Source: Gemmatimonadota bacterium
Lineage (GTDB): Bacteria; Gemmatimonadota; Gemmatimonadetes; Gemmatimonadales; Gemmatimonadaceae
Assembly: GCA_028287235.1 (NCBI GenBank)
Contig: JAQBQB010000023.1
Coordinates: forward strand, 1 to 64,000
DNA length: 64,000 bases
Direction of reading: 5' to 3'
Part shown: positions 1 to 64,000 of the stretch, piece after piece
Position numbering within the stretch: the first letter of the stretch is position 1
Layout: every line of letters starts with the position of its first letter
Position numbers and translations under genes: made by a program
Notes under the pieces: model-generated
Told to the model about the DNA's origin: nothing
Seen by the model: only the letters and a program-made list of their open reading frames with translations
The model's database searches: none

Positions 1-97
1 CCGCAGCCGCGCCGCGCGCTGCCCAGCCGGCCGGCCCGCCGCCGCCCGTCTGTGGTGCCGGGGTGGGGGCGGGGGCGTGAGTGACGTCGAGCCCTAG
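1..97 (+). other. GC-rich stretch, probable tail of an upstream gene
   Basis: All three forward frames are open from the window edge until stops at 79-84 (two frames) and 95-97, and all read as Ala/Pro/Arg/Gly-rich low complexity. One of them is probably the C-terminal tail of a gene lying outside the window, but I cannot tell which. The stop at 95-97 fixes the GTG at 101 as the first possible start of the next gene in its frame. Confidence 0.3.
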
Positions 98-100
98 GTC

Positions 101-445
101 GTGGTCAACTCGCACTCGCATCTCACCGCCGAATTCAGCGGAGTACCCGTCGAGCAGCTGCGCGATGCCACGTTGCTCGGCGGGCTCCTGATCGCGGCGG
201 CGAGCGCGGGAGGCTTCAGTCCGATCGGCGTGCCCCTCGTGCGCGAGCACAAGACCTCCGGCAACGTGTCGGCCGTGCTGTTGCTCGACGACGCGCATAT
301 CGCCATCCACGCGCTTCCGGCGCGGCAAGCTCTGCTGTTGGACATCGTCGCGCCGGCTTCGCACGACTTTCGCAAAGCATTGGAAGTCTTCGCCCGCCGG
401 TTGACGGCGCGGGACATCAAGAGCGACACCCGCGGACGCGGATGA
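101..445 (+). CDS. S-adenosylmethionine decarboxylase homologue lacking catalytic residues
   Basis: A 114-residue protein with the fold signature of the short bacterial AdoMet decarboxylases (SpeH/SpeD): an LTAEF strand near the N-terminus, a hydrophobic VSAVLLL strand, and DDAHIAIHALPA where active enzymes have an ESHxxIHTxPE-type motif. In active family members the Ser of that motif self-cleaves to give the pyruvoyl cofactor, and a Cys in a TCG motif acts as proton donor. Here the Ser is Ala (residue about 68) and the TCG region reads VAPAS with no Cys. The IH histidine remains. The protein therefore cannot form pyruvoyl in the usual way and is probably a pseudoenzyme or has a structural or regulatory role. 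GTG start, because an in-frame stop lies at 95-97. Its TGA overlaps the ATG of the next gene (ATGA), so the two are probably translationally coupled. Confidence 0.75.
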   Translation: MVNSHSHLTAEFSGVPVEQLRDATLLGGLLIAAASAGGFSPIGVPLVREHKTSGNVSAVLLLDDAHIAIHALPARQALLLDIVAPASHDFRKALEVFARRLTARDIKSDTRGRG

Positions 446-1962
446 GAACTTTCCTTGCGCCAGCGCATCTCGCGCTGACGATCATCATTTTGGTGTGGGA
501 CATCGTGCTGGCGGGGCGCATCGCGCAAAACCGCCAGTCGTCGCGTCTATTCCAGTCGGTGTCGGGGTTGGCGGCGCTGCTCGTGCTCCCCGGGCTGCTC
601 TTCACGCTGGCGACGTCCACGATCATCACCGGGCGCGCCGTCGCGACGATGGACTGGGTGTGGCCGGCGGTGCTCGTGCTCTTCGCGATCCAGGCGACGT
701 ATGCGTTCGTACGCCGGCTCGTGAACCCCGTCTGGGGTTTGCCGATCATGGTGTACGACATCCTGATCGCGACGATCGGCGTGGTGCGCTACATGGTGGC
801 GCACGGCTACACGCCGATCGATCCGCTCGTGACGCTCCTCGCGTCGCAGAGCCTCGCAATGGTGATCGCCGGCGGCTCGGCGAGCGTGCTCGCGTCGCCG
901 CTGTATCTGAACATGCCGATGGTGTCGCCGGCCTTTCCCGCGTCGCGGAAGATCTGGGCCACGTTCCGCCTCGTGATGTCGATGCTCGCCGTCATGTGGT
1001 GCCTGTTCATTCTCGTGCTCGGCGTGCCGCGCGCGATCACGCATCTGCGGAACTACGACGCCCACCGCCGCGACCAGCTGCGGGAGCGGCCCGACGGCGA
1101 CTTCGCCGTGGGACTCAAGATTCTGCCCGACCTGAGCAGCCCGCCGCCCAAGCCGGCGATCAACAGCGACTCCGCGCTGATGGACACGCTGGACCTGGAT
1201 GCGGTGAGCGTCGTCATCGCGCCGGGCGCGACGAAGCTGACGATCGATTCGCTGGCCAAGGTCCTCGATCCCACGCGGCGCGACAGCACGCTGCTCGTCG
1301 TCACGCTCGGATATCGTGGAAGCTTGCTCCCCGAGATCAAGAGCGAGCCGCTCGCCGACGCGCGGCGGCTCGCCACGCTGCGGCTGATCGTCGAGCGATT
1401 GCATCCGGACATCGTGCTGCCCGCCGAAGATCCGTACGGCAGCGGCGCGCGCGCGGTGGGCACGCTGCCGCCGGCGCGGTGGGAGTTGTATCTCACCGAC
1501 GCGTCGCGACTCGTGAAGGGGATCGATCGCAAGGTGCGCGTCGGCGTCGCGGCGTCGGCGTACACGGCGAACGACAGTGCGCTCTATGCATGGGCGGCGG
1601 CGAAGGGGTCGCCGATCGACATCGTCGGCTTCTCGCTATTCCCTGCACCATACGTGGGCGGCGGAATTCAGACCGACACGCGCACCGCCGACCGCTGGAT
1701 GCGCGCGACGCCGCCCGTGAAGGACCACTGGGTGTTCGCCACGGGCGGCTATCCGCTCGCCTATGGCGAGCGCAGCCAGCGCGAGGCGGTGTGGGAAGTC
1801 TTGGCGTGGGCGACCGATCATCCGTCGATCAAGGGCACGATCGTCTACGAGGCGGGCGACTACGGACAGTCGCGCGGGCTACGCGCGCCGAACGGGCGTG
1901 TCCGCCCCGTAACGATTGCGCTCATGCGAGCGATTCAGCAGCTGCGGGAGTCGGCGAAATAG
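442..1962 (+). CDS. Membrane protein with C-terminal glycosidase-like TIM-barrel domain
   Basis: 506 residues. The first about 200 residues hold six or so hydrophobic segments, several carrying Trp or aromatic belts, ending near residue 195. After a linker (DLSSPPPKPA), residues about 230-500 look like a TIM barrel of the glycoside hydrolase kind: alternating strands such as VSVVIAPGA and LLVVTLGY, a conserved acidic strand LHPDIVLPAEDPYG, DIVGFSLFP in the place where GH5/GH53-type proteins have a D-I-I-G-x-S-x-Y-P strand, and a late acidic strand IVYEAGDYG. The two Glu residues in those strands could be the acid/base and nucleophile pair, which is inference. I recognise no named family. The start overlaps the stop of the AdoMetDC-like gene by four bases, and the pair probably works together. 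The gene converges with the GNAT gene, leaving four bases between stops. Confidence 0.65.
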   Translation: MRTFLAPAHLALTIIILVWDIVLAGRIAQNRQSSRLFQSVSGLAALLVLPGLLFTLATSTIITGRAVATMDWVWPAVLVLFAIQATYAFVRRLVNPVWGLPIMVYDILIATIGVVRYMVAHGYTPIDPLVTLLASQSLAMVIAGGSASVLASPLYLNMPMVSPAFPASRKIWATFRLVMSMLAVMWCLFILVLGVPRAITHLRNYDAHRRDQLRERPDGDFAVGLKILPDLSSPPPKPAINSDSALMDTLDLDAVSVVIAPGATKLTIDSLAKVLDPTRRDSTLLVVTLGYRGSLLPEIKSEPLADARRLATLRLIVERLHPDIVLPAEDPYGSGARAVGTLPPARWELYLTDASRLVKGIDRKVRVGVAASAYTANDSALYAWAAAKGSPIDIVGFSLFPAPYVGGGIQTDTRTADRWMRATPPVKDHWVFATGGYPLAYGERSQREAVWEVLAWATDHPSIKGTIVYEAGDYGQSRGLRAPNGRVRPVTIALMRAIQQLRESAK

Positions 1963-1966
1963 CGCG

Positions 1967-2827
1967 TCAACGCGTTTCCAGTCCTTTAGAGATCACATAA
2001 AACGCCCGCTCGCTCACCGGATGCCGGTACACGCCGAGCACCGTGTAGCCGTGCGCCATCGCCCAGCGAAAGTGCTCGCGCACGCTCATCCGCCAGATCT
2101 TCGCGTCGGCCCGCGACCGTTCGAGCACCTCGAGCATGTCGGTGGGAATCTCGATGAGCGCAACGTCGGGCTGTCGGTCGCCAATCGATAGCACGTCGTC
2201 ATCCGGCCGCGCGAACGCGGTGAGGACGGGCAGGTCGCCGGTAGGCAGTACGAGCGGCGGCACCTCGCGCGGTACGGTGTGGAGGCGCACCACCAGCCGG
2301 TCGGTTGCCATGCCGAGGTGCAGCGGGCTTTCCGTCGTGCCGTACATGTCCGGCACGTACTCGGCGATCGCTCCGCCGAGCTTGTTGAGATTGAGGTAGG
2401 CGTTCTTGGCCATGAGCGGATCGAACGACCAATAGATCCGCTCCACTCCGAGCGCGGCCATCGTGGCGCGCTGGTATTCCTTGAGCATGCGGCCCAGCCC
2501 GAGATTTCGCGCCGAGTCGCGCACGCCGAGCTGGTGCGACCAGTGCGATAGCACGCCGTCGCGAATGCCGGTGATGCCGAAGACGAAGCCGAGCAGCGTG
2601 CCGTGCGCGTCGAACGCGCCCGCCACGAGCCCGCCGACGTACTCCACGACGTGCAGCAGCGTCGTCGGCACGATCTCCGACTGGCCGCGTCCCCACACGT
2701 CGCGCTGCAGCTCGACGCAGGCGTGGAGATCCTCCGTGGAGCGGAGCGGACGAATGTGCACGTCCGCACCGGTCACGTCGGCGGTGAGGACGGCGGGCGA
2801 CGGATCGGTTCTGAGAGAGTCAGCCAC
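1967..2827 (-). CDS. GNAT-family acyltransferase (COG3375-like)
   Basis: 286 residues. The first half is a GNAT N-acyltransferase domain: strand IRPLRSTEDLHACVELQRDVW, then WSHQLGVRDSARNLGLGRML, the acyl-CoA pyrophosphate-binding turn, followed by a helix and IYWSFDPLMAKNAYLNLNKLG. The C-terminal half is the extra domain typical of the COG3375 group. GTG start at 2827, four bases after the stop of the S9 peptidase gene, so it is the last gene of the minus-strand SusC/SusD operon. In the known D-to-L amino acid route of Geobacillus, a GNAT succinyltransferase works with an N-succinylamino acid racemase. The first gene of this operon encodes such a racemase-family enzyme, so a D-amino acid N-succinyltransferase role is a reasonable inference. 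The substrate cannot be read from the sequence. Confidence 0.75.
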   Translation of the reverse strand: MADSLRTDPSPAVLTADVTGADVHIRPLRSTEDLHACVELQRDVWGRGQSEIVPTTLLHVVEYVGGLVAGAFDAHGTLLGFVFGITGIRDGVLSHWSHQLGVRDSARNLGLGRMLKEYQRATMAALGVERIYWSFDPLMAKNAYLNLNKLGGAIAEYVPDMYGTTESPLHLGMATDRLVVRLHTVPREVPPLVLPTGDLPVLTAFARPDDDVLSIGDRQPDVALIEIPTDMLEVLERSRADAKIWRMSVREHFRWAMAHGYTVLGVYRHPVSERAFYVISKGLETR

Positions 2828-2830
2828 GGC

Positions 2831-5020
2831 TCAACGGCTCGACACGTTTCTGTTCCACAGATAGCGCTGGAGGAAGCTGTCCATGCGCGCGAAGGTGTAG
2901 AGCCACCGCTTGTGCAGCAGCGTCTCATGCGTGTCGTCGGGATTGACGATGAGCTCGAAGTACACGTTGCGGGCGCGCAGCAGTTCGACGAGTCCGATCG
3001 TCTGTGAGAACTCCACGTTGCGGTCGTCGTCGTTGTGCCAGATGAGCACGGGCGACTTCCAGCCGTCGATCGCTGCGATGGCCGACGACTTGTACGACAC
3101 GTCGGCGGAGTCGAGCGAGTTGCCCCAGAGGTGCACGCCGGCCATGTCCACGCCGGCGGCGAACACGTCGGAGTTGCGCGCCAACGCCTGCGCCGTGAGC
3201 ACGCCGCCGTACGAGAGGCCCCAGATGCCAACGCGCGTGGGATCGACGTCAGGCCGCGACTGCAGATACTTTCCCGCCGCGATCACGTCGCGGTATTCCG
3301 CGTTGCCGCGTCCACCCGTATTGGCCGCGGTGCGGAACGACTTTCCGTAACCGACGCCCGAGCGGTAGTTCACCGAGATGACGACGTAGCCCTGGCTGGC
3401 CAGCCACTCGTTCACCGCGTAGGCGGTGTGATAAAAATCCATGTAGTGATAGCCGAGCAGCATCTGGCGAATCGGGCCGCCGTGCACGAAGACCACCGCG
3501 GGGCGGCGCTCGCCGGGCTTCAGATCCTTCGGCAGGAAAAGCTGGTTGTGGAACTCCACGCCGTCGTCAGCCTTGAGCACGACCGCCGCCGGAACTACCT
3601 GCGCAGCGGCGAGATACTCCTTGGTGAGCACCGGGAACACCAGCCGCTTCGCGCCACCGCTCACCGGCACGATGCCGACCGACATTGGCCGCGTGGCGGC
3701 CGACGTGAGCACGGCAACTTGTTTCCCGGACGCGAGCGGCGCGGGATACATCTCGATCTCGTCGCCCGTGGTGACTTGCGTCGCGGGGCCGCCCGAGGTC
3801 GGGACCATCCAGACGTGGCGGCGGTCGATGTCGCCCGCGTTGGTCGCGTAGAACAAGCGCTTGCCGTCGCTCGAGAGGTTGAGCGATTCGACGGCGCCAT
3901 TGCCCGGCGTCAGCTCCACCGGCGCGCCACCGCCGGCAACGCGCACGGCGTAGACGCGAATCCACTCTTCCGGCTCCTGCTGGAAGATGACGCTCTCGCC
4001 GGCCCAGGTGATGGCGGTGATGTTGGCGAAGGTCCGGTCGTTCGGCTGGTTGTGCCAGAACTCGCGCGCGCTGTCGAGCGCCGCGATGTCCGCGACCATG
4101 AGAGAAGTGGTATAGCCACCGCGGAACGCGGCGCGATACAGGCCGTCGACCGGACCCGTGCTGCCGCCCGCACCGCCGCGCGCGCCGCGGCCGCGGCCTT
4201 GTGCCGCGACGGGGCCGCCCGGGTTCCCGATGCTGCCGTTTCCTTCCTGCGCCTGCTGGCCGAACGGGGTGCCCGGACGGCGGATGAACGCGAGCTGCTT
4301 GCCGTCGCCCGACCACGTGGGACTCGCGTCGAAGTCGACGCCCGGCGCGACATACTCGACGTGATGCGTCTTCACGTCGTACACGCCGACGAACGAGTGG
4401 TTGTCGCGCAGGCTCACGAAGGCGAGCTTCGAGCCGTCGGGCGACCAGCGCGGGCTCGCGTTGCGTCCCCATTCCCGCACGAACGGCTGCTCCCCCTTGT
4501 CGATTGGCGCGGTGGCGCCCTGCGCCACGCGCAGCCGGTAAATCTGCCCCTCCTTCACGAACGCCACGGTCTGTCCGTCAGGCGACAGCGCGGGCGCGCT
4601 GCCCACGGCAAGGCGCCACGCACCGCTGCCGTTCGTGCGCGCCGCCCAGACGGCGCGCTCGCCGCCGTTCGCATTGCTCGACGGATTGGCGATCCACCCG
4701 ACCCGATTGGGCTCGCTGCCGCGCACGAAGGTCACGATCGACCCGTCGTCCGAGATGGACAGATCGGAGAGAATCACACCGTCGTCGTCGAGGAACTTGG
4801 TCAGCCGCACCGGCGCGAAACCCGGCGTGGCGGCCGCGTAGACGTTTCGCTGGCCGCGCTCGTACGAGAGCCAGGCGATGCGGTCCGCCTTCTTCGCCGA
4901 GACGAGATCCTGGGGAAACGCGGGGCTGAGATACGGTGCAACGCTCGTTGTCGTCTGGCCACGCGCGGCCGCGGCGATGACGATCGCGGGAATGAGCGTG
5001 CGTGCAATGCGAAGAGTCAC
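2831..5020 (-). CDS. Exported S9-family (prolyl oligopeptidase-type) peptidase
   Basis: 729 residues from the GTG at 5020, which has AGGAGA five bases upstream; the open frame continues further upstream but without coding character. The N-terminus is a signal peptide (RIARTLIPAIVIAAAARGQ). Residues about 30-430 form a TolB/WD40-like beta propeller with repeated SPDG-type turns (ALSPDGQTVAF, RWSPDGSKLAF, LSSDGKRLFY). The C-terminal 260 residues are an alpha/beta hydrolase domain with the nucleophile in GLSYGG (Ser603), the acid in NDDDRNV (about 665) and the His in DDTHE (698). A Gly/Arg-rich insertion lies near residue 290. The family cleaves short peptides, often after Pro or as dipeptidyl peptidases. 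It lies eight bases after the M23 gene in the SusC/SusD operon, consistent with periplasmic trimming of imported peptides. Confidence 0.88.
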   Translation of the reverse strand: MTLRIARTLIPAIVIAAAARGQTTTSVAPYLSPAFPQDLVSAKKADRIAWLSYERGQRNVYAAATPGFAPVRLTKFLDDDGVILSDLSISDDGSIVTFVRGSEPNRVGWIANPSSNANGGERAVWAARTNGSGAWRLAVGSAPALSPDGQTVAFVKEGQIYRLRVAQGATAPIDKGEQPFVREWGRNASPRWSPDGSKLAFVSLRDNHSFVGVYDVKTHHVEYVAPGVDFDASPTWSGDGKQLAFIRRPGTPFGQQAQEGNGSIGNPGGPVAAQGRGRGARGGAGGSTGPVDGLYRAAFRGGYTTSLMVADIAALDSAREFWHNQPNDRTFANITAITWAGESVIFQQEPEEWIRVYAVRVAGGGAPVELTPGNGAVESLNLSSDGKRLFYATNAGDIDRRHVWMVPTSGGPATQVTTGDEIEMYPAPLASGKQVAVLTSAATRPMSVGIVPVSGGAKRLVFPVLTKEYLAAAQVVPAAVVLKADDGVEFHNQLFLPKDLKPGERRPAVVFVHGGPIRQMLLGYHYMDFYHTAYAVNEWLASQGYVVISVNYRSGVGYGKSFRTAANTGGRGNAEYRDVIAAGKYLQSRPDVDPTRVGIWGLSYGGVLTAQALARNSDVFAAGVDMAGVHLWGNSLDSADVSYKSSAIAAIDGWKSPVLIWHNDDDRNVEFSQTIGLVELLRARNVYFELIVNPDDTHETLLHKRWLYTFARMDSFLQRYLWNRNVSSR

Positions 5021-5028
5021 GATGTCTC

Positions 5029-6144
5029 CTATTTCGGAAAGCGAACGAGCTCGTTCATTAATGGAATGCCGCGCTCGACGCCGACCGGCGCGTGACGCGA
5101 GCACTTGATCCCCGGTGTCGGGTTGCCGACGATGCCGCAGTTGCCGATGACGTCGAAGTGGTCGAAGCCATAGGGCACGCCTTCGGACGACAGGAACGTG
5201 GGACCGTCGGCGATCTGAAAGTGCACGTGCGGCTCCGTCGAGTTCCCGGAGTTGCCGAGCAGCGCCAGCACCTGGCCGCGCTTGACCCGATCGCCGACGT
5301 GCACCCGCAACGACCCCGGCTGGACGTGCGCGTACAGCGCGTAGTGTCCACCCCCGATGTCGAGCGCCACGTGGTTGCCGCCGACGGTTTCCATCGTAAT
5401 GGCGACCGCACGTGAATTCGCGCCGGGCACGTTCTGCGGAATGCTGTCCTTCGTGGCGACCACGATGCCGTCGGCGACGGCGAGGAGCTCGTGGCCGTAC
5501 GCGTAGTAGTTCTCGTTGCGCGACGGGTCGCCGTGGTGCGAGCTCCCCGTCGAATCGACTTGCAGGTAGTCGATCGCGAAGCGTTGTCCGATTGCCACTT
5601 GGCCGTCCAACGCCAACACGAGCCGCCGGTGGCCCGAGGCGTTCGACGGCCCGTTGAACGCCGCCCACTCGCCGCGAATCGGCGGCGTGATCACCACGGC
5701 GTTCCGCTCGACGGGAACGACCGTTCCCTCGAGCACGACCACGCTCGTGTCGCGCTGGAAGGTGAGCCGGTGTCGCAGCGCCGCCGGCGGATTATTCCGG
5801 TCGACTGGTATCCACAGATACATGTACGCACGCAGCCCGCCGCCGATCTGCGTCCGCTCGGCGGCGGGAATGGCGGGGGCCGGCCGCGCGAGCGCGCGCT
5901 GCAACGAGCTGTCGGCGGCGGAAAGATTCCAGATCACTCGCCCGCCCTTCGCCGCGTCGAACACCTCGACGCGCTTCAGGGTCAACGGGGTCGCCGTGAG
6001 ATTCGTGACGTGCAGCTCGTACGAGAGGAACGCACCCGAATCGCTCACCGCCACCGTCGGCGGCTTCGGGACGCGAAACTCGACGTTCGGTGGAATCTGC
6101 GCGCTGGCAGCGCGCGCAGAGACGAGCAGCAAGAGCGCTGTCAT
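5029..6144 (-). CDS. Exported M23-family (LytM) metallopeptidase
   Basis: 371 residues if started at the ATG at 6144. A short signal peptide (ALLLLVSARAASAQ) is followed by about 180 residues of beta-sandwich-like sequence and a C-terminal M23 domain. That domain shows the RNENYYAYG segment, LLAVADGIVV, HYALYAHVQPGSLRVHVGD and the zinc motif HVHFQ. M23 enzymes are usually peptidoglycan endopeptidases that cut stem-peptide cross-bridges. The start codon lies inside a REP-like palindrome (6140-6210); the reading frame stays open upstream through that repeat to a GTG at 6231 that overlaps the end of susD, so the true start is uncertain. The operon position after SusD and before S9 suggests a role in processing captured peptides or peptidoglycan pieces. 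Confidence 0.82.
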   Translation of the reverse strand: MTALLLLVSARAASAQIPPNVEFRVPKPPTVAVSDSGAFLSYELHVTNLTATPLTLKRVEVFDAAKGGRVIWNLSAADSSLQRALARPAPAIPAAERTQIGGGLRAYMYLWIPVDRNNPPAALRHRLTFQRDTSVVVLEGTVVPVERNAVVITPPIRGEWAAFNGPSNASGHRRLVLALDGQVAIGQRFAIDYLQVDSTGSSHHGDPSRNENYYAYGHELLAVADGIVVATKDSIPQNVPGANSRAVAITMETVGGNHVALDIGGGHYALYAHVQPGSLRVHVGDRVKRGQVLALLGNSGNSTEPHVHFQIADGPTFLSSEGVPYGFDHFDVIGNCGIVGNPTPGIKCSRHAPVGVERGIPLMNELVRFPK

Positions 6145-6210
6145 CCTGAGCGAGCCACGCGAGCGAAGGATCGGCCTGTTCGCGCAGCGATCCTTCGCTT
6201 CGCGCAGGAG
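6140..6210. repeat. REP-like palindromic repeat, copy 1 (degenerate)
   Basis: The left arm begins GTCATCCTGAGCG and continues to GAAGGATC; the right arm is GATCCTTCGCTTCGCGCAGG. The arms are imperfectly complementary, and the left arm carries an extra segment. A better-preserved copy with the same arm sequence is at 60441-60508. This copy sits between susD and the M23 gene and supplies the ATG used as the M23 start. Confidence 0.75.
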
Positions 6211-6227
6211 AACATCAAGCGTGTATT

Positions 6228-7502
6228 TCACGTTTTCGAGATGTTGGGATTGTTGACCCGCTCGACGTCGGGCAGCAGGAAGCAGGTTTGGTTGCCGTAT
6301 GTTCCGCCGGCCGGATACGCCGCGCCGGTGGCCGGGGCGAAGGCCAGGCCGTAGCGCCGCAGATCCCCAAGGCGATGTCCCTCGAGGAACAGCTCGCGAC
6401 GCCGCTCTTCGATGATCTGCGTCTTCACGTCCGCCGCGGTCTGGCCGGTCGACGAGTAGGCCGGCAGGCCTGCATGCGTGGCACGCGCCGCATTGATCGC
6501 CGCGGTTGCGCCGGCAATGTCGCCGGCCGTCACTTTCGCTTCGGCGACGATCAGTTGCGCCTCGGCGTAGCGCGCGACCGGCATCGCCGTGGTGAGTGAG
6601 GAATACTTGTCCGGCGTGAACATCTGCGCGCCGGGTGCCGTGCCGTTCTTGCCCGTGTTCGTCACGGCCACGCGAGAGTCGGCAGCGCCGTTCACCGTCA
6701 GACCGCGAAAGGTCGGGTCGACCGTGGCCCAGCTGCTCTGGTTGATCGAGATGAAGGAGAAGTTCTCGCGCCGCAGGTTGATCGCGTCGTTCGACGTGCC
6801 GACGACGAAGCTCGCGGAAATCGCCGCCGCGTCGGTGCCGGCCGCGGCGACGTTGCCGAGATCGAGCTGCGTGCGGGCGCGCCCCAGCGTTGCGAGGTTC
6901 AGCGTGGTGGCGTCGCTCGCGGCCGTCGCGGTGACGATCGCCGAGTCGAACCGAATTTTCGCTTCGGCAAAGAGCTGCGCCGGCGTCATCTCCGGTCCGA
7001 GGTTGATTGCCGCCGAGCACATGCCTTCGCCGAGGAGCACGAGGCTATAGCCCGCGTACGCGTACGACTGGCCAATCAGCTTCGTGCGGTTCACGCCGGT
7101 GGGCATCTGCGCGTCGGTCCAGCCTTTGAGCTTCGCGACGGCGGTGTCGGCCGAACGGCGCGCGATCGAGAGAGGCGTGTAGATCGGCGCCTGCTGGTTG
7201 TTGCCGCAGGTGGCGCTGCCGTACGCTTCGCTCGTCGCGATCGTGCGGCGATCGTAATTGAAGTTTGAGCCGGAGGAGATGGCATTCGCCAGCTCGTCGG
7301 TGAAGACGCCGGAGCCGACGACGTACCGCGAGAACGCGCACTCGAAATCGCCGATTGCACCATTGACGATGAGCGAGGCGTTAGCGGGCGTGTAGACGGT
7401 CGCGGTCGCGAGCGTTCCGGGATTGGACTGCGTGAGCGTGGTGAGGTCGCTGCAAGCGGCAACCGCCACCAGCGTTACGCCGAAGGCAAGAGTCTGTCGC
7501 AT
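6228..7502 (-). CDS. RagB/SusD-family outer-membrane lipoprotein
   Basis: 424 residues. The N-terminal lipoprotein signal has the lipobox VAAC (Cys17). The body has the TPR-like helices of SusD proteins and the closing segment EERRRELFLEGHRLGDLRRYG followed by YGNQTCFLLPDVERVNNPN, a hallmark of the family. SusD proteins cap the SusC channel on the cell surface and bind the ligand to be imported. Most characterised pairs import glycans, but some import peptides. The gene begins three bases after the SusC stop. It is a paralogue of the SusD at 24847-26127; both share a VN-AIGDFECA motif near residue 50. The neighbouring genes are all peptide or amino acid enzymes, which argues for a peptide ligand. 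Confidence 0.9.
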   Translation of the reverse strand: MRQTLAFGVTLVAVAACSDLTTLTQSNPGTLATATVYTPANASLIVNGAIGDFECAFSRYVVGSGVFTDELANAISSGSNFNYDRRTIATSEAYGSATCGNNQQAPIYTPLSIARRSADTAVAKLKGWTDAQMPTGVNRTKLIGQSYAYAGYSLVLLGEGMCSAAINLGPEMTPAQLFAEAKIRFDSAIVTATAASDATTLNLATLGRARTQLDLGNVAAAGTDAAAISASFVVGTSNDAINLRRENFSFISINQSSWATVDPTFRGLTVNGAADSRVAVTNTGKNGTAPGAQMFTPDKYSSLTTAMPVARYAEAQLIVAEAKVTAGDIAGATAAINAARATHAGLPAYSSTGQTAADVKTQIIEERRRELFLEGHRLGDLRRYGLAFAPATGAAYPAGGTYGNQTCFLLPDVERVNNPNISKT

Positions 7503-7505
7503 ACG

Positions 7506-10500
7506 TCACCAGGCGAAGTTGAAGGTCACGAGAAAGCGGGTGAGCGGCGGTGTCACGGCCTGATCGATGGCGCTCGAGGCGCCCGACGTGGTGATACCGC
7601 CCTCGGGATCGATGCCGTTGTACTTCGTCCAGGTGTGGAGCTCGCGCGCCGCGAAGGTGATCGACGCGGGGCCGGCGACGTGAAACAGGCGATTGGGCAG
7701 CGTGTACGTCGCCGACAGCTCGCGCAGCTTCACGAACGACGCGTCCTGCATGAATGCATCGAGCGTGTTCACCGCCAGTGCGCCACCCTGCGCCTCGGCG
7801 AGGTAGATCGGCGAGTACTTCTGCGGGAAATAGTTCGCCTCGCAAAGCGGAGCACCGGCCAACCCGAGGCAGCGGATTTCTTCATTCTGATTGAAGAGCC
7901 GGTTGCCGTGCTTGAAGTCGGTCAGCGCGTAGAAGCGCCACGACCGGCCTATCGTAAACGTGTTGGCAACGGCGCCGGTCAGCGTTGGCGTCGGTGAGCC
8001 GATGTACACGAAGGGCGCCGACGCGCAGGCGATCGGTGCGGCTCCCTTGTTGTCGCAGAGGACGTTCGTTGCCTGGCCGGTGGTCGCGTCGCGATCGGCC
8101 GAGACAACGCGGCGCGAGAACAACCCCTGGATCGGATAGCCCACGATGTTCGCCTGCCCCGCACTCGAGATGACGTTCGTGATGTTCGATTTGATCTCGT
8201 CGTGCATGGTCGTGAGGTTGCCGTTGATCGTCCACGAGAAGTTGCGGCGCGTGATCGCCTGGAGCGTGGACTGCAGCTCGAAGCCGGTGTTCACCACCTT
8301 GCCGAGATTGACGAACTGGTTCCCGGCAAATCCAGTCGACGGCGCGATCGCTTGATTCACGATCTCGTTCGCCGTGGTCTTGTTGTAGTGCGTGAGGTCG
8401 AGGCTGAGGCGATTGAACAGATTCGCCTCGAGTCCGAACTCGAGCTCCGTGGCGCGCTCGGGACGCAGGTCGGCGTTGCCGAGTTGGCCCGGCGTCACGG
8501 CGTTGGTTCCGCCCGGGCCGGTGACCGGAGTGAAGGTCTGCAGCGCGGAGAACGCGGTCGGCTGGCGGCCCGAGGCACCGTACGCGGCGCGGAGGCGCAG
8601 CGTGTTGACGGTGCTGGCCCACTTCCAGAAGGGCTCCTCGCTCACCACCCACGAGGCGCTCACTTTCGGATACGTCACCCACTTGAAGGACTGCCCGAAC
8701 GCGCTGTTGTTGTCCACGCGAAAGGCACCGACGAGAAAGAGCCGGTCGCGCCAGGCAAGCTGTTCTTGCGCGTAGCCGCCGATCGTCGTGTTGATCGTCT
8801 GCGTCTGGGTCGACGCGAGCGCCGTGGCCGCCGCCGACACGGTTTCGACGCCCTGCGCCGGGAAGCCGAGGCCACCCAGAAAACTCTGATTGAGCTCGGA
8901 GTTGTTGAATTGGCCGCCGACCGACGTCGCGCTCGAGAGTGCCGAGGTGATGTCGGCTTTCGCCGTTCCGGCGTAGTCGGCAGTGATCATCGTGGCGCGG
9001 CGGAGCGTCTGGCCGAGCCGGCCACCCGCCTGCGAGGCGGAGAGGAAGCTCGAGAGCGCCGGAGGTGCGAAGTGCTCGATCGCGCGCGCGTCCTCGCCGG
9101 TGTAGTCGAGACCGAGCACGCCGCGCTGCGTGAACCACGGCGTCAGTTGGTTGTTGATCGTCGTGCTGCCGGTGAACCGGTTGATGCCGCTCGCGTTGTC
9201 GTAGAGCGTTTGCGGGACGTCGGGTGGAAAGCCAGGATAGAACCCGCGCGCCGCAGGAAAGAGCAGGTTGTGGCCCGCAATCGCCCCGAGCAGCGCCGAG
9301 GCGCCGACGTCCGCACCGAGGTGGCTCGAGAGATCGACGAAGTTGAGGCTCGTCGCCACGTCGGTCTTGGTGCCAAGTGCCGTGCTCAGGTTCACGTGCG
9401 CGTTGAACTCACGCTGCAGATTGTTCGGCTCGATGCCATAGTCGTTCTGGTAGCCGACCGCGGCGTAGTAGCGCGTCTGGTCGCGACCGCCCTGCACCGA
9501 CGCGTTGTAGTGGCGCTCCATGCCGGTCTTGAACAGCGGATGACCGCTGTCCGCCTCCGCTTGCACGGCATTCCACGTGACGATGTTGCCCGCTTTGTCT
9601 TTGTCGTAGTTCGTGGGGACCCGGCCGGCCGCGTCGCGGAAGTACAGGGTGCCGCCCTGGAGCTGCGCGCGCACCTGCGCCTGATTTCCCGATCCCTTCT
9701 TCGTGATGATCTGGATGACGCCGTTCGCGGCCTCGGTACCATAGATGGTCGCCGCGGCCGGTCCCTTGATCACCTCGATGCTCTCGATGTCGTCGGGGCT
9801 GATGTCGTTCAACCGGTTCGCAACCGCCGCGCCCTGCGTTCCCAATCCGCCCGCGCCGCTCGGTCCCTGCGCGACGGCGCTGTTGATTCGCACGCCGTCG
9901 ATGTAGATGAGCGGCGTGTTGCTCAGACCGATGCTGCTCGGCCCGCGAATCTGGACGTTCGGGCCCGCGCCGATGCGACCGCTCACCGGAAGAATGTCCA
10001 CGCCCGCCGCGCGCGAGCGCAGCAGGTTGCCCATATCCGGCGCCGCGGACTTGGACAGCTCGGCGGCCGCGTCGATCGTTGCGACCGCGTTACCGATCGA
10101 GCGCCGTTCCGTTTCACCCGCGGTGCCGGTAACGACGACCTGGTCGAGCGCGACGGCGCTCACCTGCAGCGCCGCGTTGACTGTCGTCTCCTGGCCGGCG
10201 ACGATGGTGACCGGCCGCCGCGAGGAGGCGTAGCCGAGCCGCAGCACGATGATCGTGTGCGTGCCGGTGGGCACATTGGCGATCCGATACCGTCCGTCTT
10301 CTCCGGTAGCTCCGCCAAGACGTCCGCCTTCGACCTGCACGCTCGCGTTCGGTACGCCGTCACCCGAGCGCGCGTCGGTCACGCGACCGACGATCGTTCC
10401 GGATTGCGCTTGCGCGAACGCGCGCGACGGCGCCACGAGCATGTATGCGGCTCCGACGAGGAGCCACGCCGAGATCAGAAGCCTGCGATACAGGCGCCGA

Positions 10501-10517
10501 TCGACTCGAATGCACAT
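7506..10517 (-). CDS. SusC/RagA-family TonB-dependent outer-membrane transporter
   Basis: 1003 residues from an ATG preceded by GGAGGG. A signal peptide ends near AFAQ. Residues about 40-120 are a carboxypeptidase-regulatory-like domain (GTIVGRVTDARSGDGVPNAS), followed by the TonB-interacting segment DQVVVTGT and a plug domain with LIYIDGVRIN and the signature DIESIEVIKGPAAATIYGTEAANG. The remainder is a beta barrel that ends in aromatic FNFAW, as expected for Bam-dependent insertion. It works with the SusD encoded next to it to pull large substrates across the outer membrane using TonB energy. It lies 40 bases downstream of the amino acid permease gene, so the outer and inner membrane steps are probably co-transcribed. 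Confidence 0.92.
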   Translation of the reverse strand: MCIRVDRRLYRRLLISAWLLVGAAYMLVAPSRAFAQAQSGTIVGRVTDARSGDGVPNASVQVEGGRLGGATGEDGRYRIANVPTGTHTIIVLRLGYASSRRPVTIVAGQETTVNAALQVSAVALDQVVVTGTAGETERRSIGNAVATIDAAAELSKSAAPDMGNLLRSRAAGVDILPVSGRIGAGPNVQIRGPSSIGLSNTPLIYIDGVRINSAVAQGPSGAGGLGTQGAAVANRLNDISPDDIESIEVIKGPAAATIYGTEAANGVIQIITKKGSGNQAQVRAQLQGGTLYFRDAAGRVPTNYDKDKAGNIVTWNAVQAEADSGHPLFKTGMERHYNASVQGGRDQTRYYAAVGYQNDYGIEPNNLQREFNAHVNLSTALGTKTDVATSLNFVDLSSHLGADVGASALLGAIAGHNLLFPAARGFYPGFPPDVPQTLYDNASGINRFTGSTTINNQLTPWFTQRGVLGLDYTGEDARAIEHFAPPALSSFLSASQAGGRLGQTLRRATMITADYAGTAKADITSALSSATSVGGQFNNSELNQSFLGGLGFPAQGVETVSAAATALASTQTQTINTTIGGYAQEQLAWRDRLFLVGAFRVDNNSAFGQSFKWVTYPKVSASWVVSEEPFWKWASTVNTLRLRAAYGASGRQPTAFSALQTFTPVTGPGGTNAVTPGQLGNADLRPERATELEFGLEANLFNRLSLDLTHYNKTTANEIVNQAIAPSTGFAGNQFVNLGKVVNTGFELQSTLQAITRRNFSWTINGNLTTMHDEIKSNITNVISSAGQANIVGYPIQGLFSRRVVSADRDATTGQATNVLCDNKGAAPIACASAPFVYIGSPTPTLTGAVANTFTIGRSWRFYALTDFKHGNRLFNQNEEIRCLGLAGAPLCEANYFPQKYSPIYLAEAQGGALAVNTLDAFMQDASFVKLRELSATYTLPNRLFHVAGPASITFAARELHTWTKYNGIDPEGGITTSGASSAIDQAVTPPLTRFLVTFNFAW

Positions 10518-10557
10518 CCATCCCTCCAGTGAGTGAATACGCTACGACTGCTTGACG

Positions 10558-11919
10558 TCAGGGAGCTACGACGGACTCGGTGGAGGCCGCGCGCCGCGAG
10601 CGCGCGCGCCAGAGATAGAACGCGGGCGTGCCCAACAACACCGCGCAGATGCCGATGAATGCCTGCCGCGGCTGTTCGCGCATCGTGTTCAACACGAGCG
10701 CCGCGGCGGCGATCGCGAACAGCAAAGGCGTCACGGGATAACCCGGAGTGCGGAACGGCCGAACGGCGTTCGGCTCCCGCTTGCGCGACGGGAAGATGCT
10801 GAGCGCCCCGAGGCCGTAAAAAATCCAGCCGGCGAATACGACGTAGGTGAGCAGCTGCTCGAACGTTCCGCTCGCCGCGAGCAGCGCGGCCCACCCGGCG
10901 AGGAGCACGATCGCCGGCGCCGGCGTGCCGAAGCGCGGGCTGATGGATGCAAGGCGCGAGAAGAACACGCCGTCGCGCGCCATCGAGTAGTAGAGGCGCG
11001 GCGCGGTCATCATCAGGCCGTTCGCCGCGCTGAAGATCGAGATGAGCACCAGCACGCTGAGCAGCTTGCCGGACAGCGATCCGAAGATCGCCGCGGTCGC
11101 GTCGGCGGCGATGTGATCGCTCTTGCCCGCCGCGGCAACGCCGATCGCGGCCACGTAGCCGGCGTTCGCGACGAGATACAGAACGATCAGCGCGAACGTC
11201 GCCACCGCGATCGACCGCGGAAAAACGCGCTGCGGATCTTTCGTCTCGCCCGCGGAGAAGGTCACGTACTGCCAACCTTCGTACGCCCAGAGCACGCCGA
11301 TCATGGCCGTACCCATGCCGGCGAACACCGAGCCGCCGAGCGCGGCGGGAAAGAGCGCGCCGGTGTTCTGCCATCCGTGCCCCATCGCGATGAGCGCAAC
11401 GCTGATGGCGAGCAGTCCCAACACCTTGGCCGACGTCGTCAGGTTCTCCAGCGACGCGCTCTCGCGCGTGCCGCGCACATTGACGAAGGCGATGATGGCG
11501 ATCATCACCACCGAGACGAGCTTCGCGCTCGTGGGGCCGATGGGAAGCAACTGTCCAAGATAGGCGGAGAAGGCCACGGCGAGCGCCGCGATCGAGCCGC
11601 TGGCGATGACGAGGATGCTCGTCCAGCCGTACAGAAAGGCCGGCAGCGGGCCGAAGGCGTCGCGGATGTACGTATACAACCCGCCCGCGTCCGGCTTCAT
11701 CGCGCCCAGCTCGGCGTAGGTCAAGGCGCCGAGAAAGGAGACGAAGCCGCCGATCACCCAGACGAGCAGCGCGATGCCGAGGTAGCCGTTCGTCTGCCGC
11801 AGCACGACACCCGGCACGATGAAGATGCCCGAGCCAATGACCGTGCCAAGCGTGAGCAGTATGAGATCTGTGAACCCCAGGGTGCGGCGAAGCGATCCGT
11901 CGCCGGATGCGTGCGTCAT
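10558..11919 (-). CDS. APC-superfamily amino acid permease
   Basis: 453 residues with about twelve membrane segments. The first helix carries the APC signature GTVIGSGIFIVPG and the second half contains GLMMTAPRLYYSMARDGVFF, both typical of LAT-type amino acid transporters and exchangers. Substrate specificity cannot be read off. The ATG at 11919 overlaps the stop of the upstream racemase-family gene (ATGA), so the two are coupled. Encoded between an amino acid racemase and SusC/SusD, it probably brings amino acids freed in the periplasm into the cytoplasm. Confidence 0.9.
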   Translation of the reverse strand: MTHASGDGSLRRTLGFTDLILLTLGTVIGSGIFIVPGVVLRQTNGYLGIALLVWVIGGFVSFLGALTYAELGAMKPDAGGLYTYIRDAFGPLPAFLYGWTSILVIASGSIAALAVAFSAYLGQLLPIGPTSAKLVSVVMIAIIAFVNVRGTRESASLENLTTSAKVLGLLAISVALIAMGHGWQNTGALFPAALGGSVFAGMGTAMIGVLWAYEGWQYVTFSAGETKDPQRVFPRSIAVATFALIVLYLVANAGYVAAIGVAAAGKSDHIAADATAAIFGSLSGKLLSVLVLISIFSAANGLMMTAPRLYYSMARDGVFFSRLASISPRFGTPAPAIVLLAGWAALLAASGTFEQLLTYVVFAGWIFYGLGALSIFPSRKREPNAVRPFRTPGYPVTPLLFAIAAAALVLNTMREQPRQAFIGICAVLLGTPAFYLWRARSRRAASTESVVAP

Positions 11920-13061
11920 ACCGGTACCGCCGCGCGGGCCGCACTCAGGGTCTCGGTGCGCACGGTGAGCGACTCGATGTAGTCGGCATCGACGTCCACG
12001 CCGAGGCCGGGCCGGTCGCGCGGCACCTTGACCAAGCCGTCGGCGCCCATCGTCCACTCGGGGCTCACGACGTCCCGCGTCCAGTAGCGTGCGCTGGGAC
12101 TCAGGTCGCCCGGCATCGAGAAGTTGGGAAGCGACGCGAGCGCCACGTTGTACGCCCGGCCAACGCCGCTCTCGAGCATCCCGCCGCACCACACGGGAAT
12201 GCCGGCCTCCTGGCAGACGTCGTGGATCGCTTTCGACGCGGAGAACCCGCCGACGCGGCCCGGCTTGATGTTGATGATCCGCCCGCACTGGAGGGCGATC
12301 ATGTCGCGGGCGCGCGAGACGTCGATGATGGATTCGTCGAGACAGAGCGGCGTGCGTAGCTGCCGTTGCAGCTCGGCGAGCTGCAACAGCGCGTCGGCGC
12401 CGAGCGGCTGCTCGAGCATGAGCAGCTCGAACTCGTCGAGCTGGAGGAGATGCGGCGCGTCGCCGATGGAGTAGGCGGCGTTTGCGTCGGCCATGATCTC
12501 CACGTCCGGCCCCAGGGCGGCGCGCACGGCGCGCACGTACTCGACGTCCTGCCCCGGTTGAATCTTGAGCTTGACCTTGCGATAGCCCGCGGCGACGGCG
12601 GCGAGCGCACGCTCGACCAGCAACTCCGGCGAACGCTGGATCCCGAGCGAGATGCCGGTGGGCACGCGCTCGCGTGTTCCGCCGAGGACGAGCGTGAGCG
12701 GACGCTGCTCGATCTCGGCGGTCAGCCCCCAGCAGCCCATCTCGAGCGCCGCCTTGGCCATGTTGTGGCCGCGGATGTCCTGCGCGAGGAGGTCGTGGAC
12801 GACGGCGGGCCCGGTGAGCCGCCGGCCGAGCAGGCGCGGGGCGAGCCATTCGCGAATCGCGAGCCAAGCGGTATCGATCGTTTCCGGCGTGTAGTTCGGC
12901 AGCGCCGGCGCGACACACTCGCCCCACACCATGGCGCCATCGCGATCGGTAATCTCGAGGAGGAGGATGCGGCGGACGGATTCGACGCCGGACGAGATGC
13001 GGAAGGGCTCTTTGAGCGCGAGGTGGATCTCGCGAAGCGTGATACGATCGATACAGAACAT
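11916..13061 (-). CDS. menC: N-acylamino acid racemase / o-succinylbenzoate synthase family enzyme
   Basis: 381 residues, enolase superfamily. Visible catalytic elements are the KxK motif in YRKVKLKI, the metal ligands in MADANAAYS, LEQPL and LDESI, and the second catalytic Lys in NIKPGRVGG. The segment GIPVWCGGMLESGVGRA followed by NVALASLPNF is very close to what I recall of Amycolatopsis NSAR/OSBS. Members of this family are bifunctional or specialised. The menC role belongs to menaquinone synthesis, while the racemase role turns N-succinyl-D-amino acids into the L-forms. No other men gene is nearby, and the operon is full of peptide genes with a GNAT acyltransferase at its end, so the racemase role is favoured here. 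The ATG at 13061 was chosen at the domain boundary; the frame is open further upstream. It is the first gene of the operon, 127 bases from a GntR-type operator. Confidence 0.85.
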   Translation of the reverse strand: MFCIDRITLREIHLALKEPFRISSGVESVRRILLLEITDRDGAMVWGECVAPALPNYTPETIDTAWLAIREWLAPRLLGRRLTGPAVVHDLLAQDIRGHNMAKAALEMGCWGLTAEIEQRPLTLVLGGTRERVPTGISLGIQRSPELLVERALAAVAAGYRKVKLKIQPGQDVEYVRAVRAALGPDVEIMADANAAYSIGDAPHLLQLDEFELLMLEQPLGADALLQLAELQRQLRTPLCLDESIIDVSRARDMIALQCGRIINIKPGRVGGFSASKAIHDVCQEAGIPVWCGGMLESGVGRAYNVALASLPNFSMPGDLSPSARYWTRDVVSPEWTMGADGLVKVPRDRPGLGVDVDADYIESLTVRTETLSAARAAVPV

Positions 13062-13187
13062 CGGGATCGGCGCCGAAGGGTAAGGGAGGGACGGCGGGGG
13101 ACGTCGCGATCGAGCGGGGGCAAGTAGAAGGCGAGCGGGAATGGCGTGCCCAACGTAATACCCGGCGGTGCTGCGCGATAGACCATT

Positions 13188-13211
13188 TTGGTATACCGGT
13201 TTGTGCCAGAG
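13188..13211 (-). promoter_or_regulatory. GntR-type operator in the racemase operon promoter region
   Basis: The 11 bases TTGGTATACCG (13188-13198, plus strand) contain the perfect palindrome GGTATACC, the shape of FCD-type GntR operators. The same 11 bases occur in reverse orientation at 14155-14165. Read toward the racemase gene, the context is GCAC, four bases, CGGTATACCAA, then AT; the second site reads GCAC, five bases, CGGTATACCAA, then TAT. This parallel layout suggests a shared promoter-operator design, although the -35 and -10 boxes at this copy are weak. Confidence 0.6.
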
Positions 13212-13219
13212 AGACGCGC

Positions 13220-14113
13220 GTGTTACGTGCCGCCCGCTTGCCAGCGCTTTGGCCGGACCGTAGCTTGGCTCTCGTGCCCGCATCGCCAACTGGCCGCGCC
13301 AAGACGCCGCCCACCCCCGCTGTCTCACGATCGGCCAACGGCTCGAAGTCCGCAGCGAGCGACGGTCCGGTCGACAACGTCACGCGCGTCTACAATGAGC
13401 TGCGCGCGCTGATCATCTCGGGCCAGCTGCCCCCCGGTGCGCGGATCGCCGAGCGCGCGGTCGTCGACCGGATGGGGCTGAGCCGAACGCCCGTTCGCAG
13501 CGCCCTCCATCGGCTCCAACAGGAAGGGCTCGTCGCGTCGGTCGGCCGGGCTGGCGACCAACGGCTCATCGTCACGCCGCTCACGCGAGGCGACGGGCGC
13601 GAGGTTTTCCTCATTGTCGGACACTTGGAAGGACTGGCGGCCCGCGAGGCAGCGTCGCTTCCGACCGAGGCGCGGAAACAGTTGGTCCGCCGCCTGCGCG
13701 AGGTGAACAAGGAGCTGTCCGTCGCCTCCAAGGCGAAGGCGCCCCCGGCCAAGCTGTTCGCCCTCGATCTGCAGTTTCACGAAACGTATGTCGAAGGCGT
13801 GGCCGGTCCGCGGGTGGTGGCCCTCCATCGCGCAATCAAGCCACAGAGCGAACGCTACGCGCGGCTCTACGTCAACGTGCTCCTGGCCGAGTTGCCGACG
13901 TCGGTGAAGGAGCACGAGGCGATCGCCACGGCGATCGGCAAGGGCGACCCGCGTTCCGCGCAGCACGCCGTCGAGACGAACTGGCACAATGCGGCGGCGC
14001 GGCTGTCGGAGGTCATCGCCGAACACGGCGAACGCGGGATCTGGCATCTGTGGGACGCCGGCACCGACGGGGCCGCGGCCAAGGCGCGGCCGCCGAAGAC
14101 CCGCGCGCGATAG
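13220..14113 (+). CDS. GntR-family (FCD/FadR-type) transcriptional regulator
   Basis: 297 residues from the GTG at 13220, which has GAGAG seven bases upstream; a GTG at 13274 is an alternative. After a low-complexity N-terminus comes a winged-helix domain: VYNELRALIISGQLPPGARI, then DRMGLSRTPVRSALHRLQQEG, the recognition helix of GntR proteins. The C-terminal half is the all-helical FCD effector domain (LQFHETYVEGV, SVKEHEAIATAI, AVETNWHNAAARL). FCD regulators respond to small organic acids or amino acids and usually repress nearby genes. Palindromic operators lie on both sides of the gene, in front of the divergent racemase operon and of the downstream tricorn gene, so it most likely controls both units. 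Confidence 0.87.
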   Translation: MLRAARLPALWPDRSLALVPASPTGRAKTPPTPAVSRSANGSKSAASDGPVDNVTRVYNELRALIISGQLPPGARIAERAVVDRMGLSRTPVRSALHRLQQEGLVASVGRAGDQRLIVTPLTRGDGREVFLIVGHLEGLAAREAASLPTEARKQLVRRLREVNKELSVASKAKAPPAKLFALDLQFHETYVEGVAGPRVVALHRAIKPQSERYARLYVNVLLAELPTSVKEHEAIATAIGKGDPRSAQHAVETNWHNAAARLSEVIAEHGERGIWHLWDAGTDGAAAKARPPKTRAR

Positions 14114-14143
14114 GGCCGACCCGGACGGCGTCTCACGGCGTGC

Positions 14144-14171
14144 TTGCACTACTTCGGTATACCAATATAGT
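14144..14171 (+). promoter_or_regulatory. Promoter with GntR-type operator in its spacer, for the tricorn gene
   Basis: A -35-like TTGCAC at 14144-14149 and a -10-like TATAGT at 14166-14171 are separated by 16 bases. The spacer contains CGGTATACCAA (14155-14165), the reverse complement of the site at 13188-13198. A repressor bound here would block the polymerase directly. The start codon of the tricorn-type protease follows 43 bases after the -10 box. Confidence 0.6.
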
Positions 14172-14214
14172 ATGCCGAGTCTGCCGTTCCCTCCGTCACC
14201 TCGGGAGTCGTCCC

Positions 14215-17200
14215 ATGTTCCGTCGCGCGCCCGCCCTCCTCGTCGGTCTGTCCCTGGCCGCGTCCGCGGCCGTCGCCCCGGCCCAGGGCACCCGGCTCCT
14301 CCGCCATCCGACGATCAACGGCAACGCCATCGCCTTCGAGTATGGCGGCGACCTCTGGGTAACGACCCGCGCCGGCGGCGCGGCGCGCCGCCTCACCGCC
14401 ACGCCCGACGTCGAGACCGACCCACAGTTCTCCCCCGACGGCTCGCTCGTCGCCTTCACGCGAACCGCGGCCGGCAATACCGACGTCTACGTCGTGTCCG
14501 CCGCGGGCGGTGAGCCGCGCCGGCTCACCTATCATCCCGGCGTGGACCGCGTCCGCGGCTGGACGCCCGACGGCAAGCGGATCGTCTTCGCCTCCGATCG
14601 CGCGAGCGCGCCGCAGGCCGCCTATCTGCGCCTCTTCACGATACCGGCCACGGGCGGCGTCGAGGAGCCGCTCCCGATGCCGCGGGCGTTCACCGGTACG
14701 TATTCGCCCGACGCGCGCCGCTTCGCGTACGAGGAAATCTCCACCGTATTCATTCCCGCATGGTACGAGGCGAGCATGTGGCGTCACTACCGCGGCGGCC
14801 GAACGCATCCGGTGCGGATCATGGATCTCGCAAGCTATGCCGTCGAGAAGCTGCCCTGGAAGGACAGCAACGACAGCGATCCGATGTGGGTGGGTAGCAC
14901 CGTCTACTTCCTCTCCGACCGCAACTTCGTTACGAACCTCTTCTCCTACGACCTCGGCACGAAACAGCTCAAGCAGGTCACGCATCACGACGACGCCGAC
15001 ATCATGACCGCGTCGGCCGGCTCCGACGCGATCGTCTACGAGCAGGGAGGCACGCTCCATCTGTTCGACGCGAAGTCCGGCCAGGACCGCGCGCTCCAGA
15101 TCGACGTCGTCGGCGATTTCCCCTGGGCCCGGCCGCAGCTCAAACGCGTGGGGAGCATGATCCGCGAGGCGTCGCTCTCGCCCACCGGCGTGCGCGCCGC
15201 CTTCGAGGCGCGCGGCGACATCTTCACCGTGCCGGCCGACAAGGGCGACTATCGCAACCTGTCCAAGACGCCCGGCGCGCACGACCGCAATCCGGTGTGG
15301 TCGCCCGACGGGACACAGCTCGCGTGGTTCTCCGACGCGAACGGCGAAGATCGCCTCATGATCGGCGACCAGCTCGGCCTCACGCCGGCGCGAGCGATCG
15401 CGCTGCCGGCCACCGCCTACTTCTCGAATCTCTCATGGTCGCCGAACGGCAAGACGCTGGTCACCGACGACAACCATCTGAGCCTCTGGACGATCGACGT
15501 CGCCAGCGGACGCGCGACCAAGCTCGATAGCGACACTTACGCCACGCCCGGCCGCGACTTGGACGCTACCTGGTCGCCCGACTCGCGGTGGATCGCCTAC
15601 TCGAAAAGCCTCGACAGCCACCTGCGCGCAATCTTCGTCCGCTCGCTCGCCGACGCCCAGTCGAAGCAGCTCACCGACGGACTGGCCGACGCCATCTCGC
15701 CGGCGTTCGACGCGAGCGGAAAGTATCTCTACTTCCTGGCGAGCACGGATTACGGTCCGCGCACCGGCTGGGTCGAGATGAGCGCCGTCGACCGCCCGGT
15801 GCGCCGCTCGGTCTACCTCGCCGTGCTCTCGGCCGGCGAGCCGTCGCCGCTGCTTCCGGAATCGGGCGACGAGGCCGCCGGCCCCGTGCCTCCGAAGTCG
15901 AAGCCCGACTCGGTCGTCCGCATCGACCTCGCCGGCATCAATCAGAGAATTCTCAGTCTCGAAGTTCCGCCGGGCGATTACAACAGTCTCACCGCCGGTC
16001 CGGCGGGCATGGTGTTCTACACCGAGCCGGGGCTCGACGTCACCGGGCGCGGCGGCGCGGGCCTTCGCCTGCAGCGCTACCAGCTCAAGGATCACGCGGC
16101 CGCGACGTTCCTCGACGGCGTTCGCTCCTACACCTTGTCCGGCGACAGGAAGAAGCTGCTGTACTCGGCCGGCGGCGGCGCTGGCGCGCGCTGGGGCATC
16201 GTTCCCACCGCCGGCCCGGCAAAGGTCGGCGACGGAGCCGTCAACGTGGCGCAGCTCGAGAGCTGGGTGGACCCGCGCGCGGAATGGGCCGAGATCTTCC
16301 GCGAGTCGTGGCGCAACCAGCGCGACTTCTTCTACGATCCCAAGATGCACGGCGCCGACTGGCAGGCGGTGTCGGCCAAGTACACGCCGCTCCTACCGTA
16401 CGTGAATCACCGCTCCGATCTGGGCTACCTCATCGCGCAGACCGGCGGAGAGCTGGTCGTGGGCCACTCGTATCTCGCCGGCGCCGGCGACGTGCCGAGC
16501 GACCCGCCGGTCGCCGTAGGCCTCCTGGGAGCCGACTACACGGTGGAGAACGGACACTATCGCATCCATCACGTCTACACCGGCGAAAACTGGAATCCGG
16601 AGCTGCGCGCCCCACTCAGCGCGCCGGGCATTCAGGTGACCGAGGGCGACTATCTACTCGAGGTCAACGGCCGGCCCATCGCGCCACCGATGAACGTGTT
16701 CCAGGTCTTCGAGGGCACGGCCGGCCACCAGACCGTGCTGCGCGTGAACAGCACGCCGTCGGCTGAAGGCTCGCGGCTCGTGACCGTCGTGCCGACGCCG
16801 AGCGAAGATGCGCTCCGCACGCGCGCGTGGATCGAAGACAATCGTCGCAAAGTCGACGAGCTGTCGGGAGGCAAGCTGGCGTACGTCTGGCTGCCGAACA
16901 CGTCGATTCCCGGCTACACCGCGTTCACACGATACTTCTACGCGCAGCAGGACAAGGATGGCGCGGTGATCGACGAGCGGTACAACGAGGGCGGGCTCGT
17001 CGCCGACTACATCGTCAATGAGCTGGATCGAAAGCCGATGGGCTACTTCGCATTGCGCGGCGGCAAGTCGTGGACGAGTCCCGGCGCGGGCATCTTCGGA
17101 CCGAAGGTGATGCTGATCAACGAATCCGCCGGCTCGGGCGGCGACGCGCTGCCGTACTATTTCCAGATCCGTCATATCGGCCCGCTCGTTGGCACGCGGA

Positions 17201-17487
17201 CATGGGGTGGTCTCGTGGGCACCACGGGCGTTCCGCCGACGATCGACGGCGGCGGGATCACGGCTCCGGGCTTGGCATTCTATGACTCTCAGGGACGTTG
17301 GGCGATCGAGAATGAAGGCATCGCGCCCGACATCGAGGTGGAGAACACCGCCGCCGACGTCATCAAGGGACATGATCCGCAGCTCGAGCGCGCCGTACGC
17401 GAGGCGCTCAGGCTGCTCGAGCAGAGTCCTGTGAAGCACCTCGCCAGGCCGGTGCCGATCGACCGGGCGTCGAAGAAGCCGAACTGA
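14215..17487 (+). CDS. Exported tricorn-type S41 protease
   Basis: 1090 residues from the ATG at 14215, with GGGAG about eight bases upstream. A signal peptide (ALLVGLSLAASAAVAPAQG) is followed by two stretches of beta-propeller repeats (QFSPDGSLVAF, VWSPDGTQLAWF, TWSPDSRWIAY), a PDZ domain near residues 760-850, and the C-terminal S41 core. The tricorn catalytic residues are recognisable: His in VVGHSYLAG and Ser974 in NESAGSGGDALPYYF, with the acidic NEGIAPDIEV segment after it. Tricorn proteases degrade oligopeptides to short products. This one is predicted to be periplasmic because of the signal peptide, unlike the archaeal cytosolic enzyme. It follows the GntR gene behind its own operator-bearing promoter. 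Confidence 0.88.
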   Translation: MFRRAPALLVGLSLAASAAVAPAQGTRLLRHPTINGNAIAFEYGGDLWVTTRAGGAARRLTATPDVETDPQFSPDGSLVAFTRTAAGNTDVYVVSAAGGEPRRLTYHPGVDRVRGWTPDGKRIVFASDRASAPQAAYLRLFTIPATGGVEEPLPMPRAFTGTYSPDARRFAYEEISTVFIPAWYEASMWRHYRGGRTHPVRIMDLASYAVEKLPWKDSNDSDPMWVGSTVYFLSDRNFVTNLFSYDLGTKQLKQVTHHDDADIMTASAGSDAIVYEQGGTLHLFDAKSGQDRALQIDVVGDFPWARPQLKRVGSMIREASLSPTGVRAAFEARGDIFTVPADKGDYRNLSKTPGAHDRNPVWSPDGTQLAWFSDANGEDRLMIGDQLGLTPARAIALPATAYFSNLSWSPNGKTLVTDDNHLSLWTIDVASGRATKLDSDTYATPGRDLDATWSPDSRWIAYSKSLDSHLRAIFVRSLADAQSKQLTDGLADAISPAFDASGKYLYFLASTDYGPRTGWVEMSAVDRPVRRSVYLAVLSAGEPSPLLPESGDEAAGPVPPKSKPDSVVRIDLAGINQRILSLEVPPGDYNSLTAGPAGMVFYTEPGLDVTGRGGAGLRLQRYQLKDHAAATFLDGVRSYTLSGDRKKLLYSAGGGAGARWGIVPTAGPAKVGDGAVNVAQLESWVDPRAEWAEIFRESWRNQRDFFYDPKMHGADWQAVSAKYTPLLPYVNHRSDLGYLIAQTGGELVVGHSYLAGAGDVPSDPPVAVGLLGADYTVENGHYRIHHVYTGENWNPELRAPLSAPGIQVTEGDYLLEVNGRPIAPPMNVFQVFEGTAGHQTVLRVNSTPSAEGSRLVTVVPTPSEDALRTRAWIEDNRRKVDELSGGKLAYVWLPNTSIPGYTAFTRYFYAQQDKDGAVIDERYNEGGLVADYIVNELDRKPMGYFALRGGKSWTSPGAGIFGPKVMLINESAGSGGDALPYYFQIRHIGPLVGTRTWGGLVGTTGVPPTIDGGGITAPGLAFYDSQGRWAIENEGIAPDIEVENTAADVIKGHDPQLERAVREALRLLEQSPVKHLARPVPIDRASKKPN

Positions 17488-17510
17488 CCGCATTCTCCGC
17501 CGGAGCTCTC

Positions 17511-19193
17511 ATGCGCTCGTCCACGATCGTACGCGCCGCGGCGCTCGCCACGCTGGCGCTGGCGCTGGCGTCGAACGTCTCACGCGCCGCCGCGGCAGCC
17601 ACGCGCTTCGAGATCCGCGTCGCGCGGGGTGCACACGCGGCACCGATCACCGGCCGTCTCATTCTCGTGCTGGCGAAGACGGCGACACCCGAGCCGCGAT
17701 TCGCCATCTCTGCGCGCGGTCCGGCCATCTTTGGCGTCGACCTGGACCAGCTCGCTCCCGGCCAGCCCGCCGTGGTCGACGAGCGCGCGCTCGGCTTTCC
17801 ACGGTCCATCGCCGACCTGCCACCGGGGGATTACTACGCGCAGGCGGTGATCAATCTGTACGAGCAGGTGCGCCGCGCCGACGGCAAGACCATCTGGGTG
17901 CACATGAATGACGGCGCGGTCGAGTTCTTCAGCATCGCGCCGGGCAACCTGTACAGCGAGCCGCAGCTCGTGCACATCGGCGGCGACGGCGGCGGTGTCG
18001 TGACCATCGAGATCGCGCACGTCATTCCGCCGGCCGCGCGACCCACCGACACCGAGTGGCTCAAGCACGTTCGGATTCAGAGCCCCATGCTCACGAAGTT
18101 CTGGGGACGGCCGATCTACGTGCACGCGCACCTGCTGCTCCCCAAGGGCTACGACCAGCACCCCGAGGTCTCATATCCGAGCATCTACACGCTCGGCCAT
18201 GGCGACACGCCGCTGTCCTTCTCGACGACGCCGCCGCGCAACGGCGCACCGAACGCGATCAATCCCGTGACGGGTCTCGAAAGCGGGTACGCGACCTATC
18301 AGGCGTGGAGCTCCGACGCATTTCCGCGCGTCATTGCCATTACGCTCGAGCAGCAGACGCCCTACTTCCCCGACTCGTACTCGGTGAACTCGGCGAACAA
18401 CGGTCCGTACGGCGACGCCATCGTGCAGGAGATAATTCCTTATCTCGAAGAGCATTTTCGTATCATCCGCAAGCCATACGCGCGGCAGCTCGAGGGTGCA
18501 TCGACAAGTGGGTGGCAGAGCCTGGCGATGCAGCTCCAGCATCCGGCGTTCTTCGGCGGCGCGTGGATCTTTCAGCCCGACCCGATCGATCTCACGCGCT
18601 ACCAGATGACGGACATCTACAAGGACACGAACGCGTTCGTCGCGCAGACGGGCCCGTTCACCTCCGCCGACCGAGGCTTCCAGCGCACCACCGACGGCCA
18701 GGTCGTGATCACGACGCGAGACCTCAGCCGGTTCGAGGCGGTGCTCGGCAGTCATGGGCGCGCCGCCTATCAGCTCGAGGGCTGGGAGGCCGTCTACGGC
18801 CCCGTCGGCGCCGACGGCTATCCCGTTCCTCTCTGGGACAAGCTGACGGGAACGATCGACCACACGGTGGCGAGCTACATGCGCGACAACGGCTTCGATC
18901 TCCGCGCGTACGCCGAAAAAAACTGGTCGACACTCGGTCCGCAGCTCGGCGGCAAGCTGCACTTCTCGGCCGGCGACATGGACGACTACTGGCTCAATCT
19001 CGCCGTCTACAAGTTCGAGGATTTTCTGAAGAGCACCACCGCCCCGCACGTCGACGCCGACTTCACGTATGGCCGCCCGATGAAGGGCCACAGCTGGCAC
19101 CCCACGACGTGGGCCGATTTCATTCGCAGAGCGTCGGCGGCCATCGCCGCCGCGGCACCGGCGGGTGAGAATTCAAGGGCTTGGCACTACTGA
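17511..19193 (+). CDS. Exported esterase-like alpha/beta hydrolase
   Basis: 560 residues, GGAG upstream of the ATG, 23 bases after the tricorn stop. It has a signal peptide (AAALATLALALASNVSRAAAAA), an N-terminal beta-rich part to about residue 185, then a putative esterase domain: YVHAHLLLPKGYD, SYPSIYTLGHGD, FPRVIAITLEQQTPYFPDSY, GDAIVQEIIPYLEEHFRI and a nucleophile-elbow-like GASTSGW. The elbow departs from GxSxG, so which Ser is catalytic is uncertain. A late GHSWHP could supply the His. It resembles Esterase D/IroE-type proteins in layout. The substrate is unknown; co-transcription with the tricorn protease suggests a periplasmic role in the same degradation programme. Confidence 0.68.
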   Translation: MRSSTIVRAAALATLALALASNVSRAAAAATRFEIRVARGAHAAPITGRLILVLAKTATPEPRFAISARGPAIFGVDLDQLAPGQPAVVDERALGFPRSIADLPPGDYYAQAVINLYEQVRRADGKTIWVHMNDGAVEFFSIAPGNLYSEPQLVHIGGDGGGVVTIEIAHVIPPAARPTDTEWLKHVRIQSPMLTKFWGRPIYVHAHLLLPKGYDQHPEVSYPSIYTLGHGDTPLSFSTTPPRNGAPNAINPVTGLESGYATYQAWSSDAFPRVIAITLEQQTPYFPDSYSVNSANNGPYGDAIVQEIIPYLEEHFRIIRKPYARQLEGASTSGWQSLAMQLQHPAFFGGAWIFQPDPIDLTRYQMTDIYKDTNAFVAQTGPFTSADRGFQRTTDGQVVITTRDLSRFEAVLGSHGRAAYQLEGWEAVYGPVGADGYPVPLWDKLTGTIDHTVASYMRDNGFDLRAYAEKNWSTLGPQLGGKLHFSAGDMDDYWLNLAVYKFEDFLKSTTAPHVDADFTYGRPMKGHSWHPTTWADFIRRASAAIAAAAPAGENSRAWHY

Positions 19194-19255
19194 GGAGCGA
19201 TCCGATCAATTCGGATTGATCCAGTTCGATCAAACCTCATCGTGACGGTGACACC

Positions 19256-20002
19256 ATGACCCAACTCGAGCAAGACGTTCGCTTTCTCAAGCGCTATGCG
19301 GCGGTGACGACCGCATTGATGCTCGTCGCCACGGTGGCCGCGTTCACGCGCGCGCCCGCGCACGAGAAGTTCACCGAGATCGACGTGGAGCGCATCAACA
19401 TCGTCGAGCCGAATGGGGCGTACCGCATGGTGCTCTCGAACCGCCCGCGCTCGATCGGTCCGATTTACAAGGGCAAGCCGTTCGGCTACGAGGGTGGCGG
19501 CCGGCCGGGGATCATCTTCTTCAACGACGAAGGCACCGAGAACGGCGGGCTCACGTTCACCGGCCAGCGCGGCGCCGACGGAAAATACCAGTCGTCGACG
19601 CACATGTCGTTCGACCAGTTCAATCAGGATCAGGTGCTGAACCTCGACTACGCCGACAACAACGGTCAGCGCCGCGTCGGCTTCTCGGTCAACGACCGTT
19701 CCGAGGACGACATCCACGACATGGTGATGCGCCGCGACTCGATCATGAAGCTCGCCGACACGGCCGCGCGCTCGGCGGCGCTTCGCCAATGGGCAGCCCC
19801 GCGCAATGGCGTGCCGCTCGTCGCACAGCGTCTCTTCGTGGGCCGCGATCCCGCGAAGTCGGCGATCGTCAACCTCGAGGACCGGAACGGCAAGTCGCGC
19901 CTGCGGCTCGTCGTCGACTCACTCGGCGCGGCACGCATCGAGTTTCTCGATGCGTCGGGCCGGGTGACCAACACCCTGTCGGATGCGAGCAAGCCTCGGT
20001 GA
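19256..20002 (+). CDS. Membrane-anchored hypothetical protein
   Basis: 248 residues. There is one hydrophobic segment near the N-terminus (residues about 14-31, AAVTTALMLVATVAAF), followed by an exported or periplasmic domain rich in strands: FTEIDVERINIVEPNG, YRMVLSNRPR, GIIFFNDEGTENGGLTF, and two later repeats of an L-D-R-NG-K-R-RL type. I do not recognise a characterised family. It lies 62 bases after the esterase gene and converges on the PBP4 gene with 21 bases between stops. An inverted repeat, GATCAA and TTGATC (19204-19221), lies in the gap upstream. Confidence 0.6.
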   Translation: MTQLEQDVRFLKRYAAVTTALMLVATVAAFTRAPAHEKFTEIDVERINIVEPNGAYRMVLSNRPRSIGPIYKGKPFGYEGGGRPGIIFFNDEGTENGGLTFTGQRGADGKYQSSTHMSFDQFNQDQVLNLDYADNNGQRRVGFSVNDRSEDDIHDMVMRRDSIMKLADTAARSAALRQWAAPRNGVPLVAQRLFVGRDPAKSAIVNLEDRNGKSRLRLVVDSLGAARIEFLDASGRVTNTLSDASKPR

Positions 20003-20023
20003 TTGAACCGCGGTCGATCCAAC

Positions 20024-21616
20024 TCAGCTAATCGGTCCACCCCACATCGCCGCGGCAATCTCGCCGAGGGCCTGGCCAACCAGCAGCGCCGCATCGCCCG
20101 GATAGTTCGGCGGGAACGGGACGCGATTGGCGTAAATAGCAAACGCTAATCTCTTCCCGGAGCTGGTCGTCATGTAGCCCGCCAGCCCTTTGCCGGTGAC
20201 GATCGTGCGCCGGTTGAGGGGATCGAACACCGAGAACGTGCCCGTCTTGGCGAACACGTGACCGGCCGCCGGCGCCTGCGCCTGGATGTTCCAAAGCGTG
20301 CCGTCGCGCCCCAGAATCGGCAGCGCCTTGCGGAAGAGCGCCGTGTCCGGACGCGTCGCCATATAGGCGAGGTACTGCGCCATGAACGCCGGCGAGTAGA
20401 ACGCGCCCGGCGCGCCGCCCGCGCCGTCGCCTTGCGCGGCGGCCATGAGATCGAGCCCCGCACGCTGCAGGAAATCATGCTCGGCGTCGAAGCCTGCCTG
20501 CACTGCGCCGCGACCGGGCGTGTGGCCGGCGATCGCGCCGACGACGTACGGCATCATGCTGGCGTGCAGGTTCTGGCTCACCTTCAAGATGACCTTCACC
20601 GCTTCGGCCAACGGCAGCGACACGTGCTCGGCGACGCGCGTCGAATCACCGTAGCCCGTCGCGAGCCGAGCGAAGTCGACGTGGTCGCTCGCTCCGCCCT
20701 GCACCGTGATGCCGCGCTCCTTGAGCGCGGCCACGAACGCTCGCGCCGCCATCTCGGACGGGCTGTCGACGGGTACGCTCATGACGAGCGGCGCGCCGCC
20801 CGCGGCGTACGACCCCGTGAGCCGCACCGTCACCACACCGCTCGCTGAATCTCGCGTGATCATGCGCCGGAGCGCCGGTGTGGATCCCGGCGCACCGGTC
20901 TTCAGCTCGTTGGTGAGTCGAAACAGTCCGAGGTCGGGCGACACTCGCACGCTCACTGCATCACCCGCCTTCGCGCCCGGCGCGATGAGCAGATCCACGA
21001 CATTGTCGTTGACGACGATCGGCGAGATGACGACCCCCGTGCCCAACTCCCGCTCGCCCTGCGGGAACAGACTGACGTCGACGAGCACGCGTCCGTCGAC
21101 CTGCTTGATCCCCTTCGCCGCGACCTGCCCCGCGAGCTCGCGCAGCACCGCGAGCGGATCGCCGAGTGCCTTGGCGACGGAGTCGCCGCGTCCGGCGTAC
21201 GAGTGATCTTCGTTCGTGAACCCGAGCGTGTCGCCGAACGCGCGGCCGGAGAGATTCGCGTCGCCGCTGCCGACGAGCACGAGATCCCCCTTCAACACGC
21301 CGCCCGTGATCGGACCGGTGCGATACACCGGTGTATGAAACCGGTAATCGGCGCCAAGCAGACCGAGCGCGGTGCCGGTGGTGAGCAGCTTCGTCGTCGA
21401 GCCGGGAGTGAAGAGCTGCTCGGCGTTCAAGCCGTACACCATCTTCTTGGCGTCGAGATCGTACGCCGCCACGCCGAAGGTGGCGTGGATCAGCTCGGGG
21501 CGGCTTTGGATTTCGGCGATCTTCGCCGACAGCGCCTGGTTCTGCGCCGGCAGCGTCTGAACGGCGGCGAGCGCGATCGTCGCGCCGAACGCGACACGTC
21601 GGGTGAAGTACGTCAT
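20024..21616 (-). CDS. dacB: PBP4-type D-alanyl-D-alanine carboxypeptidase/endopeptidase (S13)
   Basis: 530 residues with a signal peptide (ATIALAAVQTLPAQ). All three penicillin-binding motifs are present: SxxK in PGSTTK (Ser73, Lys76), SxN in KVSQNLHA, and KTG in FAKTGTFS. The long insertion between the first two motifs is typical of S13 enzymes. These remove the terminal D-Ala from stem peptides and cut D-Ala-meso-DAP cross-links. The ATG overlaps the stop of the D-aminoacylase family gene (TGATG), making this the last of eight genes in the minus-strand operon. Housekeeping PBP4 is usually encoded elsewhere; its position beside SusC/SusD and VanX suggests a catabolic role on captured peptidoglycan. 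Confidence 0.9.
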   Translation of the reverse strand: MTYFTRRVAFGATIALAAVQTLPAQNQALSAKIAEIQSRPELIHATFGVAAYDLDAKKMVYGLNAEQLFTPGSTTKLLTTGTALGLLGADYRFHTPVYRTGPITGGVLKGDLVLVGSGDANLSGRAFGDTLGFTNEDHSYAGRGDSVAKALGDPLAVLRELAGQVAAKGIKQVDGRVLVDVSLFPQGERELGTGVVISPIVVNDNVVDLLIAPGAKAGDAVSVRVSPDLGLFRLTNELKTGAPGSTPALRRMITRDSASGVVTVRLTGSYAAGGAPLVMSVPVDSPSEMAARAFVAALKERGITVQGGASDHVDFARLATGYGDSTRVAEHVSLPLAEAVKVILKVSQNLHASMMPYVVGAIAGHTPGRGAVQAGFDAEHDFLQRAGLDLMAAAQGDGAGGAPGAFYSPAFMAQYLAYMATRPDTALFRKALPILGRDGTLWNIQAQAPAAGHVFAKTGTFSVFDPLNRRTIVTGKGLAGYMTTSSGKRLAFAIYANRVPFPPNYPGDAALLVGQALGEIAAAMWGGPIS

Positions 21617-23250
21617 CACATCGCTCCCGGCCCGCGGAGGGCCCGTCCGGCTTTCGCGCCGGTGTGTTTGCCGTGGTCGATCGTCACGACGCCGTTGACG
21701 AGCACCCACTCGATGCCCGTCGGGAATTCCATCGGCTTCTCGTACGTCGCCATGTCCTGCAGTTTGTCGAAATCGAAGATCGTGACGTCGGCCCAGTTCC
21801 CCACCGCGATGGTTCCACGGTTGGCGAGCCGCATACGCGTGGCGGGCCAGCCGGTCATCTTGCGGATGGCCTCGGGAAGGGTGAGCACGTGCCGCTCCTT
21901 CACGTACTTGGCGATCACGCGCGGAAAATTTCCGAAGCTGCGCGGGTGCGGCAGCCCGGTCTCGTCGGGCACGCCAATCTGCGCGACCGCCCCGGCGTCG
22001 CTGCCGATGCTCGTCCATGGAAAGCGCAGTGCCGTCTCGATGTCCGCCTCGCCCATCATGTGATAGATCGCCATGACGCGGCCGCGGCCCTGCGACACCA
22101 GGTCCCAGGCGGCGTCCTGCGGCTCCTTGCCCATCTCCTTCGCGATCTGCGTGATGTTCTTCTGCTCGTACTTCGCGTTGGCCGGGTTGCGTGCGTTGAC
22201 GAGCACCACACCGTCCCACCCGCCCGCGGCATCGATGATGTTCCACCAACCGGGCGAGCCGGTCGTGATCTCGCTCTTGAGGCGTGCGCGAATCGCCGGA
22301 TTCGCCAACCGCGCCTTGAGCGAATCGGTCCCACCCTCGTGTGCCCAGCTCGGGATGGTCGCTTCGAGCCCAGTGCCGCCCGCCGTGTAGACGTAGAGAT
22401 CCGCGGCAACGTCGACGCCGCGCGCCCGCGCCGCGTCGACCGTCTTGCCCACGGAGTCCATGAGGATTCCCCAACTGGGCCGGTCGCCCACCTTGAGATG
22501 GAACACCTCGACCTGCGCGCCCGAGCCTTCGCCGACGGCAATGGCTTCTCTGACTGCGTCGACGACCTCCTTTCCTTCGCCGCGAATGTGGCTCGCGTAC
22601 GTGCCGCCGTATGCCGCCGCGGCCTTGGCGACCTCCACCAGCTCGGCCGTGGTGCTGTAGCTCGACGGCGGATAGATGAGCGCCGTCGTCATACCCATCG
22701 CGCCGCCGCGCATCGCGGTGTCCATGATCGCGCGCATCCGCGCCAGCTCGGGCGCCGTCGGCGCGCGTGCCGATTGGCCGAGCACGGCAACGCGTGCCTG
22801 CGTCTCGCTGAAGTAGCTGCCGAAGTTGATGCTGATGCCGCTCTTCTCGAGGTTGTCGAAGTACTCGTGAACGCGCGCGGCGGGCACCGGAGTGCCGCCC
22901 TCGCCGCCGATCGCCGTCGTCACGCCTTCCTGCAGCTTGTTCTCGGCGCGTCCGTTGCGCGGCAGCACCGAGCCCGATTGGTCCATCATGTCGATCCAAC
23001 CCGGGCTCACGTACTTGCCCTTCGCGTCGATTTCCTGTTTGCCGCGCGCGGCGATCTTCCCGATCTTGGCGAAGCGTCCGTCGCGAATTCCCACGTCGGC
23101 GAGAATCCACGGATTCCCTTCTCCGTCGAGCACGCGGCCGTTGCGGATCACCACGTCGTAGGTCGAGTCGGCGCGCGGAGCCTGCGCCGCGGCGGAGAGT
23201 GCGGCGCCGCCGATCAGAGCGAGCGATGACGCGAGAGTGCAGACACGCAT
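21616..23250 (-). CDS. D-aminoacylase / N-acyl-D-amino-acid deacylase family amidohydrolase
   Basis: 544 residues with a signal peptide (LIGGAALSAAAQ). The layout is that of D-aminoacylases: a beta-sandwich start YDVVIRNGRVLDGEGNP, then PGWIDMMDQSG, VTTAIGGEGGTP, YASHIRGEG, VFHLKVG and IGSDAGAV, closing with NWADVTIFD. The family hydrolyses N-acyl-D-amino acids, and some members release D-residues from peptides. Two metal features differ from the classical enzyme. The first HxH after PG-ID is replaced by MDQ, and the usual Cys ligand is a Glu in GGEGG. The later two His and the Asp are kept. It is probably a single-metal subgroup. Being exported, it would act on periplasmic D-substrates. Confidence 0.83.
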   Translation of the reverse strand: MRVCTLASSLALIGGAALSAAAQAPRADSTYDVVIRNGRVLDGEGNPWILADVGIRDGRFAKIGKIAARGKQEIDAKGKYVSPGWIDMMDQSGSVLPRNGRAENKLQEGVTTAIGGEGGTPVPAARVHEYFDNLEKSGISINFGSYFSETQARVAVLGQSARAPTAPELARMRAIMDTAMRGGAMGMTTALIYPPSSYSTTAELVEVAKAAAAYGGTYASHIRGEGKEVVDAVREAIAVGEGSGAQVEVFHLKVGDRPSWGILMDSVGKTVDAARARGVDVAADLYVYTAGGTGLEATIPSWAHEGGTDSLKARLANPAIRARLKSEITTGSPGWWNIIDAAGGWDGVVLVNARNPANAKYEQKNITQIAKEMGKEPQDAAWDLVSQGRGRVMAIYHMMGEADIETALRFPWTSIGSDAGAVAQIGVPDETGLPHPRSFGNFPRVIAKYVKERHVLTLPEAIRKMTGWPATRMRLANRGTIAVGNWADVTIFDFDKLQDMATYEKPMEFPTGIEWVLVNGVVTIDHGKHTGAKAGRALRGPGAM

Positions 23251-23260
23251 GTGGATGATC

Positions 23261-24841
23261 TCAGGGTGAGGACTGTGAAGCGCCGACGCGCTTGAACTCG
23301 TCGACGTCTTCGTTGCGCAGGGCGGCGGGCGTGAGCGACTGCCAGAGCTTGAGCGACGACACCTGGCCGACGGGATTGACGACGAACGTCACGAGGCCCG
23401 TGCCCTCGCGGCGGTCGCGCCACGTGATCTTGTAGCTGTCGTTCGCCCAGTGCTCGAGGTCGCCGGTGAATCCCGAGCCGAAGTGCAGCACTTGATGGCC
23501 GCCCTCCGCCGCGACGTGCACGTCGCCATACATCTCGTTGGTGTACTGTCCAACGAAATGCTCCGGCGACACGGAGGACCGCGTGTCCTTCGGGCGCGCC
23601 GCGTCGACCAGCTTCGCGGCGGCAGCCTGTGCGGCCTCCTGCGCCCTTGTCTGCGCGAGCATGATGCCGCTCCAGTCGCGCGCCGGCGCGCCGAGGTAGG
23701 CGTCGACCACCCGCCGTGCGATTGCGGCGAACGTGTTGTTGTGCCCCTCGGTGTTCGTGAGGATCACGATGCCGAGCCGCCGCTCGGGAATCAGCGTCAC
23801 CTGCGAGAGCATGCCGTCGATGCCGCCGGTGTGCGACAATACCTTGACGCCAAGGTAATCGTACATCCCGATGCCGAGCCCATACGCGTGAAAGTGCGTC
23901 GAGGGCGAGAGGGAGTCGTCGGCGCTGGGAACGATCGTCTGCGGCGATTCGATCTCGCGCAGCGTGGCCGGCTTGATGAGCTGGGTCGTTCCCACGCGTC
24001 CGTTGGCCAGCAGGAAACGCAGCCACTGCGCCATGTCCAGCACGTTCGAGTTGATCGACCCGGCCGGTCCAATGTTGTCGATATTCCGCCAGGGAATCGG
24101 CGTCGCCGCTGCCCCGTCCGATAGGTGCGGCGAGGCGAGGTTCGTCTGCCCGGCGAGCGCGCGCACGGTCGTGCTGCTCAACGTCATGCCGAGCGGGCGG
24201 AAGATCCGCTGCGTGACGAGGCTGTCCCAGCTCGTCCCGCCGGCCGCGGCCGCCGCTTCGCCGGCCGTCATGACCATGACGTTCTGGTAGCCGTACTGCG
24301 AGCGGAAGCTGCTGTTCGGCTTCAGGAACCGAATGCGCCGGATGATCTCGGCGCGATCGAACGGGGACGCGTACCAGAGCATGTCGCCCCGGCGTCCGAG
24401 GCCGCTCCGGTGTGATAAGAGATCTCGTATCGTCATCTCTCGCGTGACGTACGGATCGTACATCTGGAAGCCCGGGAGAAATTTCGTCGCGGGATCGTCC
24501 CACTTCATGCGGCCGGCGTCGACCATCATGCCCGCGACGGTCGAGGTGAAGAATTTCGAGTTCGAGCCGATCGCGAACAGCGTGTGAGCGTCGACCGGCG
24601 CCGGCTTCCCTGCTTCGCGAACACCGAACCCCTTGGCGTACACCACCGAATTGTCTTTCACGATGGCGATCGCGAGCCCGGCGATTCCCCACGTTTTGAC
24701 TGCGTCCTGGATGTAGGCGTCCAGGCCGGCGAGCGGCACCGGTGCCGCCGACGCCTGCTGAGCAAGCGCCGGAGCCCCCACCGCCATGAAGGCGGTGAGG
24801 GCCAGGTATCCGTGCAACGTCCGTAAACCGCGGCGCTGCAT
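23261..24841 (-). CDS. Exported S12 serine hydrolase (beta-lactamase/DD-peptidase fold)
   Basis: 526 residues, signal peptide ending near ALAQQ. S12 motifs are SxxK in GSNSK (Ser93, Lys96), Tyr-x-Asn in YGYQN, and HTGG replacing KTG. Residues from about 400 form a C-terminal beta domain of the DUF3471 kind (VGQYTNEMYGDVHV, then strand-rich sequence). The fold includes DD-peptidases, D-aminopeptidases, esterases and class C beta-lactamases, so the reaction cannot be fixed; in this operon a D-peptidase is most likely. Start five bases after the SusD stop, end ten bases before the D-aminoacylase gene. It is a paralogue of the gene at 31629-33128, which shares SFRS-x-x-YQNVM. Confidence 0.85.
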   Translation of the reverse strand: MQRRGLRTLHGYLALTAFMAVGAPALAQQASAAPVPLAGLDAYIQDAVKTWGIAGLAIAIVKDNSVVYAKGFGVREAGKPAPVDAHTLFAIGSNSKFFTSTVAGMMVDAGRMKWDDPATKFLPGFQMYDPYVTREMTIRDLLSHRSGLGRRGDMLWYASPFDRAEIIRRIRFLKPNSSFRSQYGYQNVMVMTAGEAAAAAGGTSWDSLVTQRIFRPLGMTLSSTTVRALAGQTNLASPHLSDGAAATPIPWRNIDNIGPAGSINSNVLDMAQWLRFLLANGRVGTTQLIKPATLREIESPQTIVPSADDSLSPSTHFHAYGLGIGMYDYLGVKVLSHTGGIDGMLSQVTLIPERRLGIVILTNTEGHNNTFAAIARRVVDAYLGAPARDWSGIMLAQTRAQEAAQAAAAKLVDAARPKDTRSSVSPEHFVGQYTNEMYGDVHVAAEGGHQVLHFGSGFTGDLEHWANDSYKITWRDRREGTGLVTFVVNPVGQVSSLKLWQSLTPAALRNEDVDEFKRVGASQSSP

Positions 24842-24846
24842 CTGTG

Positions 24847-26127
24847 CTAGGTGATGCTCGGATTGTTGAACCGTTCCACGTCCGGCAATGGGAGGCAGGT
24901 CGTGTTGCCGTACGTGCCACCCACTCGCGGGTAGGTGGTGCCGATCGCCGGCACGAGCGTCAGGCTGAACCGCTCGATGTCGTAGTTGCGGAACCCTTCG
25001 GCGAACAACACACGCCGGCGCTCGTCGATCACGAGGTTCTTGATCGACGCGGCATCGGTGCCGCCGGTGTACGGCTTGAGCGATACCGTGGCGCGCATCG
25101 CATTGATGATCGTCACGGCACTCGCGCCACCCTGCGCCTCGGCGAGGATCAACTGCGCCTCTTCGTACCGCGCCAGGGGAAGCGGGATCGCGTCGCCCGC
25201 GGCCGTCGTCGCCGCCGAAAACTTCTTGGGCACGGAGATGACGCTCTTCGAGTCGGCCGGACGAACCGCGGTCACGACGACCGCCGACCGAGGATCGGCC
25301 TCGCCGTTCTCGGTCAGAAGATTCAGCGACACCGGCTCGACCGTGTAGTTGCCGGTCTGCTGCGTGACGGCGAACACGCGGTTGTACCGCCGATTGTCCG
25401 CGGCGTCCGTGTTCGAGTTATAGACGAAGCCCTTCGGAACGAGCTGCGCATCGGCGATCGCGCCGGCCGAGTTGCCCTGGTAGAGTCGCATCCGCGCACG
25501 TCCGACGTACGCCGCGGTGACGACGTTCGTGAGGCCGGCGGTCGTACCGAACGTGATCGCGTCCGTGAAGCGTTTCTCGGCGAGCGCGAACATGCCCTTC
25601 TGATCGACGGCCGGACCGAGGTCGAAGGCCGCCTGGCACATCGACATGCCCAACATTCCGTAGGCGAACCCGTCGTACAGGCTTGCCTGCGCGAGCAGCG
25701 CCGTCCGATTCGGCACCTGCGCGTCGCTCCACGCGGTGAGCTTGTTGATGGCGTTCTCGTTGGAGAAGCGCGCGGTGGACAACGGCGTGTAGATCCCGGG
25801 GCCCTGGTTGCTCGTGCAACCGCTGGTGCCGTAGATGCCGTTGGTCTGGGTGTTGGCGTCGCGGCGATCGTACGGCCATTGCGCGGCGCCCAGTTGCGAG
25901 TCCGCCAGATCGTCGGAGATGATGCCTTCGACGACGACGGCCGCGCCGATGGCGCATTCGAAGTCTCCGATGGCGCTGTTCACCATCAGCGTCGCGCTGG
26001 TGGGTTGATCGAAGATCCCCACGGGCACGCTGTTCGGCGACGTGACGTCGAGATATCGGCTCGTGCTACAGGCGGCGAGGACGACCGCGCCTGCCGCGAC
26101 GGCGACTTTATTTGAGAGTCTCATCAT
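24847..26127 (-). CDS. RagB/SusD-family outer-membrane lipoprotein (second copy)
   Basis: 426 residues from the ATG at 26127 (a second ATG follows directly). The lipobox is VLAAC (Cys20). SusD hallmarks are the helix SARFSNENAINKLTAWSDAQ and the C-terminal DERRRVLFAEGFRNYDIERF with YGNTTCLPLPDVERFNNP. The gene follows the SusC partner after 20 bases. It is alignable by eye with the SusD at 6228-7502, so the two systems arose by duplication, but the middle parts diverge, which suggests different ligands. Surface binding of D-amino-acid-containing peptides is inferred from the operon only. Confidence 0.9.
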   Translation of the reverse strand: MMRLSNKVAVAAGAVVLAACSTSRYLDVTSPNSVPVGIFDQPTSATLMVNSAIGDFECAIGAAVVVEGIISDDLADSQLGAAQWPYDRRDANTQTNGIYGTSGCTSNQGPGIYTPLSTARFSNENAINKLTAWSDAQVPNRTALLAQASLYDGFAYGMLGMSMCQAAFDLGPAVDQKGMFALAEKRFTDAITFGTTAGLTNVVTAAYVGRARMRLYQGNSAGAIADAQLVPKGFVYNSNTDAADNRRYNRVFAVTQQTGNYTVEPVSLNLLTENGEADPRSAVVVTAVRPADSKSVISVPKKFSAATTAAGDAIPLPLARYEEAQLILAEAQGGASAVTIINAMRATVSLKPYTGGTDAASIKNLVIDERRRVLFAEGFRNYDIERFSLTLVPAIGTTYPRVGGTYGNTTCLPLPDVERFNNPSIT

Positions 26128-26147
26128 TTGAGTCCGTATGGTTGGTT

Positions 26148-29100
26148 TTAGTAATTCACACGAACGGTGAACACGAACGAGGCCATCTGCGGATACTCGG
26201 CCTGGTCGGTGAACGAGGAGCTGCCGGAGACGAACTGGCTTTCCGGGTCGAGGCCGGTGTACGGCGTCCAGGTGTGGAGGTTCCGACCCGACGCCGTGAG
26301 CACGAGGCCGTGCGCGTTGATCCGGCTCGCGAAGCGGTCCGGCACGTCGTACGACAGCGAGATCTCGCGCAGCTTGGCGTAGTGCGCATCACGAATCACG
26401 AAATCGCGGAACGTGGAGTTCTGGTACTGCGCCAGCTGGATTGGATCGGTGTTGGCCGGCTGCACCACCTCGAGACAGGTGAGGAACACCTGGCAGCGGA
26501 TGCGGAGATTGTTGTCCAGCCGCTTGAAGCCCGTCGCGTAGTCGATCATCCCGTAGATGCGGATGTTGTTGAAGACGCGAATCGTATTGGTCCATGACCC
26601 TTCCGCGGCCGGAATCGTCCGTCCGAGGTAGACTTTCGGGGCCTGGATGATGCCCGCTGCGTTGAAACACGGCATCGAGCCGCCGGCGCCGTTGTCGCAG
26701 GTGATGCTGGTCGCCTTGTGCGTCGTCGGATCGACGGTGGCGGAGAGCACGTGGTAGGAGAACCACGACTGCGGCGCGTACCCGATGCGATGCGACGTCG
26801 AGCCAAGGTCGATCGTCGTGTCCTTGCCGTTCAACCGTTGGATCTTCGCGCTCGTCGTTCCAACGTTGAAGTTCATGTCCCAACCGTAGCTCCTCCGGTT
26901 CAGGAGCTGCGCCTTGAGTCCCACCTCGACGCCTTGCTTCATGATCTGGCCGGCGTTGAAGAACTGCGTGCTTGCGCCGAACCCGCTCGACGGTGCCACG
27001 TTGCGCGAGAGGATCGCGTCGTGCGATACGTCATGGTAATACGTGAAATCGATGCCGAACCGGTCGCTGAACATGGCCGACTCGAAGCCGAGCTCCGTGC
27101 CGAGCACACGCTCCGGCTTGAGGTCGGGGTTGCCGAAAGTGCTCGGCGTGAGCACGGCCTGGCCGCCGGGGCCGGCCACCGGTGACAGCGTGCGCAGCGC
27201 GGTGTTGTAACCGGGCTGCTGGCCCGAGCCACCGTACGCGCCGCGGAGTCGCAGGCTGTTCAGGAATGACGGCATGTGGCGCTGGACCATCGGGGCTTCG
27301 CTCGCCACCCACGAGAGGCTCGCCTTCGGATAGGTGACCCACTTCACCTGGCTGCCGAACGCGCTGTTGTTGTCGACGCGCGCCGCACCGGTGAGGAAGA
27401 GCTGGTCGTGCCAGCCGACTTCCTCCTGCGCGAAGAATCCGAGGGTGTTGTTCTGCGTGTTGTTCGAGTTCGCCGGCTGCTTGAGACCGGCCGACGAGAT
27501 CGTTTGAAGGCCCGGCGCCGGAAAGTGATCGCCCTCGGCCGACAGGAAGGTGTTGTAGTTCGTGTAGTACTGGGCGCCGAACGACGTCTTCGACGTGGTC
27601 GTCGAGGTCAGGTTGAAGTTCGCCGAACCCGCGTAGTCGTAGGTGTTGTAGAACGCCTGGTGGTGCTGCTCGTAGCGATATCCGTCGAAGTTGGTGCCGG
27701 CGAAGAACGCGAGCGTGTCGTTCGTGAGGTAGGGCTCGAACTGCACGTCGCCCTCGAGCGTGTAGTCGGTACCCACCGCCACGCGGTTCGACAGCCAGGT
27801 GAACGGGTTGTAGCGCAGCGTGATGCTGCCGGTGAAGCGGTTGAGATCCTGCCAGTATTGCGTGGAGCGGTAAGCCTCGGGCGGTGCGCTGTTGAAGCCG
27901 CGCCCCCATCCGCACCCCTTCGCCGAGCTCGCGGTACAGAACTGCGCGAGGTTGGCCGGGTTCGAGTACAACGATCCCCACAGGCTACCACCGCAGCCGG
28001 CTTCGCAGCTCAGGTTCGTGCGGCTCTTCACGTAGCCGACGCTCGACTCGAGCGAGAACTTGTCGCTCGGCGTGACCGAAAGGTTCGTGCGCGCGCCCTG
28101 CTGGATGCGCTCGTTCGCGTAGTCGACGCCCTGGTTGTCGTTCCACTCGCCGGAGGCGAAGAAACGGAACAACGGCGTTCCACCGCTCACGTTCGCCGCG
28201 TAGTTGTGGATGCCGCCGTCGCGGAAGAGCGGCGTGCCGCGAGCCGCTTCGGTCTTCACGACGTTCACGCTGTACAACTGCTTGTCGGCGGGGTTGATCC
28301 AGTAGTTGGTTGGAATGCGGTTTTCCGCATCCATGAACCAGTTCGAGCCTTGCTTCACCGTGAACGCGTACTTCGTCGCGCCCGCGGCGCCCTTCTTCGT
28401 GATGATGTTGATCACGCCGCGCGCCGCCTCGGTGCCGTAGAGCGTGGAGGCTGCCGGTCCCTTGAGCACCTCGATGTTCTCGATCTCTTCCGGATCGAAG
28501 TCATTGAGGCGCGAGATGACGCCGGAGCTGAACGCCTGCACCGTGATGCCCGTTCCCGTCTGGTTGTCGACGCGAACGCCGTCCACATAAATGAGGGGGT
28601 TGCTCGACAGCGAGAACGTGCCGACGCCGCGCACACGAACCTGCGAGCCCGCGCCCACCTGTCCCGTGCCCGGCAATATCGCGACGCCCGGCGTGCGGCC
28701 ATTGATCAGGCCTTCGACGCTCGGTACCGCCATCTTCGACATGACGTCGACGGCGTCGACGTTGGCGACCGACGTACCGATCGCGCGTTTTTGCTCGCCG
28801 CCGGCGGTGCCGGTCACGACCATCTCATTCAGCTCGAGCGCGCGCTCGGACAGCGTGATGCGCACGTCGGTCGCGCCGACGCGAACGCTCTGCGAGTCCG
28901 GACGAAAGCCGAGGATTCTCGCATGGAGCACGACCTGCGTTCCAGTGACACCGGTGAGACGAAAGCGGCCGCTCGCGTCGGTCACGGCGGCGTGGCCCGG
29001 TTGGCCTCCCACCGTGATCTGCGCATTCGGCAGCGCCCGCTGCGAACCCGACACGACGACCGTTCCAGCGATGACATCCTGTGCGGATAGTCGCTGCGGC

Positions 29101-29168
29101 ATCGTGAGGAGCAGCGCGATCATCGAGAACGCTGTCCAACACGCGCGATTCCTTGCAACGCTTTTCAT
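26148..29168 (-). CDS. SusC/RagA-family TonB-dependent outer-membrane transporter (second copy)
   Basis: 1006 residues from the ATG at 29168, with GGAGG seven bases upstream; the frame is open further back but lies in the neighbouring gene. After the signal peptide (SMIALLLTMPQRLSAQ) come a carboxypeptidase-regulatory-like domain, the segment LNEMVVTGT, and a plug with PLIYVDGVRVDN and EIENIEVLKGPAASTLYGTEAA. The barrel contains two Cys pairs in the region SCEAGCGGSLWG and CTASSAKGCGWG, and ends FVFTVRVNY with the expected C-terminal aromatic. Its start overlaps the stop of the S12-VanX fusion gene (ATGA), so substrate cleavage and import are translationally linked. Confidence 0.92.
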   Translation of the reverse strand: MKSVARNRACWTAFSMIALLLTMPQRLSAQDVIAGTVVVSGSQRALPNAQITVGGQPGHAAVTDASGRFRLTGVTGTQVVLHARILGFRPDSQSVRVGATDVRITLSERALELNEMVVTGTAGGEQKRAIGTSVANVDAVDVMSKMAVPSVEGLINGRTPGVAILPGTGQVGAGSQVRVRGVGTFSLSSNPLIYVDGVRVDNQTGTGITVQAFSSGVISRLNDFDPEEIENIEVLKGPAASTLYGTEAARGVINIITKKGAAGATKYAFTVKQGSNWFMDAENRIPTNYWINPADKQLYSVNVVKTEAARGTPLFRDGGIHNYAANVSGGTPLFRFFASGEWNDNQGVDYANERIQQGARTNLSVTPSDKFSLESSVGYVKSRTNLSCEAGCGGSLWGSLYSNPANLAQFCTASSAKGCGWGRGFNSAPPEAYRSTQYWQDLNRFTGSITLRYNPFTWLSNRVAVGTDYTLEGDVQFEPYLTNDTLAFFAGTNFDGYRYEQHHQAFYNTYDYAGSANFNLTSTTTSKTSFGAQYYTNYNTFLSAEGDHFPAPGLQTISSAGLKQPANSNNTQNNTLGFFAQEEVGWHDQLFLTGAARVDNNSAFGSQVKWVTYPKASLSWVASEAPMVQRHMPSFLNSLRLRGAYGGSGQQPGYNTALRTLSPVAGPGGQAVLTPSTFGNPDLKPERVLGTELGFESAMFSDRFGIDFTYYHDVSHDAILSRNVAPSSGFGASTQFFNAGQIMKQGVEVGLKAQLLNRRSYGWDMNFNVGTTSAKIQRLNGKDTTIDLGSTSHRIGYAPQSWFSYHVLSATVDPTTHKATSITCDNGAGGSMPCFNAAGIIQAPKVYLGRTIPAAEGSWTNTIRVFNNIRIYGMIDYATGFKRLDNNLRIRCQVFLTCLEVVQPANTDPIQLAQYQNSTFRDFVIRDAHYAKLREISLSYDVPDRFASRINAHGLVLTASGRNLHTWTPYTGLDPESQFVSGSSSFTDQAEYPQMASFVFTVRVNY

Positions 29169-31627
29169 AGTGCGCCTCCACGTGGGGATTGTGCCTGCAC
29201 CGACAACTGCTCGAAAGTGAGGTTTCCGATCGGGTAACTGCGCCAGTCCTGATAGTCGAAGTGCCACCATTCCGCCTCGTAAACGTTGAAGCCCTGTGCT
29301 TCCATGGCGTGACGGAGAAAATCGCGGTGCCAACGCTGCAGCGACGTCGCCCCGGGATAGATCGGAAAGGACCGATCCGTCATCTCGTCATATCCACCCG
29401 GCATGTTGATTGGCTTGCCGGTCGCCAGATCGTACAGCGTGAGGTCCACCGCGCACCCGCGGTTGTGTCGCGAGCCCTGCGACGGATCGGCCACGAACAC
29501 GTGCTTGTCCGGCGGCGTGCCGTCCCAGAACATCTTCGTCACGTACCATGGGCGATACGCGTCGTGGATCAGCAGTCCGTAGCCGAGCTTCCGCAGCTCG
29601 GCCGAGGCGCGCACGACCGCCTCCGCCGCCGGTCGCTGCATGAATGCGTGCGACGACGTGTAGAATGGCGTGCCCATGAAGTTGTTTGCCGTCGCGTAGC
29701 GGATGTCGTACTTGATCGTGGGATCGAGCCCGCGCAGCTCGACGAGATCCGGCGTCCGCAGCGGCGGCTCCTTGGGCGGCGTCGACGCGAGCGCCTCTTT
29801 CCGCAGTACCGCCGGATCGCGCACGGCCTTGATGCGATAGTTCACCGCATCGTTGTCGCCCGGCAGCGGACGGCGCTTGAACGCCACCGTCGCCGCGACC
29901 GCCGCGGTCGCCTTGCCGTCGGGCCCGCGGCGGAAGACAATTTCTTGTCCGTCGTACAACCCCGACGCCGGAAAGCGATAGACGTCGCGCGAGACGCGCT
30001 CGAGCGGATACTCGAAGAACCACTCGATCAGCGCGTTGAGCTTTCCGTCCTTCTCGCGGATGTACAAAATGTCGTGGTCCCACCCGTACTCGCCGACGAG
30101 CGACGCGAATTCGCTCGACGCGGCGGCCGGCCTGGATGCCACCACCGGCACGATGCGGGCGTCGGGCGTCGGCTCACGCGTCAGGGTATCGCGCCCCACC
30201 ACGATCCGTCTGCCGCCGAGCAAACGGACGCGCTGCCCATACGCGAGCCGGTCGTCCACGATGAGCTCCTCCGGCCCGCCCGAGGCTAGCGTCACTCCGC
30301 GCTCGGCCGACGGCACGCGCAAGTCGCCGCGAAAGCCGCCGCGTCCGGGGATGAGCGACAGACGTCCCTCGAACTCCTCGAGGTCCACCGCGTTCGTGGC
30401 GCTGGAGTATCGTCCCATCAGCGCCAGCGCTCTGGCCGGAGCGAGCGGCGACGTCGTGTCGATCGCGGCGATCGGCGTGGCGGCGCGTGCGTCCAACATC
30501 AGCCGCAGCGCGGCGGCGCCGATGTGCTCTGTCACCGCGTTGACGCCGTCGAGCGTGGCCGTCACGACGACGCCGAGCGAATCGTCGGGCAACGCCAACA
30601 GTTGAGTGGCAAACCCATAGATCGCGCCGTTGTGCCCCACGGTGCGATGTCCGTTCATCTCTCCGATGTCGAACCCGATGCCGAAGCCGCGCGTCGCGTT
30701 CGGCGCGGCAAACTGCGGCGTCCACATCGAGTCGAGCGTCGCCTTGGCGAGCACGCGCTCGCCACCCGGCGCGACGCCGCCGGCGAACAGCACTTCCAGG
30801 AAACGTCCGAGATCGAGCACCGTGCTGTACATGCTGCCGCACGGTCCCATGCCGAGCTGGAAGGTCGGCGCGTCGAAGCGGCGGCCGTCCAGCGTCCACA
30901 TGCTCGCCTTCGCGAGGCGCGCCTGGATTTCCGGCAGCGGCCGGAACGCGCTGTGGTCGAGGCCCATCGGCGCGAGCACGGCACGCTCGAGATACGGATA
31001 GAACGACTCCTTCTGCGTCCGCTCGAGCACTTCACCGAGCACGGCGATCCCGGCGTTCGAGTACTTGGCGTGCGTCCCGGGCTTGTAGACGAGCGTCGTG
31101 TTGTTCAGGCTCGCGACGGTGGCGGCGAGCGACGGCGCTGTATCGTCGAAGTAGTTGCCCACCGGCGGCTCGCGCGTGAGGCCGGCGCGGTGCGAGGTCA
31201 GCTCGCGAATCGTGATCTCGCCGCCGAATGGGTTCTTCGGATGGAACTCGGGGAGGTATCGCTGTATTGGTGCGTCTAGGTCGAGTGCGTGCCGCTCGAC
31301 CAGCCGCATGATGCCGACGTCGGTGAACAGCTTGGACACCGATCCCACGCGATACACGGTGGATGCCGACGCGGGCACGCCCTTGGCCGAATCGGCCCAG
31401 CCAAAGCCGCGCGCCCAGACGACGCGCTGGCCCGCGACGAGCGAGATCGAGATCGCCGGAATCCCCTTCTGAGAACGCTCATGCTCCACGAAGGCCGTGA
31501 GCGCGCGGGCCACGTCGGCGTACTTCGCGTCGGCACGCACGGAATCCTGCGCCCCCGCCGGCGGCGCGATGCCGAGCACCGCGCCGCACCACGCCGCACA
31601 TCCGATCGACACGCGCCGAAAAGTCAT
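29165..31627 (-). CDS. Fusion of S12 serine hydrolase and VanX-type D-Ala-D-Ala dipeptidase
   Basis: 820 residues with a signal peptide (CGAVLGIAPPAGAQ). Residues about 35-400 are an S12 domain with SxxK in GSVSK (Ser96, Lys99), Tyr-Ser-Asn (189-191) and GHNG in place of KTG. A beta-rich linker follows (about 410-620). The C-terminus is a complete M15D/VanX domain: DAYRP with the transition-state Arg, the zinc motif SRHNRGCAVD (His721, Asp728), and EAEWWHF (Glu786, His789). VanX cleaves D-Ala-D-Ala. Stand-alone VanX serves vancomycin resistance or, as DdpX, D-Ala-D-Ala use. No VanH/VanA/VanRS is nearby, so a catabolic role is favoured. The ATG is one base after the upstream stop (TGAGATG), with GGGAG as ribosome site. 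Confidence 0.9.
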   Translation of the reverse strand: MTFRRVSIGCAAWCGAVLGIAPPAGAQDSVRADAKYADVARALTAFVEHERSQKGIPAISISLVAGQRVVWARGFGWADSAKGVPASASTVYRVGSVSKLFTDVGIMRLVERHALDLDAPIQRYLPEFHPKNPFGGEITIRELTSHRAGLTREPPVGNYFDDTAPSLAATVASLNNTTLVYKPGTHAKYSNAGIAVLGEVLERTQKESFYPYLERAVLAPMGLDHSAFRPLPEIQARLAKASMWTLDGRRFDAPTFQLGMGPCGSMYSTVLDLGRFLEVLFAGGVAPGGERVLAKATLDSMWTPQFAAPNATRGFGIGFDIGEMNGHRTVGHNGAIYGFATQLLALPDDSLGVVVTATLDGVNAVTEHIGAAALRLMLDARAATPIAAIDTTSPLAPARALALMGRYSSATNAVDLEEFEGRLSLIPGRGGFRGDLRVPSAERGVTLASGGPEELIVDDRLAYGQRVRLLGGRRIVVGRDTLTREPTPDARIVPVVASRPAAASSEFASLVGEYGWDHDILYIREKDGKLNALIEWFFEYPLERVSRDVYRFPASGLYDGQEIVFRRGPDGKATAAVAATVAFKRRPLPGDNDAVNYRIKAVRDPAVLRKEALASTPPKEPPLRTPDLVELRGLDPTIKYDIRYATANNFMGTPFYTSSHAFMQRPAAEAVVRASAELRKLGYGLLIHDAYRPWYVTKMFWDGTPPDKHVFVADPSQGSRHNRGCAVDLTLYDLATGKPINMPGGYDEMTDRSFPIYPGATSLQRWHRDFLRHAMEAQGFNVYEAEWWHFDYQDWRSYPIGNLTFEQLSVQAQSPRGGAL

Positions 31628-31628
31628 C

Positions 31629-33128
31629 TCACTCCCGCCGGTTCGTTGCCCTGGTCCGCGCGAACGCGATGCCCAGGAGTTGCACTGACGATATGCCGCC
31701 TGTACCATCGGGGCGGAAGGTCAGTGGAGTGGCCGGCCGCGAGGGATCGGTGCTCACGGTTCGAAAGGTCTCGTATTCCCAGGGCTCGAGGTCTTGCACG
31801 GGCTCGTTCACGATCTGCGCTTTGAGAGCGCCGTTCGCGACGGTCACCGTCACCGTGCCGTACGCCGAGTCGACATAGGTGCCCGCGTACCGCTCGAGCG
31901 GGAGCGACGGGCGAGCCTGGGTGTTTCGCGCCACCGCCCGGCCCTGATTGGCCCGCGCGGCGTCGGTGAACAGTGTATGCAAATCTGCGCTCCAATCGCG
32001 CGACGGCCCGCCGGTGTACAGATCGAATACGCTGTACATCAGCCCGTGCCGCAGCTCGGCGTGATCGAGATTCTCGAGCACGTACACGCCGACCCGCTCG
32101 TTCGGCATGAGCCCGATGATCGCGCACATGCCGTCGATGCTGCCGGTGTGCATCCACACCATGCGCTCGCGGTAGTCCTGGAGAAACCAGCCCAGCCCGT
32201 AGCTGAAGAAGTCCGGCTTCGCGAGCCGCAGCGCCGGGTACTCGCTCATCGGTGCGCGAATCTGCGGCGACACGAGCTCGCGGAAGGTGGCGGGCGCGAT
32301 CAGCCGCTTCGTGCCGACGCGGCCGCTGTCGAGCATGAAGCGCATCCACTTCGACATGTCCGTCACGCTCGACCACACCGAGCCGGCCGGAGCGATGTCG
32401 TCGGTGGTGCGCACCGGCACGACGCGCACGGTGTCGCGCACGAGCGCGTGCGGCACGGCGACGTTCTCCTTGCCGGCAATCGCCGAGACGAGCGGCTCGG
32501 TCTCCGTCATGCCGAGCGGCGCGAAGATGCGCGTGCGCATGAACGCGTCCCACGACATGCCCGATGCGCGCTCGACGATCGTGCCGCCGATGGCGTACAT
32601 GACGTTCTGGTAGTCCCAGTTCGACCGGAACGACGTTTCGGGCTTCACGTAGCGCAGCCGGTGGATCATCTCCGGCATCGAGTAGCGCCAGCGGAACCAG
32701 AGCATGTCGGTGCTCCCCAACCCGGTGCGGTGGGTGAGCAGGTCGCGAATCGTCAGCTCGTGCGACGCATACTCGTCGGCGAGCTGCAGGTCGGGCACGT
32801 AATCGGCGACGTGGTCGTCCCACCGCAACTTCCCTTCGTCGATCAACATCGCCAGCGCCGCCGCGGTCATCGCTTTCGTCGTCGAGCCGATGGCGAAGCG
32901 CGTGTGCGCGTCGGCGCGGCGTTGCGTTCCCGTCTCGAGCACGCCGTAACCTTTGGCGAAGACGAGCGAGTCATCCTTCACGACGGCGATCGCCAGCGCG
33001 GGCACGCGCCAGTCGGTGGCCGCCTTGGCGACGTAGCGGTCGAACGCCGTCCAGTCTGGGGACGCCGGACGTTGCGCGGCCAGCAGCCCGGGCAACACGA
33101 CCGTCATCGCCAGCGTGGCGCGTCTCAC
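31629..33128 (-). CDS. Exported S12 serine hydrolase (paralogue)
   Basis: 499 residues, GTG start at 33128 overlapping the upstream stop (GTGA). Signal peptide about 1-19 (LAMTVVLPGLLAAQ). Motifs are SxxK in GSTTK (Ser82, Lys85), Tyr-Gln-Asn (173-175) and HTGS in place of KTG. The last 110 residues form a beta domain like that of the gene at 23261-24841 (YAGTYVDSAYGTVTVTV). The two proteins share many segments, including DMLW, SFRS-x-x-YQNVM and PLGMT, so they are duplicates within one operon. Likely a periplasmic D-peptidase or esterase; the exact reaction is not deducible. Confidence 0.85.
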   Translation of the reverse strand: MRRATLAMTVVLPGLLAAQRPASPDWTAFDRYVAKAATDWRVPALAIAVVKDDSLVFAKGYGVLETGTQRRADAHTRFAIGSTTKAMTAAALAMLIDEGKLRWDDHVADYVPDLQLADEYASHELTIRDLLTHRTGLGSTDMLWFRWRYSMPEMIHRLRYVKPETSFRSNWDYQNVMYAIGGTIVERASGMSWDAFMRTRIFAPLGMTETEPLVSAIAGKENVAVPHALVRDTVRVVPVRTTDDIAPAGSVWSSVTDMSKWMRFMLDSGRVGTKRLIAPATFRELVSPQIRAPMSEYPALRLAKPDFFSYGLGWFLQDYRERMVWMHTGSIDGMCAIIGLMPNERVGVYVLENLDHAELRHGLMYSVFDLYTGGPSRDWSADLHTLFTDAARANQGRAVARNTQARPSLPLERYAGTYVDSAYGTVTVTVANGALKAQIVNEPVQDLEPWEYETFRTVSTDPSRPATPLTFRPDGTGGISSVQLLGIAFARTRATNRRE

Positions 33129-35011
33129 TTTCCACCCCGCACGACGGTCACCTGCACGTACGACGCGGCGTCGCGCGAGCGAAACACCTTGTGCGTCTGC
33201 GCCTTGAAGTCCGTGTCCTTCGCCTCGAAGATGTTCGGCACGAAGGTCTGCGGATTGCGATCGATCAGCGGGAACCAGCTGCTCTGCACCTGCACCATGA
33301 TCCGGTGCCCCTTCTTGAACTTGTAGTCCTGGGTGTGCAGGTCGACGACGTACTGATCGACGTGGTTCGGCGTGATCGGCACCGGCTTCTCGAAGCTCTG
33401 CCGAAAACGTCCGCGCAGCACGTCGTTCGCGACCATGAGCTCATACCCACTCATCTTGGGATTCGCCTCGTACGCGTCGGGGTAGACGTCGATCACCTTC
33501 ACCACCCAGTCGGCGTCCGAGCCCGTGGTCGACGCGAAGAGATGCGCCGTCACGTCGCCGGCGATCACGATGTCGGAATCGAGCGGTGCGGTCTGCCAGC
33601 TCACGACGTCGGGCCGGCCCTGCACGAATCGTTGGTCGTCGGCGAGCCAGCGCGACCAAGTCGAGCCGGCCTCCCACGTCGGCTTGATCGGCCGCGCGCG
33701 GTAGGGCACCGGGTTCGCCGGATCGGACAGGTACGCGTCGAACGCGTTCGCCGACCGGTCGGCCGGCGCGGTGAACGAAAGGCGGTGGTCGCCCTGGAGA
33801 TACAGGCGCCGCGGGGTGGCGTTCGCGCTTGGACGCAGCGGCCAGCTGTCGCGCCGCTCCCAGGTGTTGGAGCCCGCCTCGAACGTGGTCGCTTCAGGAA
33901 GCGTCAGCTTGCCGATGCCCTTGAGCCAGTACGCGAACCAAGGGGCCTCGATGTTCTGCCGGAAGTCAGGAGCCGTCGCGCTGCCGAAGTCGACCGGGCC
34001 GAGCGTTTTGCCGCTCGCGCCGCTCCATCCGCCGTGATTCCATGGACCCACGACGAGATAGTTCAGGTGCTTCGTGTCGTGCTTTTCGAGCAGCTCGTAG
34101 ATCTTGATCGGGCCGTAGAAATCTTCCTGGTCCCACCAGCCGGCCACGCTGAGCGTGGGCACGGTCACGTGCGTGACGTACGGCGCGACCGCCTGTCGCT
34201 GCCAGAACGCGTCGTAGCTCGCATGCGTCGCGAAGTCGTTCCAACTCGGAATCTTGTCGTGCAGGTACTTCTCGTTGACGTGCGCGAGCGATCCGAGCTT
34301 GAGGTACCAGTCGTACGTATCGGAGTCGCCGAAGGCGAAGGGCGTTTGCTCCTTGTTCGTTTCCATCATCACGGCGTACTCGAAGCCGTAGCTCAAGCGG
34401 AACGCGCCGTTGTGATGGAAGTCGTCGCCGATGAACATGTCGGCCGGCGACGCCTGCGGGGACACGGCCTTGAGCGCGGGGTGCGGGTCGAGCATCGCGA
34501 CCACGGTGAGCCACCCGGGATACGACACGCCCATCATGCCGACGCGCCCGTTGTTGCGCGGCACGTTCTTGAGCAGCCACTCGATCGAGTCGTAGGTGTC
34601 GGTCGCTTCGTCGATCGCTTTGGGGTCGCGCATCTGGCGCATCTGCCGGAGCATCACGAACTGCCCCTCGGATTTGAACCGCCCGCGAATGTCCTGGAAC
34701 ACGAAGATGTAGCCGTCGCGCGCCATCTCGGCGTACGCCCCGGCGAAGCTCCGTTCGCCGCCTTCGATGCCGTAGGGCGTGCGGACCATGACGATCGGGA
34801 GATTGCCGGCGAAGCCCTTCGGTACAAAGATATTTGTGTGCAGCTTCACGCCGTCGCGCATCGACACCATGGCCTCCGTCTTGTCGAACGACGGGATCGG
34901 CGGCGTACCTTCGGTTGGCTGCTGGGCGTGCGCGGCGCCGGCGCCGAGCGTGGCCGCGGCGCACAGTACGACGGCGAACAGTCGCATATGGAGTCGGATC
35001 GGCGGTGTCAT
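33125..35011 (-). CDS. Alpha-amino-acid ester hydrolase-like CocE/NonD family enzyme
   Basis: 628 residues with signal peptide (LFAVVLCAAATLGAGAAHAQ); start at the ATG at 35011, with 34987 possible. The S15/CocE domain shows the nucleophile in GVSYPG (Ser163), His326 in GPWNHGGWS, and the C-terminal jelly-roll domain. It also carries the features that set alpha-amino-acid ester hydrolases apart: GDDFHHNGAF (Asp196/197) and WDQEDFYG (Glu296, Asp297), the carboxylate cluster that grips the substrate's free alpha-amino group. Characterised enzymes hydrolyse alpha-amino esters and the amide side chain of ampicillin or cephalexin. Natural substrates are unclear. It is the first gene of the eight-gene operon, behind a sigma70-like promoter. 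Confidence 0.87.
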   Translation of the reverse strand: MTPPIRLHMRLFAVVLCAAATLGAGAAHAQQPTEGTPPIPSFDKTEAMVSMRDGVKLHTNIFVPKGFAGNLPIVMVRTPYGIEGGERSFAGAYAEMARDGYIFVFQDIRGRFKSEGQFVMLRQMRQMRDPKAIDEATDTYDSIEWLLKNVPRNNGRVGMMGVSYPGWLTVVAMLDPHPALKAVSPQASPADMFIGDDFHHNGAFRLSYGFEYAVMMETNKEQTPFAFGDSDTYDWYLKLGSLAHVNEKYLHDKIPSWNDFATHASYDAFWQRQAVAPYVTHVTVPTLSVAGWWDQEDFYGPIKIYELLEKHDTKHLNYLVVGPWNHGGWSGASGKTLGPVDFGSATAPDFRQNIEAPWFAYWLKGIGKLTLPEATTFEAGSNTWERRDSWPLRPSANATPRRLYLQGDHRLSFTAPADRSANAFDAYLSDPANPVPYRARPIKPTWEAGSTWSRWLADDQRFVQGRPDVVSWQTAPLDSDIVIAGDVTAHLFASTTGSDADWVVKVIDVYPDAYEANPKMSGYELMVANDVLRGRFRQSFEKPVPITPNHVDQYVVDLHTQDYKFKKGHRIMVQVQSSWFPLIDRNPQTFVPNIFEAKDTDFKAQTHKVFRSRDAASYVQVTVVRGGK

Positions 35012-35061
35012 GGGACGACCCCCGGAGGAAAAACGACGGGAGCGGGGTTTGCAGTGCGGAG

Positions 35062-35090
35062 ATTGTACACCACAATGGTCCACCACGCAA
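35062..35090 (-). promoter_or_regulatory. Sigma70-like promoter for the eight-gene SusC/SusD operon
   Basis: On the minus strand TTGCGT (35090-35085) and TACAAT (35067-35062) are separated by exactly 17 bases. Transcription would begin near 35055, about 45 bases before the first start codon at 35011. This is the best consensus match I found in the window and explains expression of 35011-20024 as a unit. Confidence 0.6.
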
Positions 35091-35150
35091 ATCGCACGGA
35101 CGAAGGCGCGCCGGCTTGGCGGACGGCTCGTCTCCACTACCGCAACTCCG

Positions 35151-35211
35151 CGTGATGGGTCGGGCGTCACGTGGCTCAGATGACTCACGTGGCCCGCGCC
35201 CCGACATCACG
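35151..35211. repeat. Imperfect inverted repeat downstream of the M16 gene
   Basis: Outer arms CGTGATG and CATCACG, then GTCGGGCG against CGCCCCGAC, with a CACGTG hexamer inside each arm. It lies 11 bases after the M16 stop on the minus strand. It could act as a transcription terminator (no T-run follows) or be a REP-type element. Confidence 0.5.
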
Positions 35212-35222
35212 CACCTACGCAC

Positions 35223-37889
35223 CTACACAGCGCGCAGCGCCTTCCCGCGCACGATCCCCTCCACCCTCCTGCTGGGATCGAAATACTTCCCCGCCACATC
35301 CATCATCGCCCCCGCCGTCACCGCGCTCACCCGCGCATCGTACTCCGCCAGCTCCCGCAACGACCCGAACAAGAACGCATCCACCAGATCCCCCAACACC
35401 GCGCCGCCGCTCTGCTGCCGGATCGCGTGCGTGCCGATCGCATACTGCTTCGCGCGCTCGAGCTCCTCGTCGGTCACCGGCTCCTCCCGCAGTCTGCGGA
35501 ACTCGGCCAGCAATCCCTCGCGCGCGGCGTTCTCCTGTTCGGGGCCGGTCGCGATGTACGCGCCGAACGTGCCGGCGAGCCGGCGGTCCGACGCGAACGC
35601 ATTCACGGTATAGCAGAGCGACCGCTTGTCGCGCAGCTCGTCGAAGAAACGCCCTCCCAACCCGCTGGCCACGCTCGCGATCATCGCCGCGGCGTAGCGC
35701 GCCTCATCGTTGCGCGCCGGTCCGGGGAACAACAACGTGAGCGCCGTCTGCGCGCGATCGCGCGACTCAGCGGTGGTCGTCAATCCGGTTGGCCAGCTCG
35801 GCGCCGGTAGTTGGCGCGGCTCCGCATGGCGCAGCGTACCGAACGCGCGCGCCGCGAGCTGCGCCAGCTCGTCGGGGTCCGCGGCGCCAACGAGCGCGAT
35901 CACCGAGGCCGAAGTGAGCGCGCGGTTGGCGTGCCACTCACGAACGGCCGCGGCGTCGATGCGCCGCAGCGTCTCTTCGGTGCCGCTCGCCGGCACGCCG
36001 TACGGATGGCCGGCGAACGCGGCCTGCGTGGCGAGACGCATCGGATAGCGATACATGTCGTCGCGCAGCGTCACCACGTCGGCGATCGCGATCGACCGTT
36101 CCGTCTCCAACGCTTCGATATCGAACGTCGGATTCTGCACGACGTCGGCGAGCAGCTCGATCGCCGCGGCGGCATAGCGCGCAGGCACCGACACCGACCA
36201 TCCGAAGCTCTCCGATCCCACTGCCGCACCCACGCTTCCGCCGAGCATCTCCCCTTCCTCGGCGATTTGCAGCGCGCTGCGCGTGGTGGTTCCCTTGAGC
36301 GTCGTGCGCGCCATCAGCGTCGTCAGCCCCGCGAGGTCCGCCGGCTCTTCGCTCGCGCCGCCGAGCGCGAACACGCCGGCGTGCAGCAGCGGGGCGCCTG
36401 GCTTGTTCCGAATCGCGATCGGTACGCCGGTCGCCGTGCGGTACACCCGCACACCGTCCTCCTCGCGCTCGAACACCGCCGGCGGCGCCGACGGCAGCAC
36501 GTGCGCCTGGTACGGCACCGGCGGCGCGAGGGGCGCGGGATGGGGCGCCGCGTCGAGGAACTTCCGCATCGCGTCGGGCGACTCGGCGATCGGCGCGCTC
36601 GACTCGGGACGATAGACCACGACGCCCGCGTTGTCGGGATCGAGATAGCGATTCGCGACGGCCACGAGATCGTCGCGCGTCGCCGACATCAGCCGCTCGA
36701 GATACCGCTCGCCCATGCGCCAGTCGCCCAACGCCTCCCATTCGGCGAGATAGTTGGCCTGGCCTTCCATGTCCTCGAGCCGGCGAACGAACTGCGACTC
36801 GTAGATGCGCTTGGCGCGCTCGATCTCGAGCTCGCCCAGGTCCGCCACGTCGCCGTCGCGAACGGCGCGAAGCTGGTCCCACACCGCGCGCGCTGCGTCG
36901 GCCGCGGAGGCGGGCTGCGTTTCGCCATGCACGACGAACACGCCGATGTCCGTCGGCGTGTAGTTGTACGCGGAGATCGACGACGCGAGCCGCCGTTCGC
37001 GCACGGCGCGGTACAGCCGCGACGCGCGGCCGCTTCCCATCACCGTGGCGAGCAGGTCGAGCGCGGGCGTGTCGGGATGGGTGGTGCCCGGCGTGCGCCA
37101 GCCGAAGGCGACCTGCGTCTGCAGGATGTCGCCGCTCCACTCGCGATAGCGGAAGCCCGAAACGCCTTCCTCGGTGGGCCCGTGGTGGCGCGCCGGCTCG
37201 CCCGGCGGCAGCCCGCCGTACTTCTTCTCGACTTCGGCGAGCGCCACCTCGGGGTCGACGTCGCCGACGATTGAGAGAACTGTATTTCCAGGATGATAAT
37301 AATTCTTGTAGAACGACCAGAGCGCGTCGCGCGTGATCTCGCGCAGTCCGGGCTCGCGGCCGATGCGCCACCGGCGAATGCGGTGCCGGTCGTGCAGCAG
37401 CTCGTACAGCGTCTCCGTCGCGACGGCCGGCGGGTTGTCGGCCTTGCGCTTCGCCTCCTGGATGATCACCTCGAGCTCGCGCGCCAGCTCCTCGGCGTCG
37501 ATGATCGAGCGCGCGTACGCGTCCGCCTGCACGTCGAGGCCCTGGATGAATCCCGACGACGGCAGCACGGTGTAATAGCTCGTGTGGTCGTAGATCGTGC
37601 CCGCGTTGAGATAACCCCCCACCGCCTTCGTCTGCTTCGCGATCTCACCCACGCCGCGGCTCGGCGTGCCCTTGAAGTACATGTGCTCGAGGACGTGCGC
37701 GATGCCCACGATGTCGTCCGTCTCGTCGAAGTAGCCCGCGCTGACGTAGGTGACGATGGCGACCACCGGCGCCGAGCGATCGCGGCGAACGAGCACGGTG
37801 AGCCCGTTGGCCAGGCGCGTTCGAATGACGGACGCAGGATCGATCGAGGACAGCGGAGCGAGTGAGGCCAGTGAAGACGAAGCGGTCAC
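35223..37889 (-). CDS. M16-family zinc protease with two fused M16 domains
   Basis: 888 residues, GTG start. The N-terminal M16 domain has the inverted zinc motif HVLEH (His65, Glu68, His69) and the third ligand in EVIIQEAKRK (Glu145). The C-terminal half repeats the M16 fold but lacks HxxEH (TLMARTTLKG at the matching place) and keeps the R/Y region GGRFFDELRDKRSLCYTV, so it is the inactive partner domain. Pitrilysin-type enzymes of this form degrade short peptides inside a closed chamber. No signal peptide is evident, so it is probably cytoplasmic, or periplasmic by an unrecognised route. It starts 21 bases after the ABC permease stop and ends the minus-strand unit running from 41797. Confidence 0.9.
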   Translation of the reverse strand: MTASSSLASLAPLSSIDPASVIRTRLANGLTVLVRRDRSAPVVAIVTYVSAGYFDETDDIVGIAHVLEHMYFKGTPSRGVGEIAKQTKAVGGYLNAGTIYDHTSYYTVLPSSGFIQGLDVQADAYARSIIDAEELARELEVIIQEAKRKADNPPAVATETLYELLHDRHRIRRWRIGREPGLREITRDALWSFYKNYYHPGNTVLSIVGDVDPEVALAEVEKKYGGLPPGEPARHHGPTEEGVSGFRYREWSGDILQTQVAFGWRTPGTTHPDTPALDLLATVMGSGRASRLYRAVRERRLASSISAYNYTPTDIGVFVVHGETQPASAADAARAVWDQLRAVRDGDVADLGELEIERAKRIYESQFVRRLEDMEGQANYLAEWEALGDWRMGERYLERLMSATRDDLVAVANRYLDPDNAGVVVYRPESSAPIAESPDAMRKFLDAAPHPAPLAPPVPYQAHVLPSAPPAVFEREEDGVRVYRTATGVPIAIRNKPGAPLLHAGVFALGGASEEPADLAGLTTLMARTTLKGTTTRSALQIAEEGEMLGGSVGAAVGSESFGWSVSVPARYAAAAIELLADVVQNPTFDIEALETERSIAIADVVTLRDDMYRYPMRLATQAAFAGHPYGVPASGTEETLRRIDAAAVREWHANRALTSASVIALVGAADPDELAQLAARAFGTLRHAEPRQLPAPSWPTGLTTTAESRDRAQTALTLLFPGPARNDEARYAAAMIASVASGLGGRFFDELRDKRSLCYTVNAFASDRRLAGTFGAYIATGPEQENAAREGLLAEFRRLREEPVTDEELERAKQYAIGTHAIRQQSGGAVLGDLVDAFLFGSLRELAEYDARVSAVTAGAMMDVAGKYFDPSRRVEGIVRGKALRAV

Positions 37890-37910
37890 GAAAGTCGGAT
37901 GAGAGAGCGG

Positions 37911-38705
37911 TCAGGCTTTGACGAGCGCGCGTTTGCGCAGCGCGACGAGTCCCAACAGAAGGCATGCCACGCCGTAGCAGACCGTCCAAGCTACCCACTT
38001 CCCGGGAAACACGGCCGGCGCCCTGGGATCGAATGGGTTGAGGTTCGCCACCCAGTTGTTGACGTCGCTGAACTTCCCGACCGGCGGGAAGAGATATGGT
38101 ATGAACCGCCTCACTCCGGTGGCCGTCTCCCACTTGCCCCACGCGAGAGTGGCGAGGAGCAGAAAGGCGACCGTCACCAGCCCGTCGTACTTGGTGAGCG
38201 CCGACGCGAGAAACAGGACTCCCCCGTACGCCACGAAGCCGAGCAGCAGCCCAACCGCGACGCGCTCGAGATCACCGACCGGATCGAAGTACCCGTACGC
38301 CGCCAACAGCACGCCCGCGACCGCGAAATATCCCGCCAAGCGGACGAGGAAGCTCTGCAGGTAAAAGAGCAGCGGATTCAGCGGCTTGGCGAAGAGAAAG
38401 CGGACGTAGCCCATCGCGCGGTCGTTGGCGATGATTCCGCTCAGCGCGACAATGGGACCCACCGTGGCGTAAATCGCGAATACATGCATGAAGCTCTGCG
38501 CCCGCATTCGGCCGAGGTTCGCGACGAAGGCGCGGTTGCCCATGGCCATTGCTTCCATCGCTCCGAGCTGCATGATCTCGAGCGTGCCCATGAGCCCGAA
38601 CAGGCCGATCGAGATGACGGCCACATTTATCAGATAGTCGCGAGCTTGCCAGCCGCCGTAGCGGAGCAGGCGGGCGCGACGGCGCGGCAGGGCGGGAACG
38701 GTCAT
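37911..38705 (-). CDS. ABC-2 type transporter permease
   Basis: 264 residues with about six hydrophobic segments (YLINVAVISIGLFGLMG, FAIYATVGPIVALSG, YFAVAGVLLAAYGYF, VAYGGVLFLASALT, LVTVAFLLLATLAW, WVAWTVCYGVACLLLGLVAL). A basic N-terminus (RRRARLLR) is cytoplasmic. The start overlaps the stop of the ATPase gene by four bases, so the two make one transporter. ABC-2 systems usually export drugs, lipids or polysaccharides; no substrate can be named. Confidence 0.85.
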   Translation of the reverse strand: MTVPALPRRRARLLRYGGWQARDYLINVAVISIGLFGLMGTLEIMQLGAMEAMAMGNRAFVANLGRMRAQSFMHVFAIYATVGPIVALSGIIANDRAMGYVRFLFAKPLNPLLFYLQSFLVRLAGYFAVAGVLLAAYGYFDPVGDLERVAVGLLLGFVAYGGVLFLASALTKYDGLVTVAFLLLATLAWGKWETATGVRRFIPYLFPPVGKFSDVNNWVANLNPFDPRAPAVFPGKWVAWTVCYGVACLLLGLVALRKRALVKA

Positions 38706-39616
38706 TGGGCCACCGCCTCGCGGAACTGCTGCTCGAGCGCCGTGTGCATCGGGGCCACCGACACCACGAGCGTGCCGAGCGAGATCAACTCCGAGATCTG
38801 GGCATTCAGCTGCTCGAGCGGCCGCTCGGGAAGATTGAACTCGTGGACGCCCGACGGTACGGCGTCGGGAAACACCGCGGGCACGTGCTCGATCCCCGAC
38901 GCGACCAACAGCCGGTACGGCGCCTGAACGCCGCCGGCATTCGTCGCCTTCAGGTCGACGACGCGCTGCAGCCGCCCGTGATCGATGATGGCCACGCGAT
39001 CGGAGATCCGCTGCAGCTCGTCGAGGTTGTGCGACGCGATCACGATCGTCCGGTCAGGCCGGCGCAGCGACGCCACGAGATCGCGAAAGCGCTGCGTCCA
39101 CATGGGGTCGAGGCCGTGCGTCGGCTCGTCGAGGATGATCACCCGCTCGTCGCACAACAGCGTCTGCGCCAACCCCACGCGCTGGAGGTTGCCCTTTGAG
39201 AGTTGTTTAATGAGCTTTTTTCGATGCTCGTCGAGTCCGAGCTGGTCCACCACGCGGTCGACTTCGCGCTGGACGGCCGACGGCTCGACGCCCGCGAGCA
39301 GCGCGAAGCGCCGCAGCGCATTCTCCGTGCGCCACGACGGCGGAATGGCCACCAGCTCGGACAGGTATCCGATGCCGTATCGCTCGATGTACGTGCGCGG
39401 CCGTTCCCCGTCGATCGACACCACCCCCGACGTCGGCGCCATGTAGCCGAGCAGCAGGCCGATCAGCGTGCTCTTTCCGGCCCCGTTCGGCCCCGCGAGG
39501 CCGAGCACTTCGCCCTCGCGAACGGCGAGGGTGAAATCGATGACCGCCGGCACGCGCTTGCCGAGGAGGCTGCGGTACGTCTTGCTGACGGCGGAGAATT
39601 CGATCATGGATGCCAT
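38702..39616 (-). CDS. ABC-2 type transporter ATP-binding protein
   Basis: 304 residues. Walker A is GPNGAGKST (42-50), the signature is LSKGNLQRVGL, Walker B is RVIILDEPTHGLDP, and the switch is ASHNL. A C-terminal extension of about 80 residues follows the nucleotide domain, as in many export ATPases. An ATG at 39607 is an alternative start. It partners the permease encoded next to it and lies 31 bases after the membrane TPR gene. Confidence 0.92.
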   Translation of the reverse strand: MASMIEFSAVSKTYRSLLGKRVPAVIDFTLAVREGEVLGLAGPNGAGKSTLIGLLLGYMAPTSGVVSIDGERPRTYIERYGIGYLSELVAIPPSWRTENALRRFALLAGVEPSAVQREVDRVVDQLGLDEHRKKLIKQLSKGNLQRVGLAQTLLCDERVIILDEPTHGLDPMWTQRFRDLVASLRRPDRTIVIASHNLDELQRISDRVAIIDHGRLQRVVDLKATNAGGVQAPYRLLVASGIEHVPAVFPDAVPSGVHEFNLPERPLEQLNAQISELISLGTLVVSVAPMHTALEQQFREAVAQ

Positions 39617-39647
39617 CCGCCTGATAGGGCTGGGAACGGCGCTCGAG

Positions 39648-40661
39648 TTACTTCGGAATCACAGGCGCCGTTCCGGCCGGCGCGGCCGATGCCGCCGGCG
39701 TACAGTTGCTCCACGGCCCCGGCCCCGCGCGCGTCAGAAAGCTGGTGGCTTCGGTGGTGCGGCCCAGCTTCATGAGCGTGCAGCCAAGATATCCCTGCGC
39801 GGTCTTGTCCGTGGGGTCCGCCTGCACCGCACGCACATAGAAGCGCCGCGCGAGCTCGTAGTTGTTCTGCGCCAGCAGGTTCGCGCCCATCTCCCGCAGG
39901 GCGGCCGCATTCGACGGCTCGGCCTGCAACGCGAGCTGCAGCTCCTGCGACGCGAGCGTGAAGTTGCCCACCTCGCGCGCCATGCGCGCCAGGTAGATGT
40001 GCGGCAGCGCCGACTTCGGATCGTCGCGCGTCGCCTTGTTGAACGCGCTCACCGCCGCCTCGCGCTGGCCGGCGCGGTACGCGTCGACGCCTTGCTGCAG
40101 CGAGCTGCTGCTGCCGCCGCGTCCCAGCGCCAAATACCCGCCGCCGCCGATGAGTACGAGGAGCACCACGCCGATCGCGATCTTTGCCCACATCGGGAAT
40201 CGACCGTGCGTCGGCGTGCTGGCGATCATCGCGGGCGCGGCCGGAGGCATGGCCGCGGTCACCGGCGGCGGAACGTTCGCCGCGGCGCGCACAGGATCGG
40301 CGGCGGGATCGGTCGTCAGCGCGGTGTCGAGCTTGGTCACGGCGACCTTCGCCGCGTTCACGTCGCTGTCGGTGGGGCGATAGCTCGTGCTCTGCAGGCG
40401 GTCGTGCACCGCCTGGAACTCAGCGAGCGCGTTGGCCTGGTCGAAGTTGATCGCCTGGCGTTGGCGCGCTTCGCGGATGAGCGTCTGGCCGCTGAGCACC
40501 GTGCTGCCCACGAGCGCGCGAAGCGCGCTTTCCACCGCGCTCCACGCGTCGATCAGATCGGCTGCGAGGTCTTCGGAACCGCGATTCGCGTCCAATCGCG
40601 CGATCGCGGGCCGCGCCGCATCGAGTGCGGCGCGTGCCTCTCGCTGTGCGGGCGTGATCAA
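39648..40661 (-). CDS. Membrane-anchored TPR protein
   Basis: 337 residues from a TTG start that overlaps the stop of the upstream TPR gene (TTGA). A helical cytoplasmic part (1-150) ends in a Pro/Ala linker. One membrane helix follows (about 159-178, IAIGVVLLVLIGGGGYLAL), then TPR repeats (LQQGVDAYRAGQREAAVSAF, LPHIYLARMAREVGNF and similar) exposed outside the membrane, and a Pro/Ala tail. It is probably a scaffold for partner proteins. Its place between another TPR gene and an ABC exporter suggests a role tied to that transporter, but nothing in the sequence proves it. Confidence 0.7.
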   Translation of the reverse strand: MITPAQREARAALDAARPAIARLDANRGSEDLAADLIDAWSAVESALRALVGSTVLSGQTLIREARQRQAINFDQANALAEFQAVHDRLQSTSYRPTDSDVNAAKVAVTKLDTALTTDPAADPVRAAANVPPPVTAAMPPAAPAMIASTPTHGRFPMWAKIAIGVVLLVLIGGGGYLALGRGGSSSSLQQGVDAYRAGQREAAVSAFNKATRDDPKSALPHIYLARMAREVGNFTLASQELQLALQAEPSNAAALREMGANLLAQNNYELARRFYVRAVQADPTDKTAQGYLGCTLMKLGRTTEATSFLTRAGPGPWSNCTPAASAAPAGTAPVIPK

Positions 40662-41797
40662 CGAACGATCCGGAGCAGCCCCGCTACAGCGCTACCGCGG
40701 AGGAAGCTTTCCGCGTCGTGAGTCGGGATGCGAATTCCCGTCTGCCGGAAACCGTGTTGCGACATTCCGGCCATGAACTCTTCCATCGAATGTGCGGGAT
40801 GACCTGTCTCGTCACGCATGCGCCGTACGATCTCCTCCCAGGACCCGTCGTACTGAGTCCCATCCAACGCGATGATCTGGTGCTCCGGACCGTCGTGCTT
40901 CGCGTCGGCGAGCGAGCTGAGCAGCGTTCCGAAGAGCTCGAGCTGGCCCCGAGCCGTTTCAGCGGCCGGTGCAGTATCCGCGCCCGAGCGCGGATCCAGC
41001 TCCAACAACATCGTGTCGACGTCGTCGAGATCGCCGGTGAGCTCGGACAAGCGGTCGTCCCAGGGCTTGAGCTCCGGGTCGTTCTCGCCAAGCTGATACA
41101 GCGACCGCTTCAATTCGATCAGCCGCCAAATTCCGAGCTCGTCCCAATGGTCGTCGGGATTGGTGCGCTCGAAGTGATAGAGCGCCGCTTCGTACTCGCT
41201 CTGGTCGTAGAGAATGTTCGCGAGATAGATGCGCGCTTCCGCGTGGTCGCTGTCCAATTGCAGCGAGCGCCGAAGCGAGCCAATGGCTGCGTCGTCGTCT
41301 CCGAGCCGGTGCTGCGTGTAGCCGACGCAGGCGATCGCCTCCGCCGAGTCGGGCATCTGCTGCACCGCAGTCTCGAAGAACTCCTTGCCGGCCTCGAAAA
41401 AATCGCTCTTGTCCCGCAGCGATCCCTCGCGGAACAGCGACCGGCCGACTTGCAGCATCAGGTCGACGTCGTCCGAGTATCCGAGCTCGAGGGTGTGACG
41501 GAAACACCGCATGGCGGCGTCGTCCTGGCCAAGCTTGAGCATGGTTTCGCCAAGGCCCGCGAGACCGTCCTCGTGCTCGGGCTCGAGCACCAGGGCCTGC
41601 TCGAAGCTGCGACGAGCCCAAGCGTATTCTTCGCGCGCAAGCTGGGCGTAACCGATGCCTACGTGCAGCTCGACCGAACTTGGGTAGAGCGTGAGTCCTT
41701 CGCGAAGCACGGTGAGCGCGTCGTCGTACTGCCCTTCGTTATAGAGCTGGTGCGCGCGCTCGTCGTACTCCTCGGAACTCAGGAACGGGGTGGCCAT
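40658..41797 (-). CDS. Cytoplasmic TPR-repeat protein
   Basis: 379 residues from the ATG at 41797, with GGAGG ten bases upstream; a TTG at 41806 would be too close to that site. Five or more TPR units are visible between residues 10 and 230 (for example AHQLYNEGQYDDALTVLREG and ARIYLANILYDQSEYEAALYHFE). The remaining C-terminal part is acidic (DDVDTMLLELDP) and ends in a helical segment. No signal peptide or membrane helix. It probably mediates protein contacts; the function is unknown. It is the first gene of a unit reaching to the M16 protease. Confidence 0.72.
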   Translation of the reverse strand: MATPFLSSEEYDERAHQLYNEGQYDDALTVLREGLTLYPSSVELHVGIGYAQLAREEYAWARRSFEQALVLEPEHEDGLAGLGETMLKLGQDDAAMRCFRHTLELGYSDDVDLMLQVGRSLFREGSLRDKSDFFEAGKEFFETAVQQMPDSAEAIACVGYTQHRLGDDDAAIGSLRRSLQLDSDHAEARIYLANILYDQSEYEAALYHFERTNPDDHWDELGIWRLIELKRSLYQLGENDPELKPWDDRLSELTGDLDDVDTMLLELDPRSGADTAPAAETARGQLELFGTLLSSLADAKHDGPEHQIIALDGTQYDGSWEEIVRRMRDETGHPAHSMEEFMAGMSQHGFRQTGIRIPTHDAESFLRGSAVAGLLRIVR

Positions 41798-41831
41798 CGT
41801 CAGCAAGCCTCCAGCTCATGAGGGTACGCCT

Positions 41832-41861
41832 ATAGTACCATCAGCGCACGGCGAAGTTCAA
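41832..41861 (-). promoter_or_regulatory. Putative promoter of the TPR-ABC-M16 unit
   Basis: On the minus strand TTGAAC (41861-41856) and TACTAT (41837-41832) are 18 bases apart, and the start codon lies 34 bases after the -10 box. A plausible sigma70-like promoter, moderate match. Confidence 0.42.
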
Positions 41862-41898
41862 TGGGAAAAGCGGCGCGAGCCGCTTGGGAAAAAGATGA

Positions 41899-41987
41899 TT
41901 GACTCGGCGGACAGGTGGATGGGTGTGTGGACGCCGTGGTACCGCGTCGTGTCCTGCTTTTCCCTATCCGGCTGTCCGCCGAGTCAA
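41899..41987. repeat. Inverted-repeat hairpin element between psuG and the TPR gene
   Basis: Outer arms TTGACTCGGCGGACAG (41899-41914) and CTGTCCGCCGAGTCAA (41972-41987) are perfect 16-base complements. A second imperfect palindrome centred on GGTACC (41938-41943) lies between them. It sits 30 bases downstream of the psuG stop and could end that transcript, or be a mobile palindromic element. Confidence 0.65.
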
Positions 41988-42017
41988 CCCGTGCACAGTG
42001 AAGTATCGCAGCCCATC

Positions 42018-42932
42018 CTAGCTTCTCGCGCGCTCGCAACACATTGTTGCAATTTCCGCCGCCAGCGCGGCGTTTTGCTCGAGCAACGCGAGGTTAGCGT
42101 CGAGGGAACTCCCTCCCGTTAAACGAGTTACGGCCGCGAGGAGATAGGGGGTTACGGCGGCGCCGCGAATTCCGTCGCGCCGCGCCTCGCTCTGCGCTTC
42201 ATCGACGGCCGACTCGACGGCAGCTCGGTCGAGGGCGAACTCCGCCGGCGGCGGCTGCACCACGAGCAGCGACTGCGTGCGCCCCAGCGCGCGATGCGCG
42301 CGAAACATCGCGGCGATCTCCGCGGCGTCGTTCGCGCGGTACTCGAGGCCAAGCCCCGTTCCGGCGGTGAAGAATCCGGGCAGCTCGTCGGTGCGATAGC
42401 CGAGCACGGGGACGCCGAGCGTCTCGAGCCGCTCGAGCGTCGCTGGCAGATCGAGAATGGACTTCGCGCCGGTGCAGACGACAATCATCGGCGTGTGCGC
42501 CAGCTCGGCGAGGTCGGCCGACTCGTCGAAGGGCGCGTCGCGATGCACGCCGCCAATTCCGCCCGTGGCGAATACCTCGATGCCCGCGGCGCTGGCCAAC
42601 GCGAGCGACGCGGCGACCGTCGTCGCGCCGTCGAGTCCCTTGGCCATCGCGAACGGAAGGTCGCGCGCCGAAACCTTCCGCACGCCGTCGCGCATGAGAA
42701 ATCTCTCGAGCTCGTCGCCCTCGAGACCTACCGCCGGCGTTCCGGCGACGACCGCCGTGATCGCCGCGACCGCGCCGCCGCGCTCGACCGCGCCGACCAT
42801 GCGGCCCGCGGCTTCGCGATTCTGCGGAATGGGAAGCCCCTGCGCGAGGACGGAGCTCTCGAGCGCGACGACGGGCTTATGGGCGCGGAGCGCGGCGGCG
42901 ATGCGGGGGAGAACTCTGATGGTGGGGTGCAT
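42018..42932 (-). CDS. psuG: Pseudouridine-5'-phosphate glycosidase
   Basis: 304 residues, close to the usual length of about 305. Family motifs are VALESSVLAQGLPIPQN near the N-terminus, KVSARDLPFAMAKGLDGATTVAAS, IEVFATGGIGGVHR, VVCTGAKSILDLPATLE and LEYRANDAAEIA. The enzyme splits pseudouridine 5'-phosphate to uracil and ribose 5-phosphate in the cytoplasm, part of pseudouridine salvage. The kinase PsuK, its usual partner, is not in the window. It is separated from the sortase gene by 71 bases containing hairpins. Confidence 0.93.
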   Translation of the reverse strand: MHPTIRVLPRIAAALRAHKPVVALESSVLAQGLPIPQNREAAGRMVGAVERGGAVAAITAVVAGTPAVGLEGDELERFLMRDGVRKVSARDLPFAMAKGLDGATTVAASLALASAAGIEVFATGGIGGVHRDAPFDESADLAELAHTPMIVVCTGAKSILDLPATLERLETLGVPVLGYRTDELPGFFTAGTGLGLEYRANDAAEIAAMFRAHRALGRTQSLLVVQPPPAEFALDRAAVESAVDEAQSEARRDGIRGAAVTPYLLAAVTRLTGGSSLDANLALLEQNAALAAEIATMCCERARS

Positions 42933-42969
42933 TTGCTATTGGACGGGCGGCTGGGCCGCCTGTTGGACC

Positions 42970-42996
42970 GCTGTAACGGCGGAACGAAGTTACAGC
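42970..42996 (-). terminator. Hairpin downstream of the sortase gene
   Basis: Arms GCTGTAAC (42970-42977) and GTTACAGC (42989-42996) are perfect complements with an 11-base loop, starting eight bases after the sortase stop. A second strong hairpin with ten-base arms (43009-43030) overlaps the last sortase codons. Together they may end the sortase transcript, though no T-run follows. Confidence 0.4.
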
Positions 42997-43003
42997 GAAG
43001 CGC

Positions 43004-43633
43004 TCACGCGCGCGGAGCGTGCTCCGCGCGTTCCACGCGCTTCACGCGCTTCACGCGCTTCGCCGTGACGATCAGCCGCTCCGGCGCCGTTCCCAGATAG
43101 CGAATGGGCCAACAGGTGGTCAGCGTCAGCGTCGCGTCGCTCGTCCTGAATAGCGCAGGATCGTTCTTGCCGATCACGCGCCTGGCGACGACGATCCAGT
43201 CCGTGCTCGCGCCGGCCGTCTGCGTCGTCACCGTGTCGCCGATCCTCAACGCGTCGAAATGGCTGAAGTGGCGATCGCGATGGGCGGAGATGACGGAGTT
43301 CCCGGGCTCGCCGGGGAACGCGCTTCCGGGGACGTGGCCAGGACCGGCGTTCAGCTCGTCGCCATCGACGCCCTCGAGCACGATGGCGTCGAGTCCAATG
43401 TGCGGAATGAGCAGCCGCGCCACCGGCGCTCCGGTCGCGATCGCGTCGTGCGGCTCGGTGCGGAGCGCGACAGAGCGCGCGAGCGCGACCGCCTGTTTCG
43501 CCTGCGCTGCGTCCCACTCGGTGCGCGCCTGGTCGGCGCGCACGGCGCCGAGCGTGTAGCGCCCTCCGGCGAACGAGAGGAGCAGCCCGCCGGTGACGAC
43601 GAGTGCGAGCCCGGCCTGTTTACGCACGCTCAC
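43004..43633 (-). CDS. Class D-like sortase
   Basis: 209 residues from a GTG start that lies inside the end of the upstream gene (14-base overlap). One N-terminal membrane helix (about 9-23). The sortase domain has the catalytic His118 in VISAHRD, Cys174 in LTLTTCWP and Arg186 in GTAPERLIV. Sortases cut a C-terminal sorting signal and attach the protein elsewhere; in Gram-negatives the acceptor is unclear. The gene directly upstream encodes a protein with a sorting-signal-like tail, so this is probably a dedicated pair. The C-terminus is a basic tail (KRVKRVKRVER) encoded by a 9-base tandem repeat. Confidence 0.87.
   Translation of the reverse strand: MSVRKQAGLALVVTGGLLLSFAGGRYTLGAVRADQARTEWDAAQAKQAVALARSVALRTEPHDAIATGAPVARLLIPHIGLDAIVLEGVDGDELNAGPGHVPGSAFPGEPGNSVISAHRDRHFSHFDALRIGDTVTTQTAGASTDWIVVARRVIGKNDPALFRTSDATLTLTTCWPIRYLGTAPERLIVTAKRVKRVKRVERAEHAPRA
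43034..43060 (-). repeat. Three 9-base tandem repeats in the sortase gene
   Basis: Three perfect copies of CACGCGCTT (plus strand) encode the Lys-Arg-Val repeats of the sortase tail. Copy number changes would keep the reading frame. Confidence 0.75.
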
Positions 43634-44063
43634 GTATCTCTACGCGCGCACGCGAGCGCGCCGGCCGTGGACCGGCAACCAGGAAGATGCCGAACCCAAG
43701 CAGGCCCGCGCCGAGCAGCGCGATGAGCGGCAAGGCGCTCGCGGTTGCCGGCGCGCGTGAGCCGTTTGGCATCGGCGTCGTCGTCGAGAGCGGAGGCATC
43801 GCGACCGCGCTCGAGGCCGCGAGTGAGTCGGCCGCGGTTGCCGGAACCGGCGCGACACCGGCCGCCGAATCCACCCACGTCTTCATGTTGGTTAGCTGCA
43901 TGCTCACGACGCTGTCGGCGCGCGCCTGGGTCTGCGCCACGACGACGGCCTTCACCGAGTCCACGACCTTGTTCTGCGGCGGGATGAACGTGGTGAACTG
44001 AGCGCCGGCGATCCGGGGCAGGCCGGCGATGAGCGCGAGCAGGAAGAAACGGCGATACGACAT
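43620..44063 (-). CDS. Small exported protein with sorting-signal-like C-terminus (probable sortase substrate)
   Basis: 147 residues, with an excellent ribosome site (GAGGAGG, six bases before the ATG). A signal peptide (FFLLALIAGLPRIAGA, cleavage after AQ) is followed by a short Ala/Val/Ser/Pro-rich mature region with one helical stretch (KVVDSVKAVVVAQTQARADS). The C-terminus has the three parts of a cell-wall sorting signal: a short motif APATAS (104-109, comparable with LPxTA-type motifs), a hydrophobic helix (111-130, LPLIALLGAGLLGFGIFLVA), and an Arg-rich tail. Its stop lies inside the sortase gene, so the two are tightly co-expressed. No known family is recognised; the mature part is only about 80 residues. 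Confidence 0.72.
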   Translation of the reverse strand: MSYRRFFLLALIAGLPRIAGAQFTTFIPPQNKVVDSVKAVVVAQTQARADSVVSMQLTNMKTWVDSAAGVAPVPATAADSLAASSAVAMPPLSTTTPMPNGSRAPATASALPLIALLGAGLLGFGIFLVAGPRPARSRARVEIRERA

Positions 44064-44112
44064 GAAAAACCTCCTCGGGGTATGGTCGAGAAGGGCATAC
44101 GGCGGGCCACTG

Positions 44113-44256
44113 AAAAGCAGGGGCTAGGGTTTGGGGTTTAGGGTCTAGGGAAGGTACGTCGCGCCTTTGGCGCGACTTGATGGGTGGACCTTTCGGCATC
44201 CCCATACCGCACACCTTCCCTACACCCTATACCCGATACCCTAGCCCCTGGGTTTT
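44113..44256. repeat. Inverted repeat with telomere-like GGGTTTA arms and a central hairpin
   Basis: The left arm (44113-44155) contains GGGGCTAGGGTTTGGGGTTT and continues to GGGAAGGT. The right arm (44213-44256) is its imperfect complement. In the middle, GTCGCGCC (44158-44165) and GGCGCGAC (44169-44176) make a perfect stem with a three-base loop. The right arm overlaps the last codons and stop of the class-A-like hydrolase gene. Probably a REP-like or MITE-like element; it may also end transcription. Confidence 0.7.
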
Positions 44257-45146
44257 GCTGGCCAGGCCGCCACGACAGCCGCGCCGATCTTGCCGAGCGT
44301 CACCTGCGCTTCGTTGTCCACCACCCACCGCGTATCGGTGTTCTCCTTCGTGAGCCCGCACGCAACGATCCGCGATTGAAGCCGGAACAGCGCGCACTCC
44401 GTTCGTACGGAGTCGGTCGCGCCCGTCTTGTGCGGGACTTTCAACCCGGTGATCGTGCGCTGCATCAGCTCGCCGTCGGCGTTGTTCGCGAGAATGTCCA
44501 GCATCGCCGAGTCCGCCGCGGGACTGACGGCTTTGCCTTGCGCGAGCATCTCGAACAGGCGGCCCATCTCGTTCGGCGTCGTGACGCCAAGGCCGTATTT
44601 CGCCGAGCTGTCCATCGCCACGCTCGAAATTCGAAGAAAGCTCTTCGAGTGGACCTTCGTATTCTTGAGGCCGAGCGCTTCCATCTTCTGCCAGACGCGG
44701 CGAATCACCACGCGGTCGAGCAGCAGGTTGGTCGCCGTGTTGTCGCTGAGAATGATCATCAGGGCCGCGGCGTCGTGCACGCTCAAGCTCATGCCAGGAT
44801 GCATGAACTGCAGCACGCCGCTCCCCGGCACCTGGTCGATCTTCAGCACCGTGAGCGGATCGTCGAGCGACAGCATCTTCTGTTCGGCCAGATCGTACAG
44901 CGTGACGAGGATCGGCACCTTGATCAGACTGGCCGTGGAAAAAGTCTCGTCGCCCCGCAGCGAGAGTCGCTCGCCCGTGTCGAGGTTGGATACTGAGTAG
45001 CCAAGCACGCCGTGGTGCGCCGCGGCGATGGCGTCGAGCTGGCGATGCAGCACCGCGGTATCGGCGCGAGTGAAAGTCTTGGGGGCTTGGGCGCGGAGTG
45101 AAGCGCCGCAGCACAGTAGCGCAACAATTGTCATCACGAGCTTCAT
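44241..45146 (-). CDS. Class A beta-lactamase-like exported serine hydrolase
   Basis: 301 residues with a short signal peptide (IVALLCCGASLRAQ). Motifs are SxxK in STASLIK (Ser73, Lys76), SDN (134-136) and KTG (240-242). The omega-loop Glu that activates the deacylating water in real class A enzymes (E-x-x-LN motif) is not present; the region reads SSVAMDSSAKYGLG. It may bind beta-lactams but would turn them over poorly, so a DD-peptidase-like or unknown role is more likely than resistance. The ATG overlaps the stop of the kynureninase-like gene (ATGA). The end of the gene lies within an inverted repeat. Confidence 0.8.
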   Translation of the reverse strand: MKLVMTIVALLCCGASLRAQAPKTFTRADTAVLHRQLDAIAAAHHGVLGYSVSNLDTGERLSLRGDETFSTASLIKVPILVTLYDLAEQKMLSLDDPLTVLKIDQVPGSGVLQFMHPGMSLSVHDAAALMIILSDNTATNLLLDRVVIRRVWQKMEALGLKNTKVHSKSFLRISSVAMDSSAKYGLGVTTPNEMGRLFEMLAQGKAVSPAADSAMLDILANNADGELMQRTITGLKVPHKTGATDSVRTECALFRLQSRIVACGLTKENTDTRWVVDNEAQVTLGKIGAAVVAAWPAKPRG

Positions 45147-46333
45147 GTAACCGTTCCTCGTTTGGCTTCGAATGGCTTCCAGCTCTCCTCCCGCAACACG
45201 CCGTCGATCATGTCCACCACGCGCTCGAGCTCCGCGTCGCTCGTATAGAAGTGCGGACCGATACGGATGCCGGCGCCCGGCCGGTAGTCCACGATCACGT
45301 CGTTCGCCAGCAGCGCCTGCGCCACGCCGTACGCGTGCGGCACGTCGAGCGCCACGGTGCCGCCGCGCTGCTCCGCGGCGCGCGGCGCCGTCACCTCGTA
45401 GCCGCGCGCGTCGGCGAGCTCGATCAAGCGCGCCGTCTGCCGCACGCTCTTGGCGCGCACGTTCTCGATGCCGGCGCGGCGCACGATGCGCGGTCCCTCG
45501 ATCGCCGCGAACAACGACGGAATCGGCGGCGTACCGTTGAGCCATCGCGTGATGTTCGGGGCGTACTGCATCTCTTCCTCGAACCCGAATGGACGTTCGT
45601 GCGCCTGCCAGCCGGTGAACGACGGAGCGAGCGACGCGGTGGCCTCGGGCGATACATATAGAAAGGCGCCGCCCGGCCCGCCGCACAGCCATTTGAGCAC
45701 GCCGCCGCTCAGGAAGTCGACGCCGAGCGCCTTCACGTCCACGGGCATCACGCCGACAGAATGGAACGCGTCGAGCGACACCAGTGCGCCCACCTCGCGC
45801 GCGCGGCGGCAGATCGCCGCGGCGTCCATGATGAACGCCGACCGAAAGAGCACGTGCGAGATCGCCACGAGCTTCGTGCGCTCGTCGATCGCGTCGAGCA
45901 CGCGCTGCGTGTCGATGCCGATGCCGTTGTCGCTCGGCACCGCGACGATGCGCGCACCGAGGCGCGTCGCGAGGCCGTCGTAGACGTAGCGCACCGAAGG
46001 AAAGTCGAGCTCCGTCATGACGATCGTGTCGCGGCCGCCGGAATAGTCCAGCGCCGAGAGCACCGCCGTCTGCGCGATCGTGACGTTCGGAATCATCGCC
46101 ACCTCGCCCGGGCGGGCGCCGATGAGCGGGGCGATCTCGTTGCCGACGGACACGGGCATCTCCCACCACCCCTTCGCCCACGCGCGCACGCCCAGATCGG
46201 CCCACTGATCTACGTATTCGGCCAGCCGGTCTGGCACGCCGCGCGGCATGGCACCGAGCGAGTTCGAGACGAGATACGTGGTGCGGTCGACGATCGGGAA
46301 CTCGGCGCGGAAAGCCAGCAGCGGATCCGTCAC
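45143..46333 (-). CDS. Class V aminotransferase-fold PLP enzyme, kynureninase-like
   Basis: 396 residues, GTG start overlapping the permease stop (GTGA). Features are YLVSNSLGAMP near the N-terminus, as in kynureninases, then VSLDAFHSVGVMPVDVKALG with the Asp that contacts the PLP pyridine nitrogen, and VLKWLCGGPGGAFLYV with the Schiff-base Lys. Kynureninase cleaves kynurenine to anthranilate and alanine; related enzymes include isopenicillin-N epimerase-like and cysteine desulfurase-like proteins, so the substrate is open. Cytoplasmic. Encoded between an amino acid permease and an exported serine hydrolase, which points to amino acid catabolism. Confidence 0.78.
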   Translation of the reverse strand: MTDPLLAFRAEFPIVDRTTYLVSNSLGAMPRGVPDRLAEYVDQWADLGVRAWAKGWWEMPVSVGNEIAPLIGARPGEVAMIPNVTIAQTAVLSALDYSGGRDTIVMTELDFPSVRYVYDGLATRLGARIVAVPSDNGIGIDTQRVLDAIDERTKLVAISHVLFRSAFIMDAAAICRRAREVGALVSLDAFHSVGVMPVDVKALGVDFLSGGVLKWLCGGPGGAFLYVSPEATASLAPSFTGWQAHERPFGFEEEMQYAPNITRWLNGTPPIPSLFAAIEGPRIVRRAGIENVRAKSVRQTARLIELADARGYEVTAPRAAEQRGGTVALDVPHAYGVAQALLANDVIVDYRPGAGIRIGPHFYTSDAELERVVDMIDGVLREESWKPFEAKRGTVT

Positions 46334-47670
46334 GCGGCCGCCTCTGGCCGAGTAGCGCGCCGCGATGGAAGGCTCGAGGCGTACACCACCACGGCGACGC
46401 CGACCACCACGAGCAGCGCCTTCCAGTCGTCGGCACTCAGGCTCGTGAGCAGCCAGACGATCACCGCCAGCGCAAGCAGCGGCACCGCCGCCGCGAACGG
46501 CATACGGAAGGGCGTGCCGCTCTCCTGCACCCCCCGCCGGCGCAGCTCGATCACCGCCGCGCAACACGCCGCATACACCAGCAGGATCGACCCGTTGGCA
46601 ATGATGGCGAGCTTCTCGAACGTCCCGCTCACCGCGAGCGCGATCACGATCACCGTCTGCAGAATGATGGCGACGTAGGGCGTCCTCGTGCGCGGATGCA
46701 CCAGCGCGAGCTGCGCCGGCAGGAAGCCGTCCCGTCCGAATGCGAACAGCATGCGCGGCGCGGCCAGCGTCATGCCGCACACGTAGCCGAACGTCGAGAT
46801 CGTCATGCCGACGAGGATCAGCGTGCGCCCCGCCGGTCCCATTGCGACGGCCGCGGCTTCGGCGAGCGGCGTCTTCTGTCCCGCGAGGCTCGGGCCGAGA
46901 ATGCCCTGCGTCACGAGCTGCACGGCGAGATAGAGCAGCGTGACGCCGATCATCGCGATGAAGATGGCGCGCGGCACGGTGCGCGCCGGATCTTCCACTT
47001 CCCCGCTCGGCACCAAGGCGGTCTCCACGCCGAGGAACGCGAAAAGCAACACGATCGAGGCCTTCGAGATGTCGCGCAGCCCGGGGGTCGTCGTCCACAC
47101 GAGATTCTCGCGGTGCACGGCGCCGATCCCCAAGACGATCAGCAGCAACAACGGAACGAGCTTCGCCACGGTCATCACGGCGTTGAACCGATTCGCGCCG
47201 CGCACGCCGGCCACGTTGAGCCCGGCCAGCGCGGCGAGGACCAACACCAGTACGGTGGATCTCGCACCGCCGGTCGCAAGCGCGGGCACCAGCGCGCCGA
47301 GCGCATCGGCGAAGAATGAAGCGACGGCGGCCATCGCCGCCGCGATACCAGCCCAGAGCAGCGCACCCATCACGAAGCCCACGAGCGGCCCGAATGCAAC
47401 CTCGACGTAGGCGTAGAGTCCCCCGGTGAGCGACACGCGACTGCCTGCTTCGGCGAAGCACAGCACGATGAGCCCCATGGCGATGGCGCACGCGACGTAG
47501 GCGATGGGCGCGGCCGGCCCCAGCGCTGCCGCGGCGGCGGCCGGCAAACGAAAGATTCCACCGCCCACGGTGATGTTGACGATGCTCGCCGCCAGGCCCC
47601 ACACCCCGAGCGCGCGAATGAGCGAGCCGTCGCTACGCTGGCGGGTCACCGGTACGCTGGTCGTGGCCAT
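46330..47670 (-). CDS. APC-superfamily amino acid permease (second)
   Basis: 446 residues with about twelve membrane helices. The first helix has NITVGGGIFRLPAA, the APC signature with an extra Gly, and helix eight carries GMTLAAPRMLFAFGRDGFLP. It shares the general layout of the permease at 10558-11919 but is clearly a different branch. First gene of a three-gene unit with the kynureninase-like enzyme and the serine hydrolase. The substrate is probably an amino acid used by the kynureninase-like enzyme, by inference. Confidence 0.88.
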   Translation of the reverse strand: MATTSVPVTRQRSDGSLIRALGVWGLAASIVNITVGGGIFRLPAAAAAALGPAAPIAYVACAIAMGLIVLCFAEAGSRVSLTGGLYAYVEVAFGPLVGFVMGALLWAGIAAAMAAVASFFADALGALVPALATGGARSTVLVLVLAALAGLNVAGVRGANRFNAVMTVAKLVPLLLLIVLGIGAVHRENLVWTTTPGLRDISKASIVLLFAFLGVETALVPSGEVEDPARTVPRAIFIAMIGVTLLYLAVQLVTQGILGPSLAGQKTPLAEAAAVAMGPAGRTLILVGMTISTFGYVCGMTLAAPRMLFAFGRDGFLPAQLALVHPRTRTPYVAIILQTVIVIALAVSGTFEKLAIIANGSILLVYAACCAAVIELRRRGVQESGTPFRMPFAAAVPLLALAVIVWLLTSLSADDWKALLVVVGVAVVVYASSLPSRRATRPEAAA

Positions 47671-47849
47671 GAAGGGTGTGGTCGTTGGGTGGATTGGGTG
47701 GCCGCCGCGGCGCGCGCGGTTCGGCTAGAAGACTAGGTGTCGTAGATTGTGTCCGCCACCACTGACGGCTGCGCCGATCTGTGGGATTCATTCTTGCGCG
47801 GGCCTGTCGCACGAACCGGCTCGACCAGTATTCCTCCGCGGAGAACTCC

Positions 47850-48281
47850 ATGCGTCATACTACTGCCTTGGTTGTCCTGTCCCTTTCTGTCGCCGTCGCA
47901 CTGCCGGGGCGCGCGCAGCTCGCGGCACCGGTTGCACCGGTTGCACCGGTTGCATCGGTTGCCGCCGATTCCACGCCGTCCATCGCCCGCGGCGTCGACC
48001 CACGCGCCGATGATGCCCGTCCGGCTGCGGCTCCAGTCGCTGCCGATCCCGCAGGCGCACCGATGACCGGCCTCCGCGCCGGCGTGCACGCTCGCGAGTC
48101 GAGTCAGCCCGCCGCGCCCACCGCCGCAGCACATGCCAACCTCGGTCAATCGCGCGCGATGATGGTCGTCGGCGTGGCCGGCCTGATCGTCGGCGCGATC
48201 ATCGGCGGGACGCCAGGTACGCTGCTCATGGTGGGCGGAGCGCTCGTCGGCCTGAAGGGGTTGTACGACTACTTGCAGTAA
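47850..48281 (+). CDS. Small exported protein with glycine-zipper membrane segment
   Basis: 143 residues from the ATG at 47850 with GGAG six bases upstream. A signal peptide (TALVVLSLSVAVALPGRAQ) is followed by an Ala/Pro/Val repeat region encoded by 9-base tandem repeats, a low-complexity Ala-rich stretch, and a C-terminal hydrophobic segment with small-residue spacing (VVGVAGLIVGAIIGGTPGTLLMVGG) ending GLYDYLQ. Such glycine zippers pack into membranes. No family recognised. It stands alone between divergent units. Confidence 0.6.
   Translation: MRHTTALVVLSLSVAVALPGRAQLAAPVAPVAPVASVAADSTPSIARGVDPRADDARPAAAPVAADPAGAPMTGLRAGVHARESSQPAAPTAAAHANLGQSRAMMVVGVAGLIVGAIIGGTPGTLLMVGGALVGLKGLYDYLQ
47925..47960 (+). 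repeat. Four 9-base tandem repeats in the small exported protein gene
   Basis: Three perfect copies of GCACCGGTT followed by one GCATCGGTT. They encode Ala-Pro-Val units and keep the frame on expansion or loss. Confidence 0.8.
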
Positions 48282-48365
48282 CTTGCAGTGACGCCTGTCC
48301 GGCATATGGCGTCTAGCGTGTACTAGCGTGTAAACGTTGCACGCCATACTGCCGTTACTTCGCAC

Positions 48366-49487
48366 ATGACCCGCGTTTCTCACTCCACCCACCCGGCCCC
48401 GCCTCCGCCGCCCCGCCGCATCGCGCTCGTCCTGGGCGGCGGCGGCATGAAGGGCTTCGCGCACATCGGTGTCATGCGCGCGCTCGACGAGCGCGGCATC
48501 GTGCCCACGCTCTACGCGGGAACGAGCATCGGCGCGATGCTCGGCGCGGCGCGGCTGGGGGGCATTACCGCCGACGAGCTGGCCGAGCGCGCGACCAAGC
48601 TCAGACGGCGGGATTTGTTTCGGTTGAATCATTTCGGAATGCTCATGGAGCGCATGCGGTCGCCCTCGATCTACCTCGAGGATCCGCTGCGCGACCTGTG
48701 CAAGGCCGTCGTACCCGAGGGCACGTTCGACGCGCTCTCGACGCCGCTGCTCGTCAACACGGTCGACCTCGAGCGCGGCATGCCGGTCGTCTGGGGCTCG
48801 CCGGGCTTGAAGGACGTGCCGGTGCAAGACGCGGTGTACGCCTCGTGTGCGCTGCCCGGCTTCTTCCCGCCGGGCCGGGTCGGCGGCCGGCTGTGCATCG
48901 ACGGCGGCGTGATCGACAACCTGCCGGTGGGCATCGCTTCGCTCGCGGCGGATCTGATCATCGCGGTGGACGTGGGCAGCAACGACTTGCGCCCCATCGC
49001 CGACGCCATGTCGCTCGGCTTCGCCAACATCTACATGCGTGCCGCGACCACGATGATGCACGCGCTGCAGCAGTTCCCGCTCACGCACTGGGAGGGCCCG
49101 CCGATGGTGCTCATCCGTCCGCGCTGCGGCGAGGACTGGCTGAGCTTCAGCAACATCGCCGACACGATCACCGAAGGGTACCGCGCGGCGCTGAAGGCGC
49201 TCGAGGACATCGACGCGTTCTACGACCAGCCCGGCGGCGTCTATCCGCGCAGGCGGTTCGAGCTCGACGTGGATCGCGAGAAGTGCATCGGCTGCGGCCT
49301 GTGCGTGTCGCTCGCGCCGAGTCTCATGGGCCTCGACGCGCAGGGGAAAGCGTACCCGCGCACGCGCACGACGGATTGGTCGCCGGCCGACGGGGATTTC
49401 GTGCAGTACTGTCCGACGAACGCGATCACGGCGCGGAAGATCGAGCGGATCGTGCCGCTGAAGGCCGGGGAAAGAGGAGCAGCGTAG
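48366..49487 (+). CDS. Patatin-like phospholipase fused to a [4Fe-4S] ferredoxin domain
   Basis: 373 residues. The patatin (RssA-type) domain covers about 18-290: oxyanion loop GGGGMKG, nucleophile GTSIG (Ser54), and the dyad Asp in CIDGGVIDNLPVG. The last 70 residues are a single-cluster ferredoxin: CIGCGLC gives Cys307, Cys310 and Cys313, and QYCPTNAI gives Cys349, the CxxCxxC...CP pattern for one [4Fe-4S] cluster. Patatins hydrolyse acyl chains from lipids. The ferredoxin part could make activity depend on redox state or oxygen. No signal peptide, so cytoplasmic or membrane-associated. The reading frame is continuous and the domains share codon use, so the fusion is not a sequencing artefact of two genes. 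Confidence 0.9.
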   Translation: MTRVSHSTHPAPPPPPRRIALVLGGGGMKGFAHIGVMRALDERGIVPTLYAGTSIGAMLGAARLGGITADELAERATKLRRRDLFRLNHFGMLMERMRSPSIYLEDPLRDLCKAVVPEGTFDALSTPLLVNTVDLERGMPVVWGSPGLKDVPVQDAVYASCALPGFFPPGRVGGRLCIDGGVIDNLPVGIASLAADLIIAVDVGSNDLRPIADAMSLGFANIYMRAATTMMHALQQFPLTHWEGPPMVLIRPRCGEDWLSFSNIADTITEGYRAALKALEDIDAFYDQPGGVYPRRRFELDVDREKCIGCGLCVSLAPSLMGLDAQGKAYPRTRTTDWSPADGDFVQYCPTNAITARKIERIVPLKAGERGAA

Positions 49488-49590
49488 TCAGCTTCTCGAT
49501 GCGCTACGAGTTTACGGTCTTGCGTCGTCGGCCGTCGGTGACTGATGGACCTCGACAGGCCCTCGCTCCGCTCAAGGAACAGCGCTTCCG

Positions 49591-50319
49591 TCAAACGACC
49601 CGCCTGATCTCGAGCACGTCGGAGATGCGCGTTCCGTCCCAGATGTACCGCAGATGCTTCGCTTCCTTGCACTGCGACAGCAGCTTGGGTCGAAACACCC
49701 CAATGCACTTCCCGCCGTCCTGCCGCACCGAGTCGTAGACAACCCCGCTCGATCCTCCGGCGCGCAACGCGCCGCCGAGCAGCTGCGACGCCGTGTAGTC
49801 GTCGAGGCGATACACGTCGGACAGAATGCTCCGCATGCCGCGCAGGTCGTGCAGCGAGGCCTTCACCGTCACGGTGAGCACGCGCATGTCGAGCTCCGCG
49901 CGCTCCTGCCGCGTGGCGCGCATGAACCGCTCGCGATGGTAGCGCGTCTCGGCGATCGCCGTGGTCTCGCGCTGCGCGGCGTAGAAGACGCCGTAGGTGC
50001 CGTTGCTGAACCGGCTGCCGTCGGGCGACACGTGGGTAAACGCCGCCATCACGTAGCCGGCGCCCGGGCCCACGACGCGCTCGTCGCGCGGCACGAGCGA
50101 GAGATCGCCGACCGCGTCGCGCAGCCGCGGGTTGAACGCCGACTCGATGGCCTGCACGGCATCGAGATGCTCGGGCCGGGCGACACGCTCGAAGAGGTCG
50201 ACCGGCGGGAACAGGCTCGGAATGATCCGGACCGCATTCCTCCACTGGACGCGCCGCACGGGAAGCGGCGCATCGGGTTGCGGCGTGAGCGATACGATCG
50301 GCGTGCCGACCGGCGTCAT
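49591..50319 (-). CDS. RES-domain toxin (NAD+ phosphorylase family)
   Basis: 242 residues from the ATG at 50319, one base after the antitoxin stop (TGAGATG); a GTG at 50337 would overlap the antitoxin gene. The RES domain is recognisable from NGTYGVFYAAQRETTAIAET followed by RYHRERF, the region with the conserved Arg, Tyr and Glu that bind NAD+, and a late segment SSGVVYDSVR. RES toxins deplete NAD+ and arrest growth unless held by their Xre-type antitoxin, whose gene lies directly upstream here. Confidence 0.88.
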   Translation of the reverse strand: MTPVGTPIVSLTPQPDAPLPVRRVQWRNAVRIIPSLFPPVDLFERVARPEHLDAVQAIESAFNPRLRDAVGDLSLVPRDERVVGPGAGYVMAAFTHVSPDGSRFSNGTYGVFYAAQRETTAIAETRYHRERFMRATRQERAELDMRVLTVTVKASLHDLRGMRSILSDVYRLDDYTASQLLGGALRAGGSSGVVYDSVRQDGGKCIGVFRPKLLSQCKEAKHLRYIWDGTRISDVLEIRRVV

Positions 50320-50320
50320 C

Positions 50321-50728
50321 TCAGGCAAAGTCGCCACCGCGCTCGCCGTCGAGATAGGCGCGAACGAGAAAGAGTCCGGCCACGCCGCCGAGCATCATCT
50401 CGAGCGCCGTGCGTCCGCCGAATAGCGGCGCGTCGTTGGGCCGGTGCACCCACGTTGCCGCCGCGGGTCCGGGAAGGACGATCTGCAGGCTCTTGTAGAT
50501 GCCGAACACGTGCGACAGCCGTTCGAGCGTGTCGGGCGGCAGCGTAGCCGGCGCCGACTTCTTCCACCGGAAGAACGTGGTGCGCGACGCGAGACCGAGG
50601 AGCGTCATCTGCTGTGCGCTGTCGAGCTCCCACTCGTCGGCGATGCGAAAGAAGGTCGTGAGCCCTGCCCGGGCCAGGTGCGCCGGCGCAACGTCGGGCA
50701 GCGCGGTTGCCGAGATACGTATCGACAT
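50321..50728 (-). CDS. Xre/MbcA/ParS-type antitoxin
   Basis: 135 residues from the ATG at 50728. An N-terminal helix-turn-helix (DSAQQMTLLGLASRTTFFRWKK) is followed by the DUF2384 toxin-binding part (LSHVFGIYKSLQIVL, then the family motif NDAPLFGGRTALEMMLGG). It should bind and block the RES toxin encoded just after it and repress the shared promoter through its DNA-binding domain. The palindrome in the promoter at 50757-50778 fits this autoregulation. Confidence 0.88.
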   Translation of the reverse strand: MSIRISATALPDVAPAHLARAGLTTFFRIADEWELDSAQQMTLLGLASRTTFFRWKKSAPATLPPDTLERLSHVFGIYKSLQIVLPGPAAATWVHRPNDAPLFGGRTALEMMLGGVAGLFLVRAYLDGERGGDFA

Positions 50729-50754
50729 GAGGCCTATGGAGGTCGGTTGATCGC

Positions 50755-50783
50755 ACAATAGTACCATTTGGGACTATTTGCAA
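50755..50783 (-). promoter_or_regulatory. Toxin-antitoxin promoter with palindromic operator
   Basis: On the minus strand TTGCAA (50783-50778) and TATTGT (50760-50755) are 17 bases apart. The inverted repeat AATAGT (50757-50762) and ACTATT (50773-50778), with CC and GG inside at matching positions, covers the spacer and touches both boxes. Antitoxin binding here would shut off the promoter. Confidence 0.6.
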
Positions 50784-50861
50784 GAACCGACCCCTTTTGG
50801 AACTGCGTGCCCAACGATCGGTCGTCCGCCATCAAATCTTTGGTGCGGCGGCGCGTTTCGG

Positions 50862-51788
50862 ATGCTTCATTTCGGGGTGCACCGATTCTCACGACTTTGG
50901 CTCCGCCGGTTGAGGGCCGCCGCGCTCGCGTGCGTCGCCATCACCGGCTGCGCGCGGCTCGTCGGCGCGCGCGGTCTTTCGGCGAGCGCTCCGGACGGAA
51001 CGACCTTTCACCAGGTGCCGATCGGACGGGACGAGCGCACATTCCTGCTCCATCGCCCCCCAGGTACGCCGGCGCATCCGCTTCCCGTGCTGTTCGTGTT
51101 GCACGGCACGAGCGCGAACGCCAACCTCGCGATGGAGGAGAGCGGCATGAACGCCGTGGCCGACAGCCTGGGTGCGCTCGTGGTCTATCCGAACGGCACA
51201 GGGGGCGTTCCGTACATTCGGCTCTTTTGGAATACCGAGCACTGCTGCGCCGGCGAGTCGCGGCGCGGCGTGGATGAAATTGGAATGGTGCGCGGAATCC
51301 TCGATTCGCTCGCGCGCCATTTCCCCGTGGACCGGTCGCGCGTGGGCCTCATCGGATTTTCCGATGCGGGAACGATGGCGTATCTTCTTGCCTGCGACGC
51401 GTCGGAGACGTTGACCGCCATCGGCGTGATCTCCGGCGAGCTGCCGGAGTCGACGTGCACGCCGCCGGCGGGCGTGTCGACCTTGGTCTTCCACGGCACG
51501 GCCGATCGCAACATTCGCTACGGCCGCACCGCCGAATCGGTTGCGGAGTGGGCGGCGCGGGAGCGGTGTGCCGCGCCCGCGGTGGACACGATACCAGAGG
51601 TGATCCGCACGACGTACTCGAGCTGCGCCAATACCGCGAACGTGGAGCTCTACACGATCCTCGGCGGACGACATGCATGGCCGGGCGGCGCGCGCAGCTG
51701 GTTTCTCGCGCCGCGGCCGTCGCGCACCGTGGATGCCAGCCGGCTGTTCGCGGCGTTCGTGCTGAACCATCCGCGCGCCACACGATGA
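50862..51788 (+). CDS. Lipoprotein esterase of the PHB-depolymerase/feruloyl-esterase (LpqC, CE1) type
   Basis: 308 residues from the ATG at 50862. The signal ends in the lipobox ITGC, predicting a lipid-anchored protein. The CE1-like domain shows VLFVLHGTSANA, LVVYPNGTGG, the nucleophile in GLIGFSDAGTMAY, an Asp in FHGTADRNIRYG and a His in GGRHAWPGG. Paired Cys in TEHCC and in later segments suggest disulfides. Such enzymes cleave esters of hydroxyacids or ferulate. Its stop overlaps the start of the next gene, a close relative, so the two arose by tandem duplication. Confidence 0.83.
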   Translation: MLHFGVHRFSRLWLRRLRAAALACVAITGCARLVGARGLSASAPDGTTFHQVPIGRDERTFLLHRPPGTPAHPLPVLFVLHGTSANANLAMEESGMNAVADSLGALVVYPNGTGGVPYIRLFWNTEHCCAGESRRGVDEIGMVRGILDSLARHFPVDRSRVGLIGFSDAGTMAYLLACDASETLTAIGVISGELPESTCTPPAGVSTLVFHGTADRNIRYGRTAESVAEWAARERCAAPAVDTIPEVIRTTYSSCANTANVELYTILGGRHAWPGGARSWFLAPRPSRTVDASRLFAAFVLNHPRATR

Positions 51789-52750
51789 ACGCACTGGACG
51801 CCTCCACCTGGGTCACCCGGTGCGCCATGAGCACAATGCTCGTCGCCGCCGCGTGCGCGTCGGAGTACACCAAGAGCGTGAACGGCGGATGGTCGGCGGG
51901 CACCGCCGAGCATTCGATCGCCGTCGCGTCGGACGACCGCACCTTTCTGCTCCACGTGCCGACGCTCCGCCCGCGAAACCGCTTGGGAGCGACGGTCGCC
52001 TTTCCGCTCGTCATCCTGCTTCACGGCAGCGGCGCGGACGGCGAGACCGTCCGGCGGCAGTCGCGCATCGAAGCGCTCGCCGACTCGTTGCGCTTCGTCG
52101 TCGCGTATCCGAACGGCAAGAACGGTCTGCTCGGCTTCGGCTCCGACTGGAATGCGGGCACCTGCTGCGGGAACGCCGCGCGCTCGCACGTCGACGACGT
52201 CGCGTTCGTGCGCGCGGTGATGGGCGAGGTGTCGCGGCACATTCCCATCGATCGGCGGCGCATCTACGTCGCCGGCTTTTCCGACGGCGGCCGGATGGCC
52301 TACCGCGTCGCCTGCGACGCGGCCTCGCTCGTCGCCGCGATCGGCGTGGTCTCGGGAAGCTTGCGCGACGAGCACTGCGCCCCGCTCAAGCCCGTGCCGG
52401 TCATCGCCTTTCACGGCACCGCCGACCCCGAAGTACCGTACACCGACAGCGCGCTGACCCAGCCAAAGACGCCCGCTCCCGCGGCCGCCGGCATGCTTCC
52501 CCCGTCCATCCGCTTCTGGTCGGCGGTGGACGGATGCAAGGGTGTGGCACTGCGCCGCGAGACCGTCCACGTGACGCGCGCGAGCTTCGCCCCGTGCGCG
52601 GGCGCGGACGTCGTGCTCTACACGATCGAAAACGGTCTGCACGCGTGGCCGGGCGGCGACAAAGACGGCGCGTCGGGCGCGGAGCCGACGACGGAGGTCC
52701 ATGCCACCGAGACGATGGTGCAGTTCTTTTTCCGCCATCCGCTGCGCTGA
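51785..52750 (+). CDS. Lipoprotein esterase, tandem paralogue
   Basis: 321 residues, ATG overlapping the upstream stop (ATGA). The signal contains the lipobox VAAAC. Motifs parallel the first copy: PLVILLHGSGADG, VVAYPNGKNG, AGTCCGN, nucleophile VAGFSDGGRMAYRVACD, FHGTADPEVPY and GLHAWPGG. It keeps the standard GFSDGG elbow, where the first copy has GFSDAG. Probably the same reaction class with a different substrate. It is followed after six bases by the AcvB-like gene. Confidence 0.83.
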   Translation: MNALDASTWVTRCAMSTMLVAAACASEYTKSVNGGWSAGTAEHSIAVASDDRTFLLHVPTLRPRNRLGATVAFPLVILLHGSGADGETVRRQSRIEALADSLRFVVAYPNGKNGLLGFGSDWNAGTCCGNAARSHVDDVAFVRAVMGEVSRHIPIDRRRIYVAGFSDGGRMAYRVACDAASLVAAIGVVSGSLRDEHCAPLKPVPVIAFHGTADPEVPYTDSALTQPKTPAPAAAGMLPPSIRFWSAVDGCKGVALRRETVHVTRASFAPCAGADVVLYTIENGLHAWPGGDKDGASGAEPTTEVHATETMVQFFFRHPLR

Positions 52751-52756
52751 CACGCC

Positions 52757-53458
52757 ATGAGATTTCTCTCACTGCCGCTGGCCGGACTCGCGCTCGTGTG
52801 CGCCGTGCCGATACGGGCGCAGGCTCGCACCGACACGACCGACGTGCGCGACCTGCCGCTCATCGAGGTGCCGGCGCACACCGAGGGCCGTGTGTTCGCC
52901 ATTCTTCTCAGCGGCGACGGTGGGTGGGCGAGCATCGACAAGCAGATCGCCGGCGAGCTCGCCAGTCACGGGGTGTCGGTCGTGGGGTTCAATCTCAAGG
53001 ACTACCTCGGCAAAGAACGCACGCCGGCCGAGACCTCAGTCGACGTCGCGCGGACGATTCGCGCCTATCGCCAGCGGTGGAATCGCCCCGAGATCGTGAT
53101 CGTCGGCTTCTCGCGGGGCGCCAACGTCGCGCCCTTCGCCGTCGCGCGCTTTCCGGACGAGCTGCGCACCGACGTGAAGCTCATGGCGCTGATCGGCCTC
53201 GCGCCGGCCGCCAACTTCAAGTGGCATTGGCAGGACGTCTTCCGCGACGTGAAGCGCTCGTCCGACGTGCCCGTTCGTCCGGAGCTCGACCGGCTCACGA
53301 GCCTGCGCACGATCTGCATCTTCGGCGCCGACGAGAAGGAATCCGGCTGCCGGAACACACCGCCCGAGGTGACGCGCGTCGAGCGCCCGGGTGGACACCA
53401 CATGGATGGGGACTACAAGGCCGTCGCCGACATCGTGCTCGATGCGATCAAGCGCTGA
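52757..53458 (+). CDS. AcvB/VirJ-family periplasmic hydrolase
   Basis: 233 residues with a signal peptide (LAGLALVCAVPIRAQ). Family features are ILLSGDGGWASIDKQIAGEL, VVGFNLKDYLGKERTP, the nucleophile elbow IVGFSRGANVAPF, and a late PGGHHMDGD with the His. In Agrobacterium and Rhizobium, AcvB is a periplasmic hydrolase of lysyl-phosphatidylglycerol encoded beside the synthase LpiA. Two genes downstream here is an MprF/LpiA-like synthase, so the same make-and-break pair for lysyl-PG is strongly suggested. It has only the hydrolase domain, as VirJ does, without the N-terminal part of long AcvB proteins. Confidence 0.83.
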   Translation: MRFLSLPLAGLALVCAVPIRAQARTDTTDVRDLPLIEVPAHTEGRVFAILLSGDGGWASIDKQIAGELASHGVSVVGFNLKDYLGKERTPAETSVDVARTIRAYRQRWNRPEIVIVGFSRGANVAPFAVARFPDELRTDVKLMALIGLAPAANFKWHWQDVFRDVKRSSDVPVRPELDRLTSLRTICIFGADEKESGCRNTPPEVTRVERPGGHHMDGDYKAVADIVLDAIKR

Positions 53459-54140
53459 CCGTCGCGGAACCACCGTGCGCGTCGCGGCGGTGCTCGTCGT
53501 CGTCGGCGTCATCCTCTTCGCGGCGTGGAAGGCGGGACTGTTCGCGCTCGACGACCGCGCCGAGCTGGCCGCGGCCATCGAGCGCGCCCGAGCGGTTCCG
53601 TACGTCGCGCCGTTGTTCGTGCTGACCTACGCGATTGCCGCGGCGGTAGGAGTTCCCGCCACGCCATTCACGCTCGCGGGCGGCGCGCTGTTCGGCATTC
53701 CGCTGGGGATCGGGCTCAATTGGCTCGGCGAGATGATGGCCGCGCTGCTGGCGTTCGGCATCACGCGGGCCACGGGCGTGCGCGCCGGTGCACGCGTCGC
53801 CGAAACCGATGCCGAAGGCGACACCGCCGTTGCGTCGCTCTCGAAGTCTCGCGCCTTCGCGACGCTGATCCGCCTGCGGCTCGTGCCCGTGGCGCCGTTC
53901 GCGCTCCTCAACGCGGGCGCCGCCATCGGCGGCATGTCGTGGCGGGATTTCGCGATCGCGACCGGCCTCGGCATCATTCCGATCACCGTCATCTACACGG
54001 TGTCGGCGTCGAAGCTCGTGGCCGGTGTGGAAGGAAGCGGCACGCAGGCGCTCGCCACGGCGTCGGCCAGCGCCGCGGTGCTCATCGCCGCGTCGTTTCT
54101 GCCGTCGATCATTCGTCTTGCGCGACGGCGCTCCGCATGA
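53442..54140 (+). CDS. VTT/TVP38 (DedA-like) membrane protein
   Basis: 232 residues from the ATG at 53442, which overlaps the AcvB gene by 17 bases; a GTG at 53475 is an alternative. Membrane segments at about 13-28, 60-80, 90-125, 150-200 and the C-terminus. The VTT core is visible: AAAVGVPATPFTLAGGALFG, the re-entrant loop with Pro-x-x-Pro, and LIRLRLVPVAPFALLNAGAA. Relatives in the DedA superfamily move lipids such as undecaprenyl phosphate or phosphatidylethanolamine across the membrane. Between a lysyl-PG hydrolase and a lysyl-PG synthase it may move lysyl-PG, which is inference. Confidence 0.85.
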   Translation: MRSSADRRGTTVRVAAVLVVVGVILFAAWKAGLFALDDRAELAAAIERARAVPYVAPLFVLTYAIAAAVGVPATPFTLAGGALFGIPLGIGLNWLGEMMAALLAFGITRATGVRAGARVAETDAEGDTAVASLSKSRAFATLIRLRLVPVAPFALLNAGAAIGGMSWRDFAIATGLGIIPITVIYTVSASKLVAGVEGSGTQALATASASAAVLIAASFLPSIIRLARRRSA

Positions 54141-55843
54141 ACACTCACTTCGTCGCATCGCTCGCCGCGATCATCGTCAGCCTGTCGGCGCTGTTGATCG
54201 CCCGCCGGTGGCCGGCGATCAAGCGGCTCACCGACATGGGCGGCGACTGGGTCGGAGCGCTTGCGCCGCGCCTCTTCGCGCTCACCACGTTCATCGCCGG
54301 CGCCATTCTGCTTTTTTCGGGCGCGACGCCGGAGAGCGCCGGCCGGCTGGGGTGGTTGAACACGGTGCTCCCCCTGCCGATCGTCGAAGCGTCGGCGTAC
54401 TTCGCCAGCATCGCGGGCGTAGGGTTGATCATTCTCGCGCGCGGGCTGCAGCGCCGTCTCGATGCGGCGTATCACCTCGCCGTGTGGCTGCTCGCCGGCG
54501 GCATCGTCTTCGCGCTCGCCAGCGCGCTGGACATCGAGCAGGCGCTCGACCTGTCGGTCATGCTCGTGATCCTCGTGCCGAGCAAGCGGTTCTTCTACCG
54601 GAAGTCGTCGATCTTCGAGGAGCGGTTCACACCGGGATGGATCGCGGCCATCGCGGTGGTGCTCGTCGGAACGGCGGCGATCGCGGCGGCACACTACGGA
54701 TCCGCGGGTCTCGGCACCGACGTATTCTGGCGGTTCGGCTTCGAGGCGCAGGGGCCACGCGCCCAACGCGCGCTCGTGCTGGCGGCCATCGTGCTGGTCG
54801 GATTCGCCGGCGCGCGTCTGCTCCGGCCGGCGCCGCACCAGCCTGGCGTTGCATCGAAGGACGATCTGGCGACCGCCGTACCGATTCTCCAGGCTTCGGA
54901 CCGCGCATCGGCCCAGCTCGCGTTACTCGGCGACAAGACGTTGATGTTCAACGAGAGCCGCACCGCGTTCATCATGTACGGCGTCGCCGGACGCAGCTGG
55001 GTGTCGCTCGGCGATCCCGTTGGCCCGCTGAAGGAATCGGTGCAGCTCATCAACGAGTTCATCACGCGGTGCGACCAAGCCGGCGGATGGCCGGTCTTCT
55101 ACCGCGTTCCGCCGGCGCTGCTGCATCTGTACCTCGACTACGCGCTCGCCGTGGTGAAGCTCGGCGAAGTCGCGCGCGTGTCGATGTCGGGCTTCTCACT
55201 CGAGGGCCCGCAGCGGCGCAATTTGCGGCGCGTGTGGCGCAAGACCGTGGACGACGGATGCACCTTCGAGATGATCGCGCCGGCGGACGTCGACGCGATG
55301 CTCCCGCAGCTCCGTCCCATCTCCGACGCGTGGCTGCACGAAAAGCGCGCGCGCGAGAAACGCTTCTCCCTCGGCCGGTTCGACGAGCGCTTCATCCGCC
55401 ACTCGCCGATCGGCGTCGTGCGCAAGAACGGCGCGATCGTCGCCTTCGTCACGCTCTGGTGCGCAGGGCAACGCGCCGAGGTCGAGGTCGACCTCATGCG
55501 CTACACGGCCGATGCCCCTGCCGGAATCATGCGCTACGCATTGATCGAGGCGATGTTCTGGGCGCGCGACGAAGGATACGCGTGGTTCAACCTCGGAGCC
55601 GCGCCGCTGTCCGGCATCCGCGCCTCCGCGGTCGCGCCCGTGTGGAACCAGATCAGCCTCGCGGTGCGTGGCGTGGGAGAGCGGTACTACAACTTCGAAG
55701 GGCTGCGCGCGTTCAAGGATTGGTTTTATCCGGAGTGGGAGCCGGTGTATCTCGTGTCGCCGGGCGGAACGAAACGGCCGGTGATTCTCGCGAACATCTC
55801 GTCGTTGATCTCCGGAGGGATTGGCGGAGTTTTCCGCAAATAG
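54137..55843 (+). CDS. MprF/LpiA-like phosphatidylglycerol lysyltransferase with shortened membrane domain
   Basis: 568 residues, ATG overlapping the VTT stop (ATGA). About seven membrane helices occupy 7-229, then the DUF2156 catalytic domain (about 240-560) with tandem GNAT-like folds: FIMYGVAGRSWVSLGDPVGP, GWPVFYRVPP, VSMSGFSLEGPQRRNLRRVWRK, VEVDLMRYTADAPAGIMRYALI, WFNLGAAPLSG and ERYYNFEGLRAFKDWFYPEWEPVYL. This enzyme adds Lys (or Ala) from tRNA to phosphatidylglycerol, giving resistance to cationic peptides. Full-size MprF has about fourteen helices, eight of them the flippase; here only half are present. The adjacent VTT protein may replace the missing flippase. Confidence 0.86.
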   Translation: MNTHFVASLAAIIVSLSALLIARRWPAIKRLTDMGGDWVGALAPRLFALTTFIAGAILLFSGATPESAGRLGWLNTVLPLPIVEASAYFASIAGVGLIILARGLQRRLDAAYHLAVWLLAGGIVFALASALDIEQALDLSVMLVILVPSKRFFYRKSSIFEERFTPGWIAAIAVVLVGTAAIAAAHYGSAGLGTDVFWRFGFEAQGPRAQRALVLAAIVLVGFAGARLLRPAPHQPGVASKDDLATAVPILQASDRASAQLALLGDKTLMFNESRTAFIMYGVAGRSWVSLGDPVGPLKESVQLINEFITRCDQAGGWPVFYRVPPALLHLYLDYALAVVKLGEVARVSMSGFSLEGPQRRNLRRVWRKTVDDGCTFEMIAPADVDAMLPQLRPISDAWLHEKRAREKRFSLGRFDERFIRHSPIGVVRKNGAIVAFVTLWCAGQRAEVEVDLMRYTADAPAGIMRYALIEAMFWARDEGYAWFNLGAAPLSGIRASAVAPVWNQISLAVRGVGERYYNFEGLRAFKDWFYPEWEPVYLVSPGGTKRPVILANISSLISGGIGGVFRK

Positions 55844-55887
55844 GATTCAACGGGAACTGCTCGGTGCGCCTAGGATGCCGGTCGAGT

Positions 55888-56163
55888 GGGAGGATTCCGT
55901 CATTTTGTGCGCGGATGACGCGGAGACTGCCGCGGAAAAATCCGAATCGTTTCGTGGGCATTCAATTCTCCAATCGCCACGAGCCGGGATTTTTTCTTTG
56001 ACACTGCCGCTCGGGGCACTTCGAGTGGCAACCCGAGCGGCTGTCCCAAAGAGAAATTCGTCCGGGCTCGTTGCGAGACGCTCCATCGCTCCTCACGGAG
56101 CGATCCGGCCTTTTCCGCGGCAGTCTCCGCGTCATCGGTGAATAAAATTGACGGAATCCTCCC
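55888..56163. repeat. 276-base inverted-repeat element
   Basis: The arms 55888-55949 and 56101-56163 are close complements; both contain GATGACGCGGAGACTGCCGC followed by GGAAAA (or the complement) and begin GGGAGGATTCCGTCA. The inner parts also pair imperfectly toward a centre near 56025, so the whole could fold into one long hairpin. It fills the gap between two converging genes. No transposase is present. Probably a REP/MITE-type element that may also end both transcripts. Confidence 0.8.
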
Positions 56164-56193
56164 GGTGTAGCGGCGAGTCGAGCCGCGCCCCAA

Positions 56194-57225
56194 TTAGAAA
56201 TTCATCTTTCCGAGCACATCCCGAACGATCTTCTCATAGCTATCGACCGACTTCCGCAACTCGTCGAGAGAAATGCACTCATCGTCGCGGTGCGCAACGT
56301 GGATCGACCCCGGCCCAAACAGGTACGGTGTTCCCCAGTTCGGCAGCGCGGGAATGTCCGTCGCGAACGCGGCCACGGACGTCTCGAATCCGTCGACGAC
56401 GCCGAGCTTCACCGGCGGAACCATCGGTCCCCACTCCAGGTTCGCGCGTCCGTCGGCCCACTTCTCGATGATCCGCACCACCTCGTCGGCCGGCGTCACG
56501 AGGCGGATCATCAGGCGACCCTCCGCCCACGGCGCAACGACGTTGTCCGCCACGCCTCCCGACAAGCCGCCGATGTTCACCGTCGTCTCGCCCAACAGCG
56601 TGTCGGTGGGAAAGCCGATGTCGTCGAGCTCGGCGAGCAGATGAACGAGGTCGCGCGTGGCCGAGTGTCCGAGGTGCGGGTACGCCGAGTGCGCAGCCTG
56701 GCCTTTCGTGCGCGCCGCAACGCGGATCGCACCCTTGGTACCCACGGCCAGCGTGCTCTCGGTTGGCTCGCCGTTGATCAACACCCGGCTCGTGGACGGA
56801 ACCATTCTCGCCGCGAACGCCTCGTTGGCCGCGTGCGCGCCGTCGTGAGTCACTTCTTCGCCGACGACGAACAGCAGCGCGATCGGAAGGCCGGCGTCGC
56901 GCAGGCGCTCGGCCGCGCAGATCATCGCCGCGGCGATCCCTTTCGCGTCGCAGGAACCGCGGCCATATAAAGTCTGTGCATCGCGCCGCGGGAGGATAAA
57001 CGGTGGGACGGTGTCGAGATGCGTGGACAGCGTGACGAGCGGACCATCGACCGCCGTGGCGAACAGGTCGTCGCGCCCGGGGGTGACGGGAATCCGCTGC
57101 GTGCGCCAGCCGCGCCCCGCGAGGTACTCGTCCAACCAGGCGATGACCGGCCCTTCGCGGCCGCTCGTCGAGTCGATCGACATGAGGTGGACGGTCAACT
57201 CTACCGGGTCGAGAGGCGTATGCAT
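56194..57225 (-). CDS. M20-family deacylase (ArgE/DapE-like)
   Basis: 343 residues from the ATG at 57225 (an ATG at 57267 adds 14 residues). Metal and catalytic residues are visible: STHLDTVP (His and Asp), GRGSCDAKG (bridging Asp), VVGEEVTHDG (catalytic Glu pair), and HVAHRDDE (last His). The dimerisation domain contains RVAARTKGQAAHSAYPHLGHSA. Family members remove acetyl or succinyl groups from amino acids such as N-acetylornithine or N-succinyl-DAP. No arginine or lysine genes are nearby. It could serve as the desuccinylase for the racemase pathway at the other end of the window, but it lies 43 kb away and this is only a possibility. Confidence 0.85.
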   Translation of the reverse strand: MHTPLDPVELTVHLMSIDSTSGREGPVIAWLDEYLAGRGWRTQRIPVTPGRDDLFATAVDGPLVTLSTHLDTVPPFILPRRDAQTLYGRGSCDAKGIAAAMICAAERLRDAGLPIALLFVVGEEVTHDGAHAANEAFAARMVPSTSRVLINGEPTESTLAVGTKGAIRVAARTKGQAAHSAYPHLGHSATRDLVHLLAELDDIGFPTDTLLGETTVNIGGLSGGVADNVVAPWAEGRLMIRLVTPADEVVRIIEKWADGRANLEWGPMVPPVKLGVVDGFETSVAAFATDIPALPNWGTPYLFGPGSIHVAHRDDECISLDELRKSVDSYEKIVRDVLGKMNF

Positions 57226-57385
57226 CAGGGCAAGATCGATAGGCTTTTCCGATCGCGCAACTTTCATTGCAGGCTGTTGTTTTCTGTTTCGTGTTTTCCG
57301 TATTCCGGTTTCCGTGGCCTCGGCCGACTCAGAACGGTTGGACGGGCAACGGATAACGGTTGCCGGCATTCTTCCTGGAGAGCTC

Positions 57386-60379
57386 ATGCGTCCTCTGTCA
57401 CTCGTCATTCTCCCGCTGCTGCTCGCGGTAAGCGCACCGGCGCAAGGAACTCGCCCAACGATCCCGGTCGGCTCCGACGCGAAGAAGCCAATGACCGTTG
57501 CCGACATCGCCAGGTGGCGGACCATCCGCGACGTGTCGCTGTCCGACGACGGCACTTGGGCGAGCTACGCCTACCAACAGCGGCGCGTCGACGACACGCT
57601 CTTTCTCAAGAACTTTGCGACGAACGCCGAGCAGAAGATCGCGCGCGCGTCGCGAGCGCAGTTCTCCGACGACTCCAGGTGGGTCGCGTATTTTCTCGCG
57701 GACCCGGTCCGCGGCGACCAGCCCGCTCCGGCGGCCGACGGTGCCGCGCCGCAGGCCGGCCCGGCGCGGCTCGAGTTGCGCAACCTCGCCAGCGGCACCA
57801 CGCTCGGCTGGGACAACGTCGGTTCATTCGCGTTCTCTAAAGGCTCGCGCGCACTCATGGTCCGCAAGGCCCGCGCGGGGGCTGGTCCGGCTCCCGCGGT
57901 TGGCCGCGGTGGTGCAGGAGCAGGTGCTGCAGGCGGCGGACGCGGCACGGCCGCGGCGGCACCCGCTCGTGTCGACGGCACCGATCTCATTCTCCATCAT
58001 CTCGCCGACGGCACCGATGAGCTGGTCGGCAGCGTGTCGGCCGGCGAGTTCAATCGCGCCGGGACGCAGCTCGCATACACGGTCTCGTCCACCGATCGCG
58101 ACGGCAACGGACTGTATCTGATCGGTGTCGGCAATTGGCAGCACCGCACGCTCGACAACGCGAAGGCCGACTACACGCGTCTCACGTGGGACGACTCCGG
58201 CACGGCCGTCGCCGCGTTGCGCGGCGTGGACCGCCGCGGGTTCGTCGAGAAGGAAAACACGCTCCTGGCCTACGCGGGCATCGATGGCGCCGAGCCCGCG
58301 GCGTACGTCCTCGGACGACAGCAGCTCGGCGGACTGCCCGACAGCATGGTGCTCAGCGAGAAGGGTACGCTCGCCTGGAGCTCCGACCACTCGAAGGTCT
58401 TCCTCGGCCTCAAGGAGCAGGAAGCTCGGCCGACGCCGCGCCGCGATACGACCGCCGCCGTGGAGCCGGTCGGCAACGTCGACGTCTGGCACTGGAAGGA
58501 TCCGTACATCCAGTCGGTGCAGATGGTGCGAGCGCAGCAGGACCGCAATCGAACGTACCTCGCGTCGGTCGTGCTCGCGCAGAAGAAGCTCGTGCCGCTC
58601 GCCGACGCGCGCATGGATCGCGCGCAGGTGACGAAGGACGGCAGCTGGGCCATCGGCCAGGACGACAAGGACTATGTCGACGACTGGCGGCCGCAGCTCA
58701 ACGATATTTATAGAATCAGTACGATCACCGGTGAACGGACGCCGATCCTCAAGGGCCAGGAGCGCACGCTCGGCACGTCGCCCGACGGGAAATACTTGCT
58801 CTACTGGAAAGACAAGAACGTCTGGGCGTACGATCTCGCCGCGAACAAGCACGTGAACATCACGAGGGCCGCGCCGGTGAGCTTCGTGAACGCCGAGGAG
58901 GACCACGTCGGCGAGAAGGCGGCGTACGGCGTGACCGGCTATACGAAGGACGGCAAGTCCGTGATCCTCGACCACAAGTACGATTTGTGGATCGTATCGC
59001 TCGACGGCAGCCGCGCGCCGCGCAATCTCACGGGCGGGGCGGGCTCGAAGACGGAGACGCGGCTGCGCTACGTGGCACTGGACGCCGAGCAGCCGGCGGG
59101 GTTCGGCGGCGTTGCCGGCGGCGGAGGCCGCGGCGGCCGCGGCGCGCAGGACGTGACCATCGACCTGTCGAAGCCGATCGTCCTCTCGGCGTTCACCGAA
59201 CCTGACAAGAAAGCCGGATTCTACCAGCTCGACGGCGACAAGCTCACGACGCTCGTAGCCGAGGATCGGATCTTCGGCCGGCCGGTCAAGGCGAAGAACG
59301 CCGACCGCGTGCTCGTCACGCGCGAAACGTTCGTCGAGTTCCCCGACTACTGGGTCACCGATAGTCACCTCTCGAATCCACAACGGCTGACGAACGCGAA
59401 TCCACAGCAAGCGGAGTTCAGGTGGGGCCACCGCGTGCTGTTCGACTACAAGGACAAGGACGGCCACACGCTGCAGGGCACGCTCGCCGTTCCCGACGAT
59501 TATCAACCCGGCCAGAAGCTGCCGATGCTCGTCGACTTCTACGAGAAGAATTCACAGAACTTGAACAAGTACGAGGCGCCGCGGTACGCGAACTCGCCGC
59601 AGTACGTCGATTACGTGAGCAACGGCTACCTCGTCATGGTGCCCGACATCTATTACCACACCGGGCGCTCGCATTCCGACATGCTGAACTCGATCGAGGC
59701 CGCGGTGAAGAAGGTCGAGGAGCTGGGCTACGCCGATCCGAAGCGCGTCGGTCTCCACGGCCACAGCTACAGCGGCCAGGGCGCAGCGTACGTCTCGACG
59801 CAGTCGAAGATGTTCGCGGCGGTCGTCGCCGGCGCGGCGGCGGTCGACCTCGTTGCCGACTTCAACCAGCTCTGGAAGACGAGCGGCACGAACCAGCACC
59901 GCTACGATACCTACGGCCAGGGCCGCTTCGGCACGAACCCATACGAGAACCTCGCGCTCTTCCAGGACCAGTCCGCGGTGTTCCACGCGCAAACGATGAA
60001 CACGCCGCTGCTCATCGAGCAGGGCACGAACGACGGCTCGACCGAGTGGCTACAGGGCGTGGAGTTCTACAACGCCCTTCGCTTCCTCAAGAAGCCGGTG
60101 ATCTTCCTCTCCTACGAGGGCGAGGCGCACGGCTACACGCGCTACGACAACCAGTACGACGTCGAAGTACGCATGCACCAGTTCTACGACCACTACCTCA
60201 AGGGCGCGCCGGCCGCCGACTGGATTGCCAACGGCGTGCCGTTCTTGAAGAAGAAGACGCCGACCGGCGCGGCCGCGCAGCCGGTGCAACTCATGGGCGG
60301 TGGTGCCGGGATCGGGACGCCGATGACGGCGGGAGGTGGTGCGGCGGGTTCCGGCGGGGCTCCGCCCATCGTGCCCTAG
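57386..60379 (+). CDS. Large exported S9-family peptidase
   Basis: 997 residues from the ATG at 57386 with GGAG five bases upstream. A signal peptide (LSLVILPLLLAVSAPAQG) is followed by a beta-propeller-like region of about 600 residues with Gly/Ala-rich loops near 160-190 and 570, and a C-terminal hydrolase domain. The nucleophile motif is GHSYSG (Ser794) with Ser where the family usually has Gly; the acid is in GTNDGSTEW (Asp883) and the His in EGEAHGY (915). The C-terminus is Gly/Pro-rich. Much longer than the S9 protein at 2831-5020 and not close to it. Divergent from the M20 gene, so the two share a promoter region. Confidence 0.88.
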   Translation: MRPLSLVILPLLLAVSAPAQGTRPTIPVGSDAKKPMTVADIARWRTIRDVSLSDDGTWASYAYQQRRVDDTLFLKNFATNAEQKIARASRAQFSDDSRWVAYFLADPVRGDQPAPAADGAAPQAGPARLELRNLASGTTLGWDNVGSFAFSKGSRALMVRKARAGAGPAPAVGRGGAGAGAAGGGRGTAAAAPARVDGTDLILHHLADGTDELVGSVSAGEFNRAGTQLAYTVSSTDRDGNGLYLIGVGNWQHRTLDNAKADYTRLTWDDSGTAVAALRGVDRRGFVEKENTLLAYAGIDGAEPAAYVLGRQQLGGLPDSMVLSEKGTLAWSSDHSKVFLGLKEQEARPTPRRDTTAAVEPVGNVDVWHWKDPYIQSVQMVRAQQDRNRTYLASVVLAQKKLVPLADARMDRAQVTKDGSWAIGQDDKDYVDDWRPQLNDIYRISTITGERTPILKGQERTLGTSPDGKYLLYWKDKNVWAYDLAANKHVNITRAAPVSFVNAEEDHVGEKAAYGVTGYTKDGKSVILDHKYDLWIVSLDGSRAPRNLTGGAGSKTETRLRYVALDAEQPAGFGGVAGGGGRGGRGAQDVTIDLSKPIVLSAFTEPDKKAGFYQLDGDKLTTLVAEDRIFGRPVKAKNADRVLVTRETFVEFPDYWVTDSHLSNPQRLTNANPQQAEFRWGHRVLFDYKDKDGHTLQGTLAVPDDYQPGQKLPMLVDFYEKNSQNLNKYEAPRYANSPQYVDYVSNGYLVMVPDIYYHTGRSHSDMLNSIEAAVKKVEELGYADPKRVGLHGHSYSGQGAAYVSTQSKMFAAVVAGAAAVDLVADFNQLWKTSGTNQHRYDTYGQGRFGTNPYENLALFQDQSAVFHAQTMNTPLLIEQGTNDGSTEWLQGVEFYNALRFLKKPVIFLSYEGEAHGYTRYDNQYDVEVRMHQFYDHYLKGAPAADWIANGVPFLKKKTPTGAAAQPVQLMGGGAGIGTPMTAGGGAAGSGGAPPIVP

Positions 60380-60440
60380 CCAAGTGCAACAACGTCGGCG
60401 CGGACCAACGCGGACACTGCGCCGACAAACGCCGATTGTT

Positions 60441-60508
60441 GTCATCCTGAGCGTAGCGAAGGATCGCTCCGCCCCAGCAAAGCGATCCCTCGCTGCGCTC
60501 AGGATGAC
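60441..60508. repeat. REP-like palindromic repeat, copy 2 (well preserved)
   Basis: Left arm GTCATCCTGAGCGTAGCGAA followed by GGATCGCT, 12-base loop, right arm complementary with two mismatches in 28. Same family as the element at 6140-6210. It lies in the 285-base gap between the S9 and aconitase genes; the rest of that gap shows only a T/C-rich stretch and no gene. Confidence 0.85.
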
Positions 60509-60664
60509 ATTTTTCTTTCGCGCGTCCACGCTTTCCCCGTCCGTCACGCTTTCGCCAAATCCGATTAGATTCTTTCCTAGCCTGGCGGCCGGCGTGCGCG
60601 CCCCGCCAGTGGCTCCGTCTGTCACGATCGGCCCCTCGAGTGGCCGAACCGAGAGACAATTTTC

Positions 60665-63454
<2,790 letters not shown>

Positions 63455-63458
63455 TCTC

Positions 63459-64000
63459 TTAGGCTTCGCTATCCCGCACCCGGCGGTTGCGCGACATCCG
63501 TCGGGCCGCCGCCGCGGTCGCGATCTGCGTCATCAAATCCTTCTCCAGCGCCGCCACGTCGAGCGGCTGCATCATGTCGAGCAGCTCCTGATCCTCGGCC
63601 ACACGGTGCCCGAGACGCGTGTACAATCCCGCGACGAGCTGCAGCGTCTTCGTCGACTCTTCTTCGATCCGCAGGCTCACCTGAAGCGCCAGCTCCTCGC
63701 GCAGCTCGGCGATCGCCGACTCGCGCTTCTGCGCCATGAGGACGAAGATCGAGAGGAAGATCGCCTCGAGCGAGACGATCATCGTCAACAGACCGAAGGG
63801 ATAGGGATCGAACTCGGGCAGCGGTCCGAGCCATCCGAGATTCCACGGAATCCAGATGGCGAACCAGACGACGTGCAGCACCAGATACGGCGTCGACGCG
63901 GCGATGATGTTGAGCCGGTCCGCCGCGGCCTCGAACAGCGTGCGCTCGGCATTGTGCTGCGCCTTGAGCGCGCCGAACGCCCGATTCGCGATCAGCCGCC
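63459..64000 (-). CDS. DUF1003-family membrane protein (partial)
   Basis: The frame is open from the stop at 63459 to the window edge, so the N-terminus is missing. The visible 180 residues match DUF1003 proteins: an upstream helix with LFEAAADRLNIIAAS, two membrane helices (LVLHVVWFAIWIPWNLGW and FGLLTMIVSLEAIFLSIFVL), the conserved FDPYPFGLL between them, then AQKRESAIAELREEL and an amphipathic helix. The function of the family is not known. A GTG at 63881 would make a short internal start but would cut the first membrane helix region, so the longer frame is preferred. Four bases separate its stop from the aconitase stop. Confidence 0.85.
   Translation of the reverse strand, partial: RLIANRAFGALKAQHNAERTLFEAAADRLNIIAASTPYLVLHVVWFAIWIPWNLGWLGPLPEFDPYPFGLLTMIVSLEAIFLSIFVLMAQKRESAIAELREELALQVSLRIEEESTKTLQLVAGLYTRLGHRVAEDQELLDMMQPLDVAALEKDLMTQIATAAAARRMSRNRRVRDSEA

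Follow-up and report, generated by a model that had tools for sequence, protein, structure and literature searches.

We found that the 64,000-nucleotide stretch of Gemmatimonadota DNA analysed here (the window) carries a seven-gene operon (13061..1967, minus strand) that probably serves D-amino-acid (D-peptide) assimilation through an acylation-racemisation-deacylation route under GntR control. The genes, their order and families, their conservation and co-occurrence, the lack of a men pathway and the recurrence of an operator-like motif were all computed, and these carry the argument below.

Operon layout and the racemase

The operon encodes an NSAR/OSBS-type enzyme, an APC permease, SusC, SusD, M23 and S9 peptidases and a GNAT acyltransferase, with gene junctions of -4 to 84 bp (Table 1). 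This agrees with the sequence-only reading, which had placed the permease and both peptidases between a bracketing racemase and GNAT. Gene order is kept in a congeneric genome (L167) whose operon plan is nearly identical, indicating that the arrangement is not a product of chance, and in relatives a GntR/FCD homologue likewise stands divergent from the GNAT/NSAR operon. On inspection of the sequences, signal-like N-termini were found on the hydrolases and none on the NSAR enzyme, the GNAT or M20D.

Table 1. Features of the operon, its regulator and the neighbouring loci, with the evidence for each
Feature	Position	Strand	Evidence and remarks
GNAT acyltransferase, proposed D-amino acid N-acyltransferase	1967..2827	-	AF2 GNAT fold and homology; last operon gene
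S9-family (DPP-like) peptidase, predicted exported	2831..5020	-	PF00326 E 7e-32; N-terminus signal-like
M23 metallopeptidase	5029..6144	-	PF01551 E 5e-15; N-terminus signal-like
SusD-like lipoprotein	6228..7502	-	PF07980 E 4e-18; lipobox VAAC
SusC/RagA TonB-dependent outer-membrane importer	7506..10517	-	TIGR04056 422 bits, over cut-off
APC amino acid permease	10558..11919	-	PF13520 E 1e-51; overlaps racemase gene by 4 bp
NSAR/OSBS-subfamily enolase enzyme, proposed N-acylamino acid racemase	11916..13061	-	TIGR01928 over cut-off; operon gene 1
Operator-like site ACCATTTTGGTATACC, exact match	13182..13197	+	Between racemase and GntR genes
Divergent GntR/FCD regulator	13274..14113	+	PF00392 and PF07729; start codon 13220 or 13274, uncertain
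Operator-like site, 2 mismatches	14156..14171	-	Upstream of tricorn-like protease
Tricorn-like protease, predicted exported (beta-propeller and C-terminal peptidase region)	14215..17487	+	TolB-propeller match; putative regulon member
PBP4-type D-Ala-D-Ala carboxypeptidase/endopeptidase	20024..21616	-	TIGR00666 177 bits vs cut-off 107.8
D-aminoacylase-type amidohydrolase, predicted exported	21616..23250	-	PDB D-aminoacylase 1rjp E 2e-66; signal-like N-terminus
S12 hydrolase (beta-lactamase/AmpH/D-peptidase fold), predicted exported	23261..24841	-	PF00144 E 1e-60; PDB S12 matches incl. alkaline D-peptidase
Second SusD (24847-26127) and second SusC (26148-29123)	24847..29123	-	43% and 37% identical to first pair by tblastn
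Two further S12-fold hydrolases (29165-31627, 31629-33107)	29165..33107	-	tblastn to S12 gene, both
CocE/NonD (S15) hydrolase	33125..34987	-	TIGR00976 262 bits, over cut-off; gene 1 of D-aminoacylase operon
Operator-like site, 2 mismatches	35064..35079	-	77 bp upstream of S15 gene

In a profile search the racemase scored 308.5 bits against TIGR01928 (curated cut-off 200.65), and on this sequence evidence we assign it to the NSAR/OSBS subfamily of the enolase superfamily. Among solved structures it comes closest to N-acylamino acid racemases (PDB 1sja, E 2.2e-92), with the solved NSAR/OSBS structures of Amycolatopsis (1sja), Deinococcus (1r0m) and Thermus (2zc8) matching at E 1e-88 to 1e-92. 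The NIKPGRVGG and KVKLK motifs that the earlier reading had picked out are both present and align to the catalytic lysines of the Amycolatopsis NSAR, and the catalytic set is intact (K164, K166, D192, E217, D242, K266 and R269, the last being the equivalent of second-shell R266 in Amycolatopsis). In lysines, metal ligands and second-shell arginine alike the window racemase matches the three solved enzymes, from which it differs in sitting in a men-less genome and a putative D-peptide uptake setting. Of 97 GNAT-adjacent racemase relatives, 96 to 97 keep this catalytic set; as a discriminator between NSAR and OSBS they are uninformative, since a men-cluster copy in another genome (G016) carries them too. 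Identity with L-Ala-D/L-Glu epimerase (scores of 66 against a cut-off of 500 and 60 against 343) or with DgcA, the N-acetyl-D-Glu racemase (103 against 400), was rejected, all scores falling far below. A second NSAR copy lies elsewhere in the same genome, within a GNAT-M20D cassette on contig C4.

The GNAT, its pairing with the racemase and the menaquinone question

The window GNAT by itself has no Pfam or NCBIfam match and no PDB match by sequence, and its C4 paralogue matches PF00583. An AF2 model (pLDDT 92.7; alignment made without plasmid-record rows) adopts a GNAT fold with Z up to 16.0, a comparison that bears on residues 21-188 and barely covers residues 189-286; the best structural match is Ard1 (Z 16.0, 148 aligned, rmsd 1.7, residues 22-185). 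Judged by this model, the gene encodes a GNAT-superfamily protein, and it is homologous to the GNATs of Lysinibacillus/Priestia M20-GNAT-menC cassettes (E 1e-27 to 1e-34). Donor and acceptor are not readable from its sequence, and succinyl and acetyl are both candidate groups. A further GNAT paralogue accompanies SusCD genes at another locus (C6), with no NSAR adjoining.

Of 150 Gemmatimonadota genomes, 84 encode both GNAT and NSAR, 1 the GNAT alone, 6 the NSAR alone and 59 neither, these being raw counts in which shared ancestry is not corrected for. In the same genomes 72 of 92 NSAR copies have a GNAT on the same strand at a distance of 5 kb or less, and among 80 GNAT loci from named records, covering at least 5 phyla, 59 have an NSAR within 3 kb. 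In several phyla the two genes often touch or overlap, and pairing this tight argues for consecutive steps. Deinococcus radiodurans carries a plasmid-borne racemase adjoining a GNAT, which differs from the copy solved as 1r0m. In Gemmatirosa kalamazoonensis, a relative in culture, both NSAR and GNAT are encoded on replicon NZ_CP007130.

Automatic annotation labels such enzymes "menC, o-succinylbenzoate synthase" in named records, a label under which the pathway stays hidden, and the best-scoring NCBIfam model, TIGR01928, bears the same enzyme name. A menaquinone OSBS (MenC) that came to lie in a SusCD operon by chance would also fit the known promiscuity of the NSAR/OSBS subfamily and the case of G016, where a 58% relative adjoins menB, menA and menE in a genome with no GNAT. 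We nevertheless find this scarcely credible: the window's own genome has no MenD (30 bits vs 244.2) or MenB (150 bits vs 342.7) over cut-off and encodes two MqnA/MqnD-type genes of the futalosine route (PF02621 at about 225 bits each), so that its "menC" is not needed for menaquinone. The sequence-only reading would have given up its D-to-L proposal if this menC were the only OSBS gene of a menaquinone-making genome that needs one; with futalosine genes in place of MenD and MenB, the proposal stands. Moreover, among 99 futalosine-pathway genomes menD was found in none and NSAR in 44, accompanied by a GNAT in 43 of the 44, and the window's genome holds two copies of the enzyme, one of them inside a GNAT-M20D cassette. 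Absence of the men pathway together with GNAT pairing in futalosine genomes thus largely refutes an OSBS role. Genomes bearing menD and genomes bearing mqn form disjoint sets. For NSAR copies of group f5 that have no adjacent GNAT, no men-cluster context was seen; they adjoin glutamate-carboxypeptidase-type M20 and oxidase-like genes, and a rule that a missing adjacent GNAT means menD is present may therefore be a lineage effect.

The third enzyme and a putative regulon

Unlike the layout expected of a Geobacillus-type pathway, the seven genes of the window operon include no M20D. The same genome does carry, on contig C4, a paralogous cassette with all three genes (GNAT-NSAR-M20D), and M20D lies inside the orthologous operons L165, L168 and L172, the first of which reads GNAT-NSAR-M20D-APC-D-aminoacylase-SusC-SusD-M23-D-aminoacylase-S12. 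The third enzyme would accordingly be sought in the M20D amidohydrolase of the C4 cassette and not, as had been suggested, in the M20 at 56194, which lies outside the operon and was ruled out, a comparison at E 1e-4 showing no relation to M20D of the cassette. In named records an annotated M20-GNAT-menC triplet occurs in Lysinibacillus and Streptomyces, on Deinococcus plasmids and, less tightly packed, in Priestia, with Deinococcus ficus showing the order menC-SBP-GNAT-M20.

The motif ACCATTNTGGTATACC adjoins the divergent GntR gene, and in a genome-wide scan its best sites stand upstream of the operon, of the D-aminoacylase/S12/PBP4/SusCD operon, of the gene for the tricorn-like protease and of the C6 GNAT/SusCD locus, with no close site at the C4 cassette. 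The motif is also found in the GntR-flanked intergenic regions of relatives, whose loci hold 9 sites with at most 2 mismatches, compared with 0 for the reversed pattern. The tricorn-like protease keeps its synteny in L165 and L167, and in L165 its orthologue has a 1-mismatch site upstream. Recurrence of ACCATTNTGGTATACC at these loci suggests a shared regulon of D-peptide uptake and D-to-L conversion. Among the products of the D-aminoacylase operon, the S12-fold hydrolase at 31629-33107 has AmpH/class C as well as PDB S12 matches, and the superfamilies of D-aminoacylase (1rjp) and alkaline D-peptidase (4y7p, S12) are both encoded; these homologues would supply the conversion from upstream rather than perform it.

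Proposed route, competing readings and significance

Substrates, stereospecificities, flux direction and regulation are what we infer in the following scheme. Peptides would cross the outer membrane through SusC/SusD; M23 and S9, together with the neighbouring operon's D-aminoacylase, PBP4, S12 and S15 enzymes, would free D-amino acids or short fragments, which the APC permease would bring into the cytoplasm. There the GNAT would add an acyl group (succinyl or acetyl) to the D-amino acid, the NSAR-type enzyme would interconvert N-acyl D and N-acyl L forms, and an L-specific M20D, encoded on contig C4 beside the paralogous GNAT-NSAR pair, would remove the acyl group and so pull conversion toward the L-amino acid. 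The GntR/FCD regulator probably acts at ACCATTNTGGTATACC, governing the C6 locus and the tricorn-like protease as well as this operon and the D-aminoacylase one. The D-to-L route originally proposed is supported by GNAT-NSAR adjacency across phyla, complete cassettes, men absence and the motif shared with the D-aminoacylase operon, the enzyme roles being predicted.

The racemase might instead salvage imported N-acyl amino acids, with the GNAT a side partner that, for example, acylates D-amino acids or amines for detoxification. NSAR enzymes take a wide range of N-acyl groups (PMC7431475), in some group f5 genomes the NSAR adjoins an M20-type enzyme and not a GNAT, and the C6 GNAT has no neighbouring NSAR; we consider salvage unlikely given the tight, often overlapping GNAT-NSAR pairing in several phyla. 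The presence of D-aminoacylase genes within or beside these operons could also point to a reverse route, in which the cell would start from L-amino acids, acylate and racemise them, and let D-aminoacylase release D-amino acids to be used in signalling or in editing the wall. This seems very unlikely, as the signal-like N-terminus of the D-aminoacylase would put it outside the cytoplasm, apart from the GNAT, NSAR and M20D, which have none, and as importers and peptidases indicate uptake. Moreover, the conserved cassette has as its third gene one of the M20D/aminoacylase family, whose best-known members work on N-acyl-L-amino acids.

The preferred D-to-L assimilation route has a precedent in Geobacillus kaustophilus, for which Sakai et al. 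are said to have described such a pathway in 2006. The Geobacillus cassette is reported to comprise a GNAT acyltransferase, an NSAR/OSBS-subfamily racemase and an M20 amidohydrolase, and its linkage of GNAT to racemase recurs here within one operon. At the sequence level the likeness comes from Bacillaceae plasmids, where homologues of the Gemmatimonadota GNAT, racemase and M20D lie. Whereas Geobacillus has a single cassette, here the racemase and the GNAT stand at the two ends of a SusC/SusD-permease-peptidase operon with M20D at another locus, and a GntR/FCD-associated site ties that operon to the D-aminoacylase/S12/PBP4 operon. The chemistry is thus already known, and the setting and regulon appear new.

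In soil and sediment, the D-amino acids that derive from cell walls and D-peptides make up a large pool of nitrogen, and surveys of D-amino acid use mostly target oxidases, dehydrogenases and PLP racemases. If the proposed route is correct, many menC annotations in futalosine-pathway genomes would be wrong in role, and an operator-like site would connect D-peptide import with D-to-L conversion in a testable way. The disjoint menD and mqn genome sets offer a natural experiment in which a promiscuous OSBS/NSAR enzyme is retained for either role. In a broader picture that we judge evenly poised, the GntR/FCD regulator and operator ACCATTNTGGTATACC would jointly run D-peptide utilisation in Gemmatimonadota, from outer-membrane import and exported D-specific hydrolases to cytosolic acylation, racemisation and deacylation; D-amino acids would be a regular nutrient of the phylum, and the OSBS-subfamily enzyme would be retained in men-less lineages only alongside the GNAT.

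Operon layout and the third enzyme

The seven genes of the racemase operon are tightly packed (junctions of -4, 40, 3, 84, 8 and 3 bp) and encode, in order, an NSAR-type enzyme (the racemase), an APC permease, SusC, SusD, M23, S9 and a GNAT, confirming the sequence-only reading of an NSAR-family enzyme and a GNAT bracketing a SusC/SusD operon. With TIGR01928 the racemase reaches 308 bits, above the cut-off of 201. Among solved structures it is closest to the N-acylamino acid racemases from Amycolatopsis, Deinococcus and Thermus. A Pfam search with the GNAT alone gave no match; an AF2 model built from a 60-sequence alignment (pLDDT 92.7) predicts a GNAT fold at residues 21-188, nearest over that span to N-terminal acetyltransferases, with the last 100 residues scarcely covered by the fold comparison.

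None of the seven genes encodes a deacylase for a D-to-L route. The M20 at 56194, earlier proposed for this step, shows no relation to the cassette M20D at E 1e-4 and was rejected; the M20D assigned to the route is instead on another contig, C4, where racemase and GNAT paralogues (65% and 43% identical to those of the window) are directly followed by an amidohydrolase of the M20D type, which scores 339 bits with TIGR01891 (cut-off 154) and whose closest solved relatives are YxeP and IAA-amino acid hydrolases. In relatives, orthologous operons bring the three steps together with the window operon's other genes: one (L165) reads GNAT, racemase, M20D, APC, D-aminoacylase-like, SusC, SusD, M23, D-aminoacylase, S12, and another from the same genus (L167) follows the window operon's own plan plus one S12 gene. 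In a tree, the window racemase clusters with relatives' operon-borne copies (99% SH-aLRT) and the C4 racemase with other cassette copies.

Coordinates of the features discussed (sites: operator-like, at most 2 mismatches)
Feature	Location	Context
Racemase operon	13061-1967 (-)	
Site	13182	racemase-GntR intergenic region
GntR/FCD regulator	13274-14113	divergent from racemase operon
Tricorn-like protease, exported		after GntR/FCD regulator gene
Site	14156	upstream of tricorn-like protease
S15 hydrolase, three S12-fold hydrolases, second SusC/SusD, D-aminoacylase, PBP4	34987-20024	one operon
Site	35064	77 bp upstream of S15 gene heading D-aminoacylase operon
APC permease, kynureninase-like enzyme, class A beta-lactamase-like protein	44241-47670 (-)	adjacent genes
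Third GNAT of the genome	L013 (G000:C6:82000-101999), 8621-17800	between two S15 hydrolases plus SusC/SusD pair
Sites, two	C6	between C6 GNAT and divergent S15-SusCD genes
Site	C7:25920-25935 (L227, L249)	55 bp upstream of lone S12-fold gene
Third MR_MLE enzyme of the genome	L006 (G000:C19), 9658-10734	
men-cluster relative of racemase	L205 (G016:C26:569000-582000), 6157-10639	adjoins menE, menA, menB

GNAT-racemase linkage and the OSBS alternative

Across 150 Gemmatimonadota genomes, with the racemase counted as present at 45% identity or more, we found the GNAT in 85, the racemase in 90, both in 84 and neither in 59 (Fisher p = 1.5e-33, each genome counted as independent despite shared ancestry). 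Racemase copies lay within 5 kb of a GNAT in 72 of 92 cases, always on the same strand, with the GNAT first in 63. Outside the phylum, a GNAT profile search yielded 80 loci, in Acidobacteriota, KSB1, Chloroflexota, Alphaproteobacteria (Brucella, Paracoccus) and others, 59 of them with a racemase within 3 kb, the genes at times overlapping. In Lysinibacillus and Streptomyces, plasmid annotations read M20-GNAT-menC; Priestia has a looser M20...GNAT-menC, and Deinococcus ficus menC-SBP-GNAT-M20. The GNATs of these plasmids match that of the window at E 1e-21 to 1e-35. The GNAT on C6 has no racemase beside it.

The sequence-only reading would fall if the enzyme were the only OSBS (menC) of a menaquinone-making genome. 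At 5.73 Mb in 31 contigs, with completeness listed as 100%, this genome has menD nowhere near its cut-off (30 vs 244 bits), no menB above its own (150 vs 343 bits), and two PF02621 (MqnA/MqnD) genes at about 225 bits each, so the reading is not refuted. Among the 150 genomes, menD exceeds its cut-off in 45 and PF02621 occurs in 99, with zero overlap, in agreement with the futalosine preference of Gemmatimonadales (PMC9426454); 43 of the 44 futalosine genomes with the racemase also have the GNAT. As judged from sequence, the active site does not tell racemase from OSBS, because its residues are also kept in the 58% relative from the men cluster of genome G016, which has neither a window-type GNAT nor PF02621; that relative probably is a true OSBS and would serve as a natural control.

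Other family members were also seen. Racemase copies far from any GNAT in family f5 (L189-L199), whose genomes have menD, adjoin oxidase-like genes and a glutamate-carboxypeptidase-type M20, of another kind than the cassette M20D. Order-level relatives in family f2 (L211-L213), in GNAT-less futalosine genomes, have MR_MLE enzymes about 40% identical, with a different conserved cluster and differing binding-site residues (T at the G291 position). The MR_MLE enzyme on C19 scores best with DgcA (235 of 400 bits), and would be near an N-acetyl-D-Glu racemase or dipeptide epimerase.

Proposed regulation and route

The motif ACCATTTTGGTATACC upstream of the racemase recurs in the corresponding region of L165, L167 and L171; L085, L173, L178 and L179 have variants of it. 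The whole genome holds seven such sites at up to 2 mismatches, 13182 included, one of which falls inside an unrelated gene; three-mismatch sites are mostly intragenic. In 1.87 Mb of relatives' loci, eight of nine sites at this tolerance lie at GntR or tricorn promoters, and the reversed pattern gives zero. We infer that ACCATTTTGGTATACC is a putative site bound by the GntR protein, with the lone S12-fold gene on C7 perhaps a further regulon member.

The D-aminoacylase of the 34987-20024 operon matches 1rjp (E 2e-66). By a simple hydropathy test (not SignalP), hydrolases of that operon carry signal-like N-termini and none was found on the racemase, GNAT or M20D, which fits a predicted release of D-amino acids outside the cytoplasm and their conversion inside. 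In the favoured reading, D-peptides would be imported, D-amino acids freed and acylated by the GNAT, and the N-acyl form racemised by the NSAR-type enzyme; M20D would then take the acyl group off the L form. These steps would be those of the Geobacillus pathway reported by Sakai et al. in 2006; acyl donor, stereospecificity and direction are putative for the window route. The D-to-L interpretation is supported, with two corrections: the gene for its third step is on C4, and the acyl group may or may not be succinyl. The chemistry has been described before, and the genomic setting and its regulation appear new.

Follow-up and report, generated by a model that had tools for sequence, protein, structure and literature searches.

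What does a SusC/SusD pair take up when the enzymes encoded beside it belong mostly to families that act on D-residues? This question was raised by an operon in a 64,000-nt stretch of DNA (the window; contig JAQBQB010000023.1, positions 1-64,000) from the Gemmatimonadota bacterium assembly GCA_028287235.1. The original prediction described eight co-directional genes, mostly overlapping or at most 20 bp apart, that combine SusC/SusD with a VanX-type dipeptidase, PBP4, a D-aminoacylase family member, three S12 domains and an alpha-amino-acid ester hydrolase (AEH). Our results agreed with this layout: the eight genes occupy positions 20024 to 35011, all of them on the - strand, and the families were borne out by Pfam/NCBIfam and PDB sequence matches (Table 1). 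In operon order, with the distance to the next gene in bp, they are AEH (-4), S12a (1), the S12-M15 fusion (-4), SusC (20), SusD (5), S12c (10), a D-aminoacylase relative (-1) and PBP4/S13, so that all distances fall between -4 and 20 bp. The VanX-type domain is present, but it is not a separate dipeptidase, forming instead the C-terminal part of the fusion protein. A 1028-aa ORF also spans PBP4; its start portion is out of frame, and the true gene runs from 21616 to 20024. The M16 protease gene upstream on the same strand may or may not be a member of the operon. Genome-wide (5.73 Mb), there were 22 S12 matches, including the three of the operon, and 13 SusD matches, 12 of them above the cut-off. 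We infer that three S12 domains, two D-Ala-peptidase families and a SusC/SusD pair, brought together in 15 kb of overlapping or near-touching genes, are not a random assortment. The weak point of the prediction was its one good promoter, since a sigma-70 scan upstream of the operon found no match at the threshold of 9/12 and the candidate found by eye reaches just 8/12.

Table 1. Features of the operon, its upstream region and the neighboring operon (positions in the window).
Feature	Position	Strand	Evidence
AEH family (S15/CocE), 628 aa	33125..35011	-	PF02129/PF08530, TIGR00976; signal peptide by eye
S12a hydrolase + DUF3471	31629..33128	-	PF00144 215 bits, PF11954; STTK/YQN/HTG
S12-M15 fusion, 820 aa, C-terminal VanX/DdpX-type domain	29165..31627	-	PF00144 220 bits, PF01427 116 bits
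SusC, TonB-linked outer membrane receptor, 1006 aa	26148..29168	-	TIGR04056 411 bits
SusD, short, 426 aa	24847..26127	-	PF07980 32 bits (cut-off 23); LAAC lipobox by eye
S12c hydrolase + DUF3471	23261..24841	-	Pfam/NCBIfam; SNSK/YQN/HTG
D-aminoacylase-family amidohydrolase without HxH metal motif	21616..23250	-	228 bits to 1rjp
PBP4/S13 D-Ala-D-Ala carboxypeptidase/endopeptidase, 530 aa	20024..21616	-	PF02113 224 bits, TIGR00666 175 bits
Promoter-like TTGCGT-17-TACAAT	35062..35090	-	8/12 by eye, below scan threshold
M16 zinc protease, upstream	35223..37889	-	PF05193/PF00675; HVLEH; gap to operon 211 bp
NSAR (N-acylamino acid racemase/OSBS-like)	11916..13061	-	sequence scores, motifs
Amino acid permease	10558..11919	-	PF13520 177 bits
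Second SusC, same SusC clade as the operon's	7506..10517	-	profile match, tree
Second SusD	6228..7502	-	PF07980 66 bits
S9 peptidase, start uncertain	2831..5668	-	PF00326 110 bits
GNAT-fold acyltransferase	1967..2827	-	predicted fold

Judged from gene content for transport, catalysis and substrate alike, the operon probably serves the uptake and breakdown of peptides that contain D-amino acids. The sequence matches place its enzymes mostly in D-residue families alongside SusC/SusD, as had been claimed. M15 of the VanX type and S13 are D,D-families of narrow scope; S12 and CocE enzymes are catalytically broad and include esterases that act on ordinary substrates. In the fusion protein, SxHxxGxAxD, ExWH and an Arg line up with VanX (1r44), and these metal and catalytic residues are invariant across 14 aligned sequences. 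The domain thus resembles VanX/DdpX (M15D) in its residues but differs in being fused behind an S12 domain and in scoring under both NCBIfam equivalog cut-offs (DdpX, 145 of 176 bits; VanX, 98 of 320). PBP4 exceeds the TIGR00666 cut-off of 108 bits and contains STTK73, SQN347 and KTG457. AEH scored 531 bits to 4pf1 and 505 bits to the AEH 1mpx; of its top five PDB matches, the first is named S15/CocE/NonD and the other four AEH. Its GVSYPG, GDD and WDQED correspond to the Ser motif GxSYxG and a carboxylate cluster, which we take to be the AEH signature. The D-aminoacylase relative aligned with 1rjp in two stretches over most of its length and, like the D-aminoacylases 1m7j/1rjp, retains H-x-R, F-H-x-K and GSD together with His, His and Asp ligands. 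In contrast to them, and to what is presumably the full metal-ligand set (HxH, Cys, His, His, Asp), it lacked HxH and Cys in a motif check and in the alignment to D-aminoacylase.

All three S12 domains contain the SxxK, YxN and HxG motifs. These enzymes have the serine beta-lactamase fold, and AEH is known for beta-lactam ester chemistry, which could suit a locus for defense against, or catabolism of, beta-lactams or other D-residue antibiotics. However, the S12 scores were far under the cut-offs of the beta-lactamase models listed by NCBIfam (the best NCBIfam match of S12a, also under its cut-off, was AmpH), nothing in the locus is specific to beta-lactam uptake, and the permease and D-to-L cassette described below suggest nutrition. 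The beta-lactam utilization offered by the original prediction found no specific support past AEH itself and, at a distance of 9 kb (44241-45146), a gene resembling class A beta-lactamases, and we consider such a role very improbable.

The operon resembles Sus-type polysaccharide utilization loci in joining SusC/SusD to degradative enzymes. It differs from them in that Pfam scans of the eight operon genes and of M16 turned up no glycan-active enzyme, and in that the hydrolases are mostly of D-residue families. SusC lies above the TIGR04056 cut-off of 368 bits, and the lipobox Cys20 of SusD is invariant in 12 aligned SusDs. An AF2 model of SusD (pLDDT 71.9) matched RagB and glycan SusDs alike, so the predicted fold fits both peptide- and glycan-binding SusDs and does not separate them. 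RagAB of Porphyromonas is also a SusCD-family pair and, in the excerpted text of the source, imports peptides rather than glycans and is mentioned without D-peptidases (PMC11817032); the SusD of the window is shorter and weakly similar. The RagB match and the breadth of S12/CocE enzymes, together with S9, M16 and tricorn-type S41 peptidases nearby, would fit a RagAB-like pair for L-peptides in which the S12 and CocE enzymes act as esterases or L-peptidases. Such an ordinary peptide or ester locus is quite unlikely in our view, given that the narrow M15 and S13 families recur with the SusC clade and with GNAT/NSAR genes.

Beyond the bounds of the original prediction, a neighboring operon on the - strand (NSAR-permease-SusC-SusD-S9-GNAT) points to broader D-amino-acid use. 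Its MR_MLE protein scored 313 bits to N-acylamino acid racemase, compared with 110 and 105 bits to the dipeptide epimerases 3jva and 1jpm, and has the enolase-superfamily Lys pair and metal ligands (KVK, DAN, EQP, LDES, NIK). NCBIfam labels it MenC/OSBS (308 bits, cut-off 201), and it could be MenC rather than NSAR. The GNAT gene had a Pfam E-value of just 0.077 and no NCBIfam match; its AF2 model (pLDDT 82.8) gave 576 PDB matches at E<=0.001, and the best 50 of the 576 are nearly all named acetyltransferases. Among 20 GNAT loci, NSAR was on the same strand in 13 and M20 was found in 13; GNAT-NSAR-M20 is a recurring cassette, at times joined to SusC/SusD. No M20 gene was found beside the NSAR gene of the window, and at C4 of the same genome GNAT, NSAR/OSBS and M20 form one cassette. 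The same three genes make up the N-succinylamino acid racemase D-to-L pathway reported from Geobacillus kaustophilus, whereas here they are met with SusC/SusD, a permease and putative secreted D-peptidases. The DgcN-DgcA pathway for D-glutamate proceeds via an N-acylated compound and employs a racemase of the enolase superfamily. The racemase of the window reached 103 bits on the DgcA model (cut-off 400), and a GNAT takes the place of DgcN. That pathway, too, has a D-amino acid converted to its L form (PMC10845958).

The MR_MLE neighbor had raised the suspicion of murein recycling through an L-Ala-D/L-Glu epimerase, which was ruled out because the gene scored as NSAR/OSBS-like. This bears on the scavenging of peptidoglycan peptides, in which SusC/SusD would import muropeptides, PBP4 and S12 enzymes would remove D-Ala and M15 would split D-Ala-D-Ala. 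PBP4 above its cut-off and the intact VanX-type residues agree with such a role, as do the M15 genes of some Acidobacteriota beside RpiR/SIS-type regulators and gamma-glutamyltransferase relatives (clusters with one Pfam-identified member each) and M55 D-aminopeptidase relatives near M15 at four loci (also at 1/20 random loci). The peptidoglycan specificity of the original prediction nevertheless did not hold up: the racemase does not belong with the dipeptide epimerases, S66/LdcA was found on other contigs only (C17 and C1), and no muramoyl amidase, NlpC/P60 or glycosidase was found among the Pfam-scanned genes, which are part of the window's genes. Moreover, members of the NSAR, AEH and D-aminoacylase families have been described chiefly with residues of other kinds, frequently hydrophobic ones. 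N-succinyl-Phe/Phg and N-acetyl-Met are listed by one source (PMC8142540). Peptidoglycan scavenging is an unlikely reading, if less so than an ordinary peptide locus.

In relatives, partial sets of these genes recur. GNAT-NSAR-M20-permease-D-aminoacylase relative-SusC-SusD (L247), GNAT-SusC-SusD-AEH-S12 (L251) and SusC-SusD-S12-S12-D-aminoacylase relative-S12-M15 (L068) each run in a single direction. At L130, in the window's own genome, AEH and GNAT share one strand and AEH-SusC-SusD lie on the opposite strand. At G148:C4, SusC, GNAT and AEH fall within 10 kb, and 10-30 kb further along come S12, M15 and a D-aminoacylase relative that shares 81% identity with the one in the window. Five Acidobacteriota loci (L140, L142, L144, L152, L176) have M15, PBP4 and a D-aminoacylase relative together without SusC/SusD. 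Raw-ORF neighbor clusters contained shadow ORFs, and those with a Pfam-supported member or, for GNAT, a predicted fold were kept.

Presence within about 20 kb showed no enrichment. SusD was found at 10/89 class M15 loci and 1/20 random loci (p=0.36, ignoring relatedness) and the D-aminoacylase relative at 7/89 and 3/20; PBP4 was present at just 2/89 class loci and AEH at 0/89. The full combination of the window is thus rare. Plain 20-kb co-occurrence was dropped as proof of linkage since it was not significant against random loci, and weight was therefore put on tight same-strand neighbors and on a SusC-anchored test. A same-strand partner lay within 1 kb of M15 at 35/161 loci compared with 6/120 random anchors (p=4e-5, ignoring relatedness), a small control of three points on both strands of 20 loci (40 planned), with three of the six matches coming from L267, which sits on a known D-island.

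For the SusC-anchored test, the sample was drawn by SusC score, with the five best candidates per genome scored. M15, GNAT or AEH lay within 10 kb of 14/48 SusCs scoring at least 590 bits and 4/102 scoring below (p=2.8e-5), and of 11/45 and 4/102 when three own-genome cases were removed (p=4e-4); both p values ignore relatedness, and the split at 590 bits follows the score of the window's second SusC and was chosen once the tree had been inspected. Positions were transcribed by hand, and the count left out NSAR, S12, PBP4 and the D-aminoacylase relative. None of the three genes lay within 10 kb of 34 of the 48 close SusC relatives, and most M15 and SusC relatives are without the link. Both SusCs of the window fall in a single clade (local SH-like support 97); its 18 SusCs have D-enzyme neighbors, and 11 further SusCs from the window's genome lie outside it. 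Most members of the clade were found via M15 or GNAT. On the M15 tree (162 rows), the presence of SusC/SusD in the locus switches 8 times, at least 5 of them forced by well-supported branches; the link was thus gained or lost repeatedly.

The observed gene content and order, and the observed association among relatives, are consistent with the following route for D-residue peptides. These would be bound by SusD and imported over the outer membrane by SusC. Enzymes with signal peptides (the S12 hydrolases, S12-M15, PBP4 and AEH) would cut D-Ala and other D-residue bonds outside the cytoplasm, as their families and intact catalytic motifs suggest; the signal peptide of the D-aminoacylase relative is less certain. 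The permease may carry free D-amino acids over the inner membrane, where, as the cassette suggests, GNAT would acylate them and NSAR racemize them; an M20 aminoacylase whose gene lies in another part of the genome would then release L-amino acids by deacylation, a pathway type known from work on Geobacillus. More tentatively, and with the balance of our judgment slightly against it, a dedicated Gemmatimonadota SusC/SusD clade, secreted D,D-peptidases including the S12-VanX fusion, and GNAT-NSAR-M20 might together form a complete outer-membrane-to-cytoplasm system for D-peptides. Candidate foods are fragments of the cell wall, peptides resembling antibiotics, and aged protein.

To our knowledge, little has been written on the import and digestion of D-peptides by bacteria, in contrast to free D-amino acids, and a search of titles and abstracts in open-licence PubMed Central found no description of such a locus. 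We propose that it is a variant of SusCD utilization loci set on D-residue peptides. D-amino-acid material, chiefly from bacterial cell walls, makes up an important share of long-lived dissolved organic matter in the ocean, according to one source (PMC10845958). If our reading is true, a SusC/SusD pair for D-peptides would widen the range of these transporters past glycans and L-peptides, and its genes would provide markers for D-peptide turnover in little-cultured phyla.

Eight genes form one tightly packed set on the minus strand (35011-20024), with intergenic gaps of -4 to 20 bp, in agreement with the coordinates and protein families of the original prediction, which proposed a SusC/SusD operon for D-amino-acid peptides or peptidoglycan fragments. 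The set is preceded, at a distance of 211 bp, by an M16 protease gene. The predicted promoter is a weak point: a promoter-like TTGCGT-17-TACAAT is readable before the first gene, encoding an alpha-amino acid ester hydrolase (AEH) family member, but a stricter promoter scan did not report it.

Coordinates of the operon genes and of other features in the window
Feature	Coordinates	Strand	Remark
AEH	35011-33125	-	gene 1 of eight
S12+DUF3471	33128-31629	-	gene 2
S12-M15 fusion	31627-29165	-	gene 3
SusC	29168-26148	-	gene 4
SusD	26127-24847	-	gene 5
S12+DUF3471	24841-23261	-	gene 6
D-aminoacylase relative	23250-21616	-	gene 7
PBP4/S13	21616-20024	-	gene 8
Second operon	13061-1967	-	
Tricorn-type S41 protease	14050-17487	+	PD40 repeats
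Sortase-domain gene	43004-43633	-	PF04203
Class A beta-lactamase-like gene	44241-45146	-	PF13354, 181 bits
Amino acid permease	46330-47670		
Patatin-like phospholipase/Fer4	48327-49484	+	single frame
RES-domain protein	49591-50337	-	PF08808
VirJ-family and LPG_synthase_C genes	52757-55840	+	

The S12 domains all retained SxxK, YxN and HxG; STTK, SQN and KTG were retained in PBP4, the VanX residues in the M15 domain, and the serine motif and acidic cluster in AEH. The D-aminoacylase relative aligned with D-aminoacylase 1rjp in two stretches; it has MDQ where HxH is expected and lacks the Cys ligand. Among 42 aligned relatives (the window and fetched loci, a few duplicates included), HxH was kept in six, and HxH with Cys in one (L191). 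Because, judged by eye, the hydrolases apart from M16 start with signal peptides and SusD with a lipobox, these proteins would act outside the cytoplasm.

Elsewhere in the window, the class A beta-lactamase-like gene, ~9 kb upstream of the operon, adjoins another amino acid permease. A patatin-like domain is joined to a C-terminal ferredoxin-like match, and the RES-domain family is known from toxin-antitoxin pairs. The VirJ-family gene is directly followed by an MprF/LpiA-type gene, presumably a lipid aminoacylation pair. Besides the sortase-domain gene, the genome has TonB-linked outer membrane receptors.

Across the 5.73-Mb genome there were 22 matches to S12, 13 to SusD, 2 to M15 and 51 to Amidohydro_3; these counts include weak and fragmentary matches. 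S12 proteins and amidohydrolases alone are therefore little proof, being abundant across the genome; the telling part of the operon is the combination of M15, S13 and SusCD.

Of 295 Gemmatimonadetes genomes, 130 carried M15 homologues (E<=1e-20); among the 80 best matches listed, homologues also came from Acidobacteriota, Planctomycetota, Bacteroidota and others. We fetched 89 class loci, the better-scoring matches, which included the second M15 of the same genome and not the window. Ten of the 49 loci whose M15 is fused to S12 also had SusD, versus none of the 40 lacking the fusion (by profile, window included, 11/51 versus 1/39); PBP4 was found in two of the 89 and AEH in none. Near-copies were L068 (SusC, SusD, two S12, D-aminoacylase relative and S12-M15, all in one direction), L033/L034 (S12-M15-PBP4 divergent from SusCD) and L199 (M15, PBP4, several S12, SusCD and a second SusCD), and the order permease-SusC-SusD-S12-M15 recurred in L039, L045, L047, L063, L145 and L194. 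Acidobacteriota loci L140, L142, L144, L152 and L176 grouped M15, PBP4 and the D-aminoacylase relative on one strand, with no SusCD found in the fetched stretches (6 to 21 kb). RpiR/SIS-type regulator relatives adjoin M15 in L140, L144, L149, L160 and L176, with ketol-acid reductoisomerase relatives near these pairs; PBP4 is next in four of the five and was not seen in L160.

A same-strand partner lay within 1 kb of M15 in 15/89 class loci and 20/72 named loci (80 less 8 duplicates), versus 6/120 random anchors from 20 random loci. Within ~20 kb, SusD was not enriched (10/89 versus 1/20 random loci; p=0.36, relatedness ignored), and the D-aminoacylase relative was found in 7/89 versus 3/20. 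A FastTree SusC tree placed 18 SusCs in one clade (local support 97), separate from 11 others of the same genome. The clade holds 13 of the 15 SusCs of M15 loci, the two of GNAT (acyltransferase-fold) loci, the two of the window, and that of own-genome locus L130, a result biased because M15 or GNAT led to most members. In a less biased sample, for which the five top-scoring SusCs of each genome were taken (150 in all, from 62/149 genomes), M15, GNAT or AEH lay within 10 kb of 14/48 SusCs of at least 590 bits versus 4/102 below (p=2.8e-5), and of 11/45 versus 4/102 without the window genome's three (p=4e-4), relatedness being ignored in both. The link is absent from most relatives.

The second operon comprises genes for an N-acylamino acid racemase (NSAR)/OSBS-like enzyme, an amino acid permease, a SusC/SusD pair, an S9 peptidase and, last, a protein with no Pfam match above cut-off; the S41 protease gene lies between both SusCD operons. 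The NSAR pathway is known from Geobacillus, and acylation also belongs to the DgcN-DgcA pathway. From NSAR pathway logic, an acyltransferase was expected before the Pfam scan, which gave the last protein a weak GNAT match; its AlphaFold2 model (pLDDT 82.8) matched PDB acetyltransferases (576 matches at E<=0.001, the best 50 listed). M20, the aminoacylase-type enzyme of the GNAT-NSAR-M20 cassette, is absent from the window's own NSAR operon. The racemase could be MenC.

GNAT homologues (E<=1e-20) occurred in 93/149 class genomes. Among 20 fetched loci, part of the matches listed, 13 had a same-strand NSAR within 1.4 kb, and 13 had M20, on the same strand in 12. Gene orders included GNAT-NSAR-M20-permease-D-aminoacylase relative-SusC-SusD (L247) and GNAT-SusC-SusD-AEH-S12 (L251); in the window's genome, contig C4 (L246) has GNAT-NSAR-M20, and contig C6 (L130) has AEH-SusC-SusD divergent from AEH and GNAT. 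In three genomes of one genus (L258, L260, L261), GNAT occurs without NSAR; its neighbourhood includes S12, an M19 dipeptidase and a D-aminoacylase relative.

Peptidoglycan is a possible source of D-residue peptides, but the locus has no feature specific to it, and the predicted peptidoglycan specificity was not supported, given S66 genes elsewhere in the genome and a racemase that is not a dipeptide epimerase. Among the open-licence PubMed Central papers listed, no title or abstract described a SusCD locus for D-peptides. RagAB demonstrates peptide transport by a SusCD-type system (PMC11817032), and DgcN-DgcA serves in D-Glu use (PMC10845958). Altogether, these genes are most simply explained as a system that would take up D-residue peptides, break them down and then invert D- to L-amino acids.
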